The position numbers and the translations under genes are program-made. Source: Flammeovirgaceae bacterium (GTDB lineage Bacteria; Bacteroidota; Bacteroidia; Cytophagales; Cyclobacteriaceae). Taken from it: a stretch of 64,000 nt of DNA. The stretch spans positions 62,001 to 126,000 of the forward strand of contig JAJTEH010000003.1 in assembly GCA_021298355.1 (NCBI GenBank), read 5' to 3'. Shown one piece after another: positions 1 to 64,000 of this stretch; positions within the stretch are counted from its first letter, which is position 1; every line of letters begins with the position of its first letter. Under the pieces are notes generated by a model. It worked only from the letters and a program-made list of their open reading frames with translations, searched no databases and was not told the DNA's origin.

Positions 1-759
1 ACCGCGCTCAGACTCTCTTATGAATTTTACAATAATATCTCTTTCTTCACTTGCAGGCAGTTCGGCTTCAATCATTTCTAATGCTTTAGAATTGTTAAGT
101 CCTTTCATGAAAACATATCTGTAGATTTCCTGAATTTCATTAATTTTTTCAGTTGTAAATCCTCTTCTTTTTAAACCCACAGTATTGATACCTGCATAGG
201 TAAGGGGTTCGCGTGCAGCTTTGGTAAAAGGGGGAACATCTTTACGAACTAAAGAACCACCGGATAGCATCACGTGGGCACCTACTTTAACAAATTGGTG
301 TAAGGCAGAAGCGCCACCAATTATGGCCCAATCGTCTATCGTAACGTGTCCTGCCACTTGCACTGTGTTAACTAAAATGCAATTGTTACCAATTATACAA
401 TCATGGGCAACGTGTACATATGCCATTAACAAGCAGTTTTTACCAATAACAGTTTTCATTTTGTCAACGGTACCACGGCTTATGGTCACATATTCGCGGA
501 TTACAGTATTGTCGCCAATAAATGTTTCTGTTTTCTCTCCCGAAAACTTTAAATCTTGTGGGATGGAAGAAACTGAAGCTCCCGGATAAATTTTTACATT
601 TTTACCTAATCGAGTTCCTTCCCATAGTATAGCTCCTGGGCCTATCCAGCAACCATCTTCGATTACTACATCTTTTTGAACTGTGGCAAAAGGTTCTATT
701 GTAACGTTAGCACCAATTTTTGCTTCTGGGTGTACGTTGGCTAAAGGATATTGGCTCAT
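1..759 (-). CDS. lpxA: Acyl-ACP--UDP-N-acetylglucosamine O-acyltransferase (3' end outside window)
   Basis: First step of lipid A synthesis: transfer of a 3-hydroxyacyl chain from ACP to UDP-GlcNAc in the cytoplasm. The reading frame is open from the ATG at 759 to the window edge, 253 codons, and only a few residues of a roughly 260-residue family are missing. Translation shows hexapeptide left-handed beta-helix repeats (IGANVTI, IGDNTVI, IGNNCIL) and the AHDC segment at about residues 118-121 with the catalytic histidine (H119). The start ATG overlaps the TGA of the upstream lpxC-fabZ gene by four bases (ATGA), so the two are translationally coupled. Part of an lpxD/lpxC-fabZ/lpxA lipid A block. 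Confidence 0.95.
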   Translation of the reverse strand, partial: MSQYPLANVHPEAKIGANVTIEPFATVQKDVVIEDGCWIGPGAILWEGTRLGKNVKIYPGASVSSIPQDLKFSGEKTETFIGDNTVIREYVTISRGTVDKMKTVIGKNCLLMAYVHVAHDCIIGNNCILVNTVQVAGHVTIDDWAIIGGASALHQFVKVGAHVMLSGGSLVRKDVPPFTKAAREPLTYAGINTVGLKRRGFTTEKINEIQEIYRYVFMKGLNNSKALEMIEAELPASEERDIIVKFIRESERG

Positions 760-2153
760 GGATTTTTTCTTACTATGCTGGCAATCATTGTACCTTCACA
801 AACAAGCGTGTTACCTACATAAGCGCGGCCGCTCATTTTGGCAATTCCTCGTTTTATTGGGGCGAGTAAATCGCATTGTATTACAAGCGTATCGCCTGGT
901 AAAACCATTTTTCTGAATCTGAAATTTTCTATTCCTAAGAAATAGGTCCAGTAGTTTTCGGGATCCGGAACGGTGTGTAAAACGAGAATACCTCCGATTT
1001 GCGCCATAGCTTCTACCTGAAGTACGCCTGGCATTACCGGATTGCCGGGGAAATGTCCTTGAAAGAAGTTTTCGTTCATGGTTACATTTTTTACTCCTGC
1101 CACACTTTCATTATCCAAATAGATGATTTTATCAATCAATAAGAATGGATAACGGTGCGGTAATGTTGCTGTAATTTTATTGATATCCATTACAGGCGGC
1201 AAACTAGGATTATACTTTGGGCGACCTTGTTTGTCGGCCTCGGCCATGGCTTTCTTTAGCTTTTTGGCAAAGGCAACATTGGCTGCGTGGCCTGGGCGGG
1301 CCGCTAATACTTGCGCCTTTAATGGTCTTCCGGCTAATGCTAAATCTCCCACAACATCTAGTAGTTTGTGGCGTGCAGGCTCGTTCTTATAGCGTAACTC
1401 AACGTTATTTAAAATGCCTTCGTGTTTTACTTCTACTTTTGGTTTGCCCAGCATTTTGGCTATGCTGGCTAGTTCGTCTTCTTTAACTACTCTGTCAACA
1501 ATCACGATGGCGTTATTTAAATCTCCGCCTCTGATCAGGTTATTTTTATAAAGCATTTCCAGCTCATGCAAAAAGCAAAAAGTTCGGCACGAGGCTATTT
1601 CTTTTTCAAATTGTCTTATATCGGTTATAGATGCATGCTGGCTGCCCAACACAGGTGAGTTATAATCAACCATTACCGTTACCCTGTAATCATCGAGCGG
1701 TAAGGCTGCTATTTCTACATTACGGGCTGCTTCTCTGTAGAATATGGGTTCATGAACATCGAAGAAGTCACGAAGGGCGTTTTGTTCTTCCGTTCCGGCT
1801 TCTTTTAAAATATTCACAAACTCGATAGAGCTGCCATCCATAATGGGGCACTCGGGTCCATCTAATTGTATCAGTACGTTATCGATCTCTAACCCAACTA
1901 ATGCTGCAAGCGTATGCTCGATGGTACTTACACGGCCACCACTTTGTTCTATGGTTGTGCCGCGCGATACATCAACAACGTTATCGCAGTCGGCATCAAT
2001 TATGGGAGAGCCGGGTAAATCGATACGTTGGAATTTTATACCATGGTTTGGTTTTGCAGGAACGAAAGTCATGCGGGTGGGAGCGCCAGTATGAAGTCCT
2101 ACACCGGAAATCGTTACCGATTTTTGGATTGTTTGCTGTTTGATGTTGAGCAT
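756..2153 (-). CDS. lpxC-fabZ: Bifunctional UDP-3-O-acyl-GlcNAc deacetylase / 3-hydroxyacyl-ACP dehydratase
   Basis: Single 465-residue protein joining two enzymes. Residues 1 to about 300 are LpxC, the zinc deacetylase that commits the cell to lipid A: the zinc ligands appear as IEHTLAAL (H80) and HKLLDVVGD, and the general-base histidine lies in RPGHAAN. Residues about 320-465 are FabZ, a hotdog-fold dehydratase, with catalytic H367 in GHFPGNP and E381 in QVEAMAQ. The fusion is characteristic of Bacteroidota and couples lipid A commitment to hydroxyacyl-ACP use. The stop overlaps the lpxA start; lpxD lies 85 bp upstream on the same strand. Confidence 0.96.
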   Translation of the reverse strand: MLNIKQQTIQKSVTISGVGLHTGAPTRMTFVPAKPNHGIKFQRIDLPGSPIIDADCDNVVDVSRGTTIEQSGGRVSTIEHTLAALVGLEIDNVLIQLDGPECPIMDGSSIEFVNILKEAGTEEQNALRDFFDVHEPIFYREAARNVEIAALPLDDYRVTVMVDYNSPVLGSQHASITDIRQFEKEIASCRTFCFLHELEMLYKNNLIRGGDLNNAIVIVDRVVKEDELASIAKMLGKPKVEVKHEGILNNVELRYKNEPARHKLLDVVGDLALAGRPLKAQVLAARPGHAANVAFAKKLKKAMAEADKQGRPKYNPSLPPVMDINKITATLPHRYPFLLIDKIIYLDNESVAGVKNVTMNENFFQGHFPGNPVMPGVLQVEAMAQIGGILVLHTVPDPENYWTYFLGIENFRFRKMVLPGDTLVIQCDLLAPIKRGIAKMSGRAYVGNTLVCEGTMIASIVRKNP

Positions 2154-2238
2154 GTTGTCAAACTAAAAGTTTGCAATTTAGCCCGATTTATTGGTATAAA
2201 CCAACAGCAAGGTTTTTTGTGTTTTTCAATCGTTTTAA

Positions 2239-3273
2239 TTAACCACCAGTCTTTTTTTCAAGTTCGGCCAGTCTTTGGTTTAATTCCGGTAGTTTTTTAA
2301 ACAATGCGTACGATTTAAAGTATTCGCGTATATCAAATACGGGATATCCGATTAGTCTTTGGCCTTCTTCATTTATTGATTTGGAAACACCCGCTTGTGC
2401 CCCAATGCTGGTTTTGTTTGCAATTACAAGATGTCCGGCAATGCCAACTTGCCCGGCAATCATACAGTTTTCGCCTACTTTAGAGGAACCAGATATGCCC
2501 GACTGCGCGGCAATAACAGTGTTCTTTCCTATTTCCACGTTGTGGGCTACTTGTATCAGGTTATCGAGTTTTACGCCTTGTTGAATGATAGTGGCGTCTC
2601 CGAATAAGGTGGCACAGTCTATAACTGTGTTGGCGCCTATTGCTACATTATCTTCTATTACTACGTTTCCTAATTGCGGAATAGTTTTATACGATCCATC
2701 TGCCTGTGGTGCAAAACCGAAACCATCGCTTCCAATTACTGTACCGGAGTGGATTACGCAGTTATTCCCAATGCGTGTATCGGCATATATTTTTACACCA
2801 GAGTGGATAATGGTATTATCGCCTATCACTACATTATCTCCAATGTAAGCATGCGGATAAATTTTAACGTTGTTCCCTATTTTACACTTATTGCCTATGT
2901 AAGAAAATGCTCCACGGTATATAGCATTTCCAACACTTACCTGCTGGCCAATAAAGCAAGGTTCTTCAACTCCACTTTTTTGAAAACTGATTAGCTTGTG
3001 ATATTCTTCTAAAAGAATGGTGAAACTTACGTAGGGGTCTTCTACTAAAATAAGAGTGGTGGTTATATCTTTCTTTGGAACAAAATCTTTTTTAACAATT
3101 ACTGCCGAAGCATTCGTTGTATAAATAAATTGTTCATACTTTGGATTTGATAAAAAGGAAAGCTGCCCTTGTTTCGCGTCTTGAATTTTCGCTAGCATGC
3201 TTATTTTATCCTCGCTTTTACCTTGTATCTGGCCACCTAACATGGCAGCAATTTGACCTATTGTAAACTCCAT
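2239..3273 (-). CDS. lpxD: UDP-3-O-(3-hydroxyacyl)glucosamine N-acyltransferase
   Basis: Third step of lipid A synthesis, adding the N-linked 3-hydroxyacyl chain from ACP. 344 residues, the normal family length. An N-terminal domain (about 1-100) precedes a long series of hexapeptide repeats ([20 protein letters not shown] and similar). The active-site histidine is in [10 protein letters not shown] short C-terminal helix (about 315-344, [18 protein letters not shown]) would contribute to ACP binding and trimer packing. It leads the lipid A block and starts 55 bp from the 3' end of the HD-domain gene on the same strand. Confidence 0.95.
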
Positions 3274-3328
3274 AAAAAAAAGACAGAGATTGCTAATTGT
3301 TTAATCTTGTAATTTAGTAAACCTAATC

Positions 3329-4555
3329 TTACAAAGATACATTTTTAGGCCAGCAGAGGTAGTTTTTTTTCACCACCTTAGATAAAGCCTGAATGTTGGG
3401 TAAATCCGATGCTTGAGCTATGTCTATCAAACGGCCATCTTTCATCAATAAGTTTATCTTTTGCCCTTCGGTGTATGCTTCGTTACTTACCGAACCAAAG
3501 GAAACGTAATAAGCCGTTTCGGCTTTCAAAACTTTGTATTGATCGGCCACAGCTTGCTTTACTTTTTCGATAGTTTCTTTCTTTATACTTTCATTAGAAA
3601 ATTTAATCTGAAATAATTTGCGCTGCAATAACGAAGTAGACAAGCCCTCCAAAATATCATCGCTGTGGTTTTGCCATAATTTTAACGCGCCCCAGATGTC
3701 GTGATCATCCAGCTTACCAAAATTTTCGGCAACGTTGCTATGGCTGTTAAAATCATCTATGGTATAATTTCCAGTAAGGAAAAACTGTAAGGCATCGCTG
3801 CAAGGCACTCTTTCACCTGCTTGTTTTAATGCCCTGGCCCGCTTAATAATGTTCACTAACATTCTTTCCGCTGCAACGGCAGTTTTATGTAAATAAACTT
3901 GCCAATACATAAGCCTGCGCGAAGTAATAAAGTTTTCAATGTTGTAGATGCCTTTTTCTTCAACTACCAACTCATCGTTATGAACGGCAAGCATAGCAAT
4001 AATTCGATCTACTCCAATCGTTCCTTCTTCTACGCCAGTATAAAAGCAATCGCGCTTCAGGTAATCCAGCCTATCCATATCTAATTGGCTGCTAACTAAC
4101 TGATGAAAGAATTTTCGCGGATATGCATTTCTGAAAATTTTAAGAGCTAGATCTAAACTACCATCAAAAGCATCGTTTAGTTTGTTCATCAGAACATACG
4201 ATATGCTTTCGTGCCGGATGCCGGGCAACAACGATTCTTCCAATGTATGCGAAAACGGTCCATGCCCAATGTCGTGTAACAAAACTGCTACTTGTGCTGC
4301 TTCAGCTTCTAAATCTGAAATTGTTATACCTTTTGTTTTAAGCGATTCTATTGCGCGCGTCATTAAGTGCATGGCACCTAATGCATGTTGAAAGCGAGTA
4401 TGCCTCGCGCCCGGATACACATACTCTGCCATACCTAATTGGTTGATATGCCTCAACCTTTGAAAGTGAGGATGTTGAATGATATCGAAAATCAGATCAG
4501 ATTGAATGTGTAAAAAACCATACACCGGATCGTTTATTATCTTTTTCTTATTCAC
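3329..4555 (-). CDS. HD-domain phosphohydrolase (dGTPase/SAMHD1-like)
   Basis: Predicted metal-dependent HD hydrolase of 408 residues. Visible motifs are RFQHALGAMHL (first metal histidine), LLHDIGHGPFSH (HD pair) and SQLDMDRLDYLKRD (last aspartate), the arrangement of dGTP triphosphohydrolase and SAMHD1-like proteins; the substrate cannot be read from sequence. I start it at the GTG at 4555, giving M-N-K-K-K-I-I-N-D as in relatives, rather than at a TTG at 4600 that would overlap the divergent porX start. porX starts 40 bp away on the other strand, so the two share a very short promoter region. Confidence 0.85.
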   Translation of the reverse strand: MNKKKIINDPVYGFLHIQSDLIFDIIQHPHFQRLRHINQLGMAEYVYPGARHTRFQHALGAMHLMTRAIESLKTKGITISDLEAEAAQVAVLLHDIGHGPFSHTLEESLLPGIRHESISYVLMNKLNDAFDGSLDLALKIFRNAYPRKFFHQLVSSQLDMDRLDYLKRDCFYTGVEEGTIGVDRIIAMLAVHNDELVVEEKGIYNIENFITSRRLMYWQVYLHKTAVAAERMLVNIIKRARALKQAGERVPCSDALQFFLTGNYTIDDFNSHSNVAENFGKLDDHDIWGALKLWQNHSDDILEGLSTSLLQRKLFQIKFSNESIKKETIEKVKQAVADQYKVLKAETAYYVSFGSVSNEAYTEGQKINLLMKDGRLIDIAQASDLPNIQALSKVVKKNYLCWPKNVSL

Positions 4556-4594
4556 CTCGGCCAATAATTTAGTAACTTGGTAAAAAATGATAGC

Positions 4595-6157
4595 ATGCAA
4601 AGATACAGCATACTTTGGGCAGATGACGAAATAGATTTACTGAAACCCCACATCTTATTTCTGGAACAACGTGGGTATGATATAACTCCTGTAAACAATG
4701 CGAGCGATGCCATTGAACTTTGCGATGAAAAAAGTTTTGATGTTGTTTTTTTGGATGAACATATGCCCGGTATGTCGGGGCTGGAAGCTTTGGGTATAAT
4801 AAAAAATGCAAAACCATCTCTTCCTGTGGTAATGATTACGAAAAATGAAGAAGAGCAAATTATGGAAGAGGCAATCGGCTCTAAAATTGCCGACTACCTG
4901 ATAAAACCTCTGAACCCAAGCCAGATTTTACTTTCCGTTAAAAAGATTTTAGAAAACAAGCGATTGGTTATCGAAAAAACCAACCTGAATTACCAGCAGG
5001 AATTTCAGAAAATCAGTTTGGCGTTTCAGAATAATTTAACCCACGAAGAGTGGGCAGACCTGTATAAAAAACTTGTGTATTGGGAATTGGAAATGGACTC
5101 TGCCGACAACCAAAACATGGGCGAAGTTTTAAATATGCAAAAGACAGAGGCCAACGCAAACTTCTGTAAATTTGTTATGCGCCAGTATGAGAAATGGCTG
5201 AACGATGCCTCTGCTTCTAAACCATTATTGTCGCATCAGGTGATGAAGCGAAAAGTATTTACTGAAACAGGAAAAGGTTTACCGGTTTTTTTGTTTGTGA
5301 TAGATAACCTGAGGTTCGACCAATGGAAAGTAATTGAGCCTGTGTTAACTGAGTACTTTGACGTGGTAGATGAAGACACATACTACTCGATACTACCCAC
5401 CACCACAGCCTACGCGCGTAACGCAATCTTTAGCGGTATGCTTCCAAGCGAAATGGCCAAATCAAATCCGGATTTGTGGGTGAGTGAAGATGATGACGAA
5501 GGTAAAAATAATGCTGAAGCAGATTTTCTCGAAAAGCAAATCAGAAGAAATAATCTTTCCCTGAAATTTACTTATCACAAAGTAAAAAATCTGGAGGAAG
5601 GAAGAAACCTGGCAGATAGTTTTCAAAACTTGTATAAAAACGATTTAAATGTGATCGTATACAACTTCGTTGATATGTTATCGCATGCCCGCACCGATAT
5701 GGCCATGATTCGCGAACTAGCCCCTGACGAATCGGCCTACCGTTCCATCACCAAATCGTGGTTTTTGCATTCTCCCTTGTTAGAGATGTTTAAAAAAATT
5801 GCCGATCTGCCTTGTAAAGTTTTGGTAACAACCGACCACGGCACCATTCGGGTAAAAAGAGCATTTAAAATAATCGGAGATAAAAGTGTAAACACCAACT
5901 TAAGATATAAGCAAGGAAAAAATCTGAGTTTCGATGGAGATAAAGTATTAGTTGCCAATAAACCCGAAAGATTTTTTCTTCCTCGTTTAAACGTATCTAC
6001 TAGCTATGTATTTGCTACCGAAGATCAATTTTTTGCCTACCCCAATAATTACAACTACTACGTTAACTTTTACAAAGATACATTTCAACATGGCGGCATT
6101 AGCCTGGAAGAAATGATTGTGCCTCTGGTTAGTTTAAAACCAAAGAATATAGGATAA
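4595..6157 (+). CDS. porX: PorX-type response regulator with C-terminal PglZ domain
   Basis: 520-residue regulator with a receiver domain (1 to about 120) carrying the acidic pair D10/D11, phospho-acceptor D54 in VFLDEHMPG and the lysine in LIKPL. After a helical linker follows a PglZ domain of the alkaline phosphatase superfamily (about 200-515; FVIDNLRFDQW, TTDHGTIRVKR). In Porphyromonas and Flavobacterium, PorX with the sensor PorY controls type IX secretion genes and gliding; that role is inferred here from architecture. The ATG at 4595 puts the receiver in register; a TTG 18 bp upstream is less likely. Two bases separate it from tsaE. Confidence 0.92.
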   Translation: MQRYSILWADDEIDLLKPHILFLEQRGYDITPVNNASDAIELCDEKSFDVVFLDEHMPGMSGLEALGIIKNAKPSLPVVMITKNEEEQIMEEAIGSKIADYLIKPLNPSQILLSVKKILENKRLVIEKTNLNYQQEFQKISLAFQNNLTHEEWADLYKKLVYWELEMDSADNQNMGEVLNMQKTEANANFCKFVMRQYEKWLNDASASKPLLSHQVMKRKVFTETGKGLPVFLFVIDNLRFDQWKVIEPVLTEYFDVVDEDTYYSILPTTTAYARNAIFSGMLPSEMAKSNPDLWVSEDDDEGKNNAEADFLEKQIRRNNLSLKFTYHKVKNLEEGRNLADSFQNLYKNDLNVIVYNFVDMLSHARTDMAMIRELAPDESAYRSITKSWFLHSPLLEMFKKIADLPCKVLVTTDHGTIRVKRAFKIIGDKSVNTNLRYKQGKNLSFDGDKVLVANKPERFFLPRLNVSTSYVFATEDQFFAYPNNYNYYVNFYKDTFQHGGISLEEMIVPLVSLKPKNIG

Positions 6158-6158
6158 A

Positions 6159-6584
6159 ATGCATAAAAAATTTACAGGCATTACAACGGATACACTACAG
6201 CAACTGGCAAAAGAGTTTATGGCAACGTACTCCGAAAAAGTGTGGTTGCTGCAAGGGCAAATGGGTGCAGGAAAAACAACCTTAGCCAAAGCATTATGTA
6301 AAGCCTTGTTGGTGAACGATACTATGAGTAGCCCTACTTTTTCTATCGTAAACGAGTATAAAACATCTGCCAACGAATCCATCTACCATTTTGATTTTTA
6401 CCGAATCAAAAGTCAACAGGAAGCATTTGATATAGGTGTTGAAGAATATTTTTATTCCGGAAGTTATTGTTTTGTGGAATGGGGCGAAAAGATACCCGAC
6501 CTTTTACCCGACCGTTATGTAACGGTAGCCATACAAATTGAAAGTGAAACCCAAAGAACCATAAGCATTGAAACAAATGGTTGA
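6159..6584 (+). CDS. tsaE: tRNA threonylcarbamoyladenosine biosynthesis ATPase TsaE
   Basis: Small P-loop ATPase (141 residues) that works with TsaB and TsaD to form t6A37 in ANN-decoding tRNAs. The Walker A motif GQMGAGKTTL lies near residues 30-40, the SPTF segment and HFDFYR follow, and the C-terminal FVEWGEKIPDLLPD is typical of the family. It starts one base after the porX stop and its end overlaps the following alanine dehydrogenase-like gene by eight bases, so porX, tsaE and that gene look like one transcription unit. Confidence 0.94.
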   Translation: MHKKFTGITTDTLQQLAKEFMATYSEKVWLLQGQMGAGKTTLAKALCKALLVNDTMSSPTFSIVNEYKTSANESIYHFDFYRIKSQQEAFDIGVEEYFYSGSYCFVEWGEKIPDLLPDRYVTVAIQIESETQRTISIETNG

Positions 6585-7797
6585 AAAGAAAAGTACATTC
6601 GAAACACTGGCTAAAAGCAGTTTATACCCGCAGGAACAATTAATGCCGGTTAGCACTAAAAACCATCGCTTTTTTATTGGCTTACCTAAAGAAATATCGC
6701 CATACGAAAACAGAATTAGTTTAACACCTGATGCGGTTGCTATTTTAGTAAACAACGGACACGAAATTTGGATAGAAACAAAAGCCGGGTTAGGTTCTAA
6801 GTTTACGGATAAGCAATACAGCGATGCCGGTGCAAAAATTGTTTATTCACCTAACGAAGTATATAAGGCAGAGGTGATTTTAAAAATTGATCCACCTACG
6901 TTAGAAGAAATAGAACTTATGCGCCCCGGGCAAGCCTTGATATCGGCCATACAACTAGGCCATTTACAGGTTGAAACATTAGAAGCATTATTAAAGAAAA
7001 GAATTACCGCACTAGCCTTTGAGTTTATTGAAGATAAAGTAGGAGGTATACCCATTATTAGGGCCATGAGTGAAATTGCCGGAAGTTCCGTAATGCTAAT
7101 TGCCAGCGAATACTTAAGTACAACCAATAATGGAAAGGGAGTTATACTAGGAGGTATAACAGGTGTACCCCCAACAAAAGTTGTGATAATCGGAGCAGGA
7201 ACTGTAGGCGAATATGCTGCGCGTGCAGCGCTAGGTCTTGGAGCAGATGTGCAGATTTTCGATAACCACTTGTATAAGTTGAGAAGGATAAAGCAATTGT
7301 TAAGTCAGCAAATTTATACGTCAACAATCGATACACTTACTTTATCTGAAACGTTAAAAACAGCAGATGTTTTAATTGGTGCGCTTCGTGCAGAAAAAGG
7401 AAGAGCCCGACAAGTAGTTACTGAAGAAATGGTAGGCCGAATGAAGGCCGACTCCATCATTATAGATATAAGTATTGATCAGGGTGGATGCATCGAAACC
7501 AGTGAAATGACTACCCTTAACGCTCCTGTATACAAGAGGCATGACGTTATTCATTATTGCGTACCTAACGTGGCCTCAAGGGTTTCGCATACAGCAGCAA
7601 CAGCACTTAGTAACATTTTTACACCCACTATTTTGCGGGCGGCAGAAGAAGGTGGAATGGAAAAAATGATTTTCTCCCATAAAGGATTTATGAAAGGCGT
7701 TTACACGTTTAATGGAGGTTTAACCAACGAATCGCTGGCCAGAAAATTTGGGATGAAATACAAAAACATAGAGCTGCTAATGGCAGCACGGTTTTAA
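6577..7797 (+). CDS. ald: Alanine dehydrogenase-like NAD(P)-binding oxidoreductase
   Basis: 406 residues from the ATG at 6577, a start that overlaps the end of tsaE. The N-terminal domain contains GLPKEISPYENRISLTPD, matching the pyruvate-binding region of AlaDH/PNT proteins, with the lysine in ILKIDPPT. The Rossmann segment is VVIIGAGTVGEYAARAALGLGA. Alanine dehydrogenase (L-alanine + NAD to pyruvate + ammonia) is the best guess, but Bacteroidota members of this family are diverged and biochemical identity is inferred. The last four bases converge with the DUF4835 gene on the other strand. Confidence 0.85.
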   Translation: MVEKKSTFETLAKSSLYPQEQLMPVSTKNHRFFIGLPKEISPYENRISLTPDAVAILVNNGHEIWIETKAGLGSKFTDKQYSDAGAKIVYSPNEVYKAEVILKIDPPTLEEIELMRPGQALISAIQLGHLQVETLEALLKKRITALAFEFIEDKVGGIPIIRAMSEIAGSSVMLIASEYLSTTNNGKGVILGGITGVPPTKVVIIGAGTVGEYAARAALGLGADVQIFDNHLYKLRRIKQLLSQQIYTSTIDTLTLSETLKTADVLIGALRAEKGRARQVVTEEMVGRMKADSIIIDISIDQGGCIETSEMTTLNAPVYKRHDVIHYCVPNVASRVSHTAATALSNIFTPTILRAAEEGGMEKMIFSHKGFMKGVYTFNGGLTNESLARKFGMKYKNIELLMAARF

Positions 7798-8696
7798 TTA
7801 CCAATTATTTTTCCGTACGAGCCTTTATTGGCAGGGTCGAGTGTTGTCATTAAATCGTAGGCTTGCCTGCGTACGGTAAGATCGCCTTCAGAAAAGATGT
7901 TAGATAACTCTTTGGCTTTAGCATCGAAAAAAGAAATAACAAGTATTGCCGTAGGGTTAATGTCTCTTACTTTCTTTACGTCTTGTAAACATTTAAAAAT
8001 TATTTCGCGCGATTGATCCGGTGTTTTATAGAATGTGTCCAACCCTGTGCGATGGTACCTGTAAAAGGCTTTACGCAAATCTTGTGTTTGTCCGTTAATG
8101 TAATTTTCGGCTAACCAATATCTGTTTCTGTTGCTTCCTAAACTTTGCCATCCTTCGCGGTTTGCCGTTTGCGCATTGTTAACTACCAGTTGAGCTTTTT
8201 GAAAGTAGGGCGTTCCGCCTAATTCGCTAAACGTATCGTAATCCACACCGATTATGATATAAGCATAGAAAGCCAACATGCTGGTTAGGTTAGACATGTA
8301 GGTGTTATCGTTAAACTCTAAGGGTTGAGATTCAATATACTCAAACTCCCAATCGCGATCGGCAAAATTAAAAATAAGCGAAGTGTAATTTGTTTGGTAT
8401 ACGGGCCTGGCTGCCTGAACTTGCACCGATGCTTTAAACGAACCTATTGACGGCATTTCGTTTATGTTGATTAGCAAATTGCACGCAATGCGTTCATGTG
8501 CTTTGTAATTATCGGTTGTCCATCTTCGGGTATTCATAAATTGCTCGAAAGCAATTTTCATATCCTTAAAAACGCTCTGGTCGGTAGTGGCTACTTTAGG
8601 GCCAATATTAATGGAAACTTTGCAATTTAATTCTTGACCGAATAATAGAAACGGTGTTGTAAAAAAAAGGAATAGCGTAAAAATTCGTATCAACAT
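7794..8696 (-). CDS. DUF4835 family periplasmic protein (PorD-like)
   Basis: 300-residue exported protein with an N-terminal signal peptide (LIRIFTLFLFFTTPFLLFG followed by Q). The body matches DUF4835: QELNCKVSINIG at the mature N-terminus, then NTRRWTTDNY and YAYIIIGVDYDTFSELGG. The family is restricted to Bacteroidota and is sometimes annotated as type IX secretion component PorD; its mechanism is unknown. It lies just downstream of coaBC (three bases between) on the same strand and converges with the alanine dehydrogenase-like gene by four bases. The pairing with coaBC is a recurrent Bacteroidota arrangement. Confidence 0.85.
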   Translation of the reverse strand: MLIRIFTLFLFFTTPFLLFGQELNCKVSINIGPKVATTDQSVFKDMKIAFEQFMNTRRWTTDNYKAHERIACNLLININEMPSIGSFKASVQVQAARPVYQTNYTSLIFNFADRDWEFEYIESQPLEFNDNTYMSNLTSMLAFYAYIIIGVDYDTFSELGGTPYFQKAQLVVNNAQTANREGWQSLGSNRNRYWLAENYINGQTQDLRKAFYRYHRTGLDTFYKTPDQSREIIFKCLQDVKKVRDINPTAILVISFFDAKAKELSNIFSEGDLTVRRQAYDLMTTLDPANKGSYGKIIGN

Positions 8697-8699
8697 TTT

Positions 8700-9905
8700 T
8701 TAATGAGAGGGTTTCGCCAATTCAACGATTGTTTGCACTATATCGCGTGCCACTTCTTTTTTATTTTTTAACTCGAACTTAATTTTATTTCTGTTTTTCA
8801 GATAGATCGTTATTTTATTAGTCTCATGGCCAAAGCCGGCCCCGGTTTCCTGCAAGGAGTTTAGCACAATCATATCTAAATTTTTCGATTCCAGTTTATT
8901 TAAAGCATTAGCTTCTTCATTTTCTGTTTCAAGTGCAAAACCAACAATAATTTGATCGTTTCTTTTCTGTTTACCTAATGTGGCAGCAATGTCTATTGTC
9001 TTGGTTAGTTGTAGCGAGAATTGCTCTTCTTTCTTTTTAATTTTTTGCTCTGCAACCGTTTCGGGTTTATAATCGGCAACGGCAGCTGCTAAAATGGTAA
9101 TATCCGATTGTGTAAAATGCTTTTCGCAAAGTGCAAACATGTTGGCTGCATTGTTTACTCTGTGCAATACAATGTTGGTGTGTTTAGGGTGCAAGTGTGT
9201 TGGTCCGCTTACTAAATGCACAGTTGCCCCTTCTGTGGCTAACACTTCGGCTAAAGCAAAACCCATCTTACCCGAAGAGTAATTGCCAATAAAACGCACA
9301 GGATCTATGGCTTCGTAAGTTGGGCCCGCTGTAACCAAAATGGTTTTACCCGTTAGTCTTTTGGGGGTAAAATAGTTTTCAAGTATTTCTGTTATTTCTT
9401 CGGGTTCGGCCAAACGTCCTTCGCCAACTAATCCGCTTGCTAATTCGCCATGTGAGGGGTTAATCAGGTGGTTGCCGAACGATACTAGTGTTTGAATATT
9501 TTTTTGTGTTGACGGATGTTGCACCATATCTACATCCATTGCCGGAGCAAAAAACACCGGACATCGTGCCGAGAGATACGTGGCTACCAACAGGTTATCG
9601 CAAATGCCATTTGCCATTTTTGCAAGTGTATGGGCAGTTGCCGGCACAACAACAAATGCATCGGCCCATAAACCTAATTCTACATGGTTGTGCCAGGTAC
9701 CGTTTTCCTGCGAGGCAAAGGTGGAGTAAACTTCATTTTTAGAAAGTGTGCCCACTGTTAACGGTGTAATAAAAGCTTTGGCATCTTCTGTCATAACAAC
9801 CTTTACTTCTGCACCTGATTTAACCAATAAGCGAACCAGCAAGGCTGCTTTGTAGGCAGCAATACTACCGGTTACGGCTACAATAATTTTTTTTTGCGTC
9901 AGCAT
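8700..9905 (-). CDS. coaBC: Bifunctional phosphopantothenoylcysteine decarboxylase / phosphopantothenate-cysteine ligase
   Basis: 401-residue coenzyme A enzyme. The N-terminal half is the FMN-dependent CoaC decarboxylase: VTGSIAAYKAALLVRLL at the start, the catalytic histidine in WHNHVELG, and PAMDVDM. The C-terminal half is the CTP-dependent CoaB ligase: TAGPTYEAIDPVRFIGNYS and the KIKKK segment. The order and length are normal for a fused CoaBC. A strong hairpin plus T-run lies between it and the omega subunit gene, and a near-consensus box (TAATTTAG) sits five bases before its ATG, so it probably has its own promoter. Confidence 0.96.
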   Translation of the reverse strand: MLTQKKIIVAVTGSIAAYKAALLVRLLVKSGAEVKVVMTEDAKAFITPLTVGTLSKNEVYSTFASQENGTWHNHVELGLWADAFVVVPATAHTLAKMANGICDNLLVATYLSARCPVFFAPAMDVDMVQHPSTQKNIQTLVSFGNHLINPSHGELASGLVGEGRLAEPEEITEILENYFTPKRLTGKTILVTAGPTYEAIDPVRFIGNYSSGKMGFALAEVLATEGATVHLVSGPTHLHPKHTNIVLHRVNNAANMFALCEKHFTQSDITILAAAVADYKPETVAEQKIKKKEEQFSLQLTKTIDIAATLGKQKRNDQIIVGFALETENEEANALNKLESKNLDMIVLNSLQETGAGFGHETNKITIYLKNRNKIKFELKNKKEVARDIVQTIVELAKPSH

Positions 9906-9915
9906 ATAGGCTAAA

Positions 9916-9968
9916 TTAAAAAAAAGAAAGGTTCAGAAAAGAAGATGATTTTCTTATTCTGAACCTTT
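9916..9968 (-). terminator. Rho-independent terminator downstream of rpoZ
   Basis: Perfect 12-bp inverted repeat, AAAGGTTCAGAA at 9927-9938 and TTCTGAACCTTT at 9957-9968, followed on the minus strand by a T-rich tract (9916-9926). It sits between the omega subunit gene and coaBC and should end transcription coming from bamD-rpoZ. Confidence 0.85.
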
Positions 9969-9988
9969 GCAGTGTGGCCGACAAAAAA

Positions 9989-10312
9989 TTAAGCGTCTTG
10001 GCGGTCTTCGTTTTCACCGCGTACTCTGAAGTTTAATTTGTTGTCAAAAAATTCTTCGATAGCTGTAGAAGTAGGTTTTGGCATACGCTCGTAAAACTTA
10101 GAGATTTCTATTTGCTCGCGGTTTTCGAAAACTTCTTCCAGATTGTCTACAGTGGTTGCAAACTCTGCTAATTTATTGTTTAGTTCTTCTTTAATGTTGG
10201 AGGCTATTTGTCTTGCTCTTTTAGAAATTACCACAACGGATTCGTATACGTTGTTTGTGGGTTCGATTAGTCTTTCTAAATCGCGGGTAATGATAGATGG
10301 ATTTGTGGCCAT
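9989..10312 (-). CDS. rpoZ: DNA-directed RNA polymerase omega (Rpb6-like) subunit
   Basis: 107-residue small RNA polymerase subunit of the omega/Rpb6 type. The N-terminal helix-forming part contains TNNVYESVVVISKRARQIA, which corresponds to the omega core that latches beta-prime; the acidic tail (ENEDRQDA) is usual in the phylum. It follows bamD after three bases on the same strand and is ended by a strong terminator at 9916-9968. The bamD-rpoZ-coaBC order is common in Bacteroidota. Confidence 0.88.
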   Translation of the reverse strand: MATNPSIITRDLERLIEPTNNVYESVVVISKRARQIASNIKEELNNKLAEFATTVDNLEEVFENREQIEISKFYERMPKPTSTAIEEFFDNKLNFRVRGENEDRQDA

Positions 10313-10315
10313 GGC

Positions 10316-11128
10316 TTATGAATTTACATTTTTAAGTTTTGATAATTGCAGTATGCTATCGGCATACATTTTTTCTAACGGATTTAAATATTTGCTTTTT
10401 GGGTATTTATCTAAATATTCGAGATAACGATCTACTACTTGCTGAAATCTTTCTTTTTGTTTGGTTGTAAAACTTTGCACAGCAAGTTTATAGGTTGATT
10501 CTATAGCCAGGTAGTCTGCTTCTTCGTGGTAATCGCTATCCGGGAAATTCTTTTTGAAATTATCGAATGCTGTTATGGCCGCTTTGTAAGAGCGTGTGCG
10601 GTAATATTGTTTGGCGTTTTCAAACCCTTTTTTCTCGAGTTTAGCTTGTATGGTATTGATTACATCTACGGCTTTATCATGATACGTGCTTTGCGGATAT
10701 CTGTTAAGAAAATCCTGCATCGAAACCATGGCATCTATGCTGGCTGTTTGATCTAACATTGGCCCTGGCGATGCCATAAATAAAGCATAAGCATGCATGT
10801 AACGGGCTTCTTCTACGCTTGCACTTCGGCCATAGGTAGTGTAAAATGTTTTGAAATATTCGGCAGCAAAAAGGTAATTTTTATCGTAGAACTGGCAGTA
10901 GCCCAGGTAAAACTGTACTTTCTCGCCTTCAGGTAAACCTCTTACTATGGGTAAAATCTGGTCGAACAAAACGGTTGCTCTGTAGTAATCTTTTTTCTCG
11001 AAATAGGTAAGTGCGGCTTCGTATTTTACGCGCCAATCTTCACTTTTCTCTATTTTTCTGAACTTACTACAGCCAAAAACCAGCCCAAGGGCTAAAAAAC
11101 CAATAAAAACCAATATACGGTTCTGCAT
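10316..11128 (-). CDS. bamD: Outer membrane protein assembly lipoprotein BamD
   Basis: 270-residue lipoprotein of the BAM complex that folds beta-barrel proteins into the outer membrane. The ATG at 11128 gives a lipoprotein signal (MQNRILVFIGFLALGLVFGC) with the lipidated cysteine at about 20. TPR-like repeats follow: WRVKYEAALTYFEKKDYYRA, YDKNYLFAAEYF and YKAAITAFDNFKKNFPDSDY. The longer frame to 11269 has no signal peptide and is rejected. A consensus promoter box lies seven bases upstream of the chosen start. Confidence 0.92.
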   Translation of the reverse strand: MQNRILVFIGFLALGLVFGCSKFRKIEKSEDWRVKYEAALTYFEKKDYYRATVLFDQILPIVRGLPEGEKVQFYLGYCQFYDKNYLFAAEYFKTFYTTYGRSASVEEARYMHAYALFMASPGPMLDQTASIDAMVSMQDFLNRYPQSTYHDKAVDVINTIQAKLEKKGFENAKQYYRTRSYKAAITAFDNFKKNFPDSDYHEEADYLAIESTYKLAVQSFTTKQKERFQQVVDRYLEYLDKYPKSKYLNPLEKMYADSILQLSKLKNVNS

Positions 11129-11135
11129 AAGCCTG

Positions 11136-11143
11136 CAAATATA
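11136..11143 (-). promoter_or_regulatory. TAnnTTTG promoter box of bamD
   Basis: The minus strand reads TATATTTG, an exact match to the Bacteroidota -7 consensus, ending seven bases before the bamD ATG. No clear TTTG-type -33 element was found at the expected distance, so strength is uncertain. Confidence 0.55.
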
Positions 11144-11281
11144 ATAGGTAGCGGATAGAAATGAAATTTTGAATTTCCTGAACAAGCGCATGGATACAAA
11201 AACGATAGATGCGTTGTTATGTTGTTTGTGCACGTGCACGTACGGTAAACGGTGGGGTATGCTGTACAAGTAGCAGCGAGG

Positions 11282-12832
11282 TTATTTCTTAACCACATTT
11301 TCTCTCTTAGGTCGTTTATCGGCCTGCCAGGTAAATCCTTTTAGTTTTTTGTCTCTTTCATTTAGCTCGTGCGGTGGAATAAAAAATGCTTCGGGTTTTA
11401 CGTAAGAGTGAAAGGTATCGAGTTTACCGTCTTTAAAACGAATAAGTATCGAACTGCAAATAATCTTATTCATGCCCATCATGGCTTTTGTTTTTTCATC
11501 GAGGGCGAAGTATAGGTTTTCTGCATTTCCGTTTACCTGTACTCTATCAATTTTTCTGTTTTTAAGTTCGGCAACCATTGTTCTGCCTTTTATCTGATTG
11601 TAATCGTTAATCACAGTATCTTCAGAAACTACAAATGCATTTGTTTTCAGAAAAATTCGTTTAATGGTATTATTTTCTATTTGCATGCTTACCGAGTCTG
11701 CCGACATTTGGTTGTCGTTGGTCCATAAAACAGGTTTTTTATAAAACACTAAAAGAGAATCGGCCAACCGGTATTCAAGGGAATCGGCAATGCCTTGCAA
11801 ATCTTTCTTGTAAATTTTTACATTGTTATAGGCTAAAACTCTTTTCTTTTTCGGATCGGTACTATCAATAGAAACTAAAGTATCGGCAGATAAAAAAAGT
11901 GTATCCCCTTCTTCTGTAATTTTTGCGAGATAAGCATTGTTGTAAACTTTGGCTATGTTTTGTAAGCGATAGGCATCTGATGCCTGGCCATAGATTATCA
12001 GGTTTTGTTCTTTCGATGTCATCACCACGTTACCACGCACACGGTATATTTTCTTTTGATCGTCTAAACTATATTGGTTACCGCTTATTTTATACGATGC
12101 ACTTTCGCCAGCGCCTTTTTGCAGATTCGATTTTTTTTCTTGTGTGTTGTATTGGCCTTCTTCGTACACAAACCGCGAACTATCTTTATCTATTACGGTA
12201 GTGGGTGTAACAAAGTAAATTATCTTACTGCCCGAGTTATACTGCAAGCTATCGGCATACATGCTGTAATCCGGATTAATAACAACAACTTCTTTTTTAA
12301 AAGCCGATAAGTTTGTGTTTAAGTTGTAATACCCTTTAAAACTGGTTAAGGTATTTACGCTGTCTACCAGTTTACCATTGTTAAAATAGTAGGCAATATT
12401 ACTTGGCCTATCGTAATCTAAGAAATCGGTATATAGGGTAGCCGTTGCCAGCTTGGTAAACACAACATTTTTCCGAAGTTTAGCTTTGCGCAGGTTGCCA
12501 TCGTACTCCAGGTTGGCTGCGGTTACTGTTACCGAGTCGCCTTCTGTTATTCTTATGCGGCCAAAAGCAGTAATGCTGTTTTTCTCTTTAAAAAAGTGTG
12601 CGCTATCGCAATAAATGGTGGTTTTATTTTGTGTAAATACAACGTTACCTAAAAGGCGTTCGTACTTTTCGGTATCGCGCACTCCGCGTTTTAGTTTATC
12701 GGCATGTTCTAGTTTTACTCTTTTTTGGGCTATTGTTGCTAGGGGTAGTACCAGCAACAGAACAACTAGTGCAACCGGTACACGATAGAGAGATAACCTA
12801 TTTTGTGTTTGTGAATAAAAACGCATAACCAT
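11282..12832 (-). CDS. OstA/LptA-like periplasmic protein
   Basis: 516 residues with an N-terminal signal segment (about 16-36, RVPVALVVLLLVLPLATIAQ). The rest is a run of beta-rich repeats typical of OstA/LptA jelly-roll proteins: GNVVFTQNKTTIYCDSAHFF, GRIRITEGDSVTVTAANLEYDG, GNVVMTSKEQNLIIYG and AYNNVKIYKKDLQGIADSLEY. Such proteins carry or bind lipopolysaccharide between membranes; a role in LPS export is inferred from the fold. It lies 153 bp upstream of bamD on the same strand and is divergent from tilS, consistent with an envelope-assembly neighbourhood. Confidence 0.85.
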   Translation of the reverse strand: MVMRFYSQTQNRLSLYRVPVALVVLLLVLPLATIAQKRVKLEHADKLKRGVRDTEKYERLLGNVVFTQNKTTIYCDSAHFFKEKNSITAFGRIRITEGDSVTVTAANLEYDGNLRKAKLRKNVVFTKLATATLYTDFLDYDRPSNIAYYFNNGKLVDSVNTLTSFKGYYNLNTNLSAFKKEVVVINPDYSMYADSLQYNSGSKIIYFVTPTTVIDKDSSRFVYEEGQYNTQEKKSNLQKGAGESASYKISGNQYSLDDQKKIYRVRGNVVMTSKEQNLIIYGQASDAYRLQNIAKVYNNAYLAKITEEGDTLFLSADTLVSIDSTDPKKKRVLAYNNVKIYKKDLQGIADSLEYRLADSLLVFYKKPVLWTNDNQMSADSVSMQIENNTIKRIFLKTNAFVVSEDTVINDYNQIKGRTMVAELKNRKIDRVQVNGNAENLYFALDEKTKAMMGMNKIICSSILIRFKDGKLDTFHSYVKPEAFFIPPHELNERDKKLKGFTWQADKRPKRENVVKK

Positions 12833-12865
12833 GGGCTTGCAAGCTACAACCTAAATTTGAAATGT

Positions 12866-12873
12866 TAATTTTG
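12866..12873 (+). promoter_or_regulatory. TAnnTTTG promoter box of tilS
   Basis: TAATTTTG exactly matches the Bacteroidota -7 box and ends four bases before the GTG start of tilS, implying a leaderless or nearly leaderless mRNA. A second match, TAAATTTG, lies at 12852-12859. A -33 element is not evident. Confidence 0.5.
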
Positions 12874-12877
12874 TGGC

Positions 12878-14209
12878 GTGTTAAAGCAATTTATAAGCCA
12901 TCTTCCAGAAATAACCGGCAATAATCCTGTGGCACAAAAATTTTTGCTGGCTGTAAGCGGTGGGGTAGACTCTATGGTGCTGGCACATTTGTTTTACCAA
13001 TCCGGATTACCCTTTGCAATAGCCCATGTAAACTTTCAGCTTAGAGGAGAAGAGTCGGTACGCGATGCGGCCTTTGTAAAAAATACCGCTGCAACGTGGC
13101 ATGTTCCTTACTTCGAAAAAACAGTTGATACCCGAAAGCACCAGCAAGAGCTTAAAACATCTCTTCAGCTAGCAGCCCGCGAGTTGCGCTACCAGTGGTT
13201 TTTTAAGCTCGCTAAAACCGAAAACTTCGATTGGGTTGTAACCGCACACCACATAAACGACCGTTTTGAAACGGCCATGCTCAACTTTATGCAAGGGGCC
13301 AGCCCCTACGCGCTAGCAGGAATAAGAGAAAAAAGCGGCATAGTAATCAGACCCTTATTAGGTTTTACCAAAGAAGAAATTGTAGCCTATGCCCAAGAAA
13401 ATACCATTGCCTGGCGCGAAGACAGCAGCAACGAAAAAAACGACTACACAAGAAACCAATTAAGAAATGAAGTACTGCCCGCCCTTTACAAATGGAAACC
13501 CCACTGGCAAAGTGCATTCGAGCGAACCATAACTAAAATAGAACACGAAGAAGCCTGTAAAGCATGGGCACTGGAAGAGTTTAAGAAACAATATGTAAAA
13601 CAAGACCCCGAGCTTTTGCAAATAAGCATAGCAGGCCTACAAGCCATGAGCAACGCAACGGCTATAGTATACGCTTTGCTTCACCCCTTCGGGTACAACT
13701 ACGACCAGTGCATGGCAATTGCCCAATCTAATTTATCAGCAAGCGGAAATAGTTTCGAAAGCCTTGCGTATAAACTAGTGGTAGACAGGCACTATCTATT
13801 TTTAAAAAAGAAAGAACTAACCGAAAACACCACTGCCCTAATCGAAAAACCAGAGGGCGAGTACCGTTTGGGCAAACAAAAGGTAACTGTAAAAGAAGTA
13901 AAGAAAGAAGCCGTTGTGTTTGCACCCAACCGCGCCTATTTCGATGCCGATAAAGTTGCATTTCCGTTGGTATGGCGCACGTGGCAAATGGCAGATAAGC
14001 TTAGGCCTTTTGGTATGTACGGAACAAAAAACGTAAGCGACATATTAATCGATTTAAAAACTCCGCAACCCGAAAAAGAAACACAAACCGTGTTAGCTAG
14101 TGCGGGCACAATTATATGGGTAGTAGGAAAACGCCAAAGCGAAGATTTCCGATTAACCGAAAGCACAAAAACAGCAATAGAAATAGAATTCAGCATAATA
14201 AATGACTAA
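12878..14209 (+). CDS. tilS: tRNA(Ile)-lysidine synthetase
   Basis: 443-residue N-type ATP pyrophosphatase that converts C34 of the CAU-anticodon tRNA(Ile) to lysidine. The PP-loop is LAVSGGVDSMVLAHL at about residues 24-38, followed by AHVNFQLRGEES and TAHHINDRFETAMLNF, all diagnostic. The C-terminal part (about 330-443) is the TilS substrate-binding domain with LRPFGMYGTKNVSDIL. The start is a GTG at 12878; an ATG 16 bp upstream is out of frame. It is divergent from the OstA-like gene and followed by mdh on the same strand after about 95 bp. Confidence 0.94.
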   Translation: MLKQFISHLPEITGNNPVAQKFLLAVSGGVDSMVLAHLFYQSGLPFAIAHVNFQLRGEESVRDAAFVKNTAATWHVPYFEKTVDTRKHQQELKTSLQLAARELRYQWFFKLAKTENFDWVVTAHHINDRFETAMLNFMQGASPYALAGIREKSGIVIRPLLGFTKEEIVAYAQENTIAWREDSSNEKNDYTRNQLRNEVLPALYKWKPHWQSAFERTITKIEHEEACKAWALEEFKKQYVKQDPELLQISIAGLQAMSNATAIVYALLHPFGYNYDQCMAIAQSNLSASGNSFESLAYKLVVDRHYLFLKKKELTENTTALIEKPEGEYRLGKQKVTVKEVKKEAVVFAPNRAYFDADKVAFPLVWRTWQMADKLRPFGMYGTKNVSDILIDLKTPQPEKETQTVLASAGTIIWVVGKRQSEDFRLTESTKTAIEIEFSIIND

Positions 14210-14305
14210 TATCTTTTTCTTTTGCCGATAGTCGTCCTAAATTCACGCGCCCAAATAAACAAAGCAAATCGGGCTATATCATTTTATAAACTAAACTCAA
14301 TCGAT

Positions 14306-15235
14306 ATGAAAGTTACTGTAGTTGGCGCTGGTAATGTGGGTGCTACCTGTGCAGATGTGTTGGCTTACCGCGAAGTAGCCAACGAAATTGTTTTGGTAGA
14401 CATAAAAGAAGGACTAGCCGAAGGCAAATCGCTTGACATCTGGCAAAAAGCGCCCATCGATTTGTACGATTCCCGAACGGTAGGCTCTACCAACGATTAT
14501 ACAAAAACAGCTAACTCCGATGTGGTGGTTATTACATCAGGCTTACCCCGCAAGCCCGGCATGAGCCGCGATGATCTGATCACAACCAACGCAGGCATTG
14601 TAAAAACAGTAACCGAAAACATAGTTAAGCACTCGCCTAACGCTATCATTATTGTGGTATCTAACCCGTTAGATGTAATGACGTACCAGGCGCATCTTAC
14701 CTCAAAATTTCCGCGCACCAAAGTAATGGGCATGGCCGGCATTTTAGATACCGCCCGTTACCGCGCCTTTTTAGCCGAAGCATTAAACGTATCGCCAAAA
14801 GATATACAAGCTATGTTATTAGGCGGCCATGGCGATACTATGGTGCCCCTGCCACGCTACACAACTGTTGCGGGCATTCCGGTAACAGAGTTAATTGATA
14901 GCGATAAACTCAATGCCATTTTAGAAAGAACCAAAGTAGGCGGAGGCGAGTTAGTAAAACTAATGGGCACATCGGCCTGGTACGCACCCGGTTCGGCAGC
15001 GGCACAAATGGTAGAAGCCATAGTAAAAGACCAACGCAGAGTGTTTCCGGTGTGTATTAAATTAGAAGGCGAGTATGGTATAACCGATTGCTATTTAGGC
15101 GTACCTGTAGTGCTAGGCAAAAACGGAATCGAGAAGATAATAGAATTAGATTTAAATGCCGATGAAAAAGCCTTGCTAGAATCTAGCCGCAAAGCCGTAC
15201 GCGAAGTAATGGATGTGTTAGAAAAATTAGGATAA
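14306..15235 (+). CDS. mdh: Malate dehydrogenase
   Basis: 309-residue LDH-like malate dehydrogenase of the TCA cycle. The Rossmann glycine motif VVGAGNVGATCADVL is at the N-terminus, the NAD ribose-binding aspartate follows in LVDIKEG, substrate arginines are in GLPRKPGMSRDDL, and the proton-relay histidine is in GGHGDTMVPL. The ATG at 14306 gives the canonical MKVTVVGAG start; the open frame to 14222 adds residues without homology. A strong terminator follows. It is the last housekeeping gene before the accessory island. Confidence 0.96.
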   Translation: MKVTVVGAGNVGATCADVLAYREVANEIVLVDIKEGLAEGKSLDIWQKAPIDLYDSRTVGSTNDYTKTANSDVVVITSGLPRKPGMSRDDLITTNAGIVKTVTENIVKHSPNAIIIVVSNPLDVMTYQAHLTSKFPRTKVMGMAGILDTARYRAFLAEALNVSPKDIQAMLLGGHGDTMVPLPRYTTVAGIPVTELIDSDKLNAILERTKVGGGELVKLMGTSAWYAPGSAAAQMVEAIVKDQRRVFPVCIKLEGEYGITDCYLGVPVVLGKNGIEKIIELDLNADEKALLESSRKAVREVMDVLEKLG

Positions 15236-15257
15236 TACTAGTGTACTTTATTGTTAG

Positions 15258-15288
15258 AAAGGTGGCCCACAAAGCCACCTTTTTTTGT
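15258..15288 (+). terminator. Rho-independent terminator after mdh
   Basis: AAAGGTGGC pairs with GCCACCTTT around a CCACAAA loop and is followed by a run of T. It lies 22 bases after the mdh stop. The following stretch to 15493 holds no recognisable gene, only a 16-codon ORF (15449-15499) that runs into the tandem array. Confidence 0.85.
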
Positions 15289-15493
15289 TGGCGGTGTTTG
15301 CGTGTAGGGTTGTATGTTACTTGCTGATGATTATTAGCTGTTGGAAAGGTATTGTTGAAATAAGACTTTAGATTTTTTTGATAACATACTGCTTGTTAAC
15401 ATTTGTGTAGTGGACCGTAGCTTCTCTTGCATGGATTAAGAACCTTATGAGAGGGATTATGAAGTACACATCCGAAAGAGAAGAGATGACGGT

Positions 15494-16018
15494 GTGAGTT
15501 TCGTGGATGCCAACGCGAGTTTCGGGAATGACAACGCGAGGTTCGTGGATGCCAACGTGAGTTTCGGGAATGCCAACGTGAGTTTCGGGAATGACATTGC
15601 GAGGTTCGTGAATGCCAACGTGAGTTTCGTGGATGACAACGCGAGTTTCGTGGATGACAACGCGAGTTTCGTGGATGCCAACGTGAGTTTCGGGAATGAC
15701 AACGTGAGTTTCGTGGATGACATCGCGAGTTTCGGGAATGACAACGCGAGTTTCGTGGATGCCAACGTGAGTTTCGTGAATGACAACGTGAGTTTCGTGA
15801 ATGACATCGCGGGTTTCGTGGATGACAACGCGAGTTTCGGGAATGCCAACGCGAGTTTCGTGGATGCCAACGCGAGTTTCGTGAATGACAACGCTAGCTT
15901 TCTTTTTTACATCGCTAGCTTTCTTTTTTACATCGCTAGCTTTCTTTTCTACATAGCTAACTTTCTTTTTTACATCGCTAACTTTCTTTTTTACATAGTT
16001 AGCTTTCTTTTTTAAACC
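15494..16018. repeat. 21-bp tandem array, 25 units (minisatellite 1)
   Basis: Twenty-five consecutive 21-bp units in unbroken register. Units 1-19 (15494-15892) follow the pattern gYgagKttcgKgRatg followed by McaWc, with two-state variation confined to a few positions (GCG/GTG, GTGG/GGGA/GTGA, GCC/GAC, AAC/ATC). Units 20-25 (15893-16018) switch abruptly to a T-rich version beginning GCTAGCTTTCTTTT while keeping the phase. Because 21 is a multiple of three, long ORFs exist on both strands (heptads such as NASFVDD on plus, STKLALA on minus), but there is no recognisable start region, domain or ribosome-binding site, so I do not call a protein. It marks the left edge of the cassette region. Confidence 0.95.
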
Positions 16019-16042
16019 TACTCAGAGTCACCAGTAGGGGAT

Positions 16043-16110
16043 AAAAAATTCAAAATTCAAAATTCAAAATTCAAAGTTCAAAATTGGAATTTGAAATTTG
16101 GAATTTTCCA
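16043..16110. repeat. AT-rich direct and inverted repeats
   Basis: Several 10-bp direct repeats of AAAATTCAAA are followed by their approximate complement (AATTTGAAATTTGGAATTTT), so the segment can fold into a long weak hairpin. A very similar AAATTTCAAATTTGAAATTT tract occurs at 30466-30505 at the other end of the accessory island. Function unknown. Confidence 0.7.
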
Positions 16111-16115
16111 AATCG

Positions 16116-16213
16116 CCAACCCTCAGCTACTTGTAAAAGTGTAAGATGTGTATTACTTTTATATAGGGCTCCAATAAAAATATCAGCAAGGAGTTGCTGA
16201 TGTAAACATGTTG
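16116..16213 (+). repeat. Type-2 array repeat, copy A
   Basis: About 98-bp element beginning CCAACCCTCAGCTACTTG, with an internal AGGGCTCC block, a hairpin of TCAGCAA and TTGCTGA arms, and ending exactly at the G|TT of the next cassette (GTTGTAGCTC at 16210). Other copies start at 17383, 19585, 21960 and 23478, and a truncated one at 25643. It behaves like a second attC family or a non-coding cassette end. Confidence 0.75.
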
Positions 16214-16227
16214 TAGCTCATGGGCTA

Positions 16228-16839
16228 ATGAAATTGACGACAATTATATTTTTAGTGATTTCAGTTTCAGTATTTGGTCAGCAAAATATTATACAGACTG
16301 ACTATTTATCTATTTCCGGACGACTGGAACTAAAAGGCAATGACCGAGTCTCAAAAAATAGGTTGGGACTGGTGACTAGTATTCGCCATAAGGACAGCAT
16401 TGAAACAAGACCATTTGACATTGCCGATGATGGACAATTCAAAATTGACAAATTAAACAGTGGTACATATAGATTGACGTTTAGAGTTAATAATGACTAT
16501 GTAACAATTGACACCGTAGTGACAATATCAAGTGAAAGTTTGTCAGAATTACAATTAAAACTATTTAAGAAACCTTGTGACTATGATGCACTCAGAGATA
16601 TTAATGATAGCAAATTAAAAATACTTATATCTAGTGGGACGAGCCCAAGAATTAACAACAAAGGAGACAATGCTTTTGAAAGGAAGTTTGAAATTAAGTA
16701 TGTTGTGTTGGGAGACTCGCAACCGGAAAGTTGGAATTGCCTAAAAAAATACAATGATACTGTTTACGAATTCCTCGATAAAAAATGCGGTAAGAGGTGG
16801 AGAAAAACAGTTCGTGATGATGCTATCGGACTAAAATAG
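16228..16839 (+). CDS. Exported hypothetical protein with carboxypeptidase-regulatory-like domain (cassette gene)
   Basis: 203 residues with a signal peptide (MKLTTIIFLVISVSVFGQ). Residues about 25-115 look like a small beta-sandwich of the carboxypeptidase-regulatory/CnaB type: SISGRLELKGN, FDIADDGQFKIDKLNSGTYRLTF. The C-terminal third (FERKFEIKYVVLGDSQ, then YNDTVYEFLDKKCGKRWRK) is a pattern I associate with uncharacterised Bacteroidota proteins; no catalytic motif is seen. It is the first gene of the array, bounded by GTTGTAGCTC upstream and GAGCTATAAC downstream (9 of 10 complementary). Function unknown. Confidence 0.75.
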   Translation: MKLTTIIFLVISVSVFGQQNIIQTDYLSISGRLELKGNDRVSKNRLGLVTSIRHKDSIETRPFDIADDGQFKIDKLNSGTYRLTFRVNNDYVTIDTVVTISSESLSELQLKLFKKPCDYDALRDINDSKLKILISSGTSPRINNKGDNAFERKFEIKYVVLGDSQPESWNCLKKYNDTVYEFLDKKCGKRWRKTVRDDAIGLK

Positions 16840-16856
16840 ATTCGATTGAAGCGCAC

Positions 16857-16947
16857 GAGCTATAACAACCTGTATGTACAATGGCTTCCAAAATATTTTT
16901 AACTTTAACTAACCAACTAGCCACTGCACATACACACAAAGTTGGTG
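16857..16947 (+). repeat. attC-like site 1
   Basis: Starts GAGCTATAAC. The arms are TGTATGTACAATGGCT (16871-16886) and AGCCACTGCACATACA (16919-16934), complementary at 14 of 16 positions with both mismatches T/C transitions. The right core is GTTGGTGGC at 16941. The loop contains AATATTTTTAACTTTAACT, nearly shared with site 2 at 20161. Confidence 0.8.
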
Positions 16948-17015
16948 GCAAGGCGGTGAACGAGTTAATAACCGACAATAAAGTAAATGACGACTGACAA
17001 TTAAAAATTAAAATA

Positions 17016-17225
17016 ATGACGACACTAATTATCGCGACCTATTTGACCTTAATGATAGCCCTAATTTTTTGGGCGTTGACAGACATTGCCTTTGCTAGAA
17101 AAATTAAAGAAAAAGGAATTTTGTTTTGGTGGATATTAATCTTATTAATGCCTGCTATCGGACCAATACTCTATTTTCAAAATAAGGACAAAAGAGAATT
17201 TAAACCAAAGTTTGACAAACATTGA
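17016..17225 (+). CDS. Small PLDc_N-type membrane protein (cassette gene)
   Basis: 69 residues with two hydrophobic segments (about 3-24 and 33-53). The sequence ALTDIAFARKIKEKGILFWW, then LMPAIGPILYFQNKDKR, closely follows the phospholipase D nuclease N-terminal (PLDc_N) domain, which occurs alone as a short two-helix membrane protein. It has no catalytic site and its role is not known. The cassette start is GTTGGTGGC at 16941; the predicted complementary GCCACCAAC was not found after the gene, so its own attC seems lost or replaced. Confidence 0.75.
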   Translation: MTTLIIATYLTLMIALIFWALTDIAFARKIKEKGILFWWILILLMPAIGPILYFQNKDKREFKPKFDKH

Positions 17226-17344
17226 AGTTTTGGCAACTGGACGAACAGTTCGACCTAGACTATTCATACAATGATTACTTGTGTGACGACAACAAATATT
17301 CAAGTGACCGAGCTTCGAGAATAAAATTAGGTCGACTGCCCTAA
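17219..17344 (+). pseudogene. Possible coding remnant out of frame with the PLDc_N gene
   Basis: An open frame of 41 codons overlaps the end of the PLDc_N gene and continues to a TAA inside the following palindrome. It begins TLKFWQLDEQF and includes DYSYNDYLCDDNKYSS. It has no ATG and could be a frameshifted extension, the tail of a lost cassette gene, or chance. The stop placement at the edge of the palindrome resembles that of other cassette genes here. Confidence 0.25.
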
Positions 17345-17470
17345 GCTGGCGCACGCGTGCCGCGTGTGCCATTTTCTTTTTAACTAACCCTCAGCTATTT
17401 GTAAAAGTGTAAAGTGTGTACTAAATTTATTCGGGCTCTTAAAAGAAATCTTGCTGATGGATTAGGAATA
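17345..17470 (+). repeat. GC-rich palindrome plus degenerate type-2 repeat, copy B
   Basis: GGCGCACGCG (17348-17357) pairs with CGCGTGTGCC (17361-17370) across a 3-base loop with one mismatch. A type-2 repeat then begins ACTAACCCTCAGCTATTTG at 17383, but its right half has decayed: the AGGGCTCC block reads CGGGCTCT and the terminal hairpin is broken. No clear G|TT cassette start follows. Confidence 0.65.
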
Positions 17471-17495
17471 AAAACCTCAGCGATAACTTTACACT

Positions 17496-18113
17496 ATGAA
17501 GAAAGTAATTCTATCATTCCTTTTAATATCAATTACGATAATAATAATTGGAATATTCAAATCTTGTTGTAATCCTAGTGCTATTAACTACCGACTAATT
17601 GCAATAAATGGAAAGGTTGAAAAAATTATAGGTTCGGAAGAGTTAAATTATAATAATGAAGAAATCTATCTGACTGAGAAATACAATCCTTTACTGGGTG
17701 CAATACCTTTTGATAGCGTAGGAATTGTTATTAACATGGATATAGAAAAGTATACGTATAACAAAACGGGAGACGTGCTTAATCCTGCAATTGCCTGTAG
17801 CCCAAATGAGAATTACGAATTTTTAAAAGATTTAATAATTACTACAGATAATGATTACAATAGTTCTTTTCCTAAAGGGGAAGATTTAAAACAATTAATA
17901 TCTATACGATCTAGTTTAATTAATCAATATCGGGTAAAAGGAGAATCGGCAGAGGATTTTCTTAAGATTTCAGGAATAGGCGATGAAAGTTTTTTCTTAA
18001 CCTTTAAAGAACCACCCGATCAAGAATTTACATATAATTTTAGCATAAAATTCATTCTTGTGGATGGACGAGAATATTCAACAGTTATTGAGAACATTGC
18101 CATAAGTCAATAA
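17496..18113 (+). CDS. Hypothetical lipoprotein (cassette gene)
   Basis: 205 residues with a strongly hydrophobic N-terminus (about 3-20) ending in KSCCNPSAINY, so a lipoprotein anchored through one of the two cysteines is likely. The body has repeated beta-strand-like segments (INYRLIAINGKVEKIIG, FDSVGIVINMDIEKY) and FTYNFSIKFILVDGREYST near the C-terminus. It recalls DUF5034-type Bacteroidota lipoproteins, but I am not confident of that. 150 bases separate it from the next gene without an attC-like site, so the two may form one cassette. Confidence 0.6.
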   Translation: MKKVILSFLLISITIIIIGIFKSCCNPSAINYRLIAINGKVEKIIGSEELNYNNEEIYLTEKYNPLLGAIPFDSVGIVINMDIEKYTYNKTGDVLNPAIACSPNENYEFLKDLIITTDNDYNSSFPKGEDLKQLISIRSSLINQYRVKGESAEDFLKISGIGDESFFLTFKEPPDQEFTYNFSIKFILVDGREYSTVIENIAISQ

Positions 18114-18263
18114 CGTAAATCTAACTTAATTACTGATTATCTATTTATTGCCCTTTAAATCTCAAATAAAGAATCAATGTTACGTAGTAAATTTTATTGT
18201 ATACTACAGTATCCTAAAAATCAAATCTTAAATTTGAAAATCTATACTAACAAAAGATTATTT

Positions 18264-19544
18264 ATGATTAAAAAAATATTATCTACAATTGTCCTTCTTT
18301 TCTCATTAAGTTATTTATCATACGGACAAATCGCCCAATCTATAAAAATATCTAAGACCGATTGGGGCAAAAACTTTAAGTTCACAGGCTATGTAAAGTC
18401 AAATGATTCTCTGTCAATAAGATTTGTAACCACTCAATCAACTGCTGAGAGGAAGTACATCAAGGATAAAAGCAAAGAAAGAAAAATTGAAAATACAAAT
18501 TCTGCTTGGACGAAATTTACTTTGATTGGGAAAATACAAAGAAAATGTAGTGTATTAAGTGTTTGGGTCATCACTGATTTAAAAATGAAAAATTTATACG
18601 TAGATAATATAAGTTTAGAAATAGAAGATCATAATGGCTGGAGAAAAATCGATTTGAAAAATGAAGATTTTGAAATGGTTTCAGATAGTGTAAATAAGAT
18701 TGTTGGCTGGAATGTGTACACAAATTATGTAGCAACCGTAGAAAAAACAGAAAAATATTCGGGCCAACAAAGTATACAGTTGGTTCAGCATGATTTGGCA
18801 AAATATGGTGACAACAGAGAATTTAGTCAAAAGATAAAAATTAATGGGGTCGAAATTTATTATGAGATTTATGGACAAGGTGAGCCTTTACTTTTGCTAC
18901 ATGGAAATAATGAATCTATATCTTCATTCAAATATCAAATTGACGAATTCAAAAAATATTTTAAAGTAATAGCTGTTGATAGCAGAGGACAAGGAAACTC
19001 AACGATTGATAAACAAAAGATGACATATGACTTGCTTGCTAATGATATGAACAAACTCTTAGACATTCTTCAGATTGATTCTGTCAATATCCTAGGCTGG
19101 AGTGATGGTGGAAATACGGGTCTGATTATGGCAATGCAGTATCCTAATAAAGTCAAAAGGTTAATAACAATGGGAGCTAATCTTTATCCAAATAAAAAAG
19201 CAATAGAAAACAAATTTTTGAGCGAGTATCGTTGGACTTTAAGATTCGTGAAGGTTTTAGTATTATTCAAACCAAAACAATGGAAAACTAAATATAAGGT
19301 TGGAAAAATGCCTTTGCGCTATCCAAACATTAAACCTATTGAATTACAAAAAATTAATATACCAGTATTAGTAATGGCCGGAGAAAAAGATGTTATCAAA
19401 CAGGCACATACTACATTAATTGCTGATAATATTAGTAAATCTAAGCTGGTCATATTAAAAGGATTATCGCATTATGCTCCAATAGAAAATCATAAGTATT
19501 TTAATATGGAAGTTCATGCTTTTTTATTTAATGCAGCCGATTAA
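18264..19544 (+). CDS. Exported alpha/beta hydrolase with N-terminal beta-rich module (cassette gene)
   Basis: 426 residues from the ATG at 18264, giving a signal peptide (MIKKILSTIVLLFSLSYLSYGQ). Residues about 23-180 form a beta-rich module with KFTGYVKSNDSLSIRFVTTQ and LYVDNISLEIED, resembling a galactose-binding-like fold. Residues about 190-420 are an alpha/beta hydrolase: LLLLHGNNESISSF (oxyanion region), nucleophile in ILGWSDGGNTGL, aspartate in VMAGEKDVIK, histidine in GLSHYAP. The substrate is unknown; lipase, esterase or haloperoxidase-like activity is possible. The longer frame from 18177 lacks a signal peptide and is rejected. Confidence 0.8.
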   Translation: MIKKILSTIVLLFSLSYLSYGQIAQSIKISKTDWGKNFKFTGYVKSNDSLSIRFVTTQSTAERKYIKDKSKERKIENTNSAWTKFTLIGKIQRKCSVLSVWVITDLKMKNLYVDNISLEIEDHNGWRKIDLKNEDFEMVSDSVNKIVGWNVYTNYVATVEKTEKYSGQQSIQLVQHDLAKYGDNREFSQKIKINGVEIYYEIYGQGEPLLLLHGNNESISSFKYQIDEFKKYFKVIAVDSRGQGNSTIDKQKMTYDLLANDMNKLLDILQIDSVNILGWSDGGNTGLIMAMQYPNKVKRLITMGANLYPNKKAIENKFLSEYRWTLRFVKVLVLFKPKQWKTKYKVGKMPLRYPNIKPIELQKINIPVLVMAGEKDVIKQAHTTLIADNISKSKLVILKGLSHYAPIENHKYFNMEVHAFLFNAAD

Positions 19545-19554
19545 AGTGTTACCT

Positions 19555-19682
19555 AAGCTAGCGCAAGCGTTCCGTGTGTTTTAACCAACCCTCAGCTACT
19601 TGCAAAAAAGAAAAGTGCTTGTTACTTTTATTAAGGGCTCCAATAAAAATATCTGTAATTAGTTGCTGATATAAGTATGTTG
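19555..19682 (+). repeat. Degenerate palindrome plus type-2 repeat, copy C
   Basis: AAGCTAGCGCAAGCGTTCCG at 19555 is a decayed form of the GC-rich palindrome seen at 17348, 21837 and 25546. The type-2 repeat (from CCAACCCTCAGCTACTTG at 19585) follows directly and ends at the cassette core GTTGGCGGTA at 19679. Confidence 0.7.
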
Positions 19683-19715
19683 GCGGTAATACCATCTCTA
19701 AAAGGATTATGACTT

Positions 19716-20153
19716 ATGAGTAAGGTTAAGATAAGAATGAACAAACGGATATATTGGATTTTAATTTTCTTATTCACTACGTTTAGTTTTACAACAATCT
19801 ATATAGTCTACTTAACAGACATAGTCTCGGAAAGAATATTAATTCAATACACAACACTTCCACTAATGCTAGCAATGCTATTTTACACTTACAAATTGAC
19901 CGCAAAGTTGATATCTGATGAACCAGAAATCATACTGACAAAAGATTCAATAGAAATTAGAAATTTCACAGAATTAGACAGGAGTAAACTGACTAATTAT
20001 AAGTGGTCTGAAATCAAGGACTTAAAGATTGAAACAATTAATAATAAATCGAGTTTGACAATTTGGACTGATTTTGAAAAGAAAACATTTAACATCTCAG
20101 GACTTGAAAGGACTCCTGATGAAATCCAAGAATTAATTAGAAACACAATGTAA
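19716..20153 (+). CDS. Two-helix membrane protein with PH-like cytoplasmic domain (cassette gene)
   Basis: 145 residues. Two membrane segments (about 12-31 and 44-62) are followed by a soluble domain with EIILTKDSIEIRNFTELDRS and YKWSEIKDLKIETINNKSS, the pattern of bacterial PH-like (STM3941/YdbS-like) domains. No enzymatic motif; function unknown. The ATG at 19716 is taken, with another ATG at 19737. It is cleanly bounded by GTTGGCGGTA upstream and TACCGCCAAC eight bases after the stop, making it the best-defined single-gene cassette in the array. Confidence 0.7.
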   Translation: MSKVKIRMNKRIYWILIFLFTTFSFTTIYIVYLTDIVSERILIQYTTLPLMLAMLFYTYKLTAKLISDEPEIILTKDSIEIRNFTELDRSKLTNYKWSEIKDLKIETINNKSSLTIWTDFEKKTFNISGLERTPDEIQELIRNTM

Positions 20154-20160
20154 ATGGTAC

Positions 20161-20253
20161 TACCGCCAACAATGAACTGTGCGCTATGGCTTTCAAAAAT
20201 AGTTTTAACTTTATAAGATAGATAAGCCACAGCGCATACACAGACCGTTAGCA
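20161..20253 (+). repeat. attC-like site 2
   Basis: Starts TACCGCCAAC, a perfect complement of the upstream cassette core at 19679. Arms TGTGCGCTATGGCTT (20178-20192) and AAGCCACAGCGCATACA (20224-20240) pair with one transition and an extra-helical TA. The right core is GTTAGCAGCC at 20247. The loop segment TTTTAACTTT is shared with site 1. Confidence 0.82.
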
Positions 20254-20294
20254 GCCATAGTAAAAAACCTCAAGCAATGACAAATTCTAATATC

Positions 20295-21800
20295 ATGCGA
20301 ATATATTTAACAACTCTCTTTTCCATTTTCGTAATTGCTTGCTTTGGACAAAGCAAACAAAACACTGACTCTGTGCGAAAAGCTTATGATACAGAAATGA
20401 AAATTATCAGCAATTCTTTTGAAAAATATTATTATCCAAGCAGACCCGAAATATATTCTTTAAATGAATCTTTGTTTTTAAAAAGGGTTGATTCCCTAAA
20501 ACAACCTTTCATGAAAATGACAAATAAATATGTGGTAAAATTTCAAAAGTCAGATAAAAATTTTATTCCTAATGAACAAAGAGAGATTGAATATTTCTTC
20601 GATAGAATAATTCAAGATTATCCTTATTTCCATGAGAACTATACTGGCAAAAAAGTTAAACTCTCTAATTCTGTTCAAAAAAAGCTTGATAAACATTTGC
20701 AAGACTTTAATAATCCAACATTACTTTCAATCAGAGATATCAAAGGCTATATCGAAGGATTTTTAAGACATAAGTCCTCTGATGAAGTAAAAAAAAGCAT
20801 CTATAAAAATTCTGATAACAAAAGGCTTGATGCTTATCTAAACTTAATTCCTAAATACTTTAAAAACAAAGAATGTAAAGAGTATTGGCAGTATCATTAC
20901 CTCTATGCTCATATAGATGACTGGGGAACCAAAAACCTAGATGCTATAGTTGCTACATTTCTTTTCACCTGCGAGAACGAAGCTTACAAGAAAACCATTG
21001 ACTCGATGTATACAGAAAGTGCTAATGCAAGAAAAGACCATCTCATCAAGACTTATAAAACTGTTGATGGATACAACCTCGACATTCACATCTTTCTTCC
21101 TGACAGCATTGATAAAACTAAGAAAAGCCCTGTCATGGTTTATTTTAGTGGTGGTAGCTGGACAAAGGGAAATCCCGAGTGGGCATTTTATGGTTGCGAT
21201 AGCTATGCAAAGAAAGGTTGGGTGGGTGTATCAGTGGAATACAGACTGGCAGACCGCCATGAGACCACACCGTTTGAAGCAGTGAAGGATGCCAGAAGTG
21301 CTATCAGGTGGTTGCGAATGAATGCTGATACTTATAATATTGACACAAACCGAATCGTAGCAACAGGCAATTCGGCAGGTGGACATTTGGTTTTGACTAC
21401 TGCTCTAGCGAACGAATGGAATGAAAATAGCGATAACTTAAATTATAGTGCTACACCAAATCTTTTATTGATTAATGCTGGGGTTTATAGTATGTATTCT
21501 GAAAGCAGCACGGACTGGGTAACCAAAGACCTTTCGGACAAATCTTTGGTAAAGAAAATTTCACCGATTCACCTATTAAGAACGGGTCTTCCTCCTATGC
21601 TTATCATTCATGGGACGAATGACCGGAGCGTTGATTATGCATCAGCAAAAGCTTTTGCAGCTGAAATGGAAAAACTTGGCAACGATTTTGAGTTCCACAC
21701 ATTAGAAGGAGCACCTCATGCTATCTGGTTTGATAGAAGGTTTTCGGGAAAGGTAGCTGAATTAAGAAAAGAATTTTTAAGAAAACATGGATACGAGTGA
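20295..21800 (+). CDS. Exported esterase/lipase-like alpha/beta hydrolase (cassette gene)
   Basis: 501 residues from the ATG at 20295, which gives a signal peptide (MRIYLTTLFSIFVIACFGQ); an ATG at 20277 is possible. Residues about 20-260 are an alpha-helical region of unknown role. Residues about 270-500 are a BD-FAE/HSL-type hydrolase: VYFSGGSWTKG replaces the usual HGGG oxyanion motif, the nucleophile is in TGNSAGGHLVL, the aspartate in IIHGTNDRSVDY and the histidine in EGAPHAIWF. Likely acts on an extracellular or periplasmic ester. Bounded by GTTAGCAGCC and GGCTGCTAAC, a perfect cassette pair; the largest cassette gene. Confidence 0.82.
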   Translation: MRIYLTTLFSIFVIACFGQSKQNTDSVRKAYDTEMKIISNSFEKYYYPSRPEIYSLNESLFLKRVDSLKQPFMKMTNKYVVKFQKSDKNFIPNEQREIEYFFDRIIQDYPYFHENYTGKKVKLSNSVQKKLDKHLQDFNNPTLLSIRDIKGYIEGFLRHKSSDEVKKSIYKNSDNKRLDAYLNLIPKYFKNKECKEYWQYHYLYAHIDDWGTKNLDAIVATFLFTCENEAYKKTIDSMYTESANARKDHLIKTYKTVDGYNLDIHIFLPDSIDKTKKSPVMVYFSGGSWTKGNPEWAFYGCDSYAKKGWVGVSVEYRLADRHETTPFEAVKDARSAIRWLRMNADTYNIDTNRIVATGNSAGGHLVLTTALANEWNENSDNLNYSATPNLLLINAGVYSMYSESSTDWVTKDLSDKSLVKKISPIHLLRTGLPPMLIIHGTNDRSVDYASAKAFAAEMEKLGNDFEFHTLEGAPHAIWFDRRFSGKVAELRKEFLRKHGYE

Positions 21801-21808
21801 CGAAATAC

Positions 21809-21946
21809 GGCTGCTAACATCGTATTGGCTTAAGCTGGCGCACGCGTGCCGTACATTGATATATAGTTTTCGTACCGCGTGTGCCATACATTTTGCTTGT
21901 AGTCGGTTAAAAATATCAGCAAGGAGTTGCTGAATTGTTACCGACC
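21809..21946 (+). repeat. attC-like start and GC-rich palindrome
   Basis: Starts GGCTGCTAAC, a perfect complement of the core at 20247. GGCGCACGCG (21837-21846) pairs with CGCGTGTGCC (21876-21885), with CGTAC/GTACC also pairing inside and an AT-rich loop. A CGGTTAAAAATATCAGC stretch and the short palindrome ending GTTACCGACC (21937) follow. Sequence from 21837 recurs at 25546-25629, without the TATCAGC hairpin. Confidence 0.7.
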
Positions 21947-21959
21947 ATTTTCGTTTTAA

Positions 21960-22056
21960 CCAACCCTCAGCTATTTGTAAAAAAGAAAAGTGCTTGTTAC
22001 TTTTATAAAGGGCTCCATAAAAATATCAGCAAGGAGTTGCTGATATGAATATGTTG
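21960..22056 (+). repeat. Type-2 array repeat, copy D
   Basis: Begins CCAACCCTCAGCTATTTG and carries the AGGGCTCC block and the perfect hairpin TATCAGCAA / TTGCTGATA around GGAG. It ends at the cassette core GTTGTGGGC (22053). Nearly identical in layout to copies A, C and E. Confidence 0.75.
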
Positions 22057-22073
22057 TGGGCAACCCGCAAAAA

Positions 22074-22580
22074 ATGACTATACCGATAAAATACATAGTA
22101 AAATCTAAACCTCGGACAGTAAAAAAACTAGCAATTTGGATAGTTGCGATCGGTACACTATTACTTCTGATTGGAAATTTTATTTATACTCCATTTACAA
22201 CCTTACCGCTGGAACTAAAAGCATTTGCAATAGCTGAATTACTTCCTGAGATAATATTCAACTATAACCTTTTGACAATGTTAATTTTGACGATAGGATT
22301 TGGACTATTGCTATTTAAATGGCGGACAGGTAAAATTACTTTAGACAACGATCAATTAAAAGTTGATGGTTCATTGGGAGTATCAATTCATCCAAAAAAT
22401 ATTATTGACATTGACTTCTTTAACTCAGAATTCGGAATAAAGAGAACGATACAAATAAATTCAAAAACAGACAGAGTTAAACTCAAATTCCGAAATGACG
22501 ATGATTTTGAGGACTTCAGTGCGAAACTAATTGAAAGTGTAAAAAGTTTTGAACACATAAATATTCAAACGTGGACCTAA
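22074..22580 (+). CDS. Two-helix membrane protein, PH-like (cassette gene)
   Basis: 168 residues from the ATG at 22074; the open frame upstream begins with a GTG inside the cassette core and is rejected. Two membrane segments (about 20-41 and 66-85) precede a domain with KITLDNDQLKVDGSLGVSIH and NIIDIDFFNSEFG, the same architecture as the gene at 19716 although the sequences are not closely similar. No catalytic motif. Bounded by GTTGTGGGC upstream and GCCCACAAC downstream, a perfect pair. Function unknown. Confidence 0.7.
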   Translation: MTIPIKYIVKSKPRTVKKLAIWIVAIGTLLLLIGNFIYTPFTTLPLELKAFAIAELLPEIIFNYNLLTMLILTIGFGLLLFKWRTGKITLDNDQLKVDGSLGVSIHPKNIIDIDFFNSEFGIKRTIQINSKTDRVKLKFRNDDDFEDFSAKLIESVKSFEHINIQTWT

Positions 22581-22621
22581 TAAACGGACAACAGGCAAAT
22601 AGTTATTGCCCTAGGCGGGCA

Positions 22622-22707
22622 GCCCACAACAACGGCTATAAAGCATTACTTTTGATTAATTATTTTTTTAAAGGATAAAAGTAACGCTTCATAGCCAAGC
22701 GTTGTGG
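22622..22707 (+). repeat. attC-like site 3
   Basis: The clearest palindrome of the set. It starts GCCCACAAC; GGCTATAAAGCATTACTTTT (22634-22653) pairs with AAAAGTAACGCTTCATAGCC (22677-22696) at 18 of 20 positions, both differences being transitions. The right core is GTTGTGGGTA at 22701, preceded by AAGC, which would be partly extra-helical as in integron attC sites. Confidence 0.85.
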
Positions 22708-22730
22708 GTAATGGCGAAAAAAATTAAGCA

Positions 22731-23351
22731 ATGAATCTACTTTTATCAATACTTCTATTTTCTGTTAGTACTCTTCAAATTGTACCAACATTCAAATCAA
22801 TTCAATCAAAAGATTCAAATTTTATTAGCGAAGTAGATGATGGTCTAGCTGAAGTTCTTCCTGGTTGTAGTTGGTATTGTGGTGGTTTTGTAAGTGGATT
22901 TAATTCATCTTCAGTTTTACCAAATTATAAAGATATTTCTTATTCATCAGAAAAAGCCCATGACTTTGACATATCGACTGCTTGGATTGAGGGTAAGAGT
23001 GATTATGGAATTGGTGAATTTATAGAGTATTCTTTTGATATGTCTGAGGTTAAACAACATCAGCTTGGAATAACTAAATTAATTGTAGCGAACGGATATA
23101 AAAAGAATAGAAAAACTTGGCAAGAAAATGCAAGAGTGAAAAAAATGAAATTATATGTTGATAATAGATTATTCGGATATGTTGAATTAATAGACTCCTT
23201 TGAATTTCAAACGGTAGAGATAAATAAAATTATGCTACCAAAAGAAAAAGTAATGAAATTGAGATTTGAAATTATTGATGTATATCCAGGTACAAAGTAT
23301 AAGGATACAGCAATTAGTGAATTATTGTTTGACGGAGTTGGTGTACATTAA
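22731..23351 (+). CDS. Exported protein with NADase-type glycan-binding (discoidin-like) domain (cassette gene)
   Basis: 206 residues with an N-terminal hydrophobic segment (about 2-17). The body follows the NADase-type glycan-binding domain: HDFDISTAWIEGKSDYGIGE at about 84-103, the N-G-Y in IVANGYKKN, NARVKKMKLYVDN, and the C-terminal VYPGTKYKDTAISEL. CSWYCGG near the mature N-terminus may form a disulfide. The domain is thought to bind carbohydrate at the cell surface; the ligand is not predictable. The cassette start is GTTGTGGGTA at 22701; no matching TACCCACAAC was found downstream, where a different hairpin stands. Confidence 0.8.
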   Translation: MNLLLSILLFSVSTLQIVPTFKSIQSKDSNFISEVDDGLAEVLPGCSWYCGGFVSGFNSSSVLPNYKDISYSSEKAHDFDISTAWIEGKSDYGIGEFIEYSFDMSEVKQHQLGITKLIVANGYKKNRKTWQENARVKKMKLYVDNRLFGYVELIDSFEFQTVEINKIMLPKEKVMKLRFEIIDVYPGTKYKDTAISELLFDGVGVH

Positions 23352-23362
23352 TTTACTGGACA

Positions 23363-23464
23363 AAATGCCACTATCCTCATACGTCCTCATTTGCAACGAG
23401 GACGTATGTGGGTAGCATTTGTAATGCTTTCTTATTCTGCCTCTGGTCGGTATTGTTAGCGACC
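23363..23464 (+). repeat. Strong hairpin plus GGTCGG palindrome
   Basis: CATACGTCCTC (23378-23388) and GAGGACGTATG (23398-23408) are perfect 11-bp arms around a 9-base loop, with an outer AAATGC / GCATTT pair (23363-23368, 23415-23420). The short palindrome GGTCGGTATTGTTAGCGACC ends at 23464 and matches the segments before copies D and F of the type-2 repeat. It takes the attC position after the glycan-binding cassette gene. Confidence 0.7.
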
Positions 23465-23477
23465 ATTTTCTTTTTAA

Positions 23478-23575
23478 CCAACCCTCAGCTACTTGTAAAA
23501 CAGAGAAACAAGTGTTACTTTTAAAAAGGCTCCTAATAGAAATATCAGCAACTTGTTGTTGATATAAGTATGTTA
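23478..23575 (+). repeat. Type-2 array repeat, copy E
   Basis: Begins CCAACCCTCAGCTACTTG and ends at the cassette core GTTAGCGTGC (23572). The terminal hairpin is a variant (TATCAGCAA / TTGTTGATA with ACTTG between). The AGGGCTCC block reads AAGGCTCC. Confidence 0.72.
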
Positions 23576-23603
23576 GCGTGCATTTTTCTGGACAGCAAGA
23601 CAT

Positions 23604-24145
23604 ATGAAACAAATTGGACTAATAACTTTAATCTTGACTATTTTGACACTCGGTTGTCAACCGACAAAAGATCAAGAAACTGTTGAGACAACTGATTCAT
23701 TGTCTAATGACCGAGTTGATACACAGACCAAAATTGACGAACCAAAGTCAACTGACAATAGTGAAAAGCCTAAGGATTTTTCTGAATTCGAAATGACATT
23801 TGAGCACGAGAACAAAGAACAAAAATTCAGACAGAGATTAGGTGTGACTTGGGTGACAAATGACTCAATAGAGTTCCGACTATTCTCAGAGGACGAACTT
23901 TGTGACACAGACTATTGGGGAGATGCAAAGAATAATTTTGCCGAAATGGACCCAGAATCAGACGAGGACGAAACTGGCGAGTCGTATTTCGCATCTGAGT
24001 ATGTGACAAAGCAAGAGACGTATGAAAAATTAGGATATCGTTAGACAAGGACAGAGCAAGAATATCTTTCGTTGACAAATCAGGTGAGGATACTGATTGC
24101 ATACCAACACCTAATTTAGTTTTGGTAAAGAAAAACGCACGCTAA
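23604..24145 (+). pseudogene. Frameshifted hypothetical lipoprotein gene (cassette gene)
   Basis: A lipoprotein signal (MKQIGLITLILTILTLGC) is followed by a low-complexity S/T/D-rich linker and an acidic domain (FEMTFEHENKEQKFRQRLG, VTWVTNDSIEFRLFSEDE). The first frame stops at 24044 after YEKLGYR. Stepping back one base at 24041 continues as LDKDRARISFVDKSGEDTD, then CIPTPNLVLVKKNAR, with its stop at 24143-24145 overlapping the attC start GCACGCTAAC. The continuation is collinear and plausible protein, so a one-base loss (mutation or sequencing error) is likely. Function unknown; as read, the product would be 146 residues. Confidence 0.65.
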
Positions 24146-24270
24146 CACAATGTTTCTGCAATGGTGCCGTGACGATTTGATTTAAAGTTTTATCTTCGTT
24201 CAACGTTTTCGTTTCGTGGGACAGGACGCAGCTTCTAAAGCGCACTACTGCATAACCACAAACGTTTTGC
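24137..24270 (+). repeat. attC-like site 4
   Basis: Starts GCACGCTAAC, a perfect complement of the cassette core at 23572. Inner arms TGCAATGGTGC (24157-24167) and GCACTACTGCA (24242-24252) pair with two mismatches. The loop is longer than in the other sites, about 75 bases, and contains CAACGTTTTCGTTTCGTGGG. The right core is GTTTTGCGTA at 24264. Confidence 0.7.
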
Positions 24271-24312
24271 GTAATGCGGTAAAGACATTTTGTGCCAACT
24301 CAATTTAACGGA

Positions 24313-25005
24313 ATGAAAAACTTAACAGCATCAATACTAATTATTACTTTAATAAACTGTACAGACTCAAATTCAAAAGACGTGGGACTATTTGACAAAC
24401 TATTCGGTAAGACTGGGAAATCGAACGAGACATCAAAAATTCAAACTGATACAATTAAACTTGTTAAAACTGCCGAAATGTTGGACGAGGATAAGTTTTG
24501 GGAAATTATTAGCAAGTCCCTTAAGTCGACCAAAAGTCAAGATGCTCAAGAAAGATTTCTGATATCAGAAATTGAAAAGCTTACTCAAAAAGAAATGATT
24601 GGTTTTCGTCTACGGACGGATTATCTGCTTTATCATACTTATAATTCTGAAATGTGGTGCGCTGCCTACATTATGAACGGAGGATGCTCAGATGACAGTT
24701 TTGAATACTTTAGATGTTGGGTAATCTCAAGAGGAAAGGACACATATTACAATGCCAAAGCGAATCCTGACTTTTTGATAAGTGAAGTTGTTGAAGGGGC
24801 TGAATTTTATGACTTCGAGAGCTTTTGGTATGTTGCCTTAGAGGCATTCAAACATAAAACTGGAAAAGATCTATACGACTATATTGACAACGAGAATTTT
24901 AAGACGAAGGAAGGATCCTATCCGCAATTTGAATTCACCTGGCAAGAGGAAAAACCTGAAAGCATGAAAAAGATTTGCCCAAAATTGTTTGCCAAGTTTA
25001 ATTGA
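24313..25005 (+). CDS. DUF4240-domain lipoprotein (cassette gene)
   Basis: 230 residues from the ATG at 24313, giving a lipoprotein signal (MKNLTASILIITLINC). After a spacer, the segment MLDEDKFWEIISKSLKSTK through FRCWVISRGKDTYY and WYVALEAFKHKTGKDLYDYI matches DUF4240, a domain of unknown function often found beside WGR or antitoxin-like genes and usually cytoplasmic; a lipoprotein version is unusual. The cassette pair is GTTTTGCGT upstream and ACGCACAAC downstream (8 of 9 complementary). Confidence 0.78.
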   Translation: MKNLTASILIITLINCTDSNSKDVGLFDKLFGKTGKSNETSKIQTDTIKLVKTAEMLDEDKFWEIISKSLKSTKSQDAQERFLISEIEKLTQKEMIGFRLRTDYLLYHTYNSEMWCAAYIMNGGCSDDSFEYFRCWVISRGKDTYYNAKANPDFLISEVVEGAEFYDFESFWYVALEAFKHKTGKDLYDYIDNENFKTKEGSYPQFEFTWQEEKPESMKKICPKLFAKFN

Positions 25006-25021
25006 TAGATGAAGCAGCACC

Positions 25022-25113
25022 ACGCACAACAACGTATATAAAACATAGCGGCATAGTTGATTTTTAATTTGTTATTTTGGAGTGCTGGCACGTTTTACAT
25101 ACAAGCGTTGTTT
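25022..25113 (+). repeat. attC-like site 5
   Basis: Starts ACGCACAAC. The left arm CGTATATAAAACATAGCGGC (from 25033) pairs with TGCTGGCACGTTTTACATAC (from 25083), the remaining differences being mostly transitions plus small extra-helical steps. The right core is GTTGTTTGC at 25107. CACAACAACG at its start matches site 3. Confidence 0.82.
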
Positions 25114-25130
25114 GCAAGTGCTTAAATGAG

Positions 25131-25535
25131 ATGATGAGAAGAATATCACATTCGTTATTTCTAGGACTAATATTTTGTATCGGACAAAGTTTTGGGGAAT
25201 CAATTATTGGATTTTTTATAACCAACGTCAGACGGGCAAGTGACATGACTTTTGAAGGCGCCATCATGTTTATGTGGATAAGGATTGCAATGACTATAAT
25301 TCCATACTTGACAACATTTGTGGTTGTGGACTTATTAACAAAAGCTAAGTTGAGACCTTCTTTTATCTCACTAGGACTAAATGTCATTATTCTGATTTAT
25401 TTCTACAACGTGGGACTAATACACAAAGACCCCGCTTCATTTAGCATTGGTTCTTTGCTGACAAGTTTGATTTTACTAATGATAGACAAACAGTCAAGGA
25501 TAAGAAGGTATTCGAAAAAAGGAACAATGGTGTAA
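25131..25535 (+). CDS. Four-helix membrane protein (cassette gene)
   Basis: 134 residues from the ATG at 25131 (a second ATG is at 25134); the open frame upstream lies inside attC-like site 5 and is rejected. Hydrophobic segments at about 5-25, 45-65, 76-94 and 100-117 predict four membrane helices; the C-terminus is basic (QSRIRRYSKK). No family recognised. The cassette core upstream is GTTGTTTGC at 25107; no complementary site was found after the stop, where the GC-rich palindrome stands. Last gene of the array. Confidence 0.65.
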   Translation: MMRRISHSLFLGLIFCIGQSFGESIIGFFITNVRRASDMTFEGAIMFMWIRIAMTIIPYLTTFVVVDLLTKAKLRPSFISLGLNVIILIYFYNVGLIHKDPASFSIGSLLTSLILLMIDKQSRIRRYSKKGTMV

Positions 25536-25540
25536 GCCCC

Positions 25541-25651
25541 TAGCTGGCGCACGCGTGCCGTACATTCATTTATAATTTTCCTGCCGCGTGTGCCATACAT
25601 TTTGCTTGTAGTCGGTATTGTTACCGACCATTTTCTTTTTTACTAACCCTC
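25541..25651 (+). repeat. GC-rich palindrome and truncated type-2 repeat, copy F
   Basis: GGCGCACGCG (25546-25555) pairs with CGCGTGTGCC (25585-25594); the segment to 25629 closely parallels 21837-21946 except that it lacks the TATCAGC hairpin. The type-2 repeat starts CTAACCCTC at 25643 and is cut after nine bases, where tandem array 2 begins, sharing the CTC. Confidence 0.7.
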
Positions 25652-26236
25652 GCTGGAAGATATTGGCACCTCGGAGTTTGCAGAGAGCACCTCGCTGGAA
25701 GATATTGGCACCTCGGAGCTTGCAGAGAGCACCACGCTGGAAGATTCTCGCACCTCGGAGCTTGCAGAGAGCACCTCGCTGGAAGATTCTCGCACTGCGG
25801 AGCTTGCAGAGAGCACCTCGCTGGAAGATTTTCGCACCTCGGAGCTTGCAGAGAGCACCACGCTGGAAGATATTGGCACCTCGGAGCTTGCAGAGAGCAC
25901 CTCGCTGGAAGATTCTCGCACTGCGGAGCTTGCAGAGAGCACCTCGCTGGAAGATTCTCGCACCTCGGAGCTTGCAGAGAGCACCACGCTGGAAGATATT
26001 GGCACTGCGGAGCTTGCAGAGAGCACCTTGCTGGAAGATATTCGCACCGCGGAGCTTGCAGAGAGCACCTCGCTGGAAGATTCTCGCACCTCGCTGGAAG
26101 ATTCTCGCACCTCGCTAGAAGATTCTCGCACCATGCTGGAAGATTCTCGCACCATGCTGGAAGATTCTCGCACCTTGCTGGAAGATTCTCGCACCTCGCG
26201 CGATGATTCTCGTACCTTGCTGAAAAGTTTTCTCCC
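25649..26236. repeat. 21/42-bp tandem array (minisatellite 2)
   Basis: Ten 42-bp dimers (25649-26068), each one unit of the CTCGCTGGAAGATATTGGCA kind and one of the CTCGGAGCTTGCAGAGAGCA kind, both 21 bp, followed by seven to eight single 21-bp units of the first kind (26069 to about 26236) that decay at the right end. Variation is limited (TCGC/ACGC/TTGC, ATATTGG/ATTCTCG/ATATTCG, CTCGG/CTGCGG). Several frames are open on both strands only because 21 is divisible by three; none shows a start region or known domain, so no CDS is called. Confidence 0.95.
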
Positions 26237-26471
26237 TAGCTTGAGCGAGCTCGTAGCCTTAGCCGTCAGGATAAGAAAAAAGTACTAAGATTTAATAACC
26301 TCATCTGGTGCGGAAGTTACTTCCGTGCCACGAATGTTGAAAAAGATAATGCACTATTACCATACAAACGCATCTGGTAATTGGCACGGATGAACTGCCC
26401 ACTTGCCAACACACAACATCCGCGCTAGTGGGGTAATGTCTTTTCATCTATATTTTTTGGGATCATTTTCA
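26237..26471. other. Spacer between tandem array 2 and the restriction-modification gene
   Basis: No gene seen. It contains imperfect inverted repeats: GGTGCGGAAG with CTTCCGTGCC near 26310, a related GGCACGGATG near 26385, and CCCACT with AGTGGG near 26400-26440. The pattern TTGCCAACACACAAC may be a decayed attC-like end, but I could not find a matching cassette core. Confidence 0.35.
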
Positions 26472-29400
26472 CTAACTATTTTCAACAATCTTAATTTCTT
26501 CCTCTGTTAAATCATAAAGTTTGTAAACCAATTGGTCGATTTGGTTTTCTAAGTTTGTGATATCTTCGTCAGGATTTTTCTCTTTGATTGAAAGGCATTG
26601 TCTTACAAGATTTGTTATTTCTTGACTTTCATCATCTATTACTGGAAAGTCTTTAAGATAAACATAGCTAGGTTCAAAATAATCTCCCCTAAGTTTTGGT
26701 AGAATAGATTTGAAGAGGAAAAAGAATAGACTGCTATTTAATACTCCAAGGAATGTTAGTGTAAAATGAGTAATTATAAAACATTTCTGATTCGTATAAC
26801 TCATTCGATTATCTAAAGAAAACTCAGGCCGTTTACAAATATTTGGATATACAATCTTAGCCTTTTCAAATTCATCGTAATAGTCGCATGCTCTTAATTC
26901 CCACCAATAGTCACCTTTATCAGTTCTTCTCTCAGCTGCCAATTTGTATTGCGAAAGATGTTCAGCTATTGCTGGAAATTCCTTTTTTATCCATTCCCAT
27001 GCATCATCATACGCCATGTCTCCATATCTCGGTGGTGGTTCTGATGCTAGATAATTTGGATTGCCTTTAGGAAGATTTCTTTTGATTGTAAATCCTTTTG
27101 GGAATAGAATCAAAAATTTATCAGGAGTTGGAGTTTGATATCGTTTAATATCTCTGCCGGCTAAAAAGGGCTTAATAACCTTTGCACTTTTTGGATCATC
27201 TTTTATCAGCCGATCTTTAGTTTCTTTATCAATTACAAAAGCTTCATTAAAACCAGTTAAAACACCTCTATAAATTTTTCCATTTACATATTCCCCAAGT
27301 GGTTTTCCTTTGCTTTTAATTTTGGTTAGTATGGATTGTACTTTAGAATCTGATAGTGTCCAACCTTCAGAAGAGAGTTCGTCAATGTTTACTTCAATTT
27401 GATTTTCTTCTAGGTAAGCTTTTAATCCTTTGTTGAATTGTAGGGTATTTATATTGCAAGCGGTAAATGTTTTTTCCGCACCACTTTTTCTTACTTGAAT
27501 GATGTTCGGATATGTGGTTGCTTCTTCAAACACTGGTAAATCTCCAAAGTCAACCACTTGATGGATTTTATGTTTACCTATAAATTGACGAAGTTTTTTT
27601 CCGTATCCTGCTCGCATCCATTTATTTGGAATTATGTAAGCAAATTCTCCTTTAGATTTTAAAACTCTAAATGCTTGCTCAACAAAATACACAAACAGAT
27701 CGGCTGTGCCTGTGCCTGTTTCTTGAAACGCAGAAAGCAAATAGTTCTTTAATTCTGAAAACTCTTCTTGTCTTATATAAGGCGGATTACCAATCACCAC
27801 ATCAAAGCCTACAAAGTCGCCTTCGCTGTTTAGCACTTCAGGAAATTCAAAGCGCCACTCAAAGGCATTCTCAAATATTTTGTTGGCTTTTATTTCTTCT
27901 ATCTCTGTTTCTAGTTTTTGTATCTCTTGTGTTTTCTTCTCTACGTTTTTGTCCCACTCTTTCTTTTCTTTTTCGCTCATGCCAAAAATACTTTGCTGGG
28001 TGGTAAGGCTGGTTAGCTCTCCGTTTAATTTGTAAAGCTTGGCTAGCTTGGGGTCGTTTTTGTTTATCTCTGTTCTAAAATCAGTTTTTATATCGGCAAT
28101 TAGTTTTTCCATTTCGCGCTTCTGCTCTTTGCTTTCGGCATTGCGGTATTGGTCAACAGCCGCGCGGTAGGTGTCTATGCTCCACTTGCTTTTTTTCAAG
28201 GCTTGTTTTAAATCGGCATCAATGGCAAAGCGGCTCACCAAAGAGTTGCCACATTTAATATTGATATCGATGTTAGGCAGTGTTTCTAGTTCGGTGGCGT
28301 TTTTGTAGTACGCGTTTTTCAAAAGTTCAATCCACAAACGCAAGCGGCAAATTTTTACAGAGTTGGCATTAATATCTACTCCGAAAAGGCAGTTCTCTAT
28401 AATGCTTTGTTTTTCGTGGAAGAGTGTTTCTTGTATGCGCTGTGCCTCACCCCCCGCCCTCTCCGAAGGAGAGGGAGCAATGTATTCAAAGAGTTCGCCT
28501 TCTTCGTCTGTTACAATTAATTCATCGTTTACCACTTCTACCTGGTATTCTTTCAGGCGTTTGCCGCTGCGGTCTTGTAAAATTTTTAAATCGTTTTTAA
28601 CGGCAATCATCTCGTTAAGTGCCGAAACAAGAAAGTGCCCTGAGCCCACGGCAGGGTCGCAGATTTTAATGCTGTTTACAATGGCGTTGGCTTCGTTGCG
28701 GTCTTCAATTTTATCGTAGAGTTCTTCGAGTGTATGGCAATTCCAATTTTTGGTTTCGTTAAACTTTTGCACCACGGCTTTGCGTATGGTTTCGCGGCAC
28801 ATGTACATGGTGATAAAACCAGGTGTAAAGAAGGAGCCATCTTTGTAGCCGTTTATCTTCTCGAAGATTAAACCCAGTACGGAAGCGTTGATGAGTGTTT
28901 TGTTGTCTTCTTGTATTTCTTCGCCCCCTTCTGCACCAAAATCGTAAGCATCTAAAAACTCGAACAAGTATTGCAGCGTGGTGAGTTGGCCACTTCGCTT
29001 TTTGCCTTGCTGATCTTTTAAAACTGTTTGCGCATAAACAGGAATCGTTTTATCATCTTTTAAATTGCTGATGAACAACGTGATTTGTTCTACCTCTGTA
29101 GGCTCGAACAAGGACGAGTTGAGGTATGGAACTTTCTCGAATAGTTTTTTTACATCTGCATTTCTATCGGTGTGTTTTCTGGCGAGTACCTGAAAGAAAA
29201 GACTGTTGAGGTCGTCATAGCTTTTTATTTTCTTGTTGTTGAGAAAAGCATAGGTAACATCGCCCCTATGGTACGAGATAAGTTGGGCTTCGAGTAATTT
29301 TAAAAAGAGAATGCGGTTTACCCACGTGATGCTTAGCTCGAGCGCCACATTGAACAGGCGCTCTTGTTGTGTGTTGCCATACTGATTGGGTTTATCTAGG

Positions 29401-30299
29401 CGGCTAAGTTTATCGAGGCTATCGAGTTGTATGATGGCATCTTCTAATAAAGTGCCCGTGTTGCGTTCGCCTTCTTTGTTTCTTTCAATTAATTTTTTGC
29501 TGCCGTCTTTGGTTTCGGTTAGGCCGATGATGTGCAGCAACTCGCTGTAAAATTTTTTATCGAGGCTGTTGCTATCGTTAACAAAAGGAAGTTTTAATAA
29601 ATGTTCGGGCGATAGTATTTTAAACAAAGCAATAAGCGAAGCATCCGCGCCTGGTTGGCTTTCTTTACTTAAAGCCTGTTTATACGTTTCGAAATTGAAA
29701 TAGGTAAACTCTAATTCATTTTCTACACTTGTTATAAAAGGTTCGGCAATTTGTTTGTAGAAGAAATCTGTTTTGGTATCGGACAAACGCCCGGCTTCGA
29801 AATCGGTAAATTGATTAACGAGGTTTTTATTCTGTGCAAAGAGCCTGTCGAATAAAACAGCATCGAAAATAAACCACTCGAAAATGTTGGTGATCACAAT
29901 GTGTTTTACATCTAGGTTTTTGTGTGTAATTCTTTCGCGCAGGTAATACAACACTAATTCTTGAAATGCTTTTGCATTTAGTTTTTTGGTGCTTACCATT
30001 TCGGCTTTGTTGGTTGGTTTTTTTGCCTCGATGATAACGCCAACGCTTGTGCCGGCCTGCGCACCATTGTGAATAACTAAATCGTTTCGGCCTTTGGTAT
30101 TGATGTAGTGGTTAGGATCGTAGTAGGTTTTCTTGAGAAAATCGATAACAAGGTTTTTATGAAATTCTTCGCTTTCCTTATCGTTAATGCGCTCGAGTAG
30201 GGTATGAAGGTTAGTTTTAAAATGCTCGATTTCAGTACGGGTAGGCTTTACTTTTAGAAAAGCTTTGTTAAGGGATTTGCGTGGTTTTAGTTCCTTCAT
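26472..30299 (-). CDS. Type IIG-like restriction-modification enzyme (Eco57I-type methylase with N-terminal nuclease)
   Basis: 1275 residues joining cleavage, methylation and recognition. The N-terminal part (about 1-160) has a PD-(D/E)xK-like pattern, GRNDLVIHNG then VGVIIEAKKP, with the DUF7149 look of Bacteroidota enzymes. The methylase core has KICDPAVGSGHFLVSALNEM (SAM binding) and the amino-methylase motif IGNPPYIRQEEF. A TaqI-like specificity region lies toward the C-terminus (GRDIKRYQTPTPDKFLILFP onward). It would methylate adenine and cut near an unknown site; no separate partner gene is adjacent, as expected for type IIG. BREX PglX is similar in the core, but no other BREX gene is present. 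An in-frame palindrome lies near 28444-28477. Confidence 0.87.
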   Translation of the reverse strand: MKELKPRKSLNKAFLKVKPTRTEIEHFKTNLHTLLERINDKESEEFHKNLVIDFLKKTYYDPNHYINTKGRNDLVIHNGAQAGTSVGVIIEAKKPTNKAEMVSTKKLNAKAFQELVLYYLRERITHKNLDVKHIVITNIFEWFIFDAVLFDRLFAQNKNLVNQFTDFEAGRLSDTKTDFFYKQIAEPFITSVENELEFTYFNFETYKQALSKESQPGADASLIALFKILSPEHLLKLPFVNDSNSLDKKFYSELLHIIGLTETKDGSKKLIERNKEGERNTGTLLEDAIIQLDSLDKLSRLDKPNQYGNTQQERLFNVALELSITWVNRILFLKLLEAQLISYHRGDVTYAFLNNKKIKSYDDLNSLFFQVLARKHTDRNADVKKLFEKVPYLNSSLFEPTEVEQITLFISNLKDDKTIPVYAQTVLKDQQGKKRSGQLTTLQYLFEFLDAYDFGAEGGEEIQEDNKTLINASVLGLIFEKINGYKDGSFFTPGFITMYMCRETIRKAVVQKFNETKNWNCHTLEELYDKIEDRNEANAIVNSIKICDPAVGSGHFLVSALNEMIAVKNDLKILQDRSGKRLKEYQVEVVNDELIVTDEEGELFEYIAPSPSERAGGEAQRIQETLFHEKQSIIENCLFGVDINANSVKICRLRLWIELLKNAYYKNATELETLPNIDINIKCGNSLVSRFAIDADLKQALKKSKWSIDTYRAAVDQYRNAESKEQKREMEKLIADIKTDFRTEINKNDPKLAKLYKLNGELTSLTTQQSIFGMSEKEKKEWDKNVEKKTQEIQKLETEIEEIKANKIFENAFEWRFEFPEVLNSEGDFVGFDVVIGNPPYIRQEEFSELKNYLLSAFQETGTGTADLFVYFVEQAFRVLKSKGEFAYIIPNKWMRAGYGKKLRQFIGKHKIHQVVDFGDLPVFEEATTYPNIIQVRKSGAEKTFTACNINTLQFNKGLKAYLEENQIEVNIDELSSEGWTLSDSKVQSILTKIKSKGKPLGEYVNGKIYRGVLTGFNEAFVIDKETKDRLIKDDPKSAKVIKPFLAGRDIKRYQTPTPDKFLILFPKGFTIKRNLPKGNPNYLASEPPPRYGDMAYDDAWEWIKKEFPAIAEHLSQYKLAAERRTDKGDYWWELRACDYYDEFEKAKIVYPNICKRPEFSLDNRMSYTNQKCFIITHFTLTFLGVLNSSLFFFLFKSILPKLRGDYFEPSYVYLKDFPVIDDESQEITNLVRQCLSIKEKNPDEDITNLENQIDQLVYKLYDLTEEEIKIVENS
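28444..28477. repeat. REP-like palindrome inside the restriction-modification gene
   Basis: CCCTCTCC (28457-28464) and GGAGAGGG (28468-28475) are perfect arms around GAA, preceded by CCTCACCCCCCGC. On the coding strand it adds APSPSERAGGEAQRI in frame between FEYI and QETLFHEK. The wider sequence resembles the CTCCTTTGGAGAGGG-type interspersed repeats of many Bacteroidota genomes. Confidence 0.6.
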
Positions 30300-30465
30300 T
30301 GTTTCGACACAACCAAATTTTGTTCTTGAAATACAACAAGACAGTGTACTTATATATAGCTCGTTATTTCAATTGGTTAAGATACTAGATTCTTTTGGAA
30401 TGGTGAAAGTTGGCTTTATATGCTTGCACTTGAAGAAAGGAGGGTTGGCTTGGGGAGAGAAAATT

Positions 30466-30505
30466 TCAAATTTGAAATTTGAAATTTAAAATTTTGAATT
30501 TTTAC
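30466..30505. repeat. AT-rich palindromic tract
   Basis: AAATTTCAAATTTGAAATTT followed by TGAAATTTAAAATTTTGAAT is self-complementary and resembles the tract at 16043-16110. Nothing suggests a gene. Confidence 0.6.
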
Positions 30506-30521
30506 TATCGGTTATGGGTTT

Positions 30522-30602
30522 GCGGCAGGGATGGTAGGGGCTTGGTGTGCAACGAAGTGGAACACCGTAGCGAAGCGAAGCCCCGCACAGCCCGGCTGCC
30601 GC
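30522..30602. repeat. Long GC-rich hairpin element
   Basis: GCGGCAG (30522-30528) pairs with CTGCCGC (30596-30602), GGGGCTT (30537-30543) with AAGCCCC (30578-30584), and GGTGT with ACACC inside, giving an 81-base three-step stem. Far more GC-rich than its surroundings. It looks like an interspersed hairpin element or structured transcript; no family name can be given. Confidence 0.65.
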
Positions 30603-30633
30603 CCATATAGTATAGTTGTTGGTTGTTCGTAAG

Positions 30634-30700
30634 AGACGTAAGATGTAAGTAGCAAGACGTAAGACGTAAGACGTAAGATGTACGTAGTAAGATTGCGATT
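30634..30700. repeat. GACGTAA heptamer repeats
   Basis: GACGTAA and its variants GATGTAA and TACGTAG recur with a 7-bp period (clearest at 30655-30680). Its 7-bp period divides the 21-bp period of the two large arrays, but the sequences are unrelated. No gene seen. Confidence 0.6.
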
Positions 30701-30801
30701 GGTAATTATTTCACTTAATAATGTGTGCTGTTTTGTGTGGGTATTGTTTTGTGTTTTATGTGCTTTAGCCTGCGCGGGATTTTGTTGCTTTTGTATGGCA
30801 C

Positions 30802-30833
30802 AAAAAAAGCTGCCTTTGTGGGGCAGCTTTTTT
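30802..30833 (-). terminator. Terminator after the M16 peptidase gene
   Basis: AAAAAAGCTGCC pairs with GGCAGCTTTTTT around TTTGTGG; A and T tracts on both sides make it usable in either direction. It lies about 20 bases after the stop of the minus-strand M16 gene. Confidence 0.8.
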
Positions 30834-30853
30834 ATGTAGGGTTTGTTTTGGTT

Positions 30854-33682
30854 TTATTTTCCTTGTGCAGCTTTTGCTTTTGCTCCGGCAAAGTCTCCGG
30901 CTTTTATAATGTTAATTAGCTCGGGCTTGAGGTGCTTTTTCATGGCGGCATTTATTTGCTCGGGCGTTAGGTCGTTTACTTTTTTCTCGAGGGCTTCGTC
31001 CCACGCTAGGTTGCGTTTAATAAACAAGTAGTTGTTTAGTGTGCCGGCTAGTGAGCCATCTTGTGCGCGGGTAACGGTTCTGGATTGTAACCAACCTGAT
31101 TTAGCTGCTGTAATTTCTTCGGCTGTAAAGCCTTCGGTAATTACTTTCTGAATTTCTTCGTTAAAGGCTTTCTCTAGTTTCTCTACGTTCTCGGGTGCGT
31201 ATATGGCAAAGGCAAAGAACGAGCCTACAGGATCGAGCGAGCCTGCATTGTATTGCGAGCCTACGCCATAGCTAAGGCCTTCTTTCTGGCGTATGCGTGT
31301 AGCTAAGCGTGAGTTTAAGAAACCGCCACCCAACATGTAGTTGCCTAGTAAAAGGGCTGCATGGTCGGGGTTCTCATCATTCATTTCAAAATTAAAGGCA
31401 GCAACGAAAAACGCATTGGGCTTATCGGGTGTTTCGATGTTTTCGTTTATTGTTTTTACCGGTATAGCCTTAGATGCTATGCGTGTATACGGCATGGCAG
31501 ATTTCCAGCTACCGAATAGTTCGGTTACCAAGGTTTTAACTTCGGCACCATCGAAATCGCCTACTACAGCCATGGTAGCGTTGTTAGCTCCGAAGTAATC
31601 TTTATAGAATTTTTTTACATCGTCTAGCTTCAAGGCTTTTAGTGTTGCGGCAGATTCATCGAAGTCTTCTACGTAGCGCACATCGCCTTTTGCATAGGGG
31701 CTTAGGTGTTTTTGAATTTTAGTGAAGGCTATGCCTTGCGGATCGCTGCGTTGCTGATCGATGCCGGCTATTTCTTCGTTTTTTAATTTTTCGAATTCAT
31801 CGGCAGGGAAGGCCGGATCTTTAACTACTTCGGCTACTAACTTTAACGTTTCAACTAAATTAGGGCGGGTAGTGGAGATGGTGATGACTGCTTGCGATGC
31901 ACCGCCACCGATAAACACGTTTGCTTTTAGTTTATCGAACTCGTCTTTTATTTGTTGTCTGGTTTTTTTGGTGGTGCCTTTGTTTAGCATGCTGGCGGCA
32001 TAGCGGCCTGTGGTGGCTTTGTTTTGTAAAGATTTTTCATCGCCAAAGCGCATGGTAATTCTAAGTTCTACGGCTTCGCCTCTGGTTTTTTTGGTAAGCA
32101 TGGCTACCTTCATTCCGTTGGCTAATTCTGTTCGTTGTGTTCTGGTTTCGATGTTAGCGGGCGATGGATCGAACGCTTCGCCTTGTGCAATGGCCTGGTT
32201 GCCTTTGTAATCTTTTACTAAGAGGTTAACGTTAGGTACCGGAGGAATATCTGCTCTGTCGGGATTTTCGGTTGGGATAAATACACCGGTTGTTCGGTTA
32301 TCGGGTTTTAAATAGGCTTTGGCAACGCGGGCTACATCTTCGGGGGTTACGTTTTTAATTCTATCGCGGTTAAGAAATAGCAAACGCCAATCGCCCATGC
32401 CTATGTACTCGCTTAGTTGTAAGCCAATGCGTTCGCTTGAGTTAAACGATAGTTCGATTTGTTTGATAACTTCGTTTTTTGCACGTTCTACTTCTTCTTT
32501 AGAGTAAGTTGCTTTTGCGCTTTCGTCTAACACTTTGATCATGGTGTTGCGGGCATCGTCTAACGATTTTTCTTTTAACACTTCTGCAAAACTTAAGAAT
32601 AAGCCGGGCTCTTTCCACTCGAAAGAAAACGCACCTACGCTACTTGCTTTTTTTGTGTCGACTAACTCTTTGTATAATTTACCGGATGGTGCGCTGCCGA
32701 TTACTCTGCCTAAAATTTCGATGGCCGGGTAATCGATGTGCGAACCGGACGGAATGTGGTAGGCGGCCATGGCTACTTGTACATCGCCTTTGCGTTTTAG
32801 CGATACGAAACGTTCGCCATCTTGTGTGGGATCTACCGTATAAAAGGGTTCGATTACACGATTGGGTTTAGGTATGGGGCCGAAGTATTGATTGATTAAT
32901 TCTAGTGTTTTGGGTTCATCGAATTTTCCGGCTACCAGTAATACGGCATTATCGGGTTGGTAGTATTTTTTGTAGAAAGCCTGTAGGCGTTCGATGTTTA
33001 CATTTTCGATATCGGCACGGGCACCAATGGTAGATTTACCGTAGTTGTGCCATAAGAAGGCGGTAGACATTACGCGTTCCATTAACACACCGAAGGGATC
33101 GTTCTCGCCCGATTCGAATTCGTTGCGCACAACTGTCATTTCGCTGTCTAAATCTTTTTTAGCGATGTACGAGTTTATCATTCTATCGCTTTCTAAATCT
33201 AATGCCCACTTTAGGTTTTCTTCGGTAGCATTAAAGGTTTCGTAGTAGTTGGTTCTGTCCACCCAGGTAGTTCCGTTTGGTCTTGCGCCATGTTCGGTTA
33301 ATTCTTGCGGAATGTTGGGGTGTTTGGGTGTTCCTTTAAACACTAAGTGTTCGAGCAAGTGTGCCATGCCGGTTTCGCCATAGTTTTCGTGCTTTGACCC
33401 TACCAGGTAGGTGATGTTTACGGTAATGGTTTGCTTGGATTGATCGGGGAAAAGCAACACGCGTAAACCGTTGTTGAGTTTGTATTCGGTGATGCCCTCT
33501 ACAGAAGTTACTTTTACCGGTGCCGGTAATGCAGCTGGCGTTGCGGCTTCTGCAACCGGTGGAGTGGGTATAGCTTCTGTTTTTTGTTTTTTGTCTTTCT
33601 CTTTCGATTTCTTTTGAGAGAAAGTTGCCGTGACAGACAGCATTATCAATAATGCTATCAGCAATAGATTTCGTTTTTTCAT
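30854..33682 (-). CDS. Exported M16 (insulinase/pitrilysin) family metallopeptidase
   Basis: 942 residues with a signal peptide (about 1-22, LLLIALLIMLSVTATFSQ), then a charged and proline-rich linker (about 23-65). The first M16 half carries the inverted zinc motif HLLEH in TGMAHLLEHLVFKGT with the downstream glutamate in VVRNEFESGEND; the second half (about 510-940) is the inactive lobe with the RxxxGLSYGVG substrate-binding pattern (RIRQKEGLSYGVG). Such two-lobed enzymes degrade peptides in the periplasm or at the cell surface. A terminator follows; its 3' neighbour is the spacer that ends the accessory island. Confidence 0.93.
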   Translation of the reverse strand: MKKRNLLLIALLIMLSVTATFSQKKSKEKDKKQKTEAIPTPPVAEAATPAALPAPVKVTSVEGITEYKLNNGLRVLLFPDQSKQTITVNITYLVGSKHENYGETGMAHLLEHLVFKGTPKHPNIPQELTEHGARPNGTTWVDRTNYYETFNATEENLKWALDLESDRMINSYIAKKDLDSEMTVVRNEFESGENDPFGVLMERVMSTAFLWHNYGKSTIGARADIENVNIERLQAFYKKYYQPDNAVLLVAGKFDEPKTLELINQYFGPIPKPNRVIEPFYTVDPTQDGERFVSLKRKGDVQVAMAAYHIPSGSHIDYPAIEILGRVIGSAPSGKLYKELVDTKKASSVGAFSFEWKEPGLFLSFAEVLKEKSLDDARNTMIKVLDESAKATYSKEEVERAKNEVIKQIELSFNSSERIGLQLSEYIGMGDWRLLFLNRDRIKNVTPEDVARVAKAYLKPDNRTTGVFIPTENPDRADIPPVPNVNLLVKDYKGNQAIAQGEAFDPSPANIETRTQRTELANGMKVAMLTKKTRGEAVELRITMRFGDEKSLQNKATTGRYAASMLNKGTTKKTRQQIKDEFDKLKANVFIGGGASQAVITISTTRPNLVETLKLVAEVVKDPAFPADEFEKLKNEEIAGIDQQRSDPQGIAFTKIQKHLSPYAKGDVRYVEDFDESAATLKALKLDDVKKFYKDYFGANNATMAVVGDFDGAEVKTLVTELFGSWKSAMPYTRIASKAIPVKTINENIETPDKPNAFFVAAFNFEMNDENPDHAALLLGNYMLGGGFLNSRLATRIRQKEGLSYGVGSQYNAGSLDPVGSFFAFAIYAPENVEKLEKAFNEEIQKVITEGFTAEEITAAKSGWLQSRTVTRAQDGSLAGTLNNYLFIKRNLAWDEALEKKVNDLTPEQINAAMKKHLKPELINIIKAGDFAGAKAKAAQGK

Positions 33683-33934
33683 GATGTTTGGGTTGATAAC
33701 GAGGTGATAAATGTACTCGCCCGTTTCGTACTAAGCAAACGGTTTCGGTAATACTTTAGGAATTACCGTTTAACAACATTTTAAAATTTGCACAACGGCA
33801 TAAAGTCTTATGGCAGAAAATAAAATCTAACAAAACCCTCGTGCCTTTTTCTTTTTGTGCGGAGAAGGAGAGTTTGGTTTTTGAAAACGGGGTTACGTTT
33901 TTTACTACCTAAAGCAGACACTGCGATTGTTGCC

Positions 33935-36733
33935 TTAAAGCCCTACCATTACAAAGGCGCCCCAATAGTAAGGATCTTTGTATTTGGTGTATAGCTGCAC
34001 TTGTGCTTGTTTAAAGGCTTTTTGTTTATCGCGAAGTTTTACCCAATTGGTGTAAAAACTGCTCATGAGCAGTTGTGTAGCGGCATCGTCTACTTTCCAT
34101 AAACTCATGATAAGGGCATCGGCCCCAGCTACCAGAAAAGAACGTTGCAAACCATAAACACCTTCGCCATTTTTTACATCGCCTAGGCCGGTTTCGCAAG
34201 CGCTTAGTACCACCATGTCGGTTCCTTCGAGGTTTAAGTTCATGGCCTCGTATGCGGTTACTATACCATTATCGTTGCTGGATAAATCTGTGCCGGTTTG
34301 TTTGTTCATGGTTTTGCCGGCATCTGCTAACAATAAACCAGAGCGCAGCAAAGGGTTACGCGTGGCATTTTCTGAGGCTACACCAAAGGCGTTGTCTTGG
34401 TTTTCTACATCTTGCAAGAAATAACCATGGGTAGCAATGTGTAAAATTTCTGGTGCTTTAACATTTTTTAAATTTTTTTCGCTGGCCTCTTTTTGTTGAA
34501 AAAGTTGCGTGGTGTACCCTGCTGTTTTTAAATTTTTGTTGATGGTTTCTACTTCTACTTTAGTGCCGGGTAAGGCCAAGGGCTCTGTGGCACCAAAATC
34601 GGGAAAGCCTACCAGTACTGCATTTTTTTTACCTGTTGAAACTTTGCGTTTTTTTATTTCGATAAAATCTTTGGTGTTGCCCAGCAACGCTATTTCGTAT
34701 TGTTGTAAAAGAAAAAGACCGTCTGGCTTTTTTAATGTATTCAGGTTAATTTGATTGTACACGCCATCAACGGATATGTATATGTTTTTTTTGCCTTGTA
34801 AAGCCGGTTCAATCTTAGCCCAGAATTGCTGATAAGAGTATTCGTCTGCTTGTTTTTGTTGTATGCTGTTTCTGTAGTATTTCGCGTAGCGTGTTTCTAA
34901 TTGTTGGCCGTTTTCTAAAATAACAATGTTGGGTTTGTTGGCATTTTTTGTTACTACTAAAGCCATGTATACAACCTGGTTAGTAAAACTTTGTTCGTAA
35001 GCTTGTACTCTTATAATTTCTAATAAGGCTTCGTTTTCTTGCAGGAGTTGGGCGAGTTGATCGTGCGAGATTCTGTTGGTGGCATACCCTTGTGCAAAGT
35101 CGGCAGATTTTCCGGAAAGCATTTTCTCTAAGGCGTTGGCTTCTGCTTCCAGAGATTTTAAATCGATTTTTTGTTCTTTCAATTCATCTTTGCTTAAGGC
35201 ATAGTAACGCGCCAGCAATTCTTTTTTATTGAGCCAACTGATGTAGTCTTGTTTTAGTTTTACATCTTTTCCGTTTAGAATAATTTGTTTGATTTTATTG
35301 GTTGCGTTTAACAACAATGCTTTTGTAGCGATGTGGTAGTTGTACACATCGGCAGCGAGTTCGGGTTGTTGTGTTACGTTTTGCAACGCGAAATTGTAAA
35401 AACGTTGGAAGCGGGGAGAGGTGATATCCCAATAGGCTGTTTTTTCGGCTTCGCTCATCGGAGGAAAATACTGATCGATAAAGGTTAATGTTTTTTCCAT
35501 TACTTCTTTATACTGTGTGTATGCTTGTTGTGTTTGGTTGCTTTTCCAATACGCGATGGCTAGCTCTTCTTTGGTTTTGATAAACTCCGGATGGTTGGCA
35601 TTCAGAATTTTTTCTTTTAAGGCTAAGGCTTTGGATAAATTTTGTATAGCCAGATCATACTTACCACTGATACGGTAATACATGCCTAAATCGCTTAAGG
35701 CTTTAGCATAATTGGTGCTTTCTTCTCCGTTTTTCTTTTTATAAACAGCAATGGCTTTGTTGAGTAAAGCTTCTACTTCATTTGCCTTATTCATTTGCAT
35801 GTATAATAAAGCTAATTGATTAAGTAAAGCAGCATATTCGGGGTTGTTGGCATTGCCTCTGTTTTCGTAAATTTTCTTTTGTGATAAAAAGAGTGATTCT
35901 GCTTCGGTAAATTTTCCGGCAGATTGATAAATGTAGGCGAGGTTAGATTGAAATCTTCTGTTATCGAACGAGCCTTTGTCTTTGATTACTTTGTTTTTTG
36001 CAGAAGCTTCGCTGGCCGCTATAGAAAGTTTCATAGTTTCTATGGCTTCGTTGTTTCTTCCTAAGGCTTGCATTAACATAGCTTTGTTATTTAACACAAT
36101 AGCAGGTTGTAATCCGCCACCAAAAATTTTTTCGACCAGCAACAATGCTTCATTAAAATGTTGTTCTGCTTCGTTATAAAAACCAAGTGCTTGTTCTAGT
36201 TTTGCTTTGTTATTGAGATTGGCAACGTATGCAACCGAGCCTTTGCCACGTGCCTTGCTTTCTTCTAATGCTCCGTTGATGTACACTTCGGCATCGTTTA
36301 GTTTACCTTGTGCCAGATAAACTACTCCTAAATTAGAAATACACCGTAAGTAGTTGATGTCGCTGGCTAAATCATTATTTTCCATAAAGGCCTTAGCTTC
36401 TATAAAGGAAGCTTCAGCAATTTTGTACATGCGTTTGTTGTAGAAAAAAATTGCTTGATCTAGCGTATCTCTTGCAATTTCTATTGGTGTTTTGTCTGCT
36501 CTGTCTTTTAAAAAATACAATCCTTTGCTAAATGTTTCGCCTTTTTGTTTAATGTCGAACAATCCTGCGTTATCGCTTACTGTAATAGCAAAAGGAAAGT
36601 CGATAGAATCGATGCCTGCCTTTTGTTTGCTTCCTTCATCACCTGCTTTTTTTAAGAGTTTATCGGCCCAATCGTCCTGAGCGAAAGTTGCCATACTGAA
36701 AACAAGAAAGGGAAGTAGAAGTAATTTTTTCAT
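33935..36733 (-). CDS. Exported TPR-repeat protein with C-terminal CHAT protease domain
   Basis: 932 residues. The signal peptide (MKKLLLLPFLVFSMATFA) is followed by about ten TPR-like repeats (about 80-420; for example NYAKALSDLGMYYRISGKYD), a helical region, and a CHAT caspase-like domain (about 640-932) with catalytic histidine in ILHIATHGYFLQ and cysteine in VVLSACETGLGDVKNGEG. CHAT proteins cleave partner proteins after activation; here the target is unknown and export means it acts outside the cytoplasm. It is divergent from the RsmB-like gene with a consensus promoter box 16 bases upstream. Confidence 0.9.
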   Translation of the reverse strand: MKKLLLLPFLVFSMATFAQDDWADKLLKKAGDEGSKQKAGIDSIDFPFAITVSDNAGLFDIKQKGETFSKGLYFLKDRADKTPIEIARDTLDQAIFFYNKRMYKIAEASFIEAKAFMENNDLASDINYLRCISNLGVVYLAQGKLNDAEVYINGALEESKARGKGSVAYVANLNNKAKLEQALGFYNEAEQHFNEALLLVEKIFGGGLQPAIVLNNKAMLMQALGRNNEAIETMKLSIAASEASAKNKVIKDKGSFDNRRFQSNLAYIYQSAGKFTEAESLFLSQKKIYENRGNANNPEYAALLNQLALLYMQMNKANEVEALLNKAIAVYKKKNGEESTNYAKALSDLGMYYRISGKYDLAIQNLSKALALKEKILNANHPEFIKTKEELAIAYWKSNQTQQAYTQYKEVMEKTLTFIDQYFPPMSEAEKTAYWDITSPRFQRFYNFALQNVTQQPELAADVYNYHIATKALLLNATNKIKQIILNGKDVKLKQDYISWLNKKELLARYYALSKDELKEQKIDLKSLEAEANALEKMLSGKSADFAQGYATNRISHDQLAQLLQENEALLEIIRVQAYEQSFTNQVVYMALVVTKNANKPNIVILENGQQLETRYAKYYRNSIQQKQADEYSYQQFWAKIEPALQGKKNIYISVDGVYNQINLNTLKKPDGLFLLQQYEIALLGNTKDFIEIKKRKVSTGKKNAVLVGFPDFGATEPLALPGTKVEVETINKNLKTAGYTTQLFQQKEASEKNLKNVKAPEILHIATHGYFLQDVENQDNAFGVASENATRNPLLRSGLLLADAGKTMNKQTGTDLSSNDNGIVTAYEAMNLNLEGTDMVVLSACETGLGDVKNGEGVYGLQRSFLVAGADALIMSLWKVDDAATQLLMSSFYTNWVKLRDKQKAFKQAQVQLYTKYKDPYYWGAFVMVGL

Positions 36734-36749
36734 AATCAGGAGTAATACA

Positions 36750-36757
36750 CAAATTTA
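36750..36757 (-). promoter_or_regulatory. TAnnTTTG promoter box of the CHAT gene
   Basis: The minus strand reads TAAATTTG, 16 bases before the ATG at 36733. No -33 match at the usual spacing. Confidence 0.5.
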
Positions 36758-36783
36758 TAAAATGGCTGACAATTCTAATTGGT

Positions 36784-36791
36784 TATCTTTG
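36784..36791 (+). promoter_or_regulatory. TAnnTTTG promoter box of the RsmB-like gene
   Basis: TATCTTTG is an exact -7 match ending four bases before the GTG start, which again predicts a leaderless transcript. Confidence 0.5.
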
Positions 36792-36795
36792 CCAT

Positions 36796-37986
36796 GTGAG
36801 ACTATACAGAACAACTACCTACGCAGTTTTAGATGCTTTAAAGCAGATATTCGAAGATAAGAAATATGCTGATAAAGTAATTGAAAAAGTTTTAAAGCAA
36901 AATCCTAAATGGGGTGCACGCGACAGACGTTTTATTGCAGAAACAACTTATGATATTGTTCGGTGGTATCGCTTGCTTAAGTTTGTTACCAACACAGAAG
37001 ACAATAACTATTGGAAGTTGGTGGGCGCGTGGTGTGCTTTAAACGAACATGAGATTCCGGATTGGGATGAGTTTAAAGAAGTAAACAGAAAGCAAATTTT
37101 AAAACGCTACGAAGAAGCAAGACAAAGCATTGCAGATTTTGAGTCGATACCGGATTGGTTGCACCAACAAGGTGAACAGGAATTAGGAAGAGTTTGGCCG
37201 GAAGAGTTGAAAGCATTAAATGAAGAAGCTGTAGTGGTGTTGCGTACCAACACACTTAAAATAAATAGAAAGGAATTGATACTTGCACTTGCAGAGCAAG
37301 AAGTAGAAACGGATATCAACCCGGGGTATAAAGATGCCATTATTTTAAAAAGACGACAGAATGTTTTTTTGTTGCCAGAGTTTAAAGCAGGTTTGTTTGA
37401 AGTACAGGATGCCGGCTCGCAGGCCATTGCACCTTTTTTACAAGCAGAGCCAGGTATGCGCGTTATCGATGCGTGTGCAGGTGGGGGAGGTAAGTCTTTG
37501 CACTTAGCTGCCTTAATGGAAAACAAAGGCAAAATTATTTCGATGGATACAGAAGAATGGAAATTGAATGAATTAAAATTACGTGCGAGAAGAGCGGGTG
37601 TTGGTAACATTGAAATACGTTGGATTGAAAACACAAAAACGATTAAGCGTTTAGATAAAGCGGCTGATCGTGTTCTATTAGATGTGCCTTGTTCGGGCTT
37701 AGGTGTTTTAAAGAGAAATCCGGATGCGAAATGGAAGTTAACGCCCGAGTTTATTGAAAATGTGAAACGTGTGCAAGCCGGTATTTTACATGATTATGCA
37801 ACCATGGTAAAACCAGGCGGAAAATTAGTGTATTCAACGTGTTCCATTATGCCATCCGAGAATGAAAAACAAGTAGAAAACTTTTTAAAGCATAATTCTG
37901 ATTTTGCGCTAGAAGAAGAAAGAATGATTTGGCCCTCGCAAGGGTTCGATGGTTTTTACATGGCGCGTTTCAATAGAAAATCGTAG
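36796..37986 (+). CDS. RsmB/NOP2-family RNA (cytosine-5) methyltransferase
   Basis: 396 residues, starting at a GTG. An N-terminal NusB-like helical region (about 1-130) precedes a Rossmann methyltransferase: SAM-binding DACAGGGGKSLHLAALM, catalytic motif IV DVPCSGLGVLKRNPDAKW with its cysteine, and motif VI YSTCSIMPSENEKQV with the nucleophilic cysteine. It should methylate C5 of a cytosine in ribosomal RNA (C967 of 16S if orthologous to RsmB) or tRNA; the exact target is not certain. It is flanked by the divergent CHAT gene and the convergent outer-membrane gene. Confidence 0.88.
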   Translation: MRLYRTTTYAVLDALKQIFEDKKYADKVIEKVLKQNPKWGARDRRFIAETTYDIVRWYRLLKFVTNTEDNNYWKLVGAWCALNEHEIPDWDEFKEVNRKQILKRYEEARQSIADFESIPDWLHQQGEQELGRVWPEELKALNEEAVVVLRTNTLKINRKELILALAEQEVETDINPGYKDAIILKRRQNVFLLPEFKAGLFEVQDAGSQAIAPFLQAEPGMRVIDACAGGGGKSLHLAALMENKGKIISMDTEEWKLNELKLRARRAGVGNIEIRWIENTKTIKRLDKAADRVLLDVPCSGLGVLKRNPDAKWKLTPEFIENVKRVQAGILHDYATMVKPGGKLVYSTCSIMPSENEKQVENFLKHNSDFALEEERMIWPSQGFDGFYMARFNRKS

Positions 37987-38004
37987 TTAAAATTTTACCT
38001 TCCA

Positions 38005-40035
38005 TTAAAAGTTTACCATCACCTGAAATTTAATTTCGTTTCTGGTGTTTCCGGTTGTGGCATCTAACCCTGAACCCATTTCATCTATATTTTTTAAATA
38101 GGTATGCGCATACCTAAACCAAAGAGATAATGCTTTGTTGAATTTAAATTGTAACAGCAAGTAAGACCTTGAGCCTTGTCCGTTTAAAACAGGTAAACTG
38201 GCCGATGACCAAACATCACGCTCAACTATATAGTGTCGGGCATCGAAATCGCTCACATCAAAAATACAATAGCGGTAATGCATGGTAAAGAATTTATGTT
38301 TGTAACTTACATCTTGCGCTAAGGCAATTCCCTTCTTACGGTCAGGATTGTTTACTTGTGCGAATTGTATTCTGGTTTGAAATTTCCAGCTATCGCTAGC
38401 TTGATGTTGCATACTCATCATTATTTGTTGTTTGGTAATGATGTTAATCTGGTAGGCGATGTTTGCTTGGGAGCTGTTTCGTGGCTTTTCTTCTGTTCGG
38501 TATTGGAAGATGAAATTAGTTTTTTTATTCAACATATATTGGTAGCGCAATAAGGCATCCCAACCTGTGTTGGGTTGGTACAGCCTAAACCGAAGCCATT
38601 GAAATTGGTAGAAATCGGCATAGGCAGAGAAGATGTGTTTCTTTTTAATTTGATGTTTTAAGCCAGTGTAAAAACCAATTTCATTTTGGCCGGTACTGCT
38701 TTCAGCAAAAGGATTTCCGCTAAGACTTACAAACTGTTTATCGTAAAAACGATACTGCAACAACCAATCCGTTCTGTTCGATAAGGCGGCTAGTAATCCT
38801 ATATTCATTCCTACGTATTTTTTATAGAGGGCGCTTTCTCCGAAAAAATGAAATGCGCTTATCGTTTTAGAAAAATAAAAAGATGCGGCTTGAAAATTCT
38901 TTCCGCTAAATGCAAATTGATTGTAAAGATTCGGCTTAGGTTTAATGGCTTTCGAAAAAGAGATGTTTTGAAATTGAATACCCAATAGAGTTGTATTGTT
39001 TTCATATTGTACTATACCGCCATGCGCTGTTTCGGTTATTTGTTGTCTTCCGTTTCTTTCGTTTTCATTTCGGTGCAAACCGCTGTTGCGCCAACTGCTT
39101 ATGGTATTGTTTCCAACCGAGTCGGTTTGTGAAGATGCGTTTCTGTTTTTATACGACAGATACCCCGATAAATTTAGTTTACTATTTATTTTGATGGTGG
39201 AGGCTACACCACGAAAGCCTCCATTTTCTAAAGTAGATGTAAAAGGTTTGAATAATGTATTGTTTCTTCGGATGGTATTAATGGTTTCTCCTCCTTTACC
39301 TAAACCAAATGCATTGCCGTGTAGTAAACCTTGTCCGCTTTGCAATTGAAAATCGCCTACTATAAAATTTTGAATACTCTTTTTATTTTGAACTTGTAGA
39401 TGAACGTTATAATAATCAAATCCGGGTTGATGCTGTTGTACATTCCATCGCCATTTTTCTCCTGCATCTTTTTCTGCGGTTAGTCCAAACGAGTAATCTC
39501 CGGCTGATGATTTTCGTATTCGTATCAATTGGCGAAAGCGATTACCTTGGAATTGTTTATCAACGTCTTCTATGTTAAATCCTTTTCGTTCTTCCAAAAA
39601 AGTATCGGTTCGCCAAAGTAAATAACCTTTGCCTTCGCTTTTCACTCTTTGCCATAGGTTTTTTTCTGGTTTTACTTTTTCGATGGTAATAAACGGAAGA
39701 ATCATTTCGATTAATTCTACACTCCAGTTTTCGATGGCTTGTAATTCGTATACATCGGTAATATTTCCGGTGGCTTCGCGGTAGCGAATAAGTTCTTTAA
39801 TTTCATGTTCTGTTAATAGAAATAAACTGCGGAGTTCTTCGGCACTTGCTTTATTTATATCAATAGGATCTGCTGCCAGAAGATACAGTTGTTCTAGTAA
39901 ACCTTCATAATCGGTTTGCTCGTCTTGTGTTTGAATCCAATCATCTAAAATCTTTTGTAGTTGATCATCATTTTGTTGAGCTTTAGCACGTGTATGGAAT
40001 AGAAGCAAGAGAAGGATAAAGAATAATCCTTTCAT
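38005..40035 (-). CDS. Outer-membrane beta-barrel protein with N-terminal helix-hairpin-helix domain
   Basis: 676 residues. Signal peptide (MKGLFFILLLLLFHTRAKAQ), then a ComEA-like helix-hairpin-helix region (about 50-125): DPIDINKASAEELRSLFLLT and GNITDVYELQAIENWSVELI. The remainder (about 140-676) is beta-rich with alternating strands, ending in FQVMVNF with a terminal aromatic typical of outer-membrane barrels. The family is confined to Bacteroidota; DNA uptake has been suggested by the HhH domain but not shown. It overlaps the start of its upstream neighbour (40032) by four bases, so the two are coupled. Confidence 0.8.
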   Translation of the reverse strand: MKGLFFILLLLLFHTRAKAQQNDDQLQKILDDWIQTQDEQTDYEGLLEQLYLLAADPIDINKASAEELRSLFLLTEHEIKELIRYREATGNITDVYELQAIENWSVELIEMILPFITIEKVKPEKNLWQRVKSEGKGYLLWRTDTFLEERKGFNIEDVDKQFQGNRFRQLIRIRKSSAGDYSFGLTAEKDAGEKWRWNVQQHQPGFDYYNVHLQVQNKKSIQNFIVGDFQLQSGQGLLHGNAFGLGKGGETINTIRRNNTLFKPFTSTLENGGFRGVASTIKINSKLNLSGYLSYKNRNASSQTDSVGNNTISSWRNSGLHRNENERNGRQQITETAHGGIVQYENNTTLLGIQFQNISFSKAIKPKPNLYNQFAFSGKNFQAASFYFSKTISAFHFFGESALYKKYVGMNIGLLAALSNRTDWLLQYRFYDKQFVSLSGNPFAESSTGQNEIGFYTGLKHQIKKKHIFSAYADFYQFQWLRFRLYQPNTGWDALLRYQYMLNKKTNFIFQYRTEEKPRNSSQANIAYQINIITKQQIMMSMQHQASDSWKFQTRIQFAQVNNPDRKKGIALAQDVSYKHKFFTMHYRYCIFDVSDFDARHYIVERDVWSSASLPVLNGQGSRSYLLLQFKFNKALSLWFRYAHTYLKNIDEMGSGLDATTGNTRNEIKFQVMVNF

Positions 40036-40847
40036 TTTTTGGATACACTATAACTCAGCGTGGTTTGTTGTCTGAAATGGTTGTTTGTCCAGAAGTATTG
40101 TATGGCTGTATCAACCGTAATTTTTTTGTAAATAAACCCGAAGCCACCACTGCTTATACCTGGTTTAGGTTGTAAGCCAGAACGAATAAAGAATTTTTCG
40201 TTGGCTTTGTATTCTACCCCAAGTCTTACTTGCGCGGCATAATCGAGGTCTTTTAAAAGTTCGCCATACAAAGAAACTGCTTTAGCCGCCTGCCACGCAA
40301 TACCTATTGCCATGCGAGTTGGTAATTTTTCCCTAAAGGCCTGGTTGATTTCTTTTTTTAAAATGTTTTGTACATAAGCACCTACGCTAATGGTTTCACC
40401 AAATTGATGCACACCACTAAAATTGAAATTGACAGTATGTTTATTGCCAAAACCTTCTGCCCGGTATTGCATAACACTAGTAGAAATGCCGATGGAAGAT
40501 TGATTGATGCTATGTGCATAACCTAAGGTTGCTAAACTTTCGTTGTAGAGGGCATCGCCAAAGCGTAAAACAGAAAATTGCCCGACTCCTTTTTGAACGG
40601 GTATTGCCAGGCATACTATACCTTTATTGGCACCTTGCCATTGTGGGTTAATTTCATAACCAACTCCTAGTTGGGTTTGCTCTTGTTTACTAAGTGCAGC
40701 TGTGTTGCCGGCTACACTAAAAACTTCTTGTAATACAGCATGTGTATTGCCCAATGCTGCACTACGTGCACTAAGGTTTGGTGTAATACTTTGTGAATAA
40801 CATAGAATATTAATGGGGATAGCTAAAACAACTAAAGCTATACGCAC
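40032..40847 (-). CDS. PorV/PorQ-like outer-membrane protein
   Basis: 271 residues with a signal peptide (about 1-18). SARSAALGNTHAVLQEVFSV, then AGNTAALS, is the conserved start of PorV/PorQ and related FadL-like barrels, and repeated amphipathic strands follow. In type IX secretion such proteins shuttle or anchor cargo; here the link is by family only. It is translationally coupled to the HhH barrel gene downstream, which suggests the two work together. Confidence 0.7.
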   Translation of the reverse strand: MRIALVVLAIPINILCYSQSITPNLSARSAALGNTHAVLQEVFSVAGNTAALSKQEQTQLGVGYEINPQWQGANKGIVCLAIPVQKGVGQFSVLRFGDALYNESLATLGYAHSINQSSIGISTSVMQYRAEGFGNKHTVNFNFSGVHQFGETISVGAYVQNILKKEINQAFREKLPTRMAIGIAWQAAKAVSLYGELLKDLDYAAQVRLGVEYKANEKFFIRSGLQPKPGISSGGFGFIYKKITVDTAIQYFWTNNHFRQQTTLSYSVSKK

Positions 40848-40895
40848 AGTAAAAGGTTTTACGAATCTAGCAGTTATACGATAAATAACAAATAC

Positions 40896-42344
40896 TCAGA
40901 ATTCTCTTCGTATATGAATAAACAATCCGCGTTCGTTTAGTTTGTTAACTGAATATTCTAAACGCAAGGTGGCATCGTACGAAAAAGTTATATCCAAACC
41001 CGTTCCGGCACTGCTTAACAATTGATCTGTTAAAAACTTACCGTTTGTATACCCGGCATAATTCCACACGTAGCCGATATCTGCGTACGCTTTTAAGAAA
41101 ATGTTGATGGGTAACTTTTTAAATTGTTCAAGCCGCATATTATCGAACTGAAAAGTTTTGGAATAGATGCGTTTTTTGAGGGTGGTTTTGGTATAAACGT
41201 GTTGTGGGCCTTCGATTAAGTAAACTTCGTAGCCTCGTAGAAATTGCCTGAATAAGCCTAGTGCACTGTAATTAGCATACGGAATATCGTTTTGTAAACT
41301 TACATGCGCAACGTTGGTACTGGAAAAATACCAATTTTTTCCGAAGTCGATAAACCGGGAGTAATGGAAATCAAATTCTGTTTTAAATAAATCGTCATCA
41401 GGTAAAATACCTTTTTGTTTGATGCTGGTGCGCAGGTAACTTCCTTTTAGCGGATAGGAGACGAAATCACGGTTTTCATAAATGTATTGATAAGCAAGGG
41501 TATGGAATCTTTGTTTACGGGTTCCGGCAGCTCCTAAGTAGGTATCATTAATGAGAAGTAGGGAATCATACACACGGTTAGTAGTATAATCAAACGTTAT
41601 TCCATGAAAATGATAGAATGAGTTTCTGTATGTCCACGTTAAACCTGCGTATTCTGTAAGGCGCAATGTACTTTCGGCAGATGCAAATTCTAGTTTATTG
41701 CCAATAGTTTGGTAGGCAAGGTTTTTTCTTTCATCGAGATTGAGTTCAAGGATGAGACCTTGTTTTCTTTTTTTATCGAGATAAGGAATGCGATAATTTA
41801 ATCTGAAAAAATTAGTGAAACCAAATTTTGCATTTAAAAGTAATGTTTCATTTCTTCCACGCACATTGTATTGGTATAAATTTAAACCATATTTAACGCG
41901 ACTGAAATCATGGTTGTAATTTTCCCACCATTCGTTAAAATTTCTATCGGCTAATTCAAAAATCGGAATTGGAAATGTATACCATCTTTCGTTAACTTCC
42001 CATAGTAAATCTACATGTCCGTTTTCATAATTCAGGATCTTACATTCTGTATAATTGAAAAGCCGTGTGTTCAGTAATTTAACTTTATCTTTTTCAATTA
42101 TTTGGCTGAGTTGTTGTAAAGAGAGGGTATCTCCTGTTGTTACTGCTAATTCTCTTCTGATGATAAACTCGCGGGTTCGTTTATTTCCGATTATTAAGAT
42201 ACGATTAACTGTAACGGAAGCACTTGTATCTGGTATGTAAACCTGGTTTCGCTTTTTACTTTTTAGGCTATCTGTAAAAGAAAAACCAGAAAAGCACATG
42301 CAACAAAACAATATACTAAGTGCATAAGCCAATCTGGTTTTCAT
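40896..42344 (-). CDS. BamA/TamA-family outer-membrane protein
   Basis: 482 residues with a signal peptide (MKTRLAYALSILFCCMCFSG). One POTRA domain (about 40-125; VNRILIIGNKRTREFIIRRE, then LFNYTECKILNYENGHVDLL) precedes a 16-strand Omp85-type barrel; GSYLRTSIKQKG and the region around AYADIGYVWNY correspond to the barrel, which ends RLEYSVNKLNERGLFIHIRR plus EF. Shorter than BamA (one POTRA instead of five), so it is more likely an accessory Omp85 protein. It lies 16 bp downstream of lgt on the same strand. Confidence 0.8.
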   Translation of the reverse strand: MKTRLAYALSILFCCMCFSGFSFTDSLKSKKRNQVYIPDTSASVTVNRILIIGNKRTREFIIRRELAVTTGDTLSLQQLSQIIEKDKVKLLNTRLFNYTECKILNYENGHVDLLWEVNERWYTFPIPIFELADRNFNEWWENYNHDFSRVKYGLNLYQYNVRGRNETLLLNAKFGFTNFFRLNYRIPYLDKKRKQGLILELNLDERKNLAYQTIGNKLEFASAESTLRLTEYAGLTWTYRNSFYHFHGITFDYTTNRVYDSLLLINDTYLGAAGTRKQRFHTLAYQYIYENRDFVSYPLKGSYLRTSIKQKGILPDDDLFKTEFDFHYSRFIDFGKNWYFSSTNVAHVSLQNDIPYANYSALGLFRQFLRGYEVYLIEGPQHVYTKTTLKKRIYSKTFQFDNMRLEQFKKLPINIFLKAYADIGYVWNYAGYTNGKFLTDQLLSSAGTGLDITFSYDATLRLEYSVNKLNERGLFIHIRREF

Positions 42345-42360
42345 AAAAGGCTGAGTGTAT

Positions 42361-43473
42361 TTAATTTGCCTCAGTCTTTTTACGGAATGTCCAGATAAAG
42401 AGTATTAACCCCGCAATAAAAAGTGGAATACTTAAAATCTGTCCCATATTAAGCGGTAGTTTATCTTCGAATGCTACCTGGTTTTCTTTCAGGTATTCAT
42501 ACAAGAAACGCAAACCAAAGCATACCATCAGGAAGATAGAGAACAATCTGCCCGGTGCGAGTTTTTCTTTATCTCGTGCCCACAAAAAATACAGTAAGAT
42601 AAACAAGAGTAAACACGAGATAGACTCGTATAACTGTGCAGGATGGCGTGGAATAATGTTTGTGTATAGCACTGCTTCGTAGTGATCGCCCTCTTTTCCT
42701 AAACGATAAGGCAGGTCGCCTGTTTGGTAAATATGAGAGGTAACGTTGGTGTTAAAAGAGAATACAGAGTTTAACTTCGATTCTATGAAGGTTCTGATTC
42801 TTTCTTCGGTTATGGTAGAGTCGTTTTTAAAAGTTAAAAGAATTTTTACCGGTTGAAAAGGACTTTGCTGAAGAGTAGAGTCGCCAGGGAGATAGGAAAC
42901 ATCTTCTACAAACTTATCGAATTCAATTGCGCGGGTAGGGTTATGAACAAAGGCTACGGACCAGGGCAGGTTGCTGGGTTTGCCTATAATTTCAGAGTTA
43001 AAAAAGTTACCGAGCCGTATTAAGGCACCAGTAATGGCAACGAGGATAACGATACGATCTACAATCTGTAGAAAGCTTTGGCCGGGTTTTCGTTTGCGTG
43101 CATATAGCCATAAAGCTGTTAAAATACCGATAGTTGCCCCATGACTGGCCAAACCTTGTAAGCCTGTAAATCTGAACTCCGGATAAAATTCGAACGGCAA
43201 TAGAATGGATAAAGGATCTTCAATAAAAAGTTCGGGCTGATAAAAAACTACATGCCCTAACCTGGCGCCCAATAAAGTGGCAACGATCATGTAAATGGTT
43301 AGAGTATCTACGTCTTTTACGGGTTTGCCTTCTTTGCTAAAAATGTAATACAAAATCTGTTGGCTTATTAAAAAACCAAGTGCAAAGAGAAGTCCGTACC
43401 AACGCAATGAAAAGGAACCAATGCTAAAGATTTCGGGGGAGCCGTTCCAAATGATAAAGTTTACAAGTGCCAT
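42361..43473 (-). CDS. lgt: Prolipoprotein diacylglyceryl transferase, with inserted segment
   Basis: Attaches diacylglycerol to the lipobox cysteine of prelipoproteins. 370 residues from the ATG at 43473; a TTG at 43494 is rejected because a consensus promoter box (43479-43486) would fall inside the gene. The Lgt signature appears as ALIRLGNFFNSEIIGKP, with HGATIGIL, and RHPAQLYESI further on. Between AFVHNPTRAIEF and IIPRHPAQLYE lies an extra 75-85 residues not present in the compact E. coli enzyme, predicted to be periplasmic. Many lipoproteins in this window would depend on it. Confidence 0.92.
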   Translation of the reverse strand: MALVNFIIWNGSPEIFSIGSFSLRWYGLLFALGFLISQQILYYIFSKEGKPVKDVDTLTIYMIVATLLGARLGHVVFYQPELFIEDPLSILLPFEFYPEFRFTGLQGLASHGATIGILTALWLYARKRKPGQSFLQIVDRIVILVAITGALIRLGNFFNSEIIGKPSNLPWSVAFVHNPTRAIEFDKFVEDVSYLPGDSTLQQSPFQPVKILLTFKNDSTITEERIRTFIESKLNSVFSFNTNVTSHIYQTGDLPYRLGKEGDHYEAVLYTNIIPRHPAQLYESISCLLLFILLYFLWARDKEKLAPGRLFSIFLMVCFGLRFLYEYLKENQVAFEDKLPLNMGQILSIPLFIAGLILFIWTFRKKTEAN

Positions 43474-43478
43474 AACTG

Positions 43479-43486
43479 CAAATATA
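43479..43486 (-). promoter_or_regulatory. TAnnTTTG promoter box of lgt
   Basis: The minus strand reads TATATTTG, an exact match, five bases before the ATG at 43473. It supports that start over the upstream TTG. Confidence 0.55.
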
Positions 43487-43532
43487 AAAAGCAAAGTTGC
43501 TTTTACTTAGATAATTTTTTGTGGTTTAACGT

Positions 43533-45356
43533 TTAAAGTTGAGTTAATTCTTTTTTAAAACCTCCGGAAAGGATAGGAAAACGCAACCAGGAGCGTGGGT
43601 CGACATTTAGGTCGTCTAAATGAAAGGATGGAGCCAATCTTTCTCTTTTCCATTGGTTGGCAGCCCATAAGCGGAAGAATTTTTTTAAATAATTAAGTTC
43701 TGTTTCGCTTTTGCCGTTTTGTTTCCACGTATGCCAGATTTCGGCTGGCGACATTCTATCCTTCCAGGCCATGCGTTCTATTTCTTCTAAAACAGGGTAA
43801 GGCATCAAATCCTGTTCATCGGTTTGGTGTTGTTCTGCAGGTCGAAGTTCTGCTGTTGGCGTAAGGGCGTTAACAAAACGCAACCCTTCATAGCCTAAAT
43901 TCGATTCGGCCCATTTTAACCATTGTAAGATAAAAGGTTTGCTTAGCCCAGCTATCGGAGCCAGGCTTCCGCTGGTGTCGCCATCCATGGTTGCATAGCC
44001 AACATCGCCTTCGCTTCGGTTAGAGGTGGTAAGCAACAAAGCATTTTTAATATTGGCGATCATCCATATAATAGGCGAGCGCGAACGCGCCTGAATGTTT
44101 TGCAATGCAATGTCATCCGTTTGCCAGTTTAATGCTCGACCCAATGCTTCCTCCACTTTTATGGAGTAACTATTTACAATATCATTAACTGACCAGTTGT
44201 AGAAAGTGGCGCCAATACTTTCGGCTAATTTTTTGGCAGCTTGAAAGGTAGCATCAGAAGAGTTTTCTGTGCTTTGGTAGGCTGTAGTAAAAATTTTTTG
44301 TACGATGATGTTGGGTTCATGCGCCACTGGTACACCCAGCAGTTGGCAGAATTTTTCTATTCCTAATTCTGCTATTCCTCTGCGTACCATTTCAGCAACA
44401 AAAACAGCAATGCTGCTAGAGTCGGCACCACCACTCAATGATAGAACGAATCCTTTTGCTTTGCTTTTTCTTAGGTAATCAAACAAGGCTAGGCTTACGG
44501 CTTGTGCAATTTCTTCGTTTGTTTCGGTAATGTCGTTTTCGAGTGTGGGTTTGGCTAGTTCAGGTTGTTGTGGGGTGGCTTCTACCACAACTAACTCTAA
44601 AGGTTGAAAACTTAGTCTTCTGTTTAAGCCAATTAATTTTCCTTGCTGTGCAATCAATACATCGCCATCGTAAATCATTCTTCCAGCTTCATTACCCAAC
44701 ACATTTACGTATAGATAAATGCACTTGAATAAGCTTGAGCTATTGATAATTAAATGCTCTCTGATTTTATTTTTTCCTTTGGCAAAATGGCTGGCACTTG
44801 GATTTAAGATAACATCAACTTTTCTCTTTAATAAATTTTTCCCTGGTCTTTTATCATAATCAACCCATGCATCTTCGCATATTTCAAAACCGATTTTAAT
44901 GCCATTGATTTCGAATAACAAATCGCCACAATGGATTTCAAAACCTTGCTTTTCTAACTTAGTTGTTTCTCCTGCTGTCCATGCTTCGAACCACCGAGGT
45001 TCATAGTGTACGCCATCTTTAGGCAGGTTTTGTTTTAGTGCAATGCCTAGTATTTTTTGATTATAAAGCAATGCTGCGCCATTATACGTTTTATGGTGTA
45101 AACGAATGGGCAAGCCAACGGCAACAGCTATGTTTTTGGTAAAGGGTAAAAGGTTAACTAATTGTTCGAAAGCAGTATCGGCCAGCCAATCGCTTAAGAA
45201 TAAATCTTCGCATCCATAACCGGTAATGCACAATTCGGGTAAACACAATAATTCTACTTGTTGAGATTTCGCTTTTTCAATAGCGGTTACGATGTTGTAG
45301 AAATTATTTTCCCAATCGATAGGAGTTTGATTCAAAGATGCTCCGGCCAATTTCAT
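43533..45356 (-). CDS. nadE: Glutamine-dependent NAD+ synthetase
   Basis: 607-residue two-domain enzyme making NAD from deamido-NAD, ATP and glutamine. The N-terminal nitrilase-like amidase (1 to about 265) has LLCLPELCITGYGCED with the catalytic glutamate, the lysine in ALKQNLPKDG and the cysteine in GFEICEDAW. The C-terminal synthetase has the PP-loop LSLSGGADSSSIAVF. Length and order are normal for this type. Start is ATG at 45356; lgt lies 59 bp downstream on the same strand. Confidence 0.95.
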   Translation of the reverse strand: MKLAGASLNQTPIDWENNFYNIVTAIEKAKSQQVELLCLPELCITGYGCEDLFLSDWLADTAFEQLVNLLPFTKNIAVAVGLPIRLHHKTYNGAALLYNQKILGIALKQNLPKDGVHYEPRWFEAWTAGETTKLEKQGFEIHCGDLLFEINGIKIGFEICEDAWVDYDKRPGKNLLKRKVDVILNPSASHFAKGKNKIREHLIINSSSLFKCIYLYVNVLGNEAGRMIYDGDVLIAQQGKLIGLNRRLSFQPLELVVVEATPQQPELAKPTLENDITETNEEIAQAVSLALFDYLRKSKAKGFVLSLSGGADSSSIAVFVAEMVRRGIAELGIEKFCQLLGVPVAHEPNIIVQKIFTTAYQSTENSSDATFQAAKKLAESIGATFYNWSVNDIVNSYSIKVEEALGRALNWQTDDIALQNIQARSRSPIIWMIANIKNALLLTTSNRSEGDVGYATMDGDTSGSLAPIAGLSKPFILQWLKWAESNLGYEGLRFVNALTPTAELRPAEQHQTDEQDLMPYPVLEEIERMAWKDRMSPAEIWHTWKQNGKSETELNYLKKFFRLWAANQWKRERLAPSFHLDDLNVDPRSWLRFPILSGGFKKELTQL

Positions 45357-45387
45357 ACTCCATTAACTGATTATCTGGGTAATTAGT

Positions 45388-46395
45388 TTACTTGGGCAAA
45401 GTTACATTTTCCTCTAACAATACCTTTTTTTGCTCACCCCAAACCTGCATGGTTATAGCATAATTGTTGATGTTTTCTTTTATGCGAATAATACCATAAT
45501 TTTTTTCGATGATTAACTCGCCTACTCTAAAACGATTCTTTTCAATTTTTTTACTATCCCACGTGTGGGTAAGTCCGCTGCTGGTAAAATCATATAGCGG
45601 ATATGATACCCCTTCAATCTTTTCAGATGAAATCTCTGCTATATGCCTGTCGCCACTAATAAACATAACTCGCTTCTCCGGAAATTTAGCTATTAACATG
45701 TGCAAGCGGTTGAGTGAATTCGGAAAATTTCCCCATTTCTCCCAGCGTTGGTCGCGTGCAATTACTTGCACACTAGAGTTGATAATGATAAATTTTTCAT
45801 TTGATTCAGCTAGTGTTTTTTCTAACCATAGCCATTGTGCTTCTCCTAAAATATCTCCTTCCGTATTTTGTTTAAAGCCATACGTTCGCTTTTGTGTAAG
45901 CGAATCAATAAAATAATATTTATACACAGTATCTCTGAAATAGCGTGTATCTAAATTGATGATTCGGATATTCTTAATGGTAGTAGTAGAATACAAACCT
46001 TCTCGTTGCCGCACCGGATCATCTTTATCAAACTGCAAAAATTCTACAGCTGCTTTTTTTGTAATCTCTTTTTGTGCAAAAAATTTTCCGCCATCGTTGG
46101 TGCCAAAATCGTGGTCGTCCCACACTCCGGTTATTTTAGTATGGCGGGTTAATTGGCGGTAACCGGTTTGCTTACTTTGCTGGCGATACATCTTTTGTAA
46201 CACTTCGAAATTTCCGGTATCGGCATAAATGTTATCTCCGCCCCAAAGCCAAACATCGGGGTTATGCGATAGGATTTCGGGCCAAAACGAATTTTTTAAA
46301 TCCTGATTGGCGCAAGAACCAAACGAGATAATCACTTCCTGAGCCGAACACACAAGGCTAGTGAAAAACAAAAGGAGCAGGGCAATTAATTTCAC
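45388..46395 (-). CDS. PhoD-like metallophosphoesterase, exported
   Basis: 335 residues from the GTG at 46395, which starts a signal peptide (KLIALLLLFFTSLVCSA followed by Q). The core shows FGSCANQDLKNSFWP, the metal aspartates in WLWGGDNIYAD, VWDDHDFGTNDGG, and the histidine in FISGDRHIAEIS, the layout of the PhoD alkaline phosphatase / phospholipase D family. It probably hydrolyses phosphate esters in the periplasm. It is divergent from the BNR-repeat gene with about 70 bp between the two starts. Confidence 0.88.
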   Translation of the reverse strand: MKLIALLLLFFTSLVCSAQEVIISFGSCANQDLKNSFWPEILSHNPDVWLWGGDNIYADTGNFEVLQKMYRQQSKQTGYRQLTRHTKITGVWDDHDFGTNDGGKFFAQKEITKKAAVEFLQFDKDDPVRQREGLYSTTTIKNIRIINLDTRYFRDTVYKYYFIDSLTQKRTYGFKQNTEGDILGEAQWLWLEKTLAESNEKFIIINSSVQVIARDQRWEKWGNFPNSLNRLHMLIAKFPEKRVMFISGDRHIAEISSEKIEGVSYPLYDFTSSGLTHTWDSKKIEKNRFRVGELIIEKNYGIIRIKENINNYAITMQVWGEQKKVLLEENVTLPK

Positions 46396-46464
46396 GCTGC
46401 AAATACACACATAAAATTTCAGAATTAGAACTGACTTTGTACTTTAGGACGTTAATTTTTGTTT

Positions 46465-47790
46465 ATGAAATTGCTTCGAATTATTTGCCTGATTTTAATG
46501 ACCAAACAAGCTGCTGCGCAATTCAACAATATTCAGTTAGCTACCAAACGCGAAGGCGAAAAATACGGACCTTGCGAACCAAGTGTTGCCATTAATTTAA
46601 AGGATCCACAAAACATTGTGGTTGGTACCGTTCTCGATCGGGCAATTTATTCAGAAGATGGTGGCAAAACGTGGCAAGAAACAAAAGTTACTTCTCCATA
46701 TGGCGTATATGGCGATCCGGCTTTGCTTTCGGATACAAAAGGAAACATCTATTTCTTTCATTTGGCCGATCCCTCAGGCGAAGGTAGAAAGAACGAAGCC
46801 TGGTTAGATCGGTTGGTGGTTAATCGTTCGAAAGATGGAGGTAAAACCTGGAATGAAGGAGATTTCGTTGGCCTTAATCCTCCGAAAGATCAAGATAAAC
46901 AGTGGGCAACTTTACACTTAAAAAACGATGATATTTATTTAACATGGACTCAGTTCGATAAGTATGGCGATGAAAATCCTGCTTGTCAATCGAATATTTT
47001 GTTCAGCAAATCTTCTAGTAAAGGCGAGAAATGGACGAAACCTGTTGTACTTTCTAATACACCGGGCGATTGTAAAGATAGTGATAATACTGCGGAAGGA
47101 GCCGTAACTGCTGTTAATTACGATGGTAAACTTTTTGCAATTTGGGCAAACCAGGGAGTATTGTTTTTAGATAGAAGTTACGATGGTGGAGAAACCTGGT
47201 TGAGAAATGATTTAGCGATGTTCGAACAACCGGGAGGTTGGGATATGAAAATCCCCGGCTTAGGCAGAAGCAATGGATTTCCGGTTTTAGTATGTGACAA
47301 CAGCAAAAGTATACATAACGGTATGCTATATGTTATTTGGGCCGATCAACGCGATGGAGAGAATAACACGAATATTTGGTTTTCGCGTTCTAACAATTAT
47401 GGCGATTCGTGGACAGTTCCGCAAAAAGTAAATGACGATGAAACAGAAACCCACCAGTTTATGCCCTGGATGGCCATCGACCAAACTACCGGCTACATTT
47501 ACATTGTGTATTACGATAGAAGCCCATACACCGATAACCAAACAGATGTAAAACTATCGTATTCAACCGATGCAGGGTTAACTTTTAAACATGTGACCAT
47601 CAGCGAAAAACCTTTTATACCGGTTGAAACAACCTTCTTTGGAGATTATAACAACATTGCGGCTCATGATGGTGTAATCGTTCCGGTTTGGACACGGATG
47701 GACGATGGTAGCACAAGCGTATGGACCACCGTTATTCAGCAAGATCAATTAATAGAAAGTAAGGATAATGGTAAGAAAAAGAAAAAGTGA
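46465..47790 (+). CDS. Exported BNR/Asp-box beta-propeller (sialidase-like)
   Basis: 441 residues from the ATG at 46465 with a signal peptide (MKLLRIICLILMTKQAAAQ). At least five Asp boxes are visible: SEDGGKTWQE, SKDGGKTWNE, SYDGGETWLR, SNNYGDSWTV and STDAGLTFKH, which define a six-bladed propeller of the sialidase superfamily. The FRIP motif and a full set of sialidase arginines are not obvious, so an exo-sialidase is only one possibility; other BNR hydrolases or binding proteins are equally likely. The gene at 47797 follows after six bases. Confidence 0.82.
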   Translation: MKLLRIICLILMTKQAAAQFNNIQLATKREGEKYGPCEPSVAINLKDPQNIVVGTVLDRAIYSEDGGKTWQETKVTSPYGVYGDPALLSDTKGNIYFFHLADPSGEGRKNEAWLDRLVVNRSKDGGKTWNEGDFVGLNPPKDQDKQWATLHLKNDDIYLTWTQFDKYGDENPACQSNILFSKSSSKGEKWTKPVVLSNTPGDCKDSDNTAEGAVTAVNYDGKLFAIWANQGVLFLDRSYDGGETWLRNDLAMFEQPGGWDMKIPGLGRSNGFPVLVCDNSKSIHNGMLYVIWADQRDGENNTNIWFSRSNNYGDSWTVPQKVNDDETETHQFMPWMAIDQTTGYIYIVYYDRSPYTDNQTDVKLSYSTDAGLTFKHVTISEKPFIPVETTFFGDYNNIAAHDGVIVPVWTRMDDGSTSVWTTVIQQDQLIESKDNGKKKKK

Positions 47791-47796
47791 TAGTTA

Positions 47797-48345
47797 ATGC
47801 ACATAACGCACGAAAACTTTTTCCATTTTGATTTCCTTACACTTGATTATCTATTAAAAGGTAATCAGAAGCAAAAACGAGTGCATGAACTGTTAACATC
47901 AACACAATTGTTCGAAACCTTGCGCGACTTTAATCCGGTTTTAGTTGGCACCATTCCAATACGAATTGATATTGAGTTGAGCGACATCGATATACTTATT
48001 GAAGCTGAACCAACTCTTTTTTTAGAATTTGCTAAACAATATCTTACTCACCATCAGCAAGCTACTTTTTATGTGAAAGATTTTCAGCACAAGTCGGCTT
48101 GTGTTTATCAATTCAAGTTACAGGAATTTCAAGTAGAAATTTTTGCGCAAAATTTACCGGTAACTCAGCAGTATGCGTATCGTCATTTAGTTATCGAGAA
48201 TAAAATTCTTCTTACTAAAGATGAAGCCTTCAGAAACGAAATCATCAGATTAAAAAGGCAAGGTTTAAAAACAGAGCCTGCCTTTGCACAAGCTTTAGGT
48301 TTATCTGGAAATCCGTATGAAAGTTTATTACACTATCCTGTGTAA
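47797..48345 (+). CDS. DUF4269 family protein (nucleotidyltransferase-like)
   Basis: 182 residues. HENFFHFDFLTLDYLLKGNQ, VGTIPIRIDIELSDIDILIE (a nucleotidyltransferase-like acidic pair) and FQVEIFAQNLPVTQQYAYRH match DUF4269. The fold suggests a minimal nucleotidyltransferase, but no substrate is known. It probably shares a transcript with the BNR gene and converges with recN, five bases apart. Confidence 0.82.
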   Translation: MHITHENFFHFDFLTLDYLLKGNQKQKRVHELLTSTQLFETLRDFNPVLVGTIPIRIDIELSDIDILIEAEPTLFLEFAKQYLTHHQQATFYVKDFQHKSACVYQFKLQEFQVEIFAQNLPVTQQYAYRHLVIENKILLTKDEAFRNEIIRLKRQGLKTEPAFAQALGLSGNPYESLLHYPV

Positions 48346-48350
48346 AAAAA

Positions 48351-50003
48351 TTAAGCTTGCAACAACTCTTTGGCACTTTCGAGTGCGGCTTTGCCTGGGG
48401 AAGCACCGGCAATCATTTCTGCAATTTGGGTGATGCGCTCTGCTTTTTGTAATTCTTTAATATTGCTGATGGTTCTGCCTTTTACATTTTCTTTATACAC
48501 AAAAAAATGTTTATCGCCTTTGGCTGCAATTTGCGGTAGATGGGTAATAGTAATCAATTGATGTTTGGCTGCCATTTCGCGCATTTGTTCGCCAACTTGT
48601 AAAGCTACTTCGCCACTTACCCCAGTATCAATTTCATCGAGCACCAACGTGGGCATAGCTAATTTAGAGGCTAATAATTTTTTGATGGCAAACATTAAAC
48701 GTGCAAACTCACCGCCCGATGCAACCTGCGCGATCATTTTAGGAGGCATGCCTTTGTTGGCACTAAACAGAATAGAAACTTCATCTAAACCCTGTGCTGT
48801 AGGTTTCGTTTCTTTATGCTCGATACTCAATTGGGCATTCTCTATTCCGATTTGTTTTAAAGTTCCGGTAACAGATTTAACAATAGCAGAAAAAACTTTT
48901 TTTCGTCTTTCACTAATCGTTTTGGCTTGTTCACTAACGATGTTGTATAAGTTTTTAACTTCTTTTTCGCGCGTGGCTAACGTACCTTCAATATCAGATG
49001 AAATGGAAGCTTGTTCTTTTAACTTACTAAATACTTCCAACAAGGCTTCACTATCTTTTACTTTATGTTTTACCAATAAGCGATTTAGCGTATTGTATCT
49101 TTCTTTTACATACTCGTATCGGGCAGGATCAAACTCAATAGTATCTAACGTATTTTCAGCTTCATTTGCAATATCTTCGGTTTCAAGAAAAACACTTTGT
49201 AGTCTTTCGAATAAAGTTTCGTAAGATTTGGCAATACCGGCAATGCTTTGTAATTGATTTTTTACTTCGCGCAAACTTTGCAAGGCAGAAAATTCTCCTA
49301 CTTGTAAAATTTGTTTTACTGTATTCAGTTTGGCTTTAATTTCTTCGGTATGTTCTAACAGGCTGAGTTCGCCCTCAAGAGAGGTTAGTTCACCGGCTTG
49401 CGGATTAAATTTCTCTAATTCATCAACTTGAAAAAAGATATAATCTGCTTCAGCTTTTATTTGCTCGGCTTGTTGTTGCAAAGCTTCTAAACTTTTTTTC
49501 GCTTGTGTGTAGTTTTTCCAACTTAGATGATAGGTTTCTAAAAGATTTTCATTTTCAGCACAAGCATCTATCAATTTAAGTTGAAAGGATTGTTCACCGA
49601 TTTGTAGCGTTTCGTGTTGTGAGTGAACATCTAACAGTAAAGAACTGATTTCTTTTAACGTTTCTAACGTTACCGGGGTGTCGTTTATAAATGCTCTCGA
49701 TTTACCACTGGTGTTGATTTCTCTTCTTAAAACGGTGGTATCGTCATAATCTAAATCCAGTTCCTGAAAAACTTTTTTTAGTTTGTACGCTTTAATGTTA
49801 AAGCTGGCTTCAACAATGCATTTATCGGCTTCATTCCATAAAACTTTAGTATCCGCTCTGTTGCCCATCACTAAGCCTAATGCACCCAGCATAATAGATT
49901 TACCTGCACCGGTTTCTCCTGTAATTACAGATAAACCCGATGCCGGAGAGAAGGATAATTCCTCTATTAAAGCATAGTTTTTAATGGATAGATGCTGAAG
50001 CAT
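48351..50003 (-). CDS. recN: DNA repair protein RecN
   Basis: 550-residue SMC-like ATPase in double-strand-break repair. Walker A is GETGAGKSIMLGAL, the signature ABC motif is in QVASGGEFARLMFAIKKLLA and Walker B in PTLVLDEIDTGVSGE. Long coiled-coil segments flank a central hinge (about 150-370). Length and layout are standard. About 100 bases separate it from rnc upstream on the same strand. Confidence 0.96.
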   Translation of the reverse strand: MLQHLSIKNYALIEELSFSPASGLSVITGETGAGKSIMLGALGLVMGNRADTKVLWNEADKCIVEASFNIKAYKLKKVFQELDLDYDDTTVLRREINTSGKSRAFINDTPVTLETLKEISSLLLDVHSQHETLQIGEQSFQLKLIDACAENENLLETYHLSWKNYTQAKKSLEALQQQAEQIKAEADYIFFQVDELEKFNPQAGELTSLEGELSLLEHTEEIKAKLNTVKQILQVGEFSALQSLREVKNQLQSIAGIAKSYETLFERLQSVFLETEDIANEAENTLDTIEFDPARYEYVKERYNTLNRLLVKHKVKDSEALLEVFSKLKEQASISSDIEGTLATREKEVKNLYNIVSEQAKTISERRKKVFSAIVKSVTGTLKQIGIENAQLSIEHKETKPTAQGLDEVSILFSANKGMPPKMIAQVASGGEFARLMFAIKKLLASKLAMPTLVLDEIDTGVSGEVALQVGEQMREMAAKHQLITITHLPQIAAKGDKHFFVYKENVKGRTISNIKELQKAERITQIAEMIAGASPGKAALESAKELLQA

Positions 50004-50105
50004 CAGTGTTTGATTTTATACCGCGCAAAATAATCAAAGAAAACTATATCCTGAGGAGGTTGCTTAGAGATGTTTGTTTAGAAATTTCGATTATGACAAA
50101 AAATG

Positions 50106-50855
50106 TCAGGATTCTGATTGATTGTCTTCGGTGGGTTGTTCTGTTCGTAACATTTCTAAGGTTTTGAAGGAGGCATCTTGCTCGGCTTTCTTTTTATTGA
50201 TGCCAAAACCTGTTCCTTTGGCTTCGTTGTCTAAGAATACCTGAGCGGTAAATTCTTTTCTGTTTTTAGAGGTTTTGCTTTCAGAGATATCGAATCGGAT
50301 TATTTTCCCTTCGCGTTGAGCCCACTCTATCAATTTACTTTTGTAGTTCGAATTAGAGTTTACAACTTCTTCTAAATCGTAATGGGGCACGATGAGTTTA
50401 TCAATCACAAATTTTTTACAGCGCACATAGCCTTTGTCAAGGTAAACTGCCCCTACAATAGCTTCGAGTGTATTACCTAGAATGACTTGTTGCAGTTGAG
50501 CATTTTTGTTATCGAATTGTACAATGGTGTTGATGCCAATTTTTTTGGCGAGAATATTCAAGGCTTCTCGGTTTACAATTCGAGAGCGTATTTCGGTAAG
50601 AAAGCCTTCGTCTTTAAATGGAAATTTTTTAAAAAGATAATCGGCCACAGCAGCACCTAACACTGCATCGCCTAAATATTCCAGTCTTTCGTTGGATTCT
50701 TTTTGTCCTTGATGATTCGATTTTGCTAACGAGGAGTGTAGCGTAGCTAATTTGTATAACTCCAGATTTTTAGGAGAGAAACCGGCAATGTTTCTGATCG
50801 CAGCAATCAGTTTATCGTCATTGTTATTTTTCTTCCTAAGTAAATTCCAAACCAA
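50106..50855 (-). CDS. rnc: Ribonuclease III
   Basis: 249 residues. The RNase III signature is NERLEYLGDAVLGAAVADYL with catalytic acidic residues; a second metal site is at EAIVGAVYLDKG, and a double-stranded RNA-binding domain occupies about 165-235. It processes rRNA precursors and structured RNAs. The best start is a TTG at 50855; no ATG lies in frame between the fabF stop and the conserved region, which makes this an unusual start. It follows fabF in the acpP-fabF-rnc order common in bacteria. Confidence 0.93.
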   Translation of the reverse strand: MVWNLLRKKNNNDDKLIAAIRNIAGFSPKNLELYKLATLHSSLAKSNHQGQKESNERLEYLGDAVLGAAVADYLFKKFPFKDEGFLTEIRSRIVNREALNILAKKIGINTIVQFDNKNAQLQQVILGNTLEAIVGAVYLDKGYVRCKKFVIDKLIVPHYDLEEVVNSNSNYKSKLIEWAQREGKIIRFDISESKTSKNRKEFTAQVFLDNEAKGTGFGINKKKAEQDASFKTLEMLRTEQPTEDNQSES

Positions 50856-50901
50856 GCACAGCGGGATTAGTGATGGATATATGGCTAAACCTTACACATA
50901 G

Positions 50902-52155
50902 TTAAGGCTTGTATTTTTTCAATAAGATTGAAAAATTATGCCCACCAAAACCAAAGGTGTTGCTCAAGGCAATGTTTACCTCTCTGTGTTGTGCTTTGTT
51001 AAAAGTTAGATTCAGTTTAGCGTCTAACTCATCATCATCGGTAAAATGATTGATAGTAGGAGGGATAACAGATTCGTTGATGGCCATGATACAGGCCAAA
51101 GCTTCGATAGCTCCTGCCGCACCTAATAAATGGCCCGTCATCGATTTGGTAGAACTGATATTTAATTTGTAGGCGTGTTCGCCAAACACACGTTGAATGG
51201 CACGAATTTCACCAATATCGCCAAGTGGTGTAGAAGTGCCATGGGTATTTACGTAATCTACATCTTCAGGCTTTAATCCTGCTTCGTCTAATGCATTTTG
51301 CATTACTCGTGTAATGCCTAAACCTTCTGGATGTGGCGCTGTAATGTGGTAAGCATCGGCAGTCATGCCACCGCCAATTACTTCGGCATAAATTTTAGCT
51401 CCGCGTTTTTTAGCGTGTTCATATTCTTCGAGAATTAATGCTCCTGCGCCTTCGCCTAAAACAAAACCATCGCGGTTTTTATCGTAAGGTCTGGATGCAG
51501 TTTCAGGAGAATCGTTTCTTTCAGATAGAGCTTTCATAGCATTAAAACCACCAACACCTGCTTCGGCAACAGCAGCTTCAGAACCACCTGTTACAATTAC
51601 ATCAGCCTTACCCAAACGAATGTAAGTAAAGGCATCGTAAATGGCATTGGTAGAGGAAGCACAAGCAGAAACGGTAGAGAAGTTTGGTCCGCGAAAGCCG
51701 TATTTAATGGAGATGTGACCAGCGCTTAGGTCAGCAATCATTTTAGGAATAAAGAAAGGGTTGAAACGCGGGGTTCCATCGCCCTTCGCAAAAGATTTCA
51801 CCTCTTCCGAGAAAGTAATTAACCCTCCGATGCCGGAACCCCAGATCACACCTACGCGATCCGGATCGAGCTCTTGCAGCGGAAGGTTACTATCTTTCAC
51901 GGCTTCATCAGCACTTACTAAAGCATATTGTGCAAACAAATCTAGTTTGCGAGCCTCTTTGCGATCCATAAAATTGCCAACTTCAAAATTTTTCACCTCG
52001 CAGGCGAATTTTGTTTTGAAGAGTGTGGCATCAAATTTAGTTATGGGGGCAGCGCCACTTTTTCCTTCTTTTAATGCTTGCCAGTATTGCTGGTAAGTAT
52101 TACCAATAGGAGTAAGGGCACCAAGGCCGGTAACAACTACACGTTTAAAGATCAT
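50902..52155 (-). CDS. fabF: 3-oxoacyl-ACP synthase II
   Basis: 417-residue condensing enzyme elongating acyl-ACP with malonyl-ACP. The catalytic cysteine is C165 in STVSACASSTNAIYDAF; the two histidines are in VNTHGTSTPLGD and STKSMTGHLLGAAGA. It follows acpP by 37 bp, the usual arrangement, and precedes rnc. Confidence 0.97.
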   Translation of the reverse strand: MIFKRVVVTGLGALTPIGNTYQQYWQALKEGKSGAAPITKFDATLFKTKFACEVKNFEVGNFMDRKEARKLDLFAQYALVSADEAVKDSNLPLQELDPDRVGVIWGSGIGGLITFSEEVKSFAKGDGTPRFNPFFIPKMIADLSAGHISIKYGFRGPNFSTVSACASSTNAIYDAFTYIRLGKADVIVTGGSEAAVAEAGVGGFNAMKALSERNDSPETASRPYDKNRDGFVLGEGAGALILEEYEHAKKRGAKIYAEVIGGGMTADAYHITAPHPEGLGITRVMQNALDEAGLKPEDVDYVNTHGTSTPLGDIGEIRAIQRVFGEHAYKLNISSTKSMTGHLLGAAGAIEALACIMAINESVIPPTINHFTDDDELDAKLNLTFNKAQHREVNIALSNTFGFGGHNFSILLKKYKP

Positions 52156-52192
52156 GCGATGATGGGGTGAGATAAACCAGGCGAACCTGTGA

Positions 52193-52432
52193 TTATTTCT
52201 TTGCGTTTTGTTCTAAATAAGAGATAGCCTGGCCAACAGTAGAGATGTTTTCAGCCTGGTCATCAGGTATTGAGATGTTGAATTCTTTTTCGAATTCCAT
52301 GATTAGCTCAACAGTGTCAAGTGAGTCAGCGCCAAGATCATTGGTGAAGCTTGCTTCTGGCGTAACTTCTGATTCTTCAACGCCTAATTTCTCAATGATG
52401 ATCTGTTTTACTTTTTGTGCAATTTCAGACAT
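52193..52432 (-). CDS. acpP: Acyl carrier protein
   Basis: 79 residues. The phosphopantetheine-bearing serine is S37 in [14 protein letters not shown]. Acidic and helical as expected. It heads the acpP-fabF-rnc group and supplies acyl chains to the lpx and fab enzymes in this window. A good promoter match lies upstream at 52464-52495. Confidence 0.98.
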
Positions 52433-52463
52433 GTTTGTAATGTTTTGGATTATAAAAACAGTG

Positions 52464-52495
52464 CAAAGAAAGAGATTTACGCCCGAATTGTCAAA
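52464..52495 (-). promoter_or_regulatory. Candidate promoter of acpP
   Basis: On the minus strand TTTG (52492-52495) is followed 20 bases later by TTTCTTTG (52464-52471), one base from the TAnnTTTG consensus. This is the best -33/-7 pair seen in the window, 31 bases before the ATG. Confidence 0.55.
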
Positions 52496-52530
52496 TTAAA
52501 CTGAATTCTGTTCAATTTACACCAACAAAT

Positions 52531-52959
52531 ATGGGAACGAAAAAAGCTAAGCTGCTGGTAGAGTATGATTTTGACTTTGTTTTGCTAGGTATAAGCTCAT
52601 CGCTTAAAAGCTATAAACTGGCCTGGCTTTTAAATCAGGCTTTTCAATGGCATTTAGTAAAAACAGAGGATTTTATGGTTGGTTTTAAAAGCAAGGGCGA
52701 GAAGCCTTTTTCAGCGCACGCCTACCAAACTCAGCATACTTTAATTAAACTTTTAAAAAATAAATCGGCAGGTCAAGATGCCTCCAGCTACTTTTTGGTG
52801 GCAGATCATCCGCATATCGATTATTTTCTTCTGATAAAAGGTCCTGAACAATCGATTGCAGAAAATATACTCAGCACAATAAGACAAATTACTTCGGTAG
52901 AATTTGCGGCTTTTATACCTTTGGACTCTCTCAAAACAAAAGAAAATTTTATTTTTTAA
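52531..52959 (+). CDS. IPExxxVDY-family protein
   Basis: 142 residues. VEYDFDFVLLGISSSLKSYK, then LAWLLNQAF, is the conserved N-terminal block of a Bacteroidota family named for a C-terminal IPExxxVDY motif; here that motif is degenerate, VADHPHIDYFLLI. Function unknown. It is divergent from acpP and lies 15 bp upstream of pyk, the usual placement of the family. Confidence 0.8.
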   Translation: MGTKKAKLLVEYDFDFVLLGISSSLKSYKLAWLLNQAFQWHLVKTEDFMVGFKSKGEKPFSAHAYQTQHTLIKLLKNKSAGQDASSYFLVADHPHIDYFLLIKGPEQSIAENILSTIRQITSVEFAAFIPLDSLKTKENFIF

Positions 52960-52974
52960 TCGTTTCTTACTTAT

Positions 52975-54405
52975 ATGGCCGAAAAAATCTCTTACAACAA
53001 AACGAAAATTGTTGCTACTGTTGGTCCTGCTTCTAACTCAAAAGACATGCTCCGTGCTTTAATTAAAGAAGGCGTAGATGTATTCAGACTCAACTTCTCG
53101 CACGGTACACACGATGACCACCAGAAAGTGGTAAACTTTGTACGCGAACTTAATGCTGAAATGGGCACGCACGTTTGTTTGCTGCAAGATTTGCAAGGAC
53201 CCAAAATTCGTGTGCAAGACATGCAACACGATGTTGTAATTGAACGCGGACAAGAATTTATCATCACCACACGCCAATTAGTGGGTAACAGAGAAATGGC
53301 CAGCACTTCGTATACAGAGTTACCTCGCGATGTTAAAAAAGGTGATGTTATCTTGATTGATGATGGAAAGATCGAACTAAAAGTAAAAGAAGTGCGCGAT
53401 GTGGATGTGGTTACGGAAGTTGTTTATGGTGGTCCTTTAAGGCCCAGAAAAGGAATTAACCTTCCTTTTACAAAAGTATCTGCCCCATCTTTAACAGATA
53501 AAGATTTAAAAGATTTAGAATTTGGATTAAAAAATGACGTAGAGTGGATTGCATTGTCTTTTGTAAGAAAAGCACACGACATTCAAATACTACGCAACAT
53601 CATCGATCAAAGAAAATCGAATGCTAAAATTGTGGCTAAAGTTGAAAAACCCGAAGCCTTAGATAATATTGATGAAGTAATTGCATCGACCGATGCGGTA
53701 ATGGTAGCCCGTGGCGATTTGGGGGTAGAGATTTGGATGGAAGAAGTACCCATGGTACAAAAAATGTTGGTAGAGAAATGCAACAAGGCCGGTAAGCCTG
53801 TGATTGTGGCAACGCAAATGATGGAGAGTATGATTGAAAACCCGCGCCCTACACGTGCCGAAACGAACGATGTGGCCAACGCTGTGATGGACGGTGCCGA
53901 TGCCCTAATGCTTTCTGCCGAAACAGCTTCCGGAAAATACCCGATTGAAGTAATTCGTTCGATGACACGAACTATTAGTTCTGTTGAAAAGAATCCGAAA
54001 ATATTTTTCAAATACAGAGAGTTAGATCCGCAAGCCGAATCTTACGTACACGATAGCCTGGTTTTATCGGCCTGTAAACTAGCTAAGGATATAGGAGCTA
54101 AAGCTATTGTAGGCATGACGTATTCAGGTTATACTGCCTTCAAGGCATCTTCGCATAGACCAAATACAAACATCTTTGTGTTTACCGGTAATCATACCAT
54201 TTTAAATACGATGAGTTTGGTGTGGGGTGCAAGAACCTATCATTACGATAAAATGTTTTCGACCGATCAAACCATGGCCGATGTAGAAGATATTTTAAAA
54301 CGCGATGGACACGTAAAATCCGGAGATACTTTTATTGTGTTGGCCAGCATGCCTATACACGAAAGAAACAGAACCAATACCATTAAGGTAAATATTGTAA
54401 AATAA
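52975..54405 (+). CDS. pyk: Pyruvate kinase
   Basis: 476 residues; converts phosphoenolpyruvate and ADP to pyruvate and ATP. TKIVATVGPASNSKDMLRAL at the N-terminus, DVFRLNFSHGTHDD, the catalytic lysine in IVAKVEKPEALDNIDEVI, MVARGDLGVEI, and the ATQMMESMI, PRPTRAE and DVANAVMDG motifs are all present. The C-terminal regulatory domain is the normal size. A strong terminator follows at 54430. Confidence 0.97.
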   Translation: MAEKISYNKTKIVATVGPASNSKDMLRALIKEGVDVFRLNFSHGTHDDHQKVVNFVRELNAEMGTHVCLLQDLQGPKIRVQDMQHDVVIERGQEFIITTRQLVGNREMASTSYTELPRDVKKGDVILIDDGKIELKVKEVRDVDVVTEVVYGGPLRPRKGINLPFTKVSAPSLTDKDLKDLEFGLKNDVEWIALSFVRKAHDIQILRNIIDQRKSNAKIVAKVEKPEALDNIDEVIASTDAVMVARGDLGVEIWMEEVPMVQKMLVEKCNKAGKPVIVATQMMESMIENPRPTRAETNDVANAVMDGADALMLSAETASGKYPIEVIRSMTRTISSVEKNPKIFFKYRELDPQAESYVHDSLVLSACKLAKDIGAKAIVGMTYSGYTAFKASSHRPNTNIFVFTGNHTILNTMSLVWGARTYHYDKMFSTDQTMADVEDILKRDGHVKSGDTFIVLASMPIHERNRTNTIKVNIVK

Positions 54406-54429
54406 CGCTTATCTATACGTTTAAAAACG

Positions 54430-54463
54430 AAAAAGTCCCGCCAAAACGGGACTTTTTATTTTT
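54430..54463 (+). terminator. Rho-independent terminator after pyk
   Basis: AAAAAGTCCCG pairs with CGGGACTTTTT around CCAAAA and is followed by a T-rich tract, 25 bases after the pyk stop. The stretch 54464-54668 holds no gene. Confidence 0.88.
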
Positions 54464-54668
54464 TAGTAGATATCAAACTTTTAATTTTTGAATACGAAAC
54501 GCCCGATACAAAAACCAATAAAAATAAAAGACAAATCAATTTTATCAGGCGAAAAGCAGCAAGCATAAACAGTAAATTTTACTTGCATAATTAGTTGATG
54601 GATATATTTTTTGTTGTTCTTTAAGTATTAAGATTAGTTGATTAGGAAACTAATAGAGTATAAAAATG

Positions 54669-54830
54669 TTATGGTTTTGGTTCAACCAAAATAACCTCTT
54701 CTCTTTCAACCACAACCGCACCGGGTAAATCGCCTTTTCTTTTGCGTACGTACTTTTTAGGTGTTACGATAACGGCTGCTAAACTTTCGGTTTTGCTTTT
54801 GCTATAATAGGCTGCTAATTGAGCGGCACG
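54669..54830 (-). pseudogene. Displaced copy of the rqcH 3' end
   Basis: 162 bp repeat of the rqcH end. 54694-54830 matches 55706-55842 over 137 bp with one difference (Asn in the gene, Thr here). In the final 25 bp, including the stop codon, seven bases differ, all without changing the protein (both end VILVEPKP). The fragment has no start of its own; the sequence to its left (54464-54668) probably is the original region downstream of rqcH. Confidence 0.9.
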
Positions 54831-54902
54831 AACCGTGCAGTCAAGTGACACTCTCCACCTATAAAGTTAGTTAAGATTGAGCGTGTAAATGCTTATTACT
54901 AA

Positions 54903-55265
54903 TTAATCGTTTTGTGGGATTTCGCGGATTTCTTTAAAAACTTCTCTTTCTAAGACTTTTTCAACGAAGTGATTCAGAGAAACTTTCATCGCTGCAGACC
55001 TAACAGCAATTAACCGATGTATAATTGGTTTTACTCGAACATTGAAGCTGCCCTTAAACTCTTTATCTGGTTCTTTACCCATCTTCTTACAAGTCTCTAA
55101 GTAATCGTTAACAGACTCATGAAATGCTTTAGTCAACTCCTTAACAGTAGCTCCCTCAAAAGTGACAACATCCCTTATGCCTACTATCTTACCAAAAAAG
55201 ACTTGGTCATCAGCACTGAATTCCACTGATCCAGCAAAACCTTTATATTCCAAAACATTTTTCAT
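54903..55265 (-). CDS. hicB: HicB-family antitoxin
   Basis: 120 residues. VLEYKGFAGSVEFSADDQVF, then FGKIVGIRDVVTFEG, is the HicB partial RNase-H-like fold that binds toxin; the C-terminal part (SFNVRVKPIIHRLIAVRSAA) is a ribbon-helix-helix DNA-binding region for autoregulation. It overlaps hicA by four bases. The toxin-first order is the usual hicAB arrangement. Confidence 0.9.
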   Translation of the reverse strand: MKNVLEYKGFAGSVEFSADDQVFFGKIVGIRDVVTFEGATVKELTKAFHESVNDYLETCKKMGKEPDKEFKGSFNVRVKPIIHRLIAVRSAAMKVSLNHFVEKVLEREVFKEIREIPQND

Positions 55266-55510
55266 ATCAATCCTTCTTCTTTGAGATGTTCTATAATGAT
55301 ATCAATAACATACGACTTCAATTGCGGTTTTGGGTGCGGCTCATGCAAGCTTAGAACAGCATTCGTTACTGGGTGTATAAATTTTCTTCTAGACCCTCCA
55401 CCTTTTTTCTGTACATATCCAAATTGCTTCATAATGGTTTGAAGTTCTGACCAGGTGAAATCTTTAGGTCTGCTTTCTAATCTGTCCAGAGCCTTTTTAA
55501 ACTTACTCAT
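55262..55510 (-). CDS. hicA: HicA-like toxin
   Basis: 82 residues. Predicted mRNA-cleaving toxin of the double-stranded RNA-binding-like HicA fold: FTWSELQTIMKQFGYVQKKG and GGGSRRKFIHP, then PHPKPQLKSYVIDIIIEHL. The usual catalytic histidine directly after the glycine-serine pair is arginine here; H46 slightly downstream may substitute, as in other HicA subgroups. Translationally coupled to hicB and lodged between rqcH and a copy of its 3' end. Confidence 0.88.
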   Translation of the reverse strand: MSKFKKALDRLESRPKDFTWSELQTIMKQFGYVQKKGGGSRRKFIHPVTNAVLSLHEPHPKPQLKSYVIDIIIEHLKEEGLI

Positions 55511-55518
55511 CGATAAAA

Positions 55519-55545
55519 CAAATGTAACTATATTTTAGTTGCAAA
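55519..55545 (-). promoter_or_regulatory. Candidate hicAB promoter/operator
   Basis: The minus strand has TTTG (55542-55545) and TACATTTG (55519-55526), 15 bases apart, shorter than usual. An inverted repeat AACTA / TAGTT (55526-55540) lies between and over them, a fit for HicB ribbon-helix-helix binding. Confidence 0.4.
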
Positions 55546-55680
55546 ATACTATTACTTTTAAAGATTTTACACTGCTTGGGGTGAAAATACCTTCGGTAGT
55601 GAAATATTCTATTTCAACGTAAAATACCGTGCAAGTAGTAAGAATAGCTAAGTAGTAGTAAATAATGAAATCGTGCTCTG

Positions 55681-57225
55681 CTAAGGTTTAGGCTCTACCA
55701 AGATCACCTCTTCTCTTTCAACCACAACCGCACCGGGTAAATCGCCTTTTCTTTTGCGTACGTACTTTTTAGGTGTTACGATAACGGCTGCTAAACTTTC
55801 GTTTTTGCTTTTGCTATAATAGGCTGCTAATTGAGCGGCACGTTCGATTACATCTTTCGGAAACACTTTACCCGATTGATATTTAATAACAACATGCGAG
55901 CCACTTACATCTTTTGCATGTAACCATAAATCTTCTTTAAAAGTATAGCTTAGCGTTAGTTCATCGTTGGCATGGGCATTTTTTCCAACCCAAATTCTAA
56001 ATCCTTTAACAGTATGTTCATGAAACGGAAGCGATTTTTCTTCTTTACCCGAAGAAGTTTGAATATTTAATTTTGCAAGCGCTTTAGTGGCTTGTGCCGC
56101 TTTTACTTCTTCTAATTGTTGTTGTAAGGTTTGAATTTGCTTTTCTTTTTCCGCTAATGCCTGACTTATTTTCTGAATTTCGATGTGTTTATTTTTGGCT
56201 TTTGTATAAAAAATCTCAGCATTTTTTTGTGCTGTTAACTCTCTTTTGAGTTTGATGTGGATTTCCTTGTTAGTATAAAAATCAAAAAGTGTAACTCCTT
56301 CAACTCCACTTGAGATAGCATGTAAATTTGCCATAATAATGTCCGCCCATTGTTGGTAGTGCTGGTCGTTTTGTAATTCGGCTAATTTATCTTTTGCTTT
56401 TTTATTGTACACTTCTGCACTTTTTATTTTTTGTTGAATGAAGCGAATGTTTTCTTGTTGCAGCGAAAAAAAATGTTTGTACTGATGGTGTTCGTTTGTA
56501 AAGAAAGTTAACGCTTCTGTTGCTTTAGTAAACGTTTTTATATTTTCTACATCAATTGGCAATAAACTAAATTTTGGTTTTTGATGTGCCGAACCCGGTT
56601 GAACAAAGTAGAATTGTGTTTCTAATTCATTTTTTATGGTTTTAATAATTTGCCATTTTTCTTTTGCATCAAAAATACCTTTTTGCTTTTCCTCAATAGT
56701 TTTCCAGGTTTCTTTATCAAACACAAAATAATTTTGCTTAATGGTATCTGTATGTTTTTCGAAATACGCTAAACTCCAATCTATTTTTCTATTTAACTGA
56801 TTGAGTTTGATGCCTTCATCTCCGGGTAAATTATTGCGGAATAAGGAAACGCAAACATCTTGTTGAAATAAAATAATATTCGAACGGTTTCCATGCATTT
56901 TCAATAAAAGTGTAAAATCATTTTCGAAATGCAAACTGATGCATCGTTCGTTTTCGTAACTGAGAACGCTCTGTAATTTTAGTCCGGGTAAATCTGTAAA
57001 CAAATCGATGTTATTTTTTTTGGCGCGATTAAAAATCTTCGGAAAACTAATGCACGAAAAATCTGGTGCAACTAGGATTTTAATAAATAATGATTGTCTT
57101 CCTTTTTCGAATTGTAGGATCAACTCATCTTTCTCCTGGCTAAAACATTGCGACAAAATACTTTGCGTAAACTCTTTATTGAGTTCTTGGGCTAAACGTT
57201 TCAGCAGAAAGTAAGATACATGCAC
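55681..57225 (-). CDS. rqcH: NFACT-domain ribosome quality control protein (RqcH/Tae2-like)
   Basis: 514 residues. NFACT-N domain (1 to about 260; LKMHGNRSNIILFQ corresponds to the RqcH tRNA-interacting region), a coiled coil (about 270-390) and an NFACT-R domain (about 400-514) with GFRIWVGKNAHANDELTLSY and DLWLHAKDVSGSHVVIKYQS. Relatives bind stalled 50S subunits and add C-terminal tails to incomplete proteins; family membership is clear, function inferred. The end of the gene matches the fragment at 54669, and its last eight codons and stop use different synonymous codons from that copy. The MBL gene is three bases upstream. Confidence 0.92.
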   Translation of the reverse strand: MHVSYFLLKRLAQELNKEFTQSILSQCFSQEKDELILQFEKGRQSLFIKILVAPDFSCISFPKIFNRAKKNNIDLFTDLPGLKLQSVLSYENERCISLHFENDFTLLLKMHGNRSNIILFQQDVCVSLFRNNLPGDEGIKLNQLNRKIDWSLAYFEKHTDTIKQNYFVFDKETWKTIEEKQKGIFDAKEKWQIIKTIKNELETQFYFVQPGSAHQKPKFSLLPIDVENIKTFTKATEALTFFTNEHHQYKHFFSLQQENIRFIQQKIKSAEVYNKKAKDKLAELQNDQHYQQWADIIMANLHAISSGVEGVTLFDFYTNKEIHIKLKRELTAQKNAEIFYTKAKNKHIEIQKISQALAEKEKQIQTLQQQLEEVKAAQATKALAKLNIQTSSGKEEKSLPFHEHTVKGFRIWVGKNAHANDELTLSYTFKEDLWLHAKDVSGSHVVIKYQSGKVFPKDVIERAAQLAAYYSKSKNESLAAVIVTPKKYVRKRKGDLPGAVVVEREEVILVEPKP

Positions 57226-57228
57226 AAT

Positions 57229-57990
57229 TTATACTTCTATTTTTAAACCATCATAAGCGAGTTCAACACCCGCAGGAAGTAATTTGCTGATTTCTTGGTG
57301 GGTGCCTAATTTATGGCTGATGTGTGTGAAGTAAGTTTTACGGGCTTGTATTTTATCTACCATAGTAAGGGCTTCTTCTAAATTAAAATGCGAAATGTGT
57401 TTTTCAATTTGTAATGCATTTAAAACCAAAGTATCTACACCTTTCAATTTTGTAAATGTTTCTTCACTTATAAAATTGGCATCGGTTATGTAAGCAAAAT
57501 TTTTAACTCTAAAACCAAGCACCGGAAGTTTGTAGTGCAAAACCGGAAGTGGAATAATGGAATCAGCACCAATTGTAAAAACAGTTTCATTAATTTCCAT
57601 ACAAGTAAGTTGCGGAATGCCCGGATATTTGTTTTCAGCAAATATGTAACTGTATTCTTTTTTTAATTGATTGATTACCTCAGTTTGCGCATATAGAGGG
57701 ATATCTTGTTGTTGCATAAAATTATACGCGCGTATGTCATCTAATCCGGCCGTATGGTCTCGGTGTGCATGTGTAAATAATAATGCCTGAATAGATTTTA
57801 TTTTCTCGCGTAACATTTGTTGCCTGAAATCAGGACCTGTATCCATTACCAAACTGTTGTTTTCAGTTTGCAGATGTAAAGATGTTCTAAGTCTTTTATC
57901 GCGATAGTCTAAAGAAGAACAAACCGAACACGTGCAACCAATAACGGGCACACCTTGCGAAGTACCGGTTCCTAAAAATGTGGCAATCAA
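57229..57990 (-). CDS. MBL-fold phosphodiesterase (PhnP-like)
   Basis: 253 residues. FLGTGTSQGVPVIGCTCSVC and LLFTHAHRDHTAGLDDIRAY show a metallo-beta-lactamase phosphodiesterase resembling PhnP, with cysteine-rich GCTCSVC; further metal ligands are in FAYITDANFIS and the HKLGTH motif. PhnP cleaves cyclic phosphoribosyl phosphates; here the substrate may differ. It overlaps the upstream 90-residue gene by four bases and precedes rqcH by three, so all three form an operon. Confidence 0.88.
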   Translation of the reverse strand: MIATFLGTGTSQGVPVIGCTCSVCSSLDYRDKRLRTSLHLQTENNSLVMDTGPDFRQQMLREKIKSIQALLFTHAHRDHTAGLDDIRAYNFMQQQDIPLYAQTEVINQLKKEYSYIFAENKYPGIPQLTCMEINETVFTIGADSIIPLPVLHYKLPVLGFRVKNFAYITDANFISEETFTKLKGVDTLVLNALQIEKHISHFNLEEALTMVDKIQARKTYFTHISHKLGTHQEISKLLPAGVELAYDGLKIEV

Positions 57991-58259
57991 TTGGCTACCG
58001 GAGTTTGTTGTAACTCTTCGTACAGTTTTTGATTTTTCTCGCTGAATTTAGAAGTATCAAGTGCTGTATTTTTGATGATGTCCAGCAACGCATTGATCTT
58101 ACCTTCGGTTGTATAAAATTTATTAACGATAATAATTTTCTGATCTTTCAAAACACAATAACCCGATTTGAAATTACCTTTTTCGTAACGCAACATGTAA
58201 TCCGACTCACCGATCATTTCTTCTATTTTCTGCAAAAACTGGGTGGTGTACTTAATCAT
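57987..58259 (-). CDS. Conserved hypothetical protein
   Basis: 90 residues, begun at the ATG at 58259, where MIKYTTQFLQKIEEMIGES starts; the upstream frame to 58445 lies over the miaA start and reads as non-protein. YEKGNFKSGYCVLKDQKIII, then VNKFYTTEGKINALLDIIKN, resembles a small conserved Bacteroidota protein of unknown function. Coupled to the MBL gene and divergent from miaA. Confidence 0.75.
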   Translation of the reverse strand: MIKYTTQFLQKIEEMIGESDYMLRYEKGNFKSGYCVLKDQKIIIVNKFYTTEGKINALLDIIKNTALDTSKFSEKNQKLYEELQQTPVAN

Positions 58260-58351
58260 AGTGGTAATATTTCGCTTGGCAAGATACAAATTGCTTTTAA
58301 AATGGAAGGGCTTAAAAATGGGCATAAAAGCGATAAAGCCTTTCTTTTTGG

Positions 58352-58359
58352 TAAATTTG
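58352..58359 (+). promoter_or_regulatory. TAnnTTTG promoter box of miaA
   Basis: TAAATTTG is an exact match, five bases upstream of the miaA ATG, predicting a leaderless or very short leader. Confidence 0.55.
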
Positions 58360-58364
58360 AAGGC

Positions 58365-59294
58365 ATGAGTAAAAAAACGCTTTGGGTAGTAGTTGGGCCA
58401 ACTGCGGTGGGAAAAACCCATTGGGCGATACAATTGGCAAAGCAATTAAAAACGGAGATTGTTTCGGCTGATTCGAGGCAACTTTTTAAAGAGTTACAGA
58501 TTGGTACAGCTGTTCCTACTGCGGAAGAATTAGCGAAAGTTAAACATCATTTTATTCAATCTCATTCTTTACACGAAAACTACAATGCCGGACAATACGA
58601 GCGCGAAGCCTGCGCATTACTCAACGATTTATTTTTGAAATACGCTGATGTGGTTTTGTGTGGAGGCAGTGGTTTGTATATCAAAGCTGTAACAGAAGGC
58701 TTTGATGACATTCCTGAAATACCTGATGAAATTGCCGAAGCAATAGAGGAAAAATTTAATAAAGAAGGAGTTGCAGGGCTACAAAAAGAATTGGAAGAGT
58801 TGGATCCGGAAATAATAGGGAAGATTGAGTTGAGCAATCCACATAGGGTTATGCGCGCTTTAGAAGTTGTTAAGTATACAGGTCAGTCCATCGTAAGTTT
58901 TAGAGGAAAGAAAGTAAATGAGAGGCCCTGGCAAACGATTAAAATAGGGTTAGACTTACCACGCGAAATTTTGTATCAAAGAATTGATACCCGAATGGAT
59001 AAAATGATCGACCAAGGTTTGTTTGAAGAAGCCAAAACGTTTTATGCCTTTCAACATTTGCAAGCTTTGCAAACGGTTGGTTATCGGGAAATATTTGGAT
59101 ATCTGAATAACGAATACGATAAAGAAGAAGCGATACGTTTATTGAAAAGAAATTCCAGGCGCTATGCAAAAAGACAATTAACGTGGTTTAAACGCGATAA
59201 AGAAATTTTCTGGTTCGATGCTGAAGATGTTACAGTAGAAAAAATTATAGCTGTAAAAAATAAAGAGGCAACTCCGACTGAACCGCCTCTTTAA
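58365..59294 (+). CDS. miaA: tRNA dimethylallyltransferase
   Basis: 309 residues from the ATG at 58365, which gives SKKTLWVVVGPTAVGKTHWA with the P-loop; the open frame upstream to 58029 is antisense to the hypothetical gene and rejected. ADSRQLFKELQIGTA and LCGGSGLYIKAV match the family, as does QTVGYREIFGYL near the C-terminus. It transfers dimethylallyl to N6 of A37 of tRNAs reading UNN codons. A hairpin (AAAGAGGC / GCCTCTTT) overlaps the stop codon and may terminate transcription. Confidence 0.95.
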   Translation: MSKKTLWVVVGPTAVGKTHWAIQLAKQLKTEIVSADSRQLFKELQIGTAVPTAEELAKVKHHFIQSHSLHENYNAGQYEREACALLNDLFLKYADVVLCGGSGLYIKAVTEGFDDIPEIPDEIAEAIEEKFNKEGVAGLQKELEELDPEIIGKIELSNPHRVMRALEVVKYTGQSIVSFRGKKVNERPWQTIKIGLDLPREILYQRIDTRMDKMIDQGLFEEAKTFYAFQHLQALQTVGYREIFGYLNNEYDKEEAIRLLKRNSRRYAKRQLTWFKRDKEIFWFDAEDVTVEKIIAVKNKEATPTEPPL

Positions 59295-59313
59295 CCTTCA
59301 ACCCTTTTGTGAA

Positions 59314-59592
59314 TTATCTGTATTTCAAAACTTGTTTTTCGCCTTTTACTGCAAAGTTTTGAGTTTGTGCTCTTTTGTGCTTTAACCGTTTACAGGCTTT
59401 AGCCAGAACCTGGTTTTGCTTGTAATACAATTGTTTGTTTTTCTTCTGACTTTCTCTATGGAAATCGCTAGCTTTTGCTTGTTTTGTTTGGATGATGATG
59501 CCGATCAGGATGATCACCACCATCAAAGCAAATTTCTTTAAACGCTCGGTTACAAAATTCTCTTCAGTTACGTTTTCATGCTTGCTTACCAT
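59314..59592 (-). CDS. Small membrane protein, hypothetical
   Basis: 92 residues from the ATG at 59592; the longer frame to 59613 begins with TTG. One membrane segment (about 21-36, FALMVVIILIGIII) and a basic C-terminal region (KACKRLKHKRAQTQ). No family recognised. It converges with miaA. Confidence 0.5.
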   Translation of the reverse strand: MVSKHENVTEENFVTERLKKFALMVVIILIGIIIQTKQAKASDFHRESQKKNKQLYYKQNQVLAKACKRLKHKRAQTQNFAVKGEKQVLKYR

Positions 59593-60024
59593 ATCCTTTC
59601 GTTTACCATACAAAAGTGACTGTATTTGTAAGCCTGTATCGATTAAATGATGACGCTATCCTACATAAGTAGCAATATGTATCTGTAAAAAGGATAAGTA
59701 ACATTCGTATAAAATTGTATAAGGAATATGCGAGAATTCAGGTAAAAACACATTTTTTTTACGCTTAACATTAAACAAGCTTTACCCGACTATTTACTTT
59801 TTATTGTTTTTTAACCAAATAGATGTAAGAAATAACATCGCTTCAAGTAATACTTTAATTGTAGTATCTGCTTATTAAAACTATATAACTTAAGATACAT
59901 GCTACTTGTATAATCATAAAGAGCATTGACTAATGGGTGATAAGAAAGGAAGTAGTGTAACACTATTCTCTAAATATGTACTTTATTAGATACATAATTA
60001 GGTGATAAATGTTAATTTTGAAGA
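59593..60024. other. AT-rich intergenic region
   Basis: No gene, RNA or repeat recognised. It contains only the promoter box of the toxin-antitoxin pair at its right end. Confidence 0.5.
60013..60020 (+). promoter_or_regulatory. TAnnTTTG promoter box of yefM-yoeB
   Basis: TAATTTTG is an exact match ending four bases before the antitoxin ATG. Palindromic TACATA-like sequences upstream (TATGTAC near 59976, TACATAA near 59990) could be an operator. Confidence 0.45.
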
Positions 60025-60303
60025 ATGAAAACTGCCACCGTAACAGAATTTAGAGCAAATGCCAAGGAATTGCTAGATAAAATAGAAATGGATCAGGATA
60101 TTTTAATTTTGTCCAGACCAAAAAGCAAGGAAGGTTTTGTGGTGTTAACCACAAGCCACTATGAAGCATTAGAGGAAACAGCACATTTGCTTTCTACACA
60201 GGCAAATGCAAAATGGTTAACAGATAGTGTTGCTCAACATAAGGCAGGAAAAGTAAACAATCGTAAGCTGATAGAAGTAAAGCAATCCAAAAAACGAGTA
60301 TAG
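60025..60303 (+). CDS. yefM: YefM-like antitoxin (Phd/YefM family)
   Basis: 92 residues. The N-terminus KTATVTEFRANAKELLDKIE and SKEGFVVLTTSHYEALEETA match the Phd/YefM antitoxin fold that binds DNA and neutralises YoeB. It is followed five bases later by the toxin gene. Confidence 0.92.
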   Translation: MKTATVTEFRANAKELLDKIEMDQDILILSRPKSKEGFVVLTTSHYEALEETAHLLSTQANAKWLTDSVAQHKAGKVNNRKLIEVKQSKKRV

Positions 60304-60308
60304 AAGAA

Positions 60309-60575
60309 ATGATTGTTGCGTTTACCGAAAATGCCTGGGCTGATTATTTATATTGGCAACAACATGATAAAGTTATAGTAGAAAGAATCAATCTATTAAT
60401 CAAAGAAATAAAAAAAGAGCCCTTTAAAGGAATTGGAAAACCCGAGCCATTAAGAGGAAATTTATCCGGTTATTGGTCTAGAAGAATAGACATTGTGCAT
60501 AGAATTGTCTATCATATAGAAGGTGTAAAAAACAAACAAGTTTTAACAATTATCCAAGTTAGGTTTCATTATTAA
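60309..60575 (+). CDS. yoeB: YoeB-like mRNA interferase toxin
   Basis: 88 residues of the RelE/ParE superfamily. IVAFTENAWADYLYWQQHDK, GIGKPEPLRGNLSGYWSRRI and the C-terminal HY of QVRFHY are YoeB hallmarks; the terminal histidine-tyrosine and the preceding arginines form the active site. It cleaves mRNA at the ribosomal A site when freed from YefM. A terminator follows. Confidence 0.94.
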   Translation: MIVAFTENAWADYLYWQQHDKVIVERINLLIKEIKKEPFKGIGKPEPLRGNLSGYWSRRIDIVHRIVYHIEGVKNKQVLTIIQVRFHY

Positions 60576-60589
60576 TTGATTTAAATAAA

Positions 60590-60616
60590 AAAAGCCGGCT
60601 TTTAACCGGCTTTTCT
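60590..60616. terminator. Bidirectional terminator
   Basis: AAAGCCGG (60591-60598) pairs with CCGGCTTT (60606-60613), with A and T tracts on the two sides. It serves yoeB on plus and the bacilliredoxin-like gene on minus. Confidence 0.85.
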
Positions 60617-60634
60617 TTTTATACATGTAGATGA

Positions 60635-61051
60635 TTAACAATATTCATCGAATACTTCCACTAAATGCGCACCAATCATTTGTGCGTTTCTTCCTTCGAT
60701 GTGGTGTCTCTCTACAAAATGCACTAACTCTCCATCTTTAAATAAAGCAATTGCTGGCGATGATGGAGGATAAGGCAAAGTATATTCTCTTGCTTTCGAT
60801 ACAGCCTCTTTATCAACTCCGGCAAATACAGTTGTTAAATGATCTGGTTTTTTAGGTGCGTTTTGTAATGCCCACTTAATGCCCGGACGAGCAGCGCCTG
60901 CTGCACATCCACACACAGAGTTAATAACCAAAAGTGTTGTTCCTTTTTGGTTCTTTAATTCTGCGTCAACTTCATCTGCGGATTTTAGCTCTTTAAAGCC
61001 AGCTACTGTTAAATCAGTGCGCATCGGAGCTACTAAATGTTCTGGATACAT
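60635..61051 (-). CDS. BrxA/BrxB-family bacilliredoxin-like protein
   Basis: 138 residues of the YphP/YqiW family. The redox motif is CGC in VINSVCGCAAGAARPG, and SPAIALFKDGELVHFVERHH is the conserved C-terminal block. Relatives remove bacillithiol from proteins; whether this organism makes bacillithiol cannot be told. Its place after the suf genes suggests redox or iron-sulfur work. Confidence 0.88.
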   Translation of the reverse strand: MYPEHLVAPMRTDLTVAGFKELKSADEVDAELKNQKGTTLLVINSVCGCAAGAARPGIKWALQNAPKKPDHLTTVFAGVDKEAVSKAREYTLPYPPSSPAIALFKDGELVHFVERHHIEGRNAQMIGAHLVEVFDEYC

Positions 61052-61118
61052 ATCGATTCTTCGGTTTATTCAGTTTTTATAAAAAACAATTTTAAAATCT
61101 TTTCGGTTCGGGCGCAAG

Positions 61119-61466
61119 TTACATAAAACCTAATTCTAGTTTTGCGGCCTCGCTCATCATATCCTGCGAGTAGGGAGGATCGAACGTGATCTCAACTTTC
61201 ACTTCATTAATACCTTCAATCTCTTTTATTCTTTGTTCAATCTCAACCGGAATACTTTCAGCAGATGGACAAGATGGTGAAGTAAGCGTCATCAACACGT
61301 GCACATTGTTAATAGGGAAAACATTGATTTCATAAATCAACCCCAACTCATATACATCCACAGGAATTTCCGGGTCGTACACAGTTTTAATAGCTGCCAC
61401 AACCTTGTCGTACAGGTTTTCAACTGTTACACTTTCTACTGAACCCGATGTTGTTTGTTCGCTCAT
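61119..61466 (-). CDS. SufT-like DUF59/MIP18 protein
   Basis: 115 residues. VYDPEIPVDVYELGLIYEIN and LMTLTSPSCPSAESIPVEIE show the DUF59 (MIP18) fold with its conserved cysteine, found in SufT and PaaD-like proteins that assist iron-sulfur maturation. It overlaps sufE by four bases, so it is part of the suf operon. Confidence 0.9.
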   Translation of the reverse strand: MSEQTTSGSVESVTVENLYDKVVAAIKTVYDPEIPVDVYELGLIYEINVFPINNVHVLMTLTSPSCPSAESIPVEIEQRIKEIEGINEVKVEITFDPPYSQDMMSEAAKLELGFM

Positions 61467-61891
61467 ATCGCTTGCTTGGCTTTAAAGGCTAAAGCGTAAA
61501 TTTTTATTTGCTTGATCATCGCCAAAAAACCATTAGAACGTTGCGTTCCAATAAATCGCTCCATGCCAATTTTTTGCATAAAGAATAAATCGCTGTTTAA
61601 TATGTCTTCTGGTTTTTGTCCGTTAAAAATTCTAACCAATAAACTCACTAATCCTTTAGTAATGGCCGTGTTGCTATCGGCTTCAAAAAAAATTTTTCCT
61701 TCTTTTTCGCTGGCGTGTAACCACACTTTCGACTGACAACCTTTTACAATGTTATCATCTGTTTTTAATGCTTCAGGCATTACCGGCATTTTTTGTCCGA
61801 GTTCAATCACGTATAAAACAGTCATTTCCATGTCTCCATCCAGCAGAGAAAAATCACTGATGATGTCGTTTTGAATGTCGTTAATGCTCAC
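61463..61891 (-). CDS. sufE: Cysteine desulfuration protein SufE
   Basis: 142 residues. The acceptor cysteine is in DDNIVKGCQSKVWLHASE; ALTKGLVSLL-like GLVSLLVRIFNG follows. SufE takes persulfide sulfur from SufS and passes it to the SufBCD scaffold. It overlaps sufS by four bases upstream and the DUF59 gene by four downstream. Confidence 0.93.
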   Translation of the reverse strand: MSINDIQNDIISDFSLLDGDMEMTVLYVIELGQKMPVMPEALKTDDNIVKGCQSKVWLHASEKEGKIFFEADSNTAITKGLVSLLVRIFNGQKPEDILNSDLFFMQKIGMERFIGTQRSNGFLAMIKQIKIYALAFKAKQAI

Positions 61892-63126
61892 GATAAAAAG
61901 TTAATGATGCGTTTTAAACTTTCTGCCAGTGCGTCAATCTCATCCTTGGTATTGTAAACCGCAAAAGATGCGCGTATGGTTCCTTCAATACCAAAATGGT
62001 CCATCAAAGGTTGTGTGCAATGATGTCCTGTGCGTACGGCAATACCGCGTGCATCCAACATCTGCCCAACATCAAAAGGATGAATATTTTTGATGATGAA
62101 GGATAACACGCTCACTTTCTCTTGTGCTGTTCCAACCAATGTAACGCCCGGAATGTTACCCACTACCTCAGTTGCGTAGTGCAACAATTCGTGTTCGTGT
62201 GCTGCTATGTTTTCTTTTCCTAAATCCTGAATAAAATCGATGGCAGCTTTCCACGCTATAACATCTGCAATGTTAGGTGTACCTGCTTCAAATTTGTAAG
62301 GTAAATCGTTGTATGTTGTTTTTGCAAAACTTACTTCTTTAATCATCTCACCACCACCTTGGTAAGGAGGCATTTTTTCTAAAAGTTCTTTTTTGCCGTA
62401 CAACGCACCTACACCCGTTGGCCCATACATTTTATGGCCGGCTAAACAATAGAAATCACAATCTAAAGTTTGAACATCGATGGGTAAATGAGCACCTGCT
62501 TGCGCACCATCAATTAGCACAACGGCACCTACAGTGTGTGCTTTGCTGATAATTTCTTTTATCGGATTGATGGTTCCCAAACTATTAGAAGCATGGTTAA
62601 CAGCAACCAACTTCGTTTTGTCTGAAATGAGTTGATGGTAAGATTCAATATCAAGCGTTCCGTCAGGTAGAACAGGAATAACTTTTATAACAGCACCAGT
62701 TACCTGACAAGCTAACTGCCAGGGTACAATATTAGAATGATGTTCGAGTCCGCTGATGATAATTTCATCTCCGGCATTTAAAAAAGTTTTAGCATAACTC
62801 TGAGCTAAAAGGTTAATGCTTTCTGTTACACCTTTGGTAAAAATGATTTGTTCGGCAGAAGGAGAATGGATAAAGTGCTGAAGAGATTTTCTAGTTTCTT
62901 CGAAAGCATGCGTTGCTTTTTCGGCAAGCGTGTGTATGCCACGGTGAATGTTGGCATTGTATCCTAAATAATAATCGTTCAGTTTTTCGATTACACTTTT
63001 AGGCTTTTGGCTGGTGGCAGCATTATCAAAATAAATCAGCGGTTTTCCGTTTACTTGCTGATGCAAAATCGGAAACTGTTCTCTGATTTTTAGAATATCA
63101 ATTTTTTGTAATGATGCTGTTGCCAT
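61888..63126 (-). CDS. sufS: Cysteine desulfurase SufS
   Basis: 412-residue PLP enzyme supplying sulfur for iron-sulfur clusters. Near the N-terminus are GKPLIYFDNAATSQKPKSVI and NIHRGIHTLAEKAT; the PLP lysine is in YCLAGHKMYGPTGVGALYG and the catalytic cysteine in VRTGHHCTQPLMDHFG. It starts one base after the sufD stop. Confidence 0.95.
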   Translation of the reverse strand: MATASLQKIDILKIREQFPILHQQVNGKPLIYFDNAATSQKPKSVIEKLNDYYLGYNANIHRGIHTLAEKATHAFEETRKSLQHFIHSPSAEQIIFTKGVTESINLLAQSYAKTFLNAGDEIIISGLEHHSNIVPWQLACQVTGAVIKVIPVLPDGTLDIESYHQLISDKTKLVAVNHASNSLGTINPIKEIISKAHTVGAVVLIDGAQAGAHLPIDVQTLDCDFYCLAGHKMYGPTGVGALYGKKELLEKMPPYQGGGEMIKEVSFAKTTYNDLPYKFEAGTPNIADVIAWKAAIDFIQDLGKENIAAHEHELLHYATEVVGNIPGVTLVGTAQEKVSVLSFIIKNIHPFDVGQMLDARGIAVRTGHHCTQPLMDHFGIEGTIRASFAVYNTKDEIDALAESLKRIINFLS

Positions 63127-63127
63127 T

Positions 63128-64000
63128 TTAAAAATGTTGATTCAATCGTTCTGCCACTAACCCGTCTATATACTTGCGAATGGTTTCATTCTCAATTTTT
63201 TCGATTACTTCTCCTGCAAACGCATACAATAACAATGCTTTCGCTGATGCTTTGCTAATACCACGCGCTTGCAAGTAAAACAAAGCTTCTTCATCTAGCT
63301 GCCCGCTTGTGCAACCATGAGAACATTTTACATCATCAGCCCAAATCTCTAATTGAGGTTTGGTGTTTACACCGGCTGTATCAGATAATAAAATATTACG
63401 GTTCGATTGAAAAGCATTTGTTTTTTGTGCGTCTTGCCGTACAAATATTTTACCATTGAAAACACCTTTCGCATTTCCATCCATTACGCCTTTGTACAAT
63501 TCATTGCTGATGGAGTTAGGTTTCATGTGGTCAACCACAGTATGATTATCGGCTAGTGTATCATTGTTGAGCAAATACAAGCCATACATGTGCGAATCGA
63601 TGTGTTCGCCATCCAGTAACAAGTGTAAATTGTTGCGAATAAGTTTTCCGTTTAAACACAAAGCGAAACAATTAACATGCGAAGTGTTTTGCTGGTGAAT
63701 AACAGTATGAGTAAACTGATAACGTTCACCTATATCATTCTGAATTAATTTGTACGTAAAACTACCTTGCTTCGCTACAAATACTTCGTTCACGTGCGAT
63801 GAAAAAACAGCACCACCAACCGCATCGTATTTTTCGATAACGGTAACTGAAGCATTTTCATCTACCCAAATTAAATTTCTTGTTGCGGTAACTACTTTGC
63901 CAGATGAGGCATCTGCAACGTGATGAATAATGATCGGTTTTTCAATTTTATGATTTGCCTTTACTTCGATGAATAAACCATCCTGAAAAGTAGCTGTGTT
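63128..64000 (-). CDS. sufD: Fe-S assembly protein SufD (5' part outside window)
   Basis: The frame is open from its stop at 63128 to the right edge, 290 codons, the C-terminal two-thirds of a roughly 430-residue SufD. NHKIEKPIIIHHVADASSGK and SVTVIEKYDAVGGAVFSSHV are the core beta-helix; KCSHGCTSGQLDEEALFYLQ and YAFAGEVIEKI are the diagnostic C-terminal block. A GTG at 63793 is internal, not the start. Together with sufS, sufE and the DUF59 gene it forms a suf operon whose head (sufB, sufC) should lie beyond the window. Confidence 0.93.
   Translation of the reverse strand, partial: NTATFQDGLFIEVKANHKIEKPIIIHHVADASSGKVVTATRNLIWVDENASVTVIEKYDAVGGAVFSSHVNEVFVAKQGSFTYKLIQNDIGERYQFTHTVIHQQNTSHVNCFALCLNGKLIRNNLHLLLDGEHIDSHMYGLYLLNNDTLADNHTVVDHMKPNSISNELYKGVMDGNAKGVFNGKIFVRQDAQKTNAFQSNRNILLSDTAGVNTKPQLEIWADDVKCSHGCTSGQLDEEALFYLQARGISKASAKALLLYAFAGEVIEKIENETIRKYIDGLVAERLNQHF

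Follow-up and report, generated by a model that had tools for sequence, protein, structure and literature searches.

The window, that is, the whole 64,000-nt stretch analysed here, contains small genes on its plus strand that look, from their sequence context, like integron-type cassettes. They very likely belong to an integron system whose integrase lacks the IntI-specific I2 insertion and acts in trans on dispersed copies of attI. The window would hold several mini-arrays of this one system, with the integrase gene on a different contig (C64) of the same genome. Each cassette would start at the TT of G|TT and end with a folded attC-like site, and pairing of R'' with the start of its own cassette is what would be expected of a circle that recombined at G|TT. 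Insertion would take place at attI, a palindrome about 10 nt upstream of G|TT and just 3' of the integrase gene, and the array would run in the direction of that gene, as in Treponema. Together with a promoter-like block, attI would have spread in this lineage to about a dozen positions, so that each copy served by the integrase in trans may start and express its own short array.

Cassettes and attI-like leaders in the window

The five attC-like sites of the window, spaced at 0.75-3.2 kb, all lie where the earlier note had placed them (Table 1). The pairings between R'' and cassette start that it described are also present: four are perfect (9-10 bp), 16210/16857 has one mismatch in 10 and 24264/25022 one in 9. 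Their cores are unlike GTTRRRY, as claimed, and Rfam gave no match at gathering thresholds in the 15-27 kb region of the window. The array had been called integrase-less; this is true of the window, where neither a recombinase nor a PF00589 (Phage_integrase) match was found, but not of the genome, which encodes the C64 recombinase with its attI-like site. What stands of the original integron-cassette reading is the start/R'' relation, the G|TT boundary, the bottom-strand stability and the cores; the repeated attI-like leaders had been overlooked.

Table 1. Leaders, cassette ORFs and attC-like sites of the window
Feature	Position	Strand	Remarks
Leader 1	16118..16210	+	Promoter-like block and attI-like palindrome; terminal G|TT (G = 16210)
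ORF of cassette 1	16228..16839	+	203 aa; Pfam matches all sub-threshold
attC-like site 1	16857..16949	+	R'' vs start 16210: 6/7 variable positions, 1 mismatch in 10
ORF of cassette 2	17016..17225	+	69 aa, PLDc_N; own attC end not found
Leader 2 remnant	17386..17416	+	Degenerate, without G|TT
ORF	17496..18113	+	205 aa, 3' of degenerate leader; possible cassette (status uncertain)
ORF	18177..19544	+	455 aa, alpha/beta hydrolase; possible cassette (status uncertain)
Leader 3	19587..19679	+	attI-like; G|TT at 19679
Cassette ORF	19716..20153	+	145 aa; no Pfam match
attC-like site 2	20161..20256	+	R'' vs start 19679: 10/10 complementary
Cassette ORF	20277..21800	+	507 aa, BD-FAE/esterase
Truncated attC	21809..21818	+	R'' only; vs start 20247: 10/10 complementary
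Leader 4	21962..22053	+	attI-like; G|TT at 22053
Cassette ORF	22056..22580	+	174 aa (listed with GTG start); no Pfam match
attC-like site 3	22622..22709	+	Top stem score among the five; vs start 22053: 9/9
Cassette ORF	22731..23351	+	206 aa, NADase translocation F5/8-type domain; complete attC downstream not found
Leader 5	23480..23572	+	attI-like; G|TT at 23572
Cassette ORF	23604..24044	+	146 aa; no Pfam match
attC-like site 4	24137..24272	+	R'' vs start 23572: 10/10; unreported by model R1 at E<=1
Cassette ORF	24292..25005	+	237 aa, DUF4240
attC-like site 5	25022..25115	+	R'' vs start 24264: 5/7 variable positions (1 mismatch in 9, 2 in 10)
Final cassette ORF	25077..25535	+	152 aa (listed with TTG start); no Pfam match; own attC end not found

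The pairing was quantified over 14 cassettes of this genome (six in the window and four each on contigs C61 and C5), which had been found by reading the sequence and are not a blind sample. On average, a cassette start agrees with its own R'' at 5.9 of 7 variable positions, versus 3.0 for wrong partners; agreement at 6 or more positions is seen in 9/14 own pairs versus 4/182 wrong pairs, a result that none of 100,000 permutations equalled (p 1e-5). The pairing of own start and own R'' is beyond chance. Folding as a single-stranded bottom strand was a check proposed in the earlier note; in computed stability the bottom strand is favoured at only nine of 12 own sites (12 of 13 were used, with that on C64 left out). 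The folded bottom strand is the probable form of the substrate.

An automatic scan of the genome with strict stem thresholds missed most sites on C5 and C61, which were found by reading. A covariance model (R1) trained solely on sites from other Bacteroidota did not report site 24137 at E<=1 but recognised the other four sites of the window (22621-22710, E 2.6e-9; 25021-25116, E 1.7e-5; 20135-20256, E 1.1e-3; 16857-16950, E 2.2e-3), with a best E-value of 1.2e-10 among sites of the genome.

The leader is a repeat of about 93 nt that ends in G|TT. Twelve near-complete copies of its attI-like palindrome and promoter-like block are dispersed in the genome, four of them in the window, one at the head of each mini-array, and similarity between copies is lost directly past G|TT. 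The repeated leaders of the window look like dispersed attI copies. The promoter-like block is conserved across 13 leaders and resembles the -33/-7 promoter of Bacteroidota; the leader may carry a working promoter for the cassettes (Pc). A comparable set of dispersed leaders exists in a sister species, and none was detected in 12 other relatives at E<=1e-3. The window as a whole is rich in repeats. In none of the four mini-arrays of the window did reading of the sequence or the site scan reveal a complete attC behind the final cassette, and these mini-arrays may therefore be frozen. At the orthologous spot of the sister G297, after an mdh-like gene, nothing resembles the array region; because the break lies off G|TT, this comparison says only that the region differs.

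A tyrosine recombinase without I2

PF00589 has five matches in the genome, one each on C1, C64 and C40 and two on C2. The C64 protein, a tyrosine recombinase of 388 aa (G000:C64:366-1532, minus strand), is encoded apart from the genome's own XerC and XerD. The genome-wide search for an IntI-type recombinase that the earlier note had called for led to a candidate that stands beside IntI in the tree, lacks I2 and has an attI-like site attached; no IntI was found in the genome at E<=1e-45. An attI-like palindrome, of good quality, and G|TT lie within ~100 nt past the C64 stop codon, and no attC is present in the further ~265 nt up to the contig edge; this, and the location of recombinase and window array on separate contigs, count against the preferred reading. 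The same arrangement just 3' of the stop codon is found in relatives. This recombinase is presumably the agent of the cassette reaction.

Against profile models the protein scores 202.1 bits for TIGR02249 (IntI; cutoff 265), 190.6 for TIGR02224 (cutoff 335.15) and 197.7 for TIGR02225 (cutoff 329.6), all below cutoff, and 217.4 for NF040815 (cutoff 220), just short. The last, a model of XerA type, bears the name 'site-specific tyrosine recombinase/integron integrase'. Catalytic residues are conserved in the aligned relatives (R, HxxR and His in 79/79, Tyr in 78 with one gap, Lys in 76), the alignment of 79 rows excluding L096 (a fragment) and L165 (wrong ORF). The I2 insertion around patch III is absent from the C64 protein and from all 79 relatives, and the spacing from the K-patch to HxxRH is 65-67 aa in 79/79 (65 in the C64 protein) versus 107 in 11/11 IntI. 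I2 is considered essential for attC recombination in the IntIs studied, and its absence speaks against the standard reaction.

In a quick tree with flagged long branches and with archaeal XerA left out, the 11 IntI form one group (support 99), and 28 rows of the recombinase family fall outside it; a branch with SH-aLRT 98 separates XerC/XerD from IntI, this family and three other recombinases. For the tree, 19 of 30 loci were taken up and 15 used (L237, L238, L244 and L245 yielded no ORF), with 28 family rows; the sequence set A3 comprises 24 sequences from a list of 33, without L128 and L133, whose translation failed, and seven others. Compared with IntI, the I2-less recombinase has an extra N-terminal region of ~110 aa, and Pfam gave no match before residue 115 of the C64 protein. 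For the AlphaFold model of this protein (pLDDT 81, pTM 0.52), the PDB matches listed by Foldseek are tyrosine recombinases, e.g. XerA, VchIntI, lambda Int and Cre. None of these results gives the N-terminal region an assignment.

Arrays beside the recombinase in other Bacteroidota

Downstream of the recombinase gene, other Bacteroidota have arrays with attC sites of this same type. Agreement of start and R'' at 6/7 or better occurs in 60/118 neighbouring sites downstream of relatives of the recombinase, versus 6/118 in a control within one site and 19/666 with other sites; the 58/118 neighbours that do not follow the rule are likely to reflect false detections and decay. The rule is symmetric under reversal and has no say on array orientation, which is given by other evidence. 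Among segments between sites with an ORF of at least 90 aa, the ORF is on the recombinase strand in 41/42, and computed stability favours the expected bottom strand in 56/60 sites and disfavours it in three. The arrays are co-directional with the recombinase gene and the C64 site is attI-like. The converse arrangement, with the C64 site as attC and arrays convergent on the recombinase, is ruled out by ORF direction, strand stability and the strand reported by the model.

The two strands of the 3' flank have attC-like sites at densities of 0.466/kb and 0.303/kb, compared with 0.06-0.08/kb in the 5' flank. Loci ending within 1 kb of the recombinase are found on its 3' side in 35/80 cases and on its 5' side in 0/80. 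Among the matches listed, 23/25 sites within 20 kb of the recombinase are downstream on the expected strand, in 13/14 genomes (hand count); the two listed at G490:C31 lie on the strand opposite to that expected. One genome (G314) has 19 distinct sites past the recombinase, all best-scoring on the same strand. Four other genomes have 43, 53, 93 and at least 150 sites, all four having supplied training sites for R1, and three without such a contribution have 25, 21 and 5.

Near-identical attI sites in relatives are followed by different first cassettes. Breakpoints elsewhere than G|TT had been named beforehand as evidence against integron cassettes, and the outcome is divided: downstream of the recombinase, the similarity of relatives stops within -3 to +4 nt of a shared GTT in 35/69 pairs and away from GTT in the other 34. 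Seven control triplets gave 0-29%, and TTA, which overlaps GTTA, gave 23/49. The 69 pairs are those that passed a seed filter; with an identical locus filter, an earlier attI comparison had given 73 loci. Excision and insertion may still take place.

In a sample of 198 genomes of the class, the recombinase family (E<=1e-60) is present in 102, and the I2-less recombinase is therefore not an isolated oddity. Recombinase and attC (E<=1e-6, strict filters) occur together in 46 genomes, attC only in 15, the recombinase only in 56 and neither in 81 (Fisher p 7e-6, a test that ignores kinship). That 56 of the 102 recombinase-bearing genomes have no attC at these thresholds counts against the preferred reading.

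The 15/61 attC-bearing genomes without the recombinase at E<=1e-60 would instead fit an ordinary CALIN, in which a canonical I2-bearing IntI, since lost or residing in another cell, gathered cassettes that are now frozen, the I2-less enzyme being an unrelated Xer-like protein. Integrase-less attC clusters are common, and the last cassettes of the window lack a complete attC. We consider this explanation improbable, since the only gene of the genome that comes close is that on C64, with its attI-like site, and the arrays of relatives adjoin the I2-less recombinase with side and strand fixed. Moreover, among the matches listed from a 296-genome sample, for which the same-class share is not given, an over-cutoff IntI occurs in one genome of the class (G037), the others being of the same phylum only.

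Proposed capture by an I2-less enzyme and comparison with known systems

The absence of I2 for gripping extrahelical bases, the good palindrome at attI and the presence of archaeal Xer recombinases besides VchIntI among the closest solved structures would also suit an enzyme limited, Xer-like, to double-stranded attI x attI recombination, with attI copies spread as attI-type cassettes and the other cassettes moved rarely or by another enzyme. Long one-strand attC arrays with own-start pairing downstream of the gene, and differing first cassettes at near-identical attI sites, need an enzyme that uses attC, and this account seems less probable still. A reading of the palindromes as terminators or common dispersed repeats, spaced accidentally between small genes, as the repeat-rich window with its dispersed leader repeats might suggest, is already disfavoured and scarcely credible, own-start pairing, the G|TT boundary and strand bias being unexpected for either.

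The system with the I2-less integrase shares with canonical integrons (IntI, TIGR02249) an attI-like G|TT site, one-way arrays, attC sites of R''/L''/L'/R' type with own-start pairing, bottom-strand stability and a tyrosine recombinase that stands beside IntI. It differs in the missing I2, the additional N-terminal region, the sub-cutoff IntI score, the non-GTTRRRY cores and the many dispersed attI-like copies. With XerA, XerC and XerD the C64 recombinase has the catalytic residues and the lack of I2 in common; unlike XerC/XerD, it groups with IntI (archaeal XerA not being in the tree) and its family sits at cassette arrays. In Treponema, intI is directed toward attI along the cassette direction, as here (PMC3607928). 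The window alone, with at least two attC sites less than 4 kb apart and no integrase nearby, would fit CALIN (PMC9024848); unlike CALIN, it carries attI-like leaders, and a recombinase with an attached attI-like site exists elsewhere in the genome. With attG sites and delta-attI-type cassettes, too, cassettes lie off the primary attI and attI pieces travel with cassettes; attG are cited as genome targets for cassette insertion (PMC12901181), whereas the present genome has a recurring, conserved element of ~90 nt that combines an attI-like part with a promoter.

For Bacteroidetes, the IntegronFinder 2.0 paper mentions earlier finds of In0 elements only, and one complete integron, in Salinibacter (PMC9024848). 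In the searched portion of the open-licence PMC literature, nothing was found that describes attC arrays of Bacteroidota together with an integrase lacking I2. We lean towards the view that Bacteroidota possess a second kind of integron, with an integrase that recombines folded attC without I2, either as a surviving pre-I2 stage or as an independent solution, and that in this lineage attI and promoter have multiplied around the chromosome into a distributed set of capture sites, ready for expression and served in trans. How I2 and attC arose has been presented as a chicken-and-egg paradox, neither seeming selectable alone (Escudero et al., 2016; PMC4792948); a natural I2-less relative of IntI at large attC arrays would make this question directly testable. 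Searches that need an IntI-specific profile may miss such a system and, with the recombinase family in about half of the class sample, a common means of gene capture may go unrecognised. What is new in the present genome is the attI-like palindrome and promoter-like block as dispersed copies. Unlike the Treponema integrons, to each of which one attI site is assigned (PMC3607928), it has many such copies, which, as attI, would break the statement of one attI per integron.

attC-like sites and cassette pairing in the source genome

The five attC-like palindromes that the earlier note had described between small genes are all present in the window. The note also described, for six cassettes, a start at G|TT complementary (in two of them with one mismatch) to the R'' of the cassette's own downstream attC-like site, and this relation was borne out when own and wrong partners were compared for 14 cassettes of the source genome, found by reading the sequence (six in the window and four each on contigs C61 and C5). 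Own pairs matched at a mean of 5.9 of 7 variable positions and wrong pairs at 3.0 of 7. Complementarity of at least 6/7 was found in 9/14 own pairs versus 4/182 wrong pairs, and none of 100,000 permutations equalled the observed pairing sum. A covariance model (R1), trained on 46 sites from downstream of recombinase relatives in other Bacteroidota genomes, detected four of the five window sites and missed the fifth. All four detections have the strand that a bottom-strand orientation predicts, and the whole source genome holds 11 R1 sites (E≤0.01).

Positions of the features discussed (along the window, unless a contig is named)
Feature	Position	Strand	Remark
attC-like palindromes	16857, 20161, 22622, 24137, 25022		
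Complete leaders	starts 16118, 19587, 21962, 23480		
Fifth leader	17386		remnant
I2-less recombinase gene	C64:366-1532	minus	integron-integrase model, 202 bits
Recombinase frame L246	G005:C1:1064334-1065116		290 aa
Tandem repeats, 21-bp and 42-bp	15496-16014, 25648-26222		both array flanks
Restriction-modification methylase	26472-30299	minus	1275 aa
Short repeat AGCTGGCGCACGCGTGCC with inverted partner	17344-17370, 19556-19579, 21833-21885, 25542-25594		one copy degenerate

The recombinase on contig C64

A whole-genome search for the IntI-type recombinase envisaged in the earlier note recovered a related gene on contig C64, the product of which stays under the integron-integrase cutoff (202 bits; cutoff 265) and scores 217 bits with the XerA model (cutoff 220). 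The source genome has five Phage_integrase matches, the C64 gene among them and two on C2; one of the others attains the XerD cutoff, and for another XerC is the best model, with a score below the XerC cutoff. Relatives of the C64 protein were collected by a scan of genome collections, in which at least 554 of at least 585 candidate stretches encode a relative, and 80 were retained; among the matches listed, the titles name Bacteroidota groups, with one Chlorobiota exception. The catalytic residues are conserved in 79 aligned relatives. In these, the spacing between the Lys patch and HxxRH is 65-67 residues versus 107 in 11 IntI proteins (70 in XerC and 73 in XerD of the source genome): these relatives lack the I2 insertion. 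A quick maximum-likelihood tree, in which long branches are flagged, separates IntI (11) from the family (28 rows) and sets both, together with three other recombinases, apart from XerC/XerD (SH-aLRT 98). Among solved structures the best sequence matches are the archaeal Xer proteins 4a8e (4.7e-42) and 5hxy (4.1e-40), followed by VchIntI4, 2a3v (1.4e-38), and fold comparison again placed these three on top. On I2, on the score cutoff and on clade, the C64 protein falls outside IntI.

Residues 1 to ~110 of the C64 protein form an extra region with strands and helices in the predicted structure, and a Pfam search found no named domain there. L246, a recombinase frame that comes from a different class of Bacteroidota and lacks this N-terminal region, branches next to the I2-less family and could represent an earlier form. 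Recombinase fragments (91-105-aa open frames) lie close to attC clusters on C1 of genome G309, and extra 290-325-aa tyrosine recombinase frames lie close to those on C2, C6 and C14 of genome G314.

attI-like sites and arrays downstream of the relatives

The stop codon of the recombinase gene is followed within ~100 nt by a palindrome and then G|TT. The C64 gene and its closest relatives have in common ATATCA.CAATA..GATA....TG|TT or close variants, and by eye this shared motif resembles the ATATCAGCAA....TGCTGATATAA.TATG|TT of the leader, a ~93-nt repeat heading each mini-array. Pairs of relatives with near-identical attI carry differing first cassettes, for instance L117/L138 (45 nt identical up to the break, 35% beyond); 22 pairs passed this comparison, which is biased because the GTT was picked for best contrast. 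Without a choice of GTT, similarity was lost within -3 to +4 nt of a shared GTT in 35/69 pairs, which are non-independent; the control triplets gave 16/56 (ATT), 15/61 (AAT), 7/55 (TAT), 10/63 (AAA), 4/34 (TTT), 0/21 (GAT), 0/31 (ACA) and 23/49 (TTA).

The density of attC-like sites 3' of the relatives is 0.466/kb on one strand and 0.303/kb on the other, and 0.06-0.08/kb upstream; loci ending less than 1 kb from the recombinase number 35/80 downstream and 0/80 upstream. Downstream of the relatives, the cassette rule (at least 6/7) holds for 60/118 neighbouring sites, with 6/118 for the same site and 19/666 for other sites as controls. These arrays appear to belong to the I2-less family. ORFs of at least 90 aa are co-directional with the recombinase in 41/42 segments, and a folding check of the kind suggested earlier found the expected bottom strand more stable at 56/60 sites (less stable at three), so that the layout is intI, attI and cassettes in a single direction. 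The same layout is reported for Treponema integrons (PMC3607928). Genome G314 has 19 distinct attC-like sites on one strand after the recombinase. R1 found from 5 to at least 150 sites in ten other genomes (E≤1e-5), seven of which gave training sites and three of which, with 25, 21 and 5, did not. It also matched 19/20 family-level genomes (E≤0.01), several of them without this recombinase at E≤1e-60.

Among 198 genomes of the class, 102 have the recombinase family and 61 have attC (E≤1e-6): both occur in 46, attC only in 15, the recombinase only in 56 and neither in 81. Without phylogenetic correction, Fisher's test gives p 7e-6 for this co-occurrence. By hand count among the matches listed, 23/25 sites that lie no more than 20 kb from a recombinase are downstream on the expected strand, the exceptions being both sites at G490:C31. 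Full IntI above the cutoff occurs in 84/296 genomes of the phylum, where G037 is the only same-class genome with such a match among those listed.

Multiplied leaders and array surroundings

The window has four mini-arrays, each headed by a leader with a ..ATG|TT end. The source genome has 16 leader matches (E≤1e-3), of which 12, on contigs C22, C68, C61, C6, C70 and C5, cover 84-93 of the 93 query positions and four are partial. On C61 and C5 leaders precede further cassettes, and the attC sites there resemble those of the window. In an alignment of 13 leaders, the 40 nt preceding G|TT have a mean commonest-base frequency of 0.82, and conservation drops immediately past TT. The leader also contains a conserved block, CTTG-N(~19)-TTACTTTT, which we take to be a putative promoter from its similarity to the Bacteroidota promoter. 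The sister genome G297 has 16 leader matches and 12 other relatives gave none (E≤1e-3 in both), so that attI looks to have multiplied specifically in this lineage. G297 shares one chromosomal site with the source genome (flanks on C5 and C68 of the latter), with differing content; it does not share the window site, its stretch past the mdh-like gene having no similarity to the array.

We take the system to be an integron whose I2-less integrase would act in trans on multiplied attI copies; the tested sequence features appear to fit an integron defined by function. With their last attCs missing, the window arrays may be frozen. IntegronFinder 2.0 lists just one complete integron from Bacteroidetes, that of Salinibacter, In0 elements alone having been reported there before (PMC9024848). 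For the authors of an archaeal integron paper the additional domain is a defining feature; the I2/attC paradox is set out in Escudero 2016 (PMC4792948), and Escudero 2020 takes I2 acquisition as the starting point (PMC7790495). Searches of the open-licence literature found no account of an integron whose integrase lacks I2.

Tandem repeats flank the window array, and sequence similar to the repeat at 25.6-26.2 kb also occurs in leader-bearing stretches on C6 and in G297. An Eco57I-type methylase (DUF7149 and DUF7814) adjoins the array, and a methylase-like gene, similar by reading only, lies alongside the C61 array. The short repeat AGCTGGCGCACGCGTGCC is situated near mini-array 3' ends, where the array closes with a truncated attC or with none at all.
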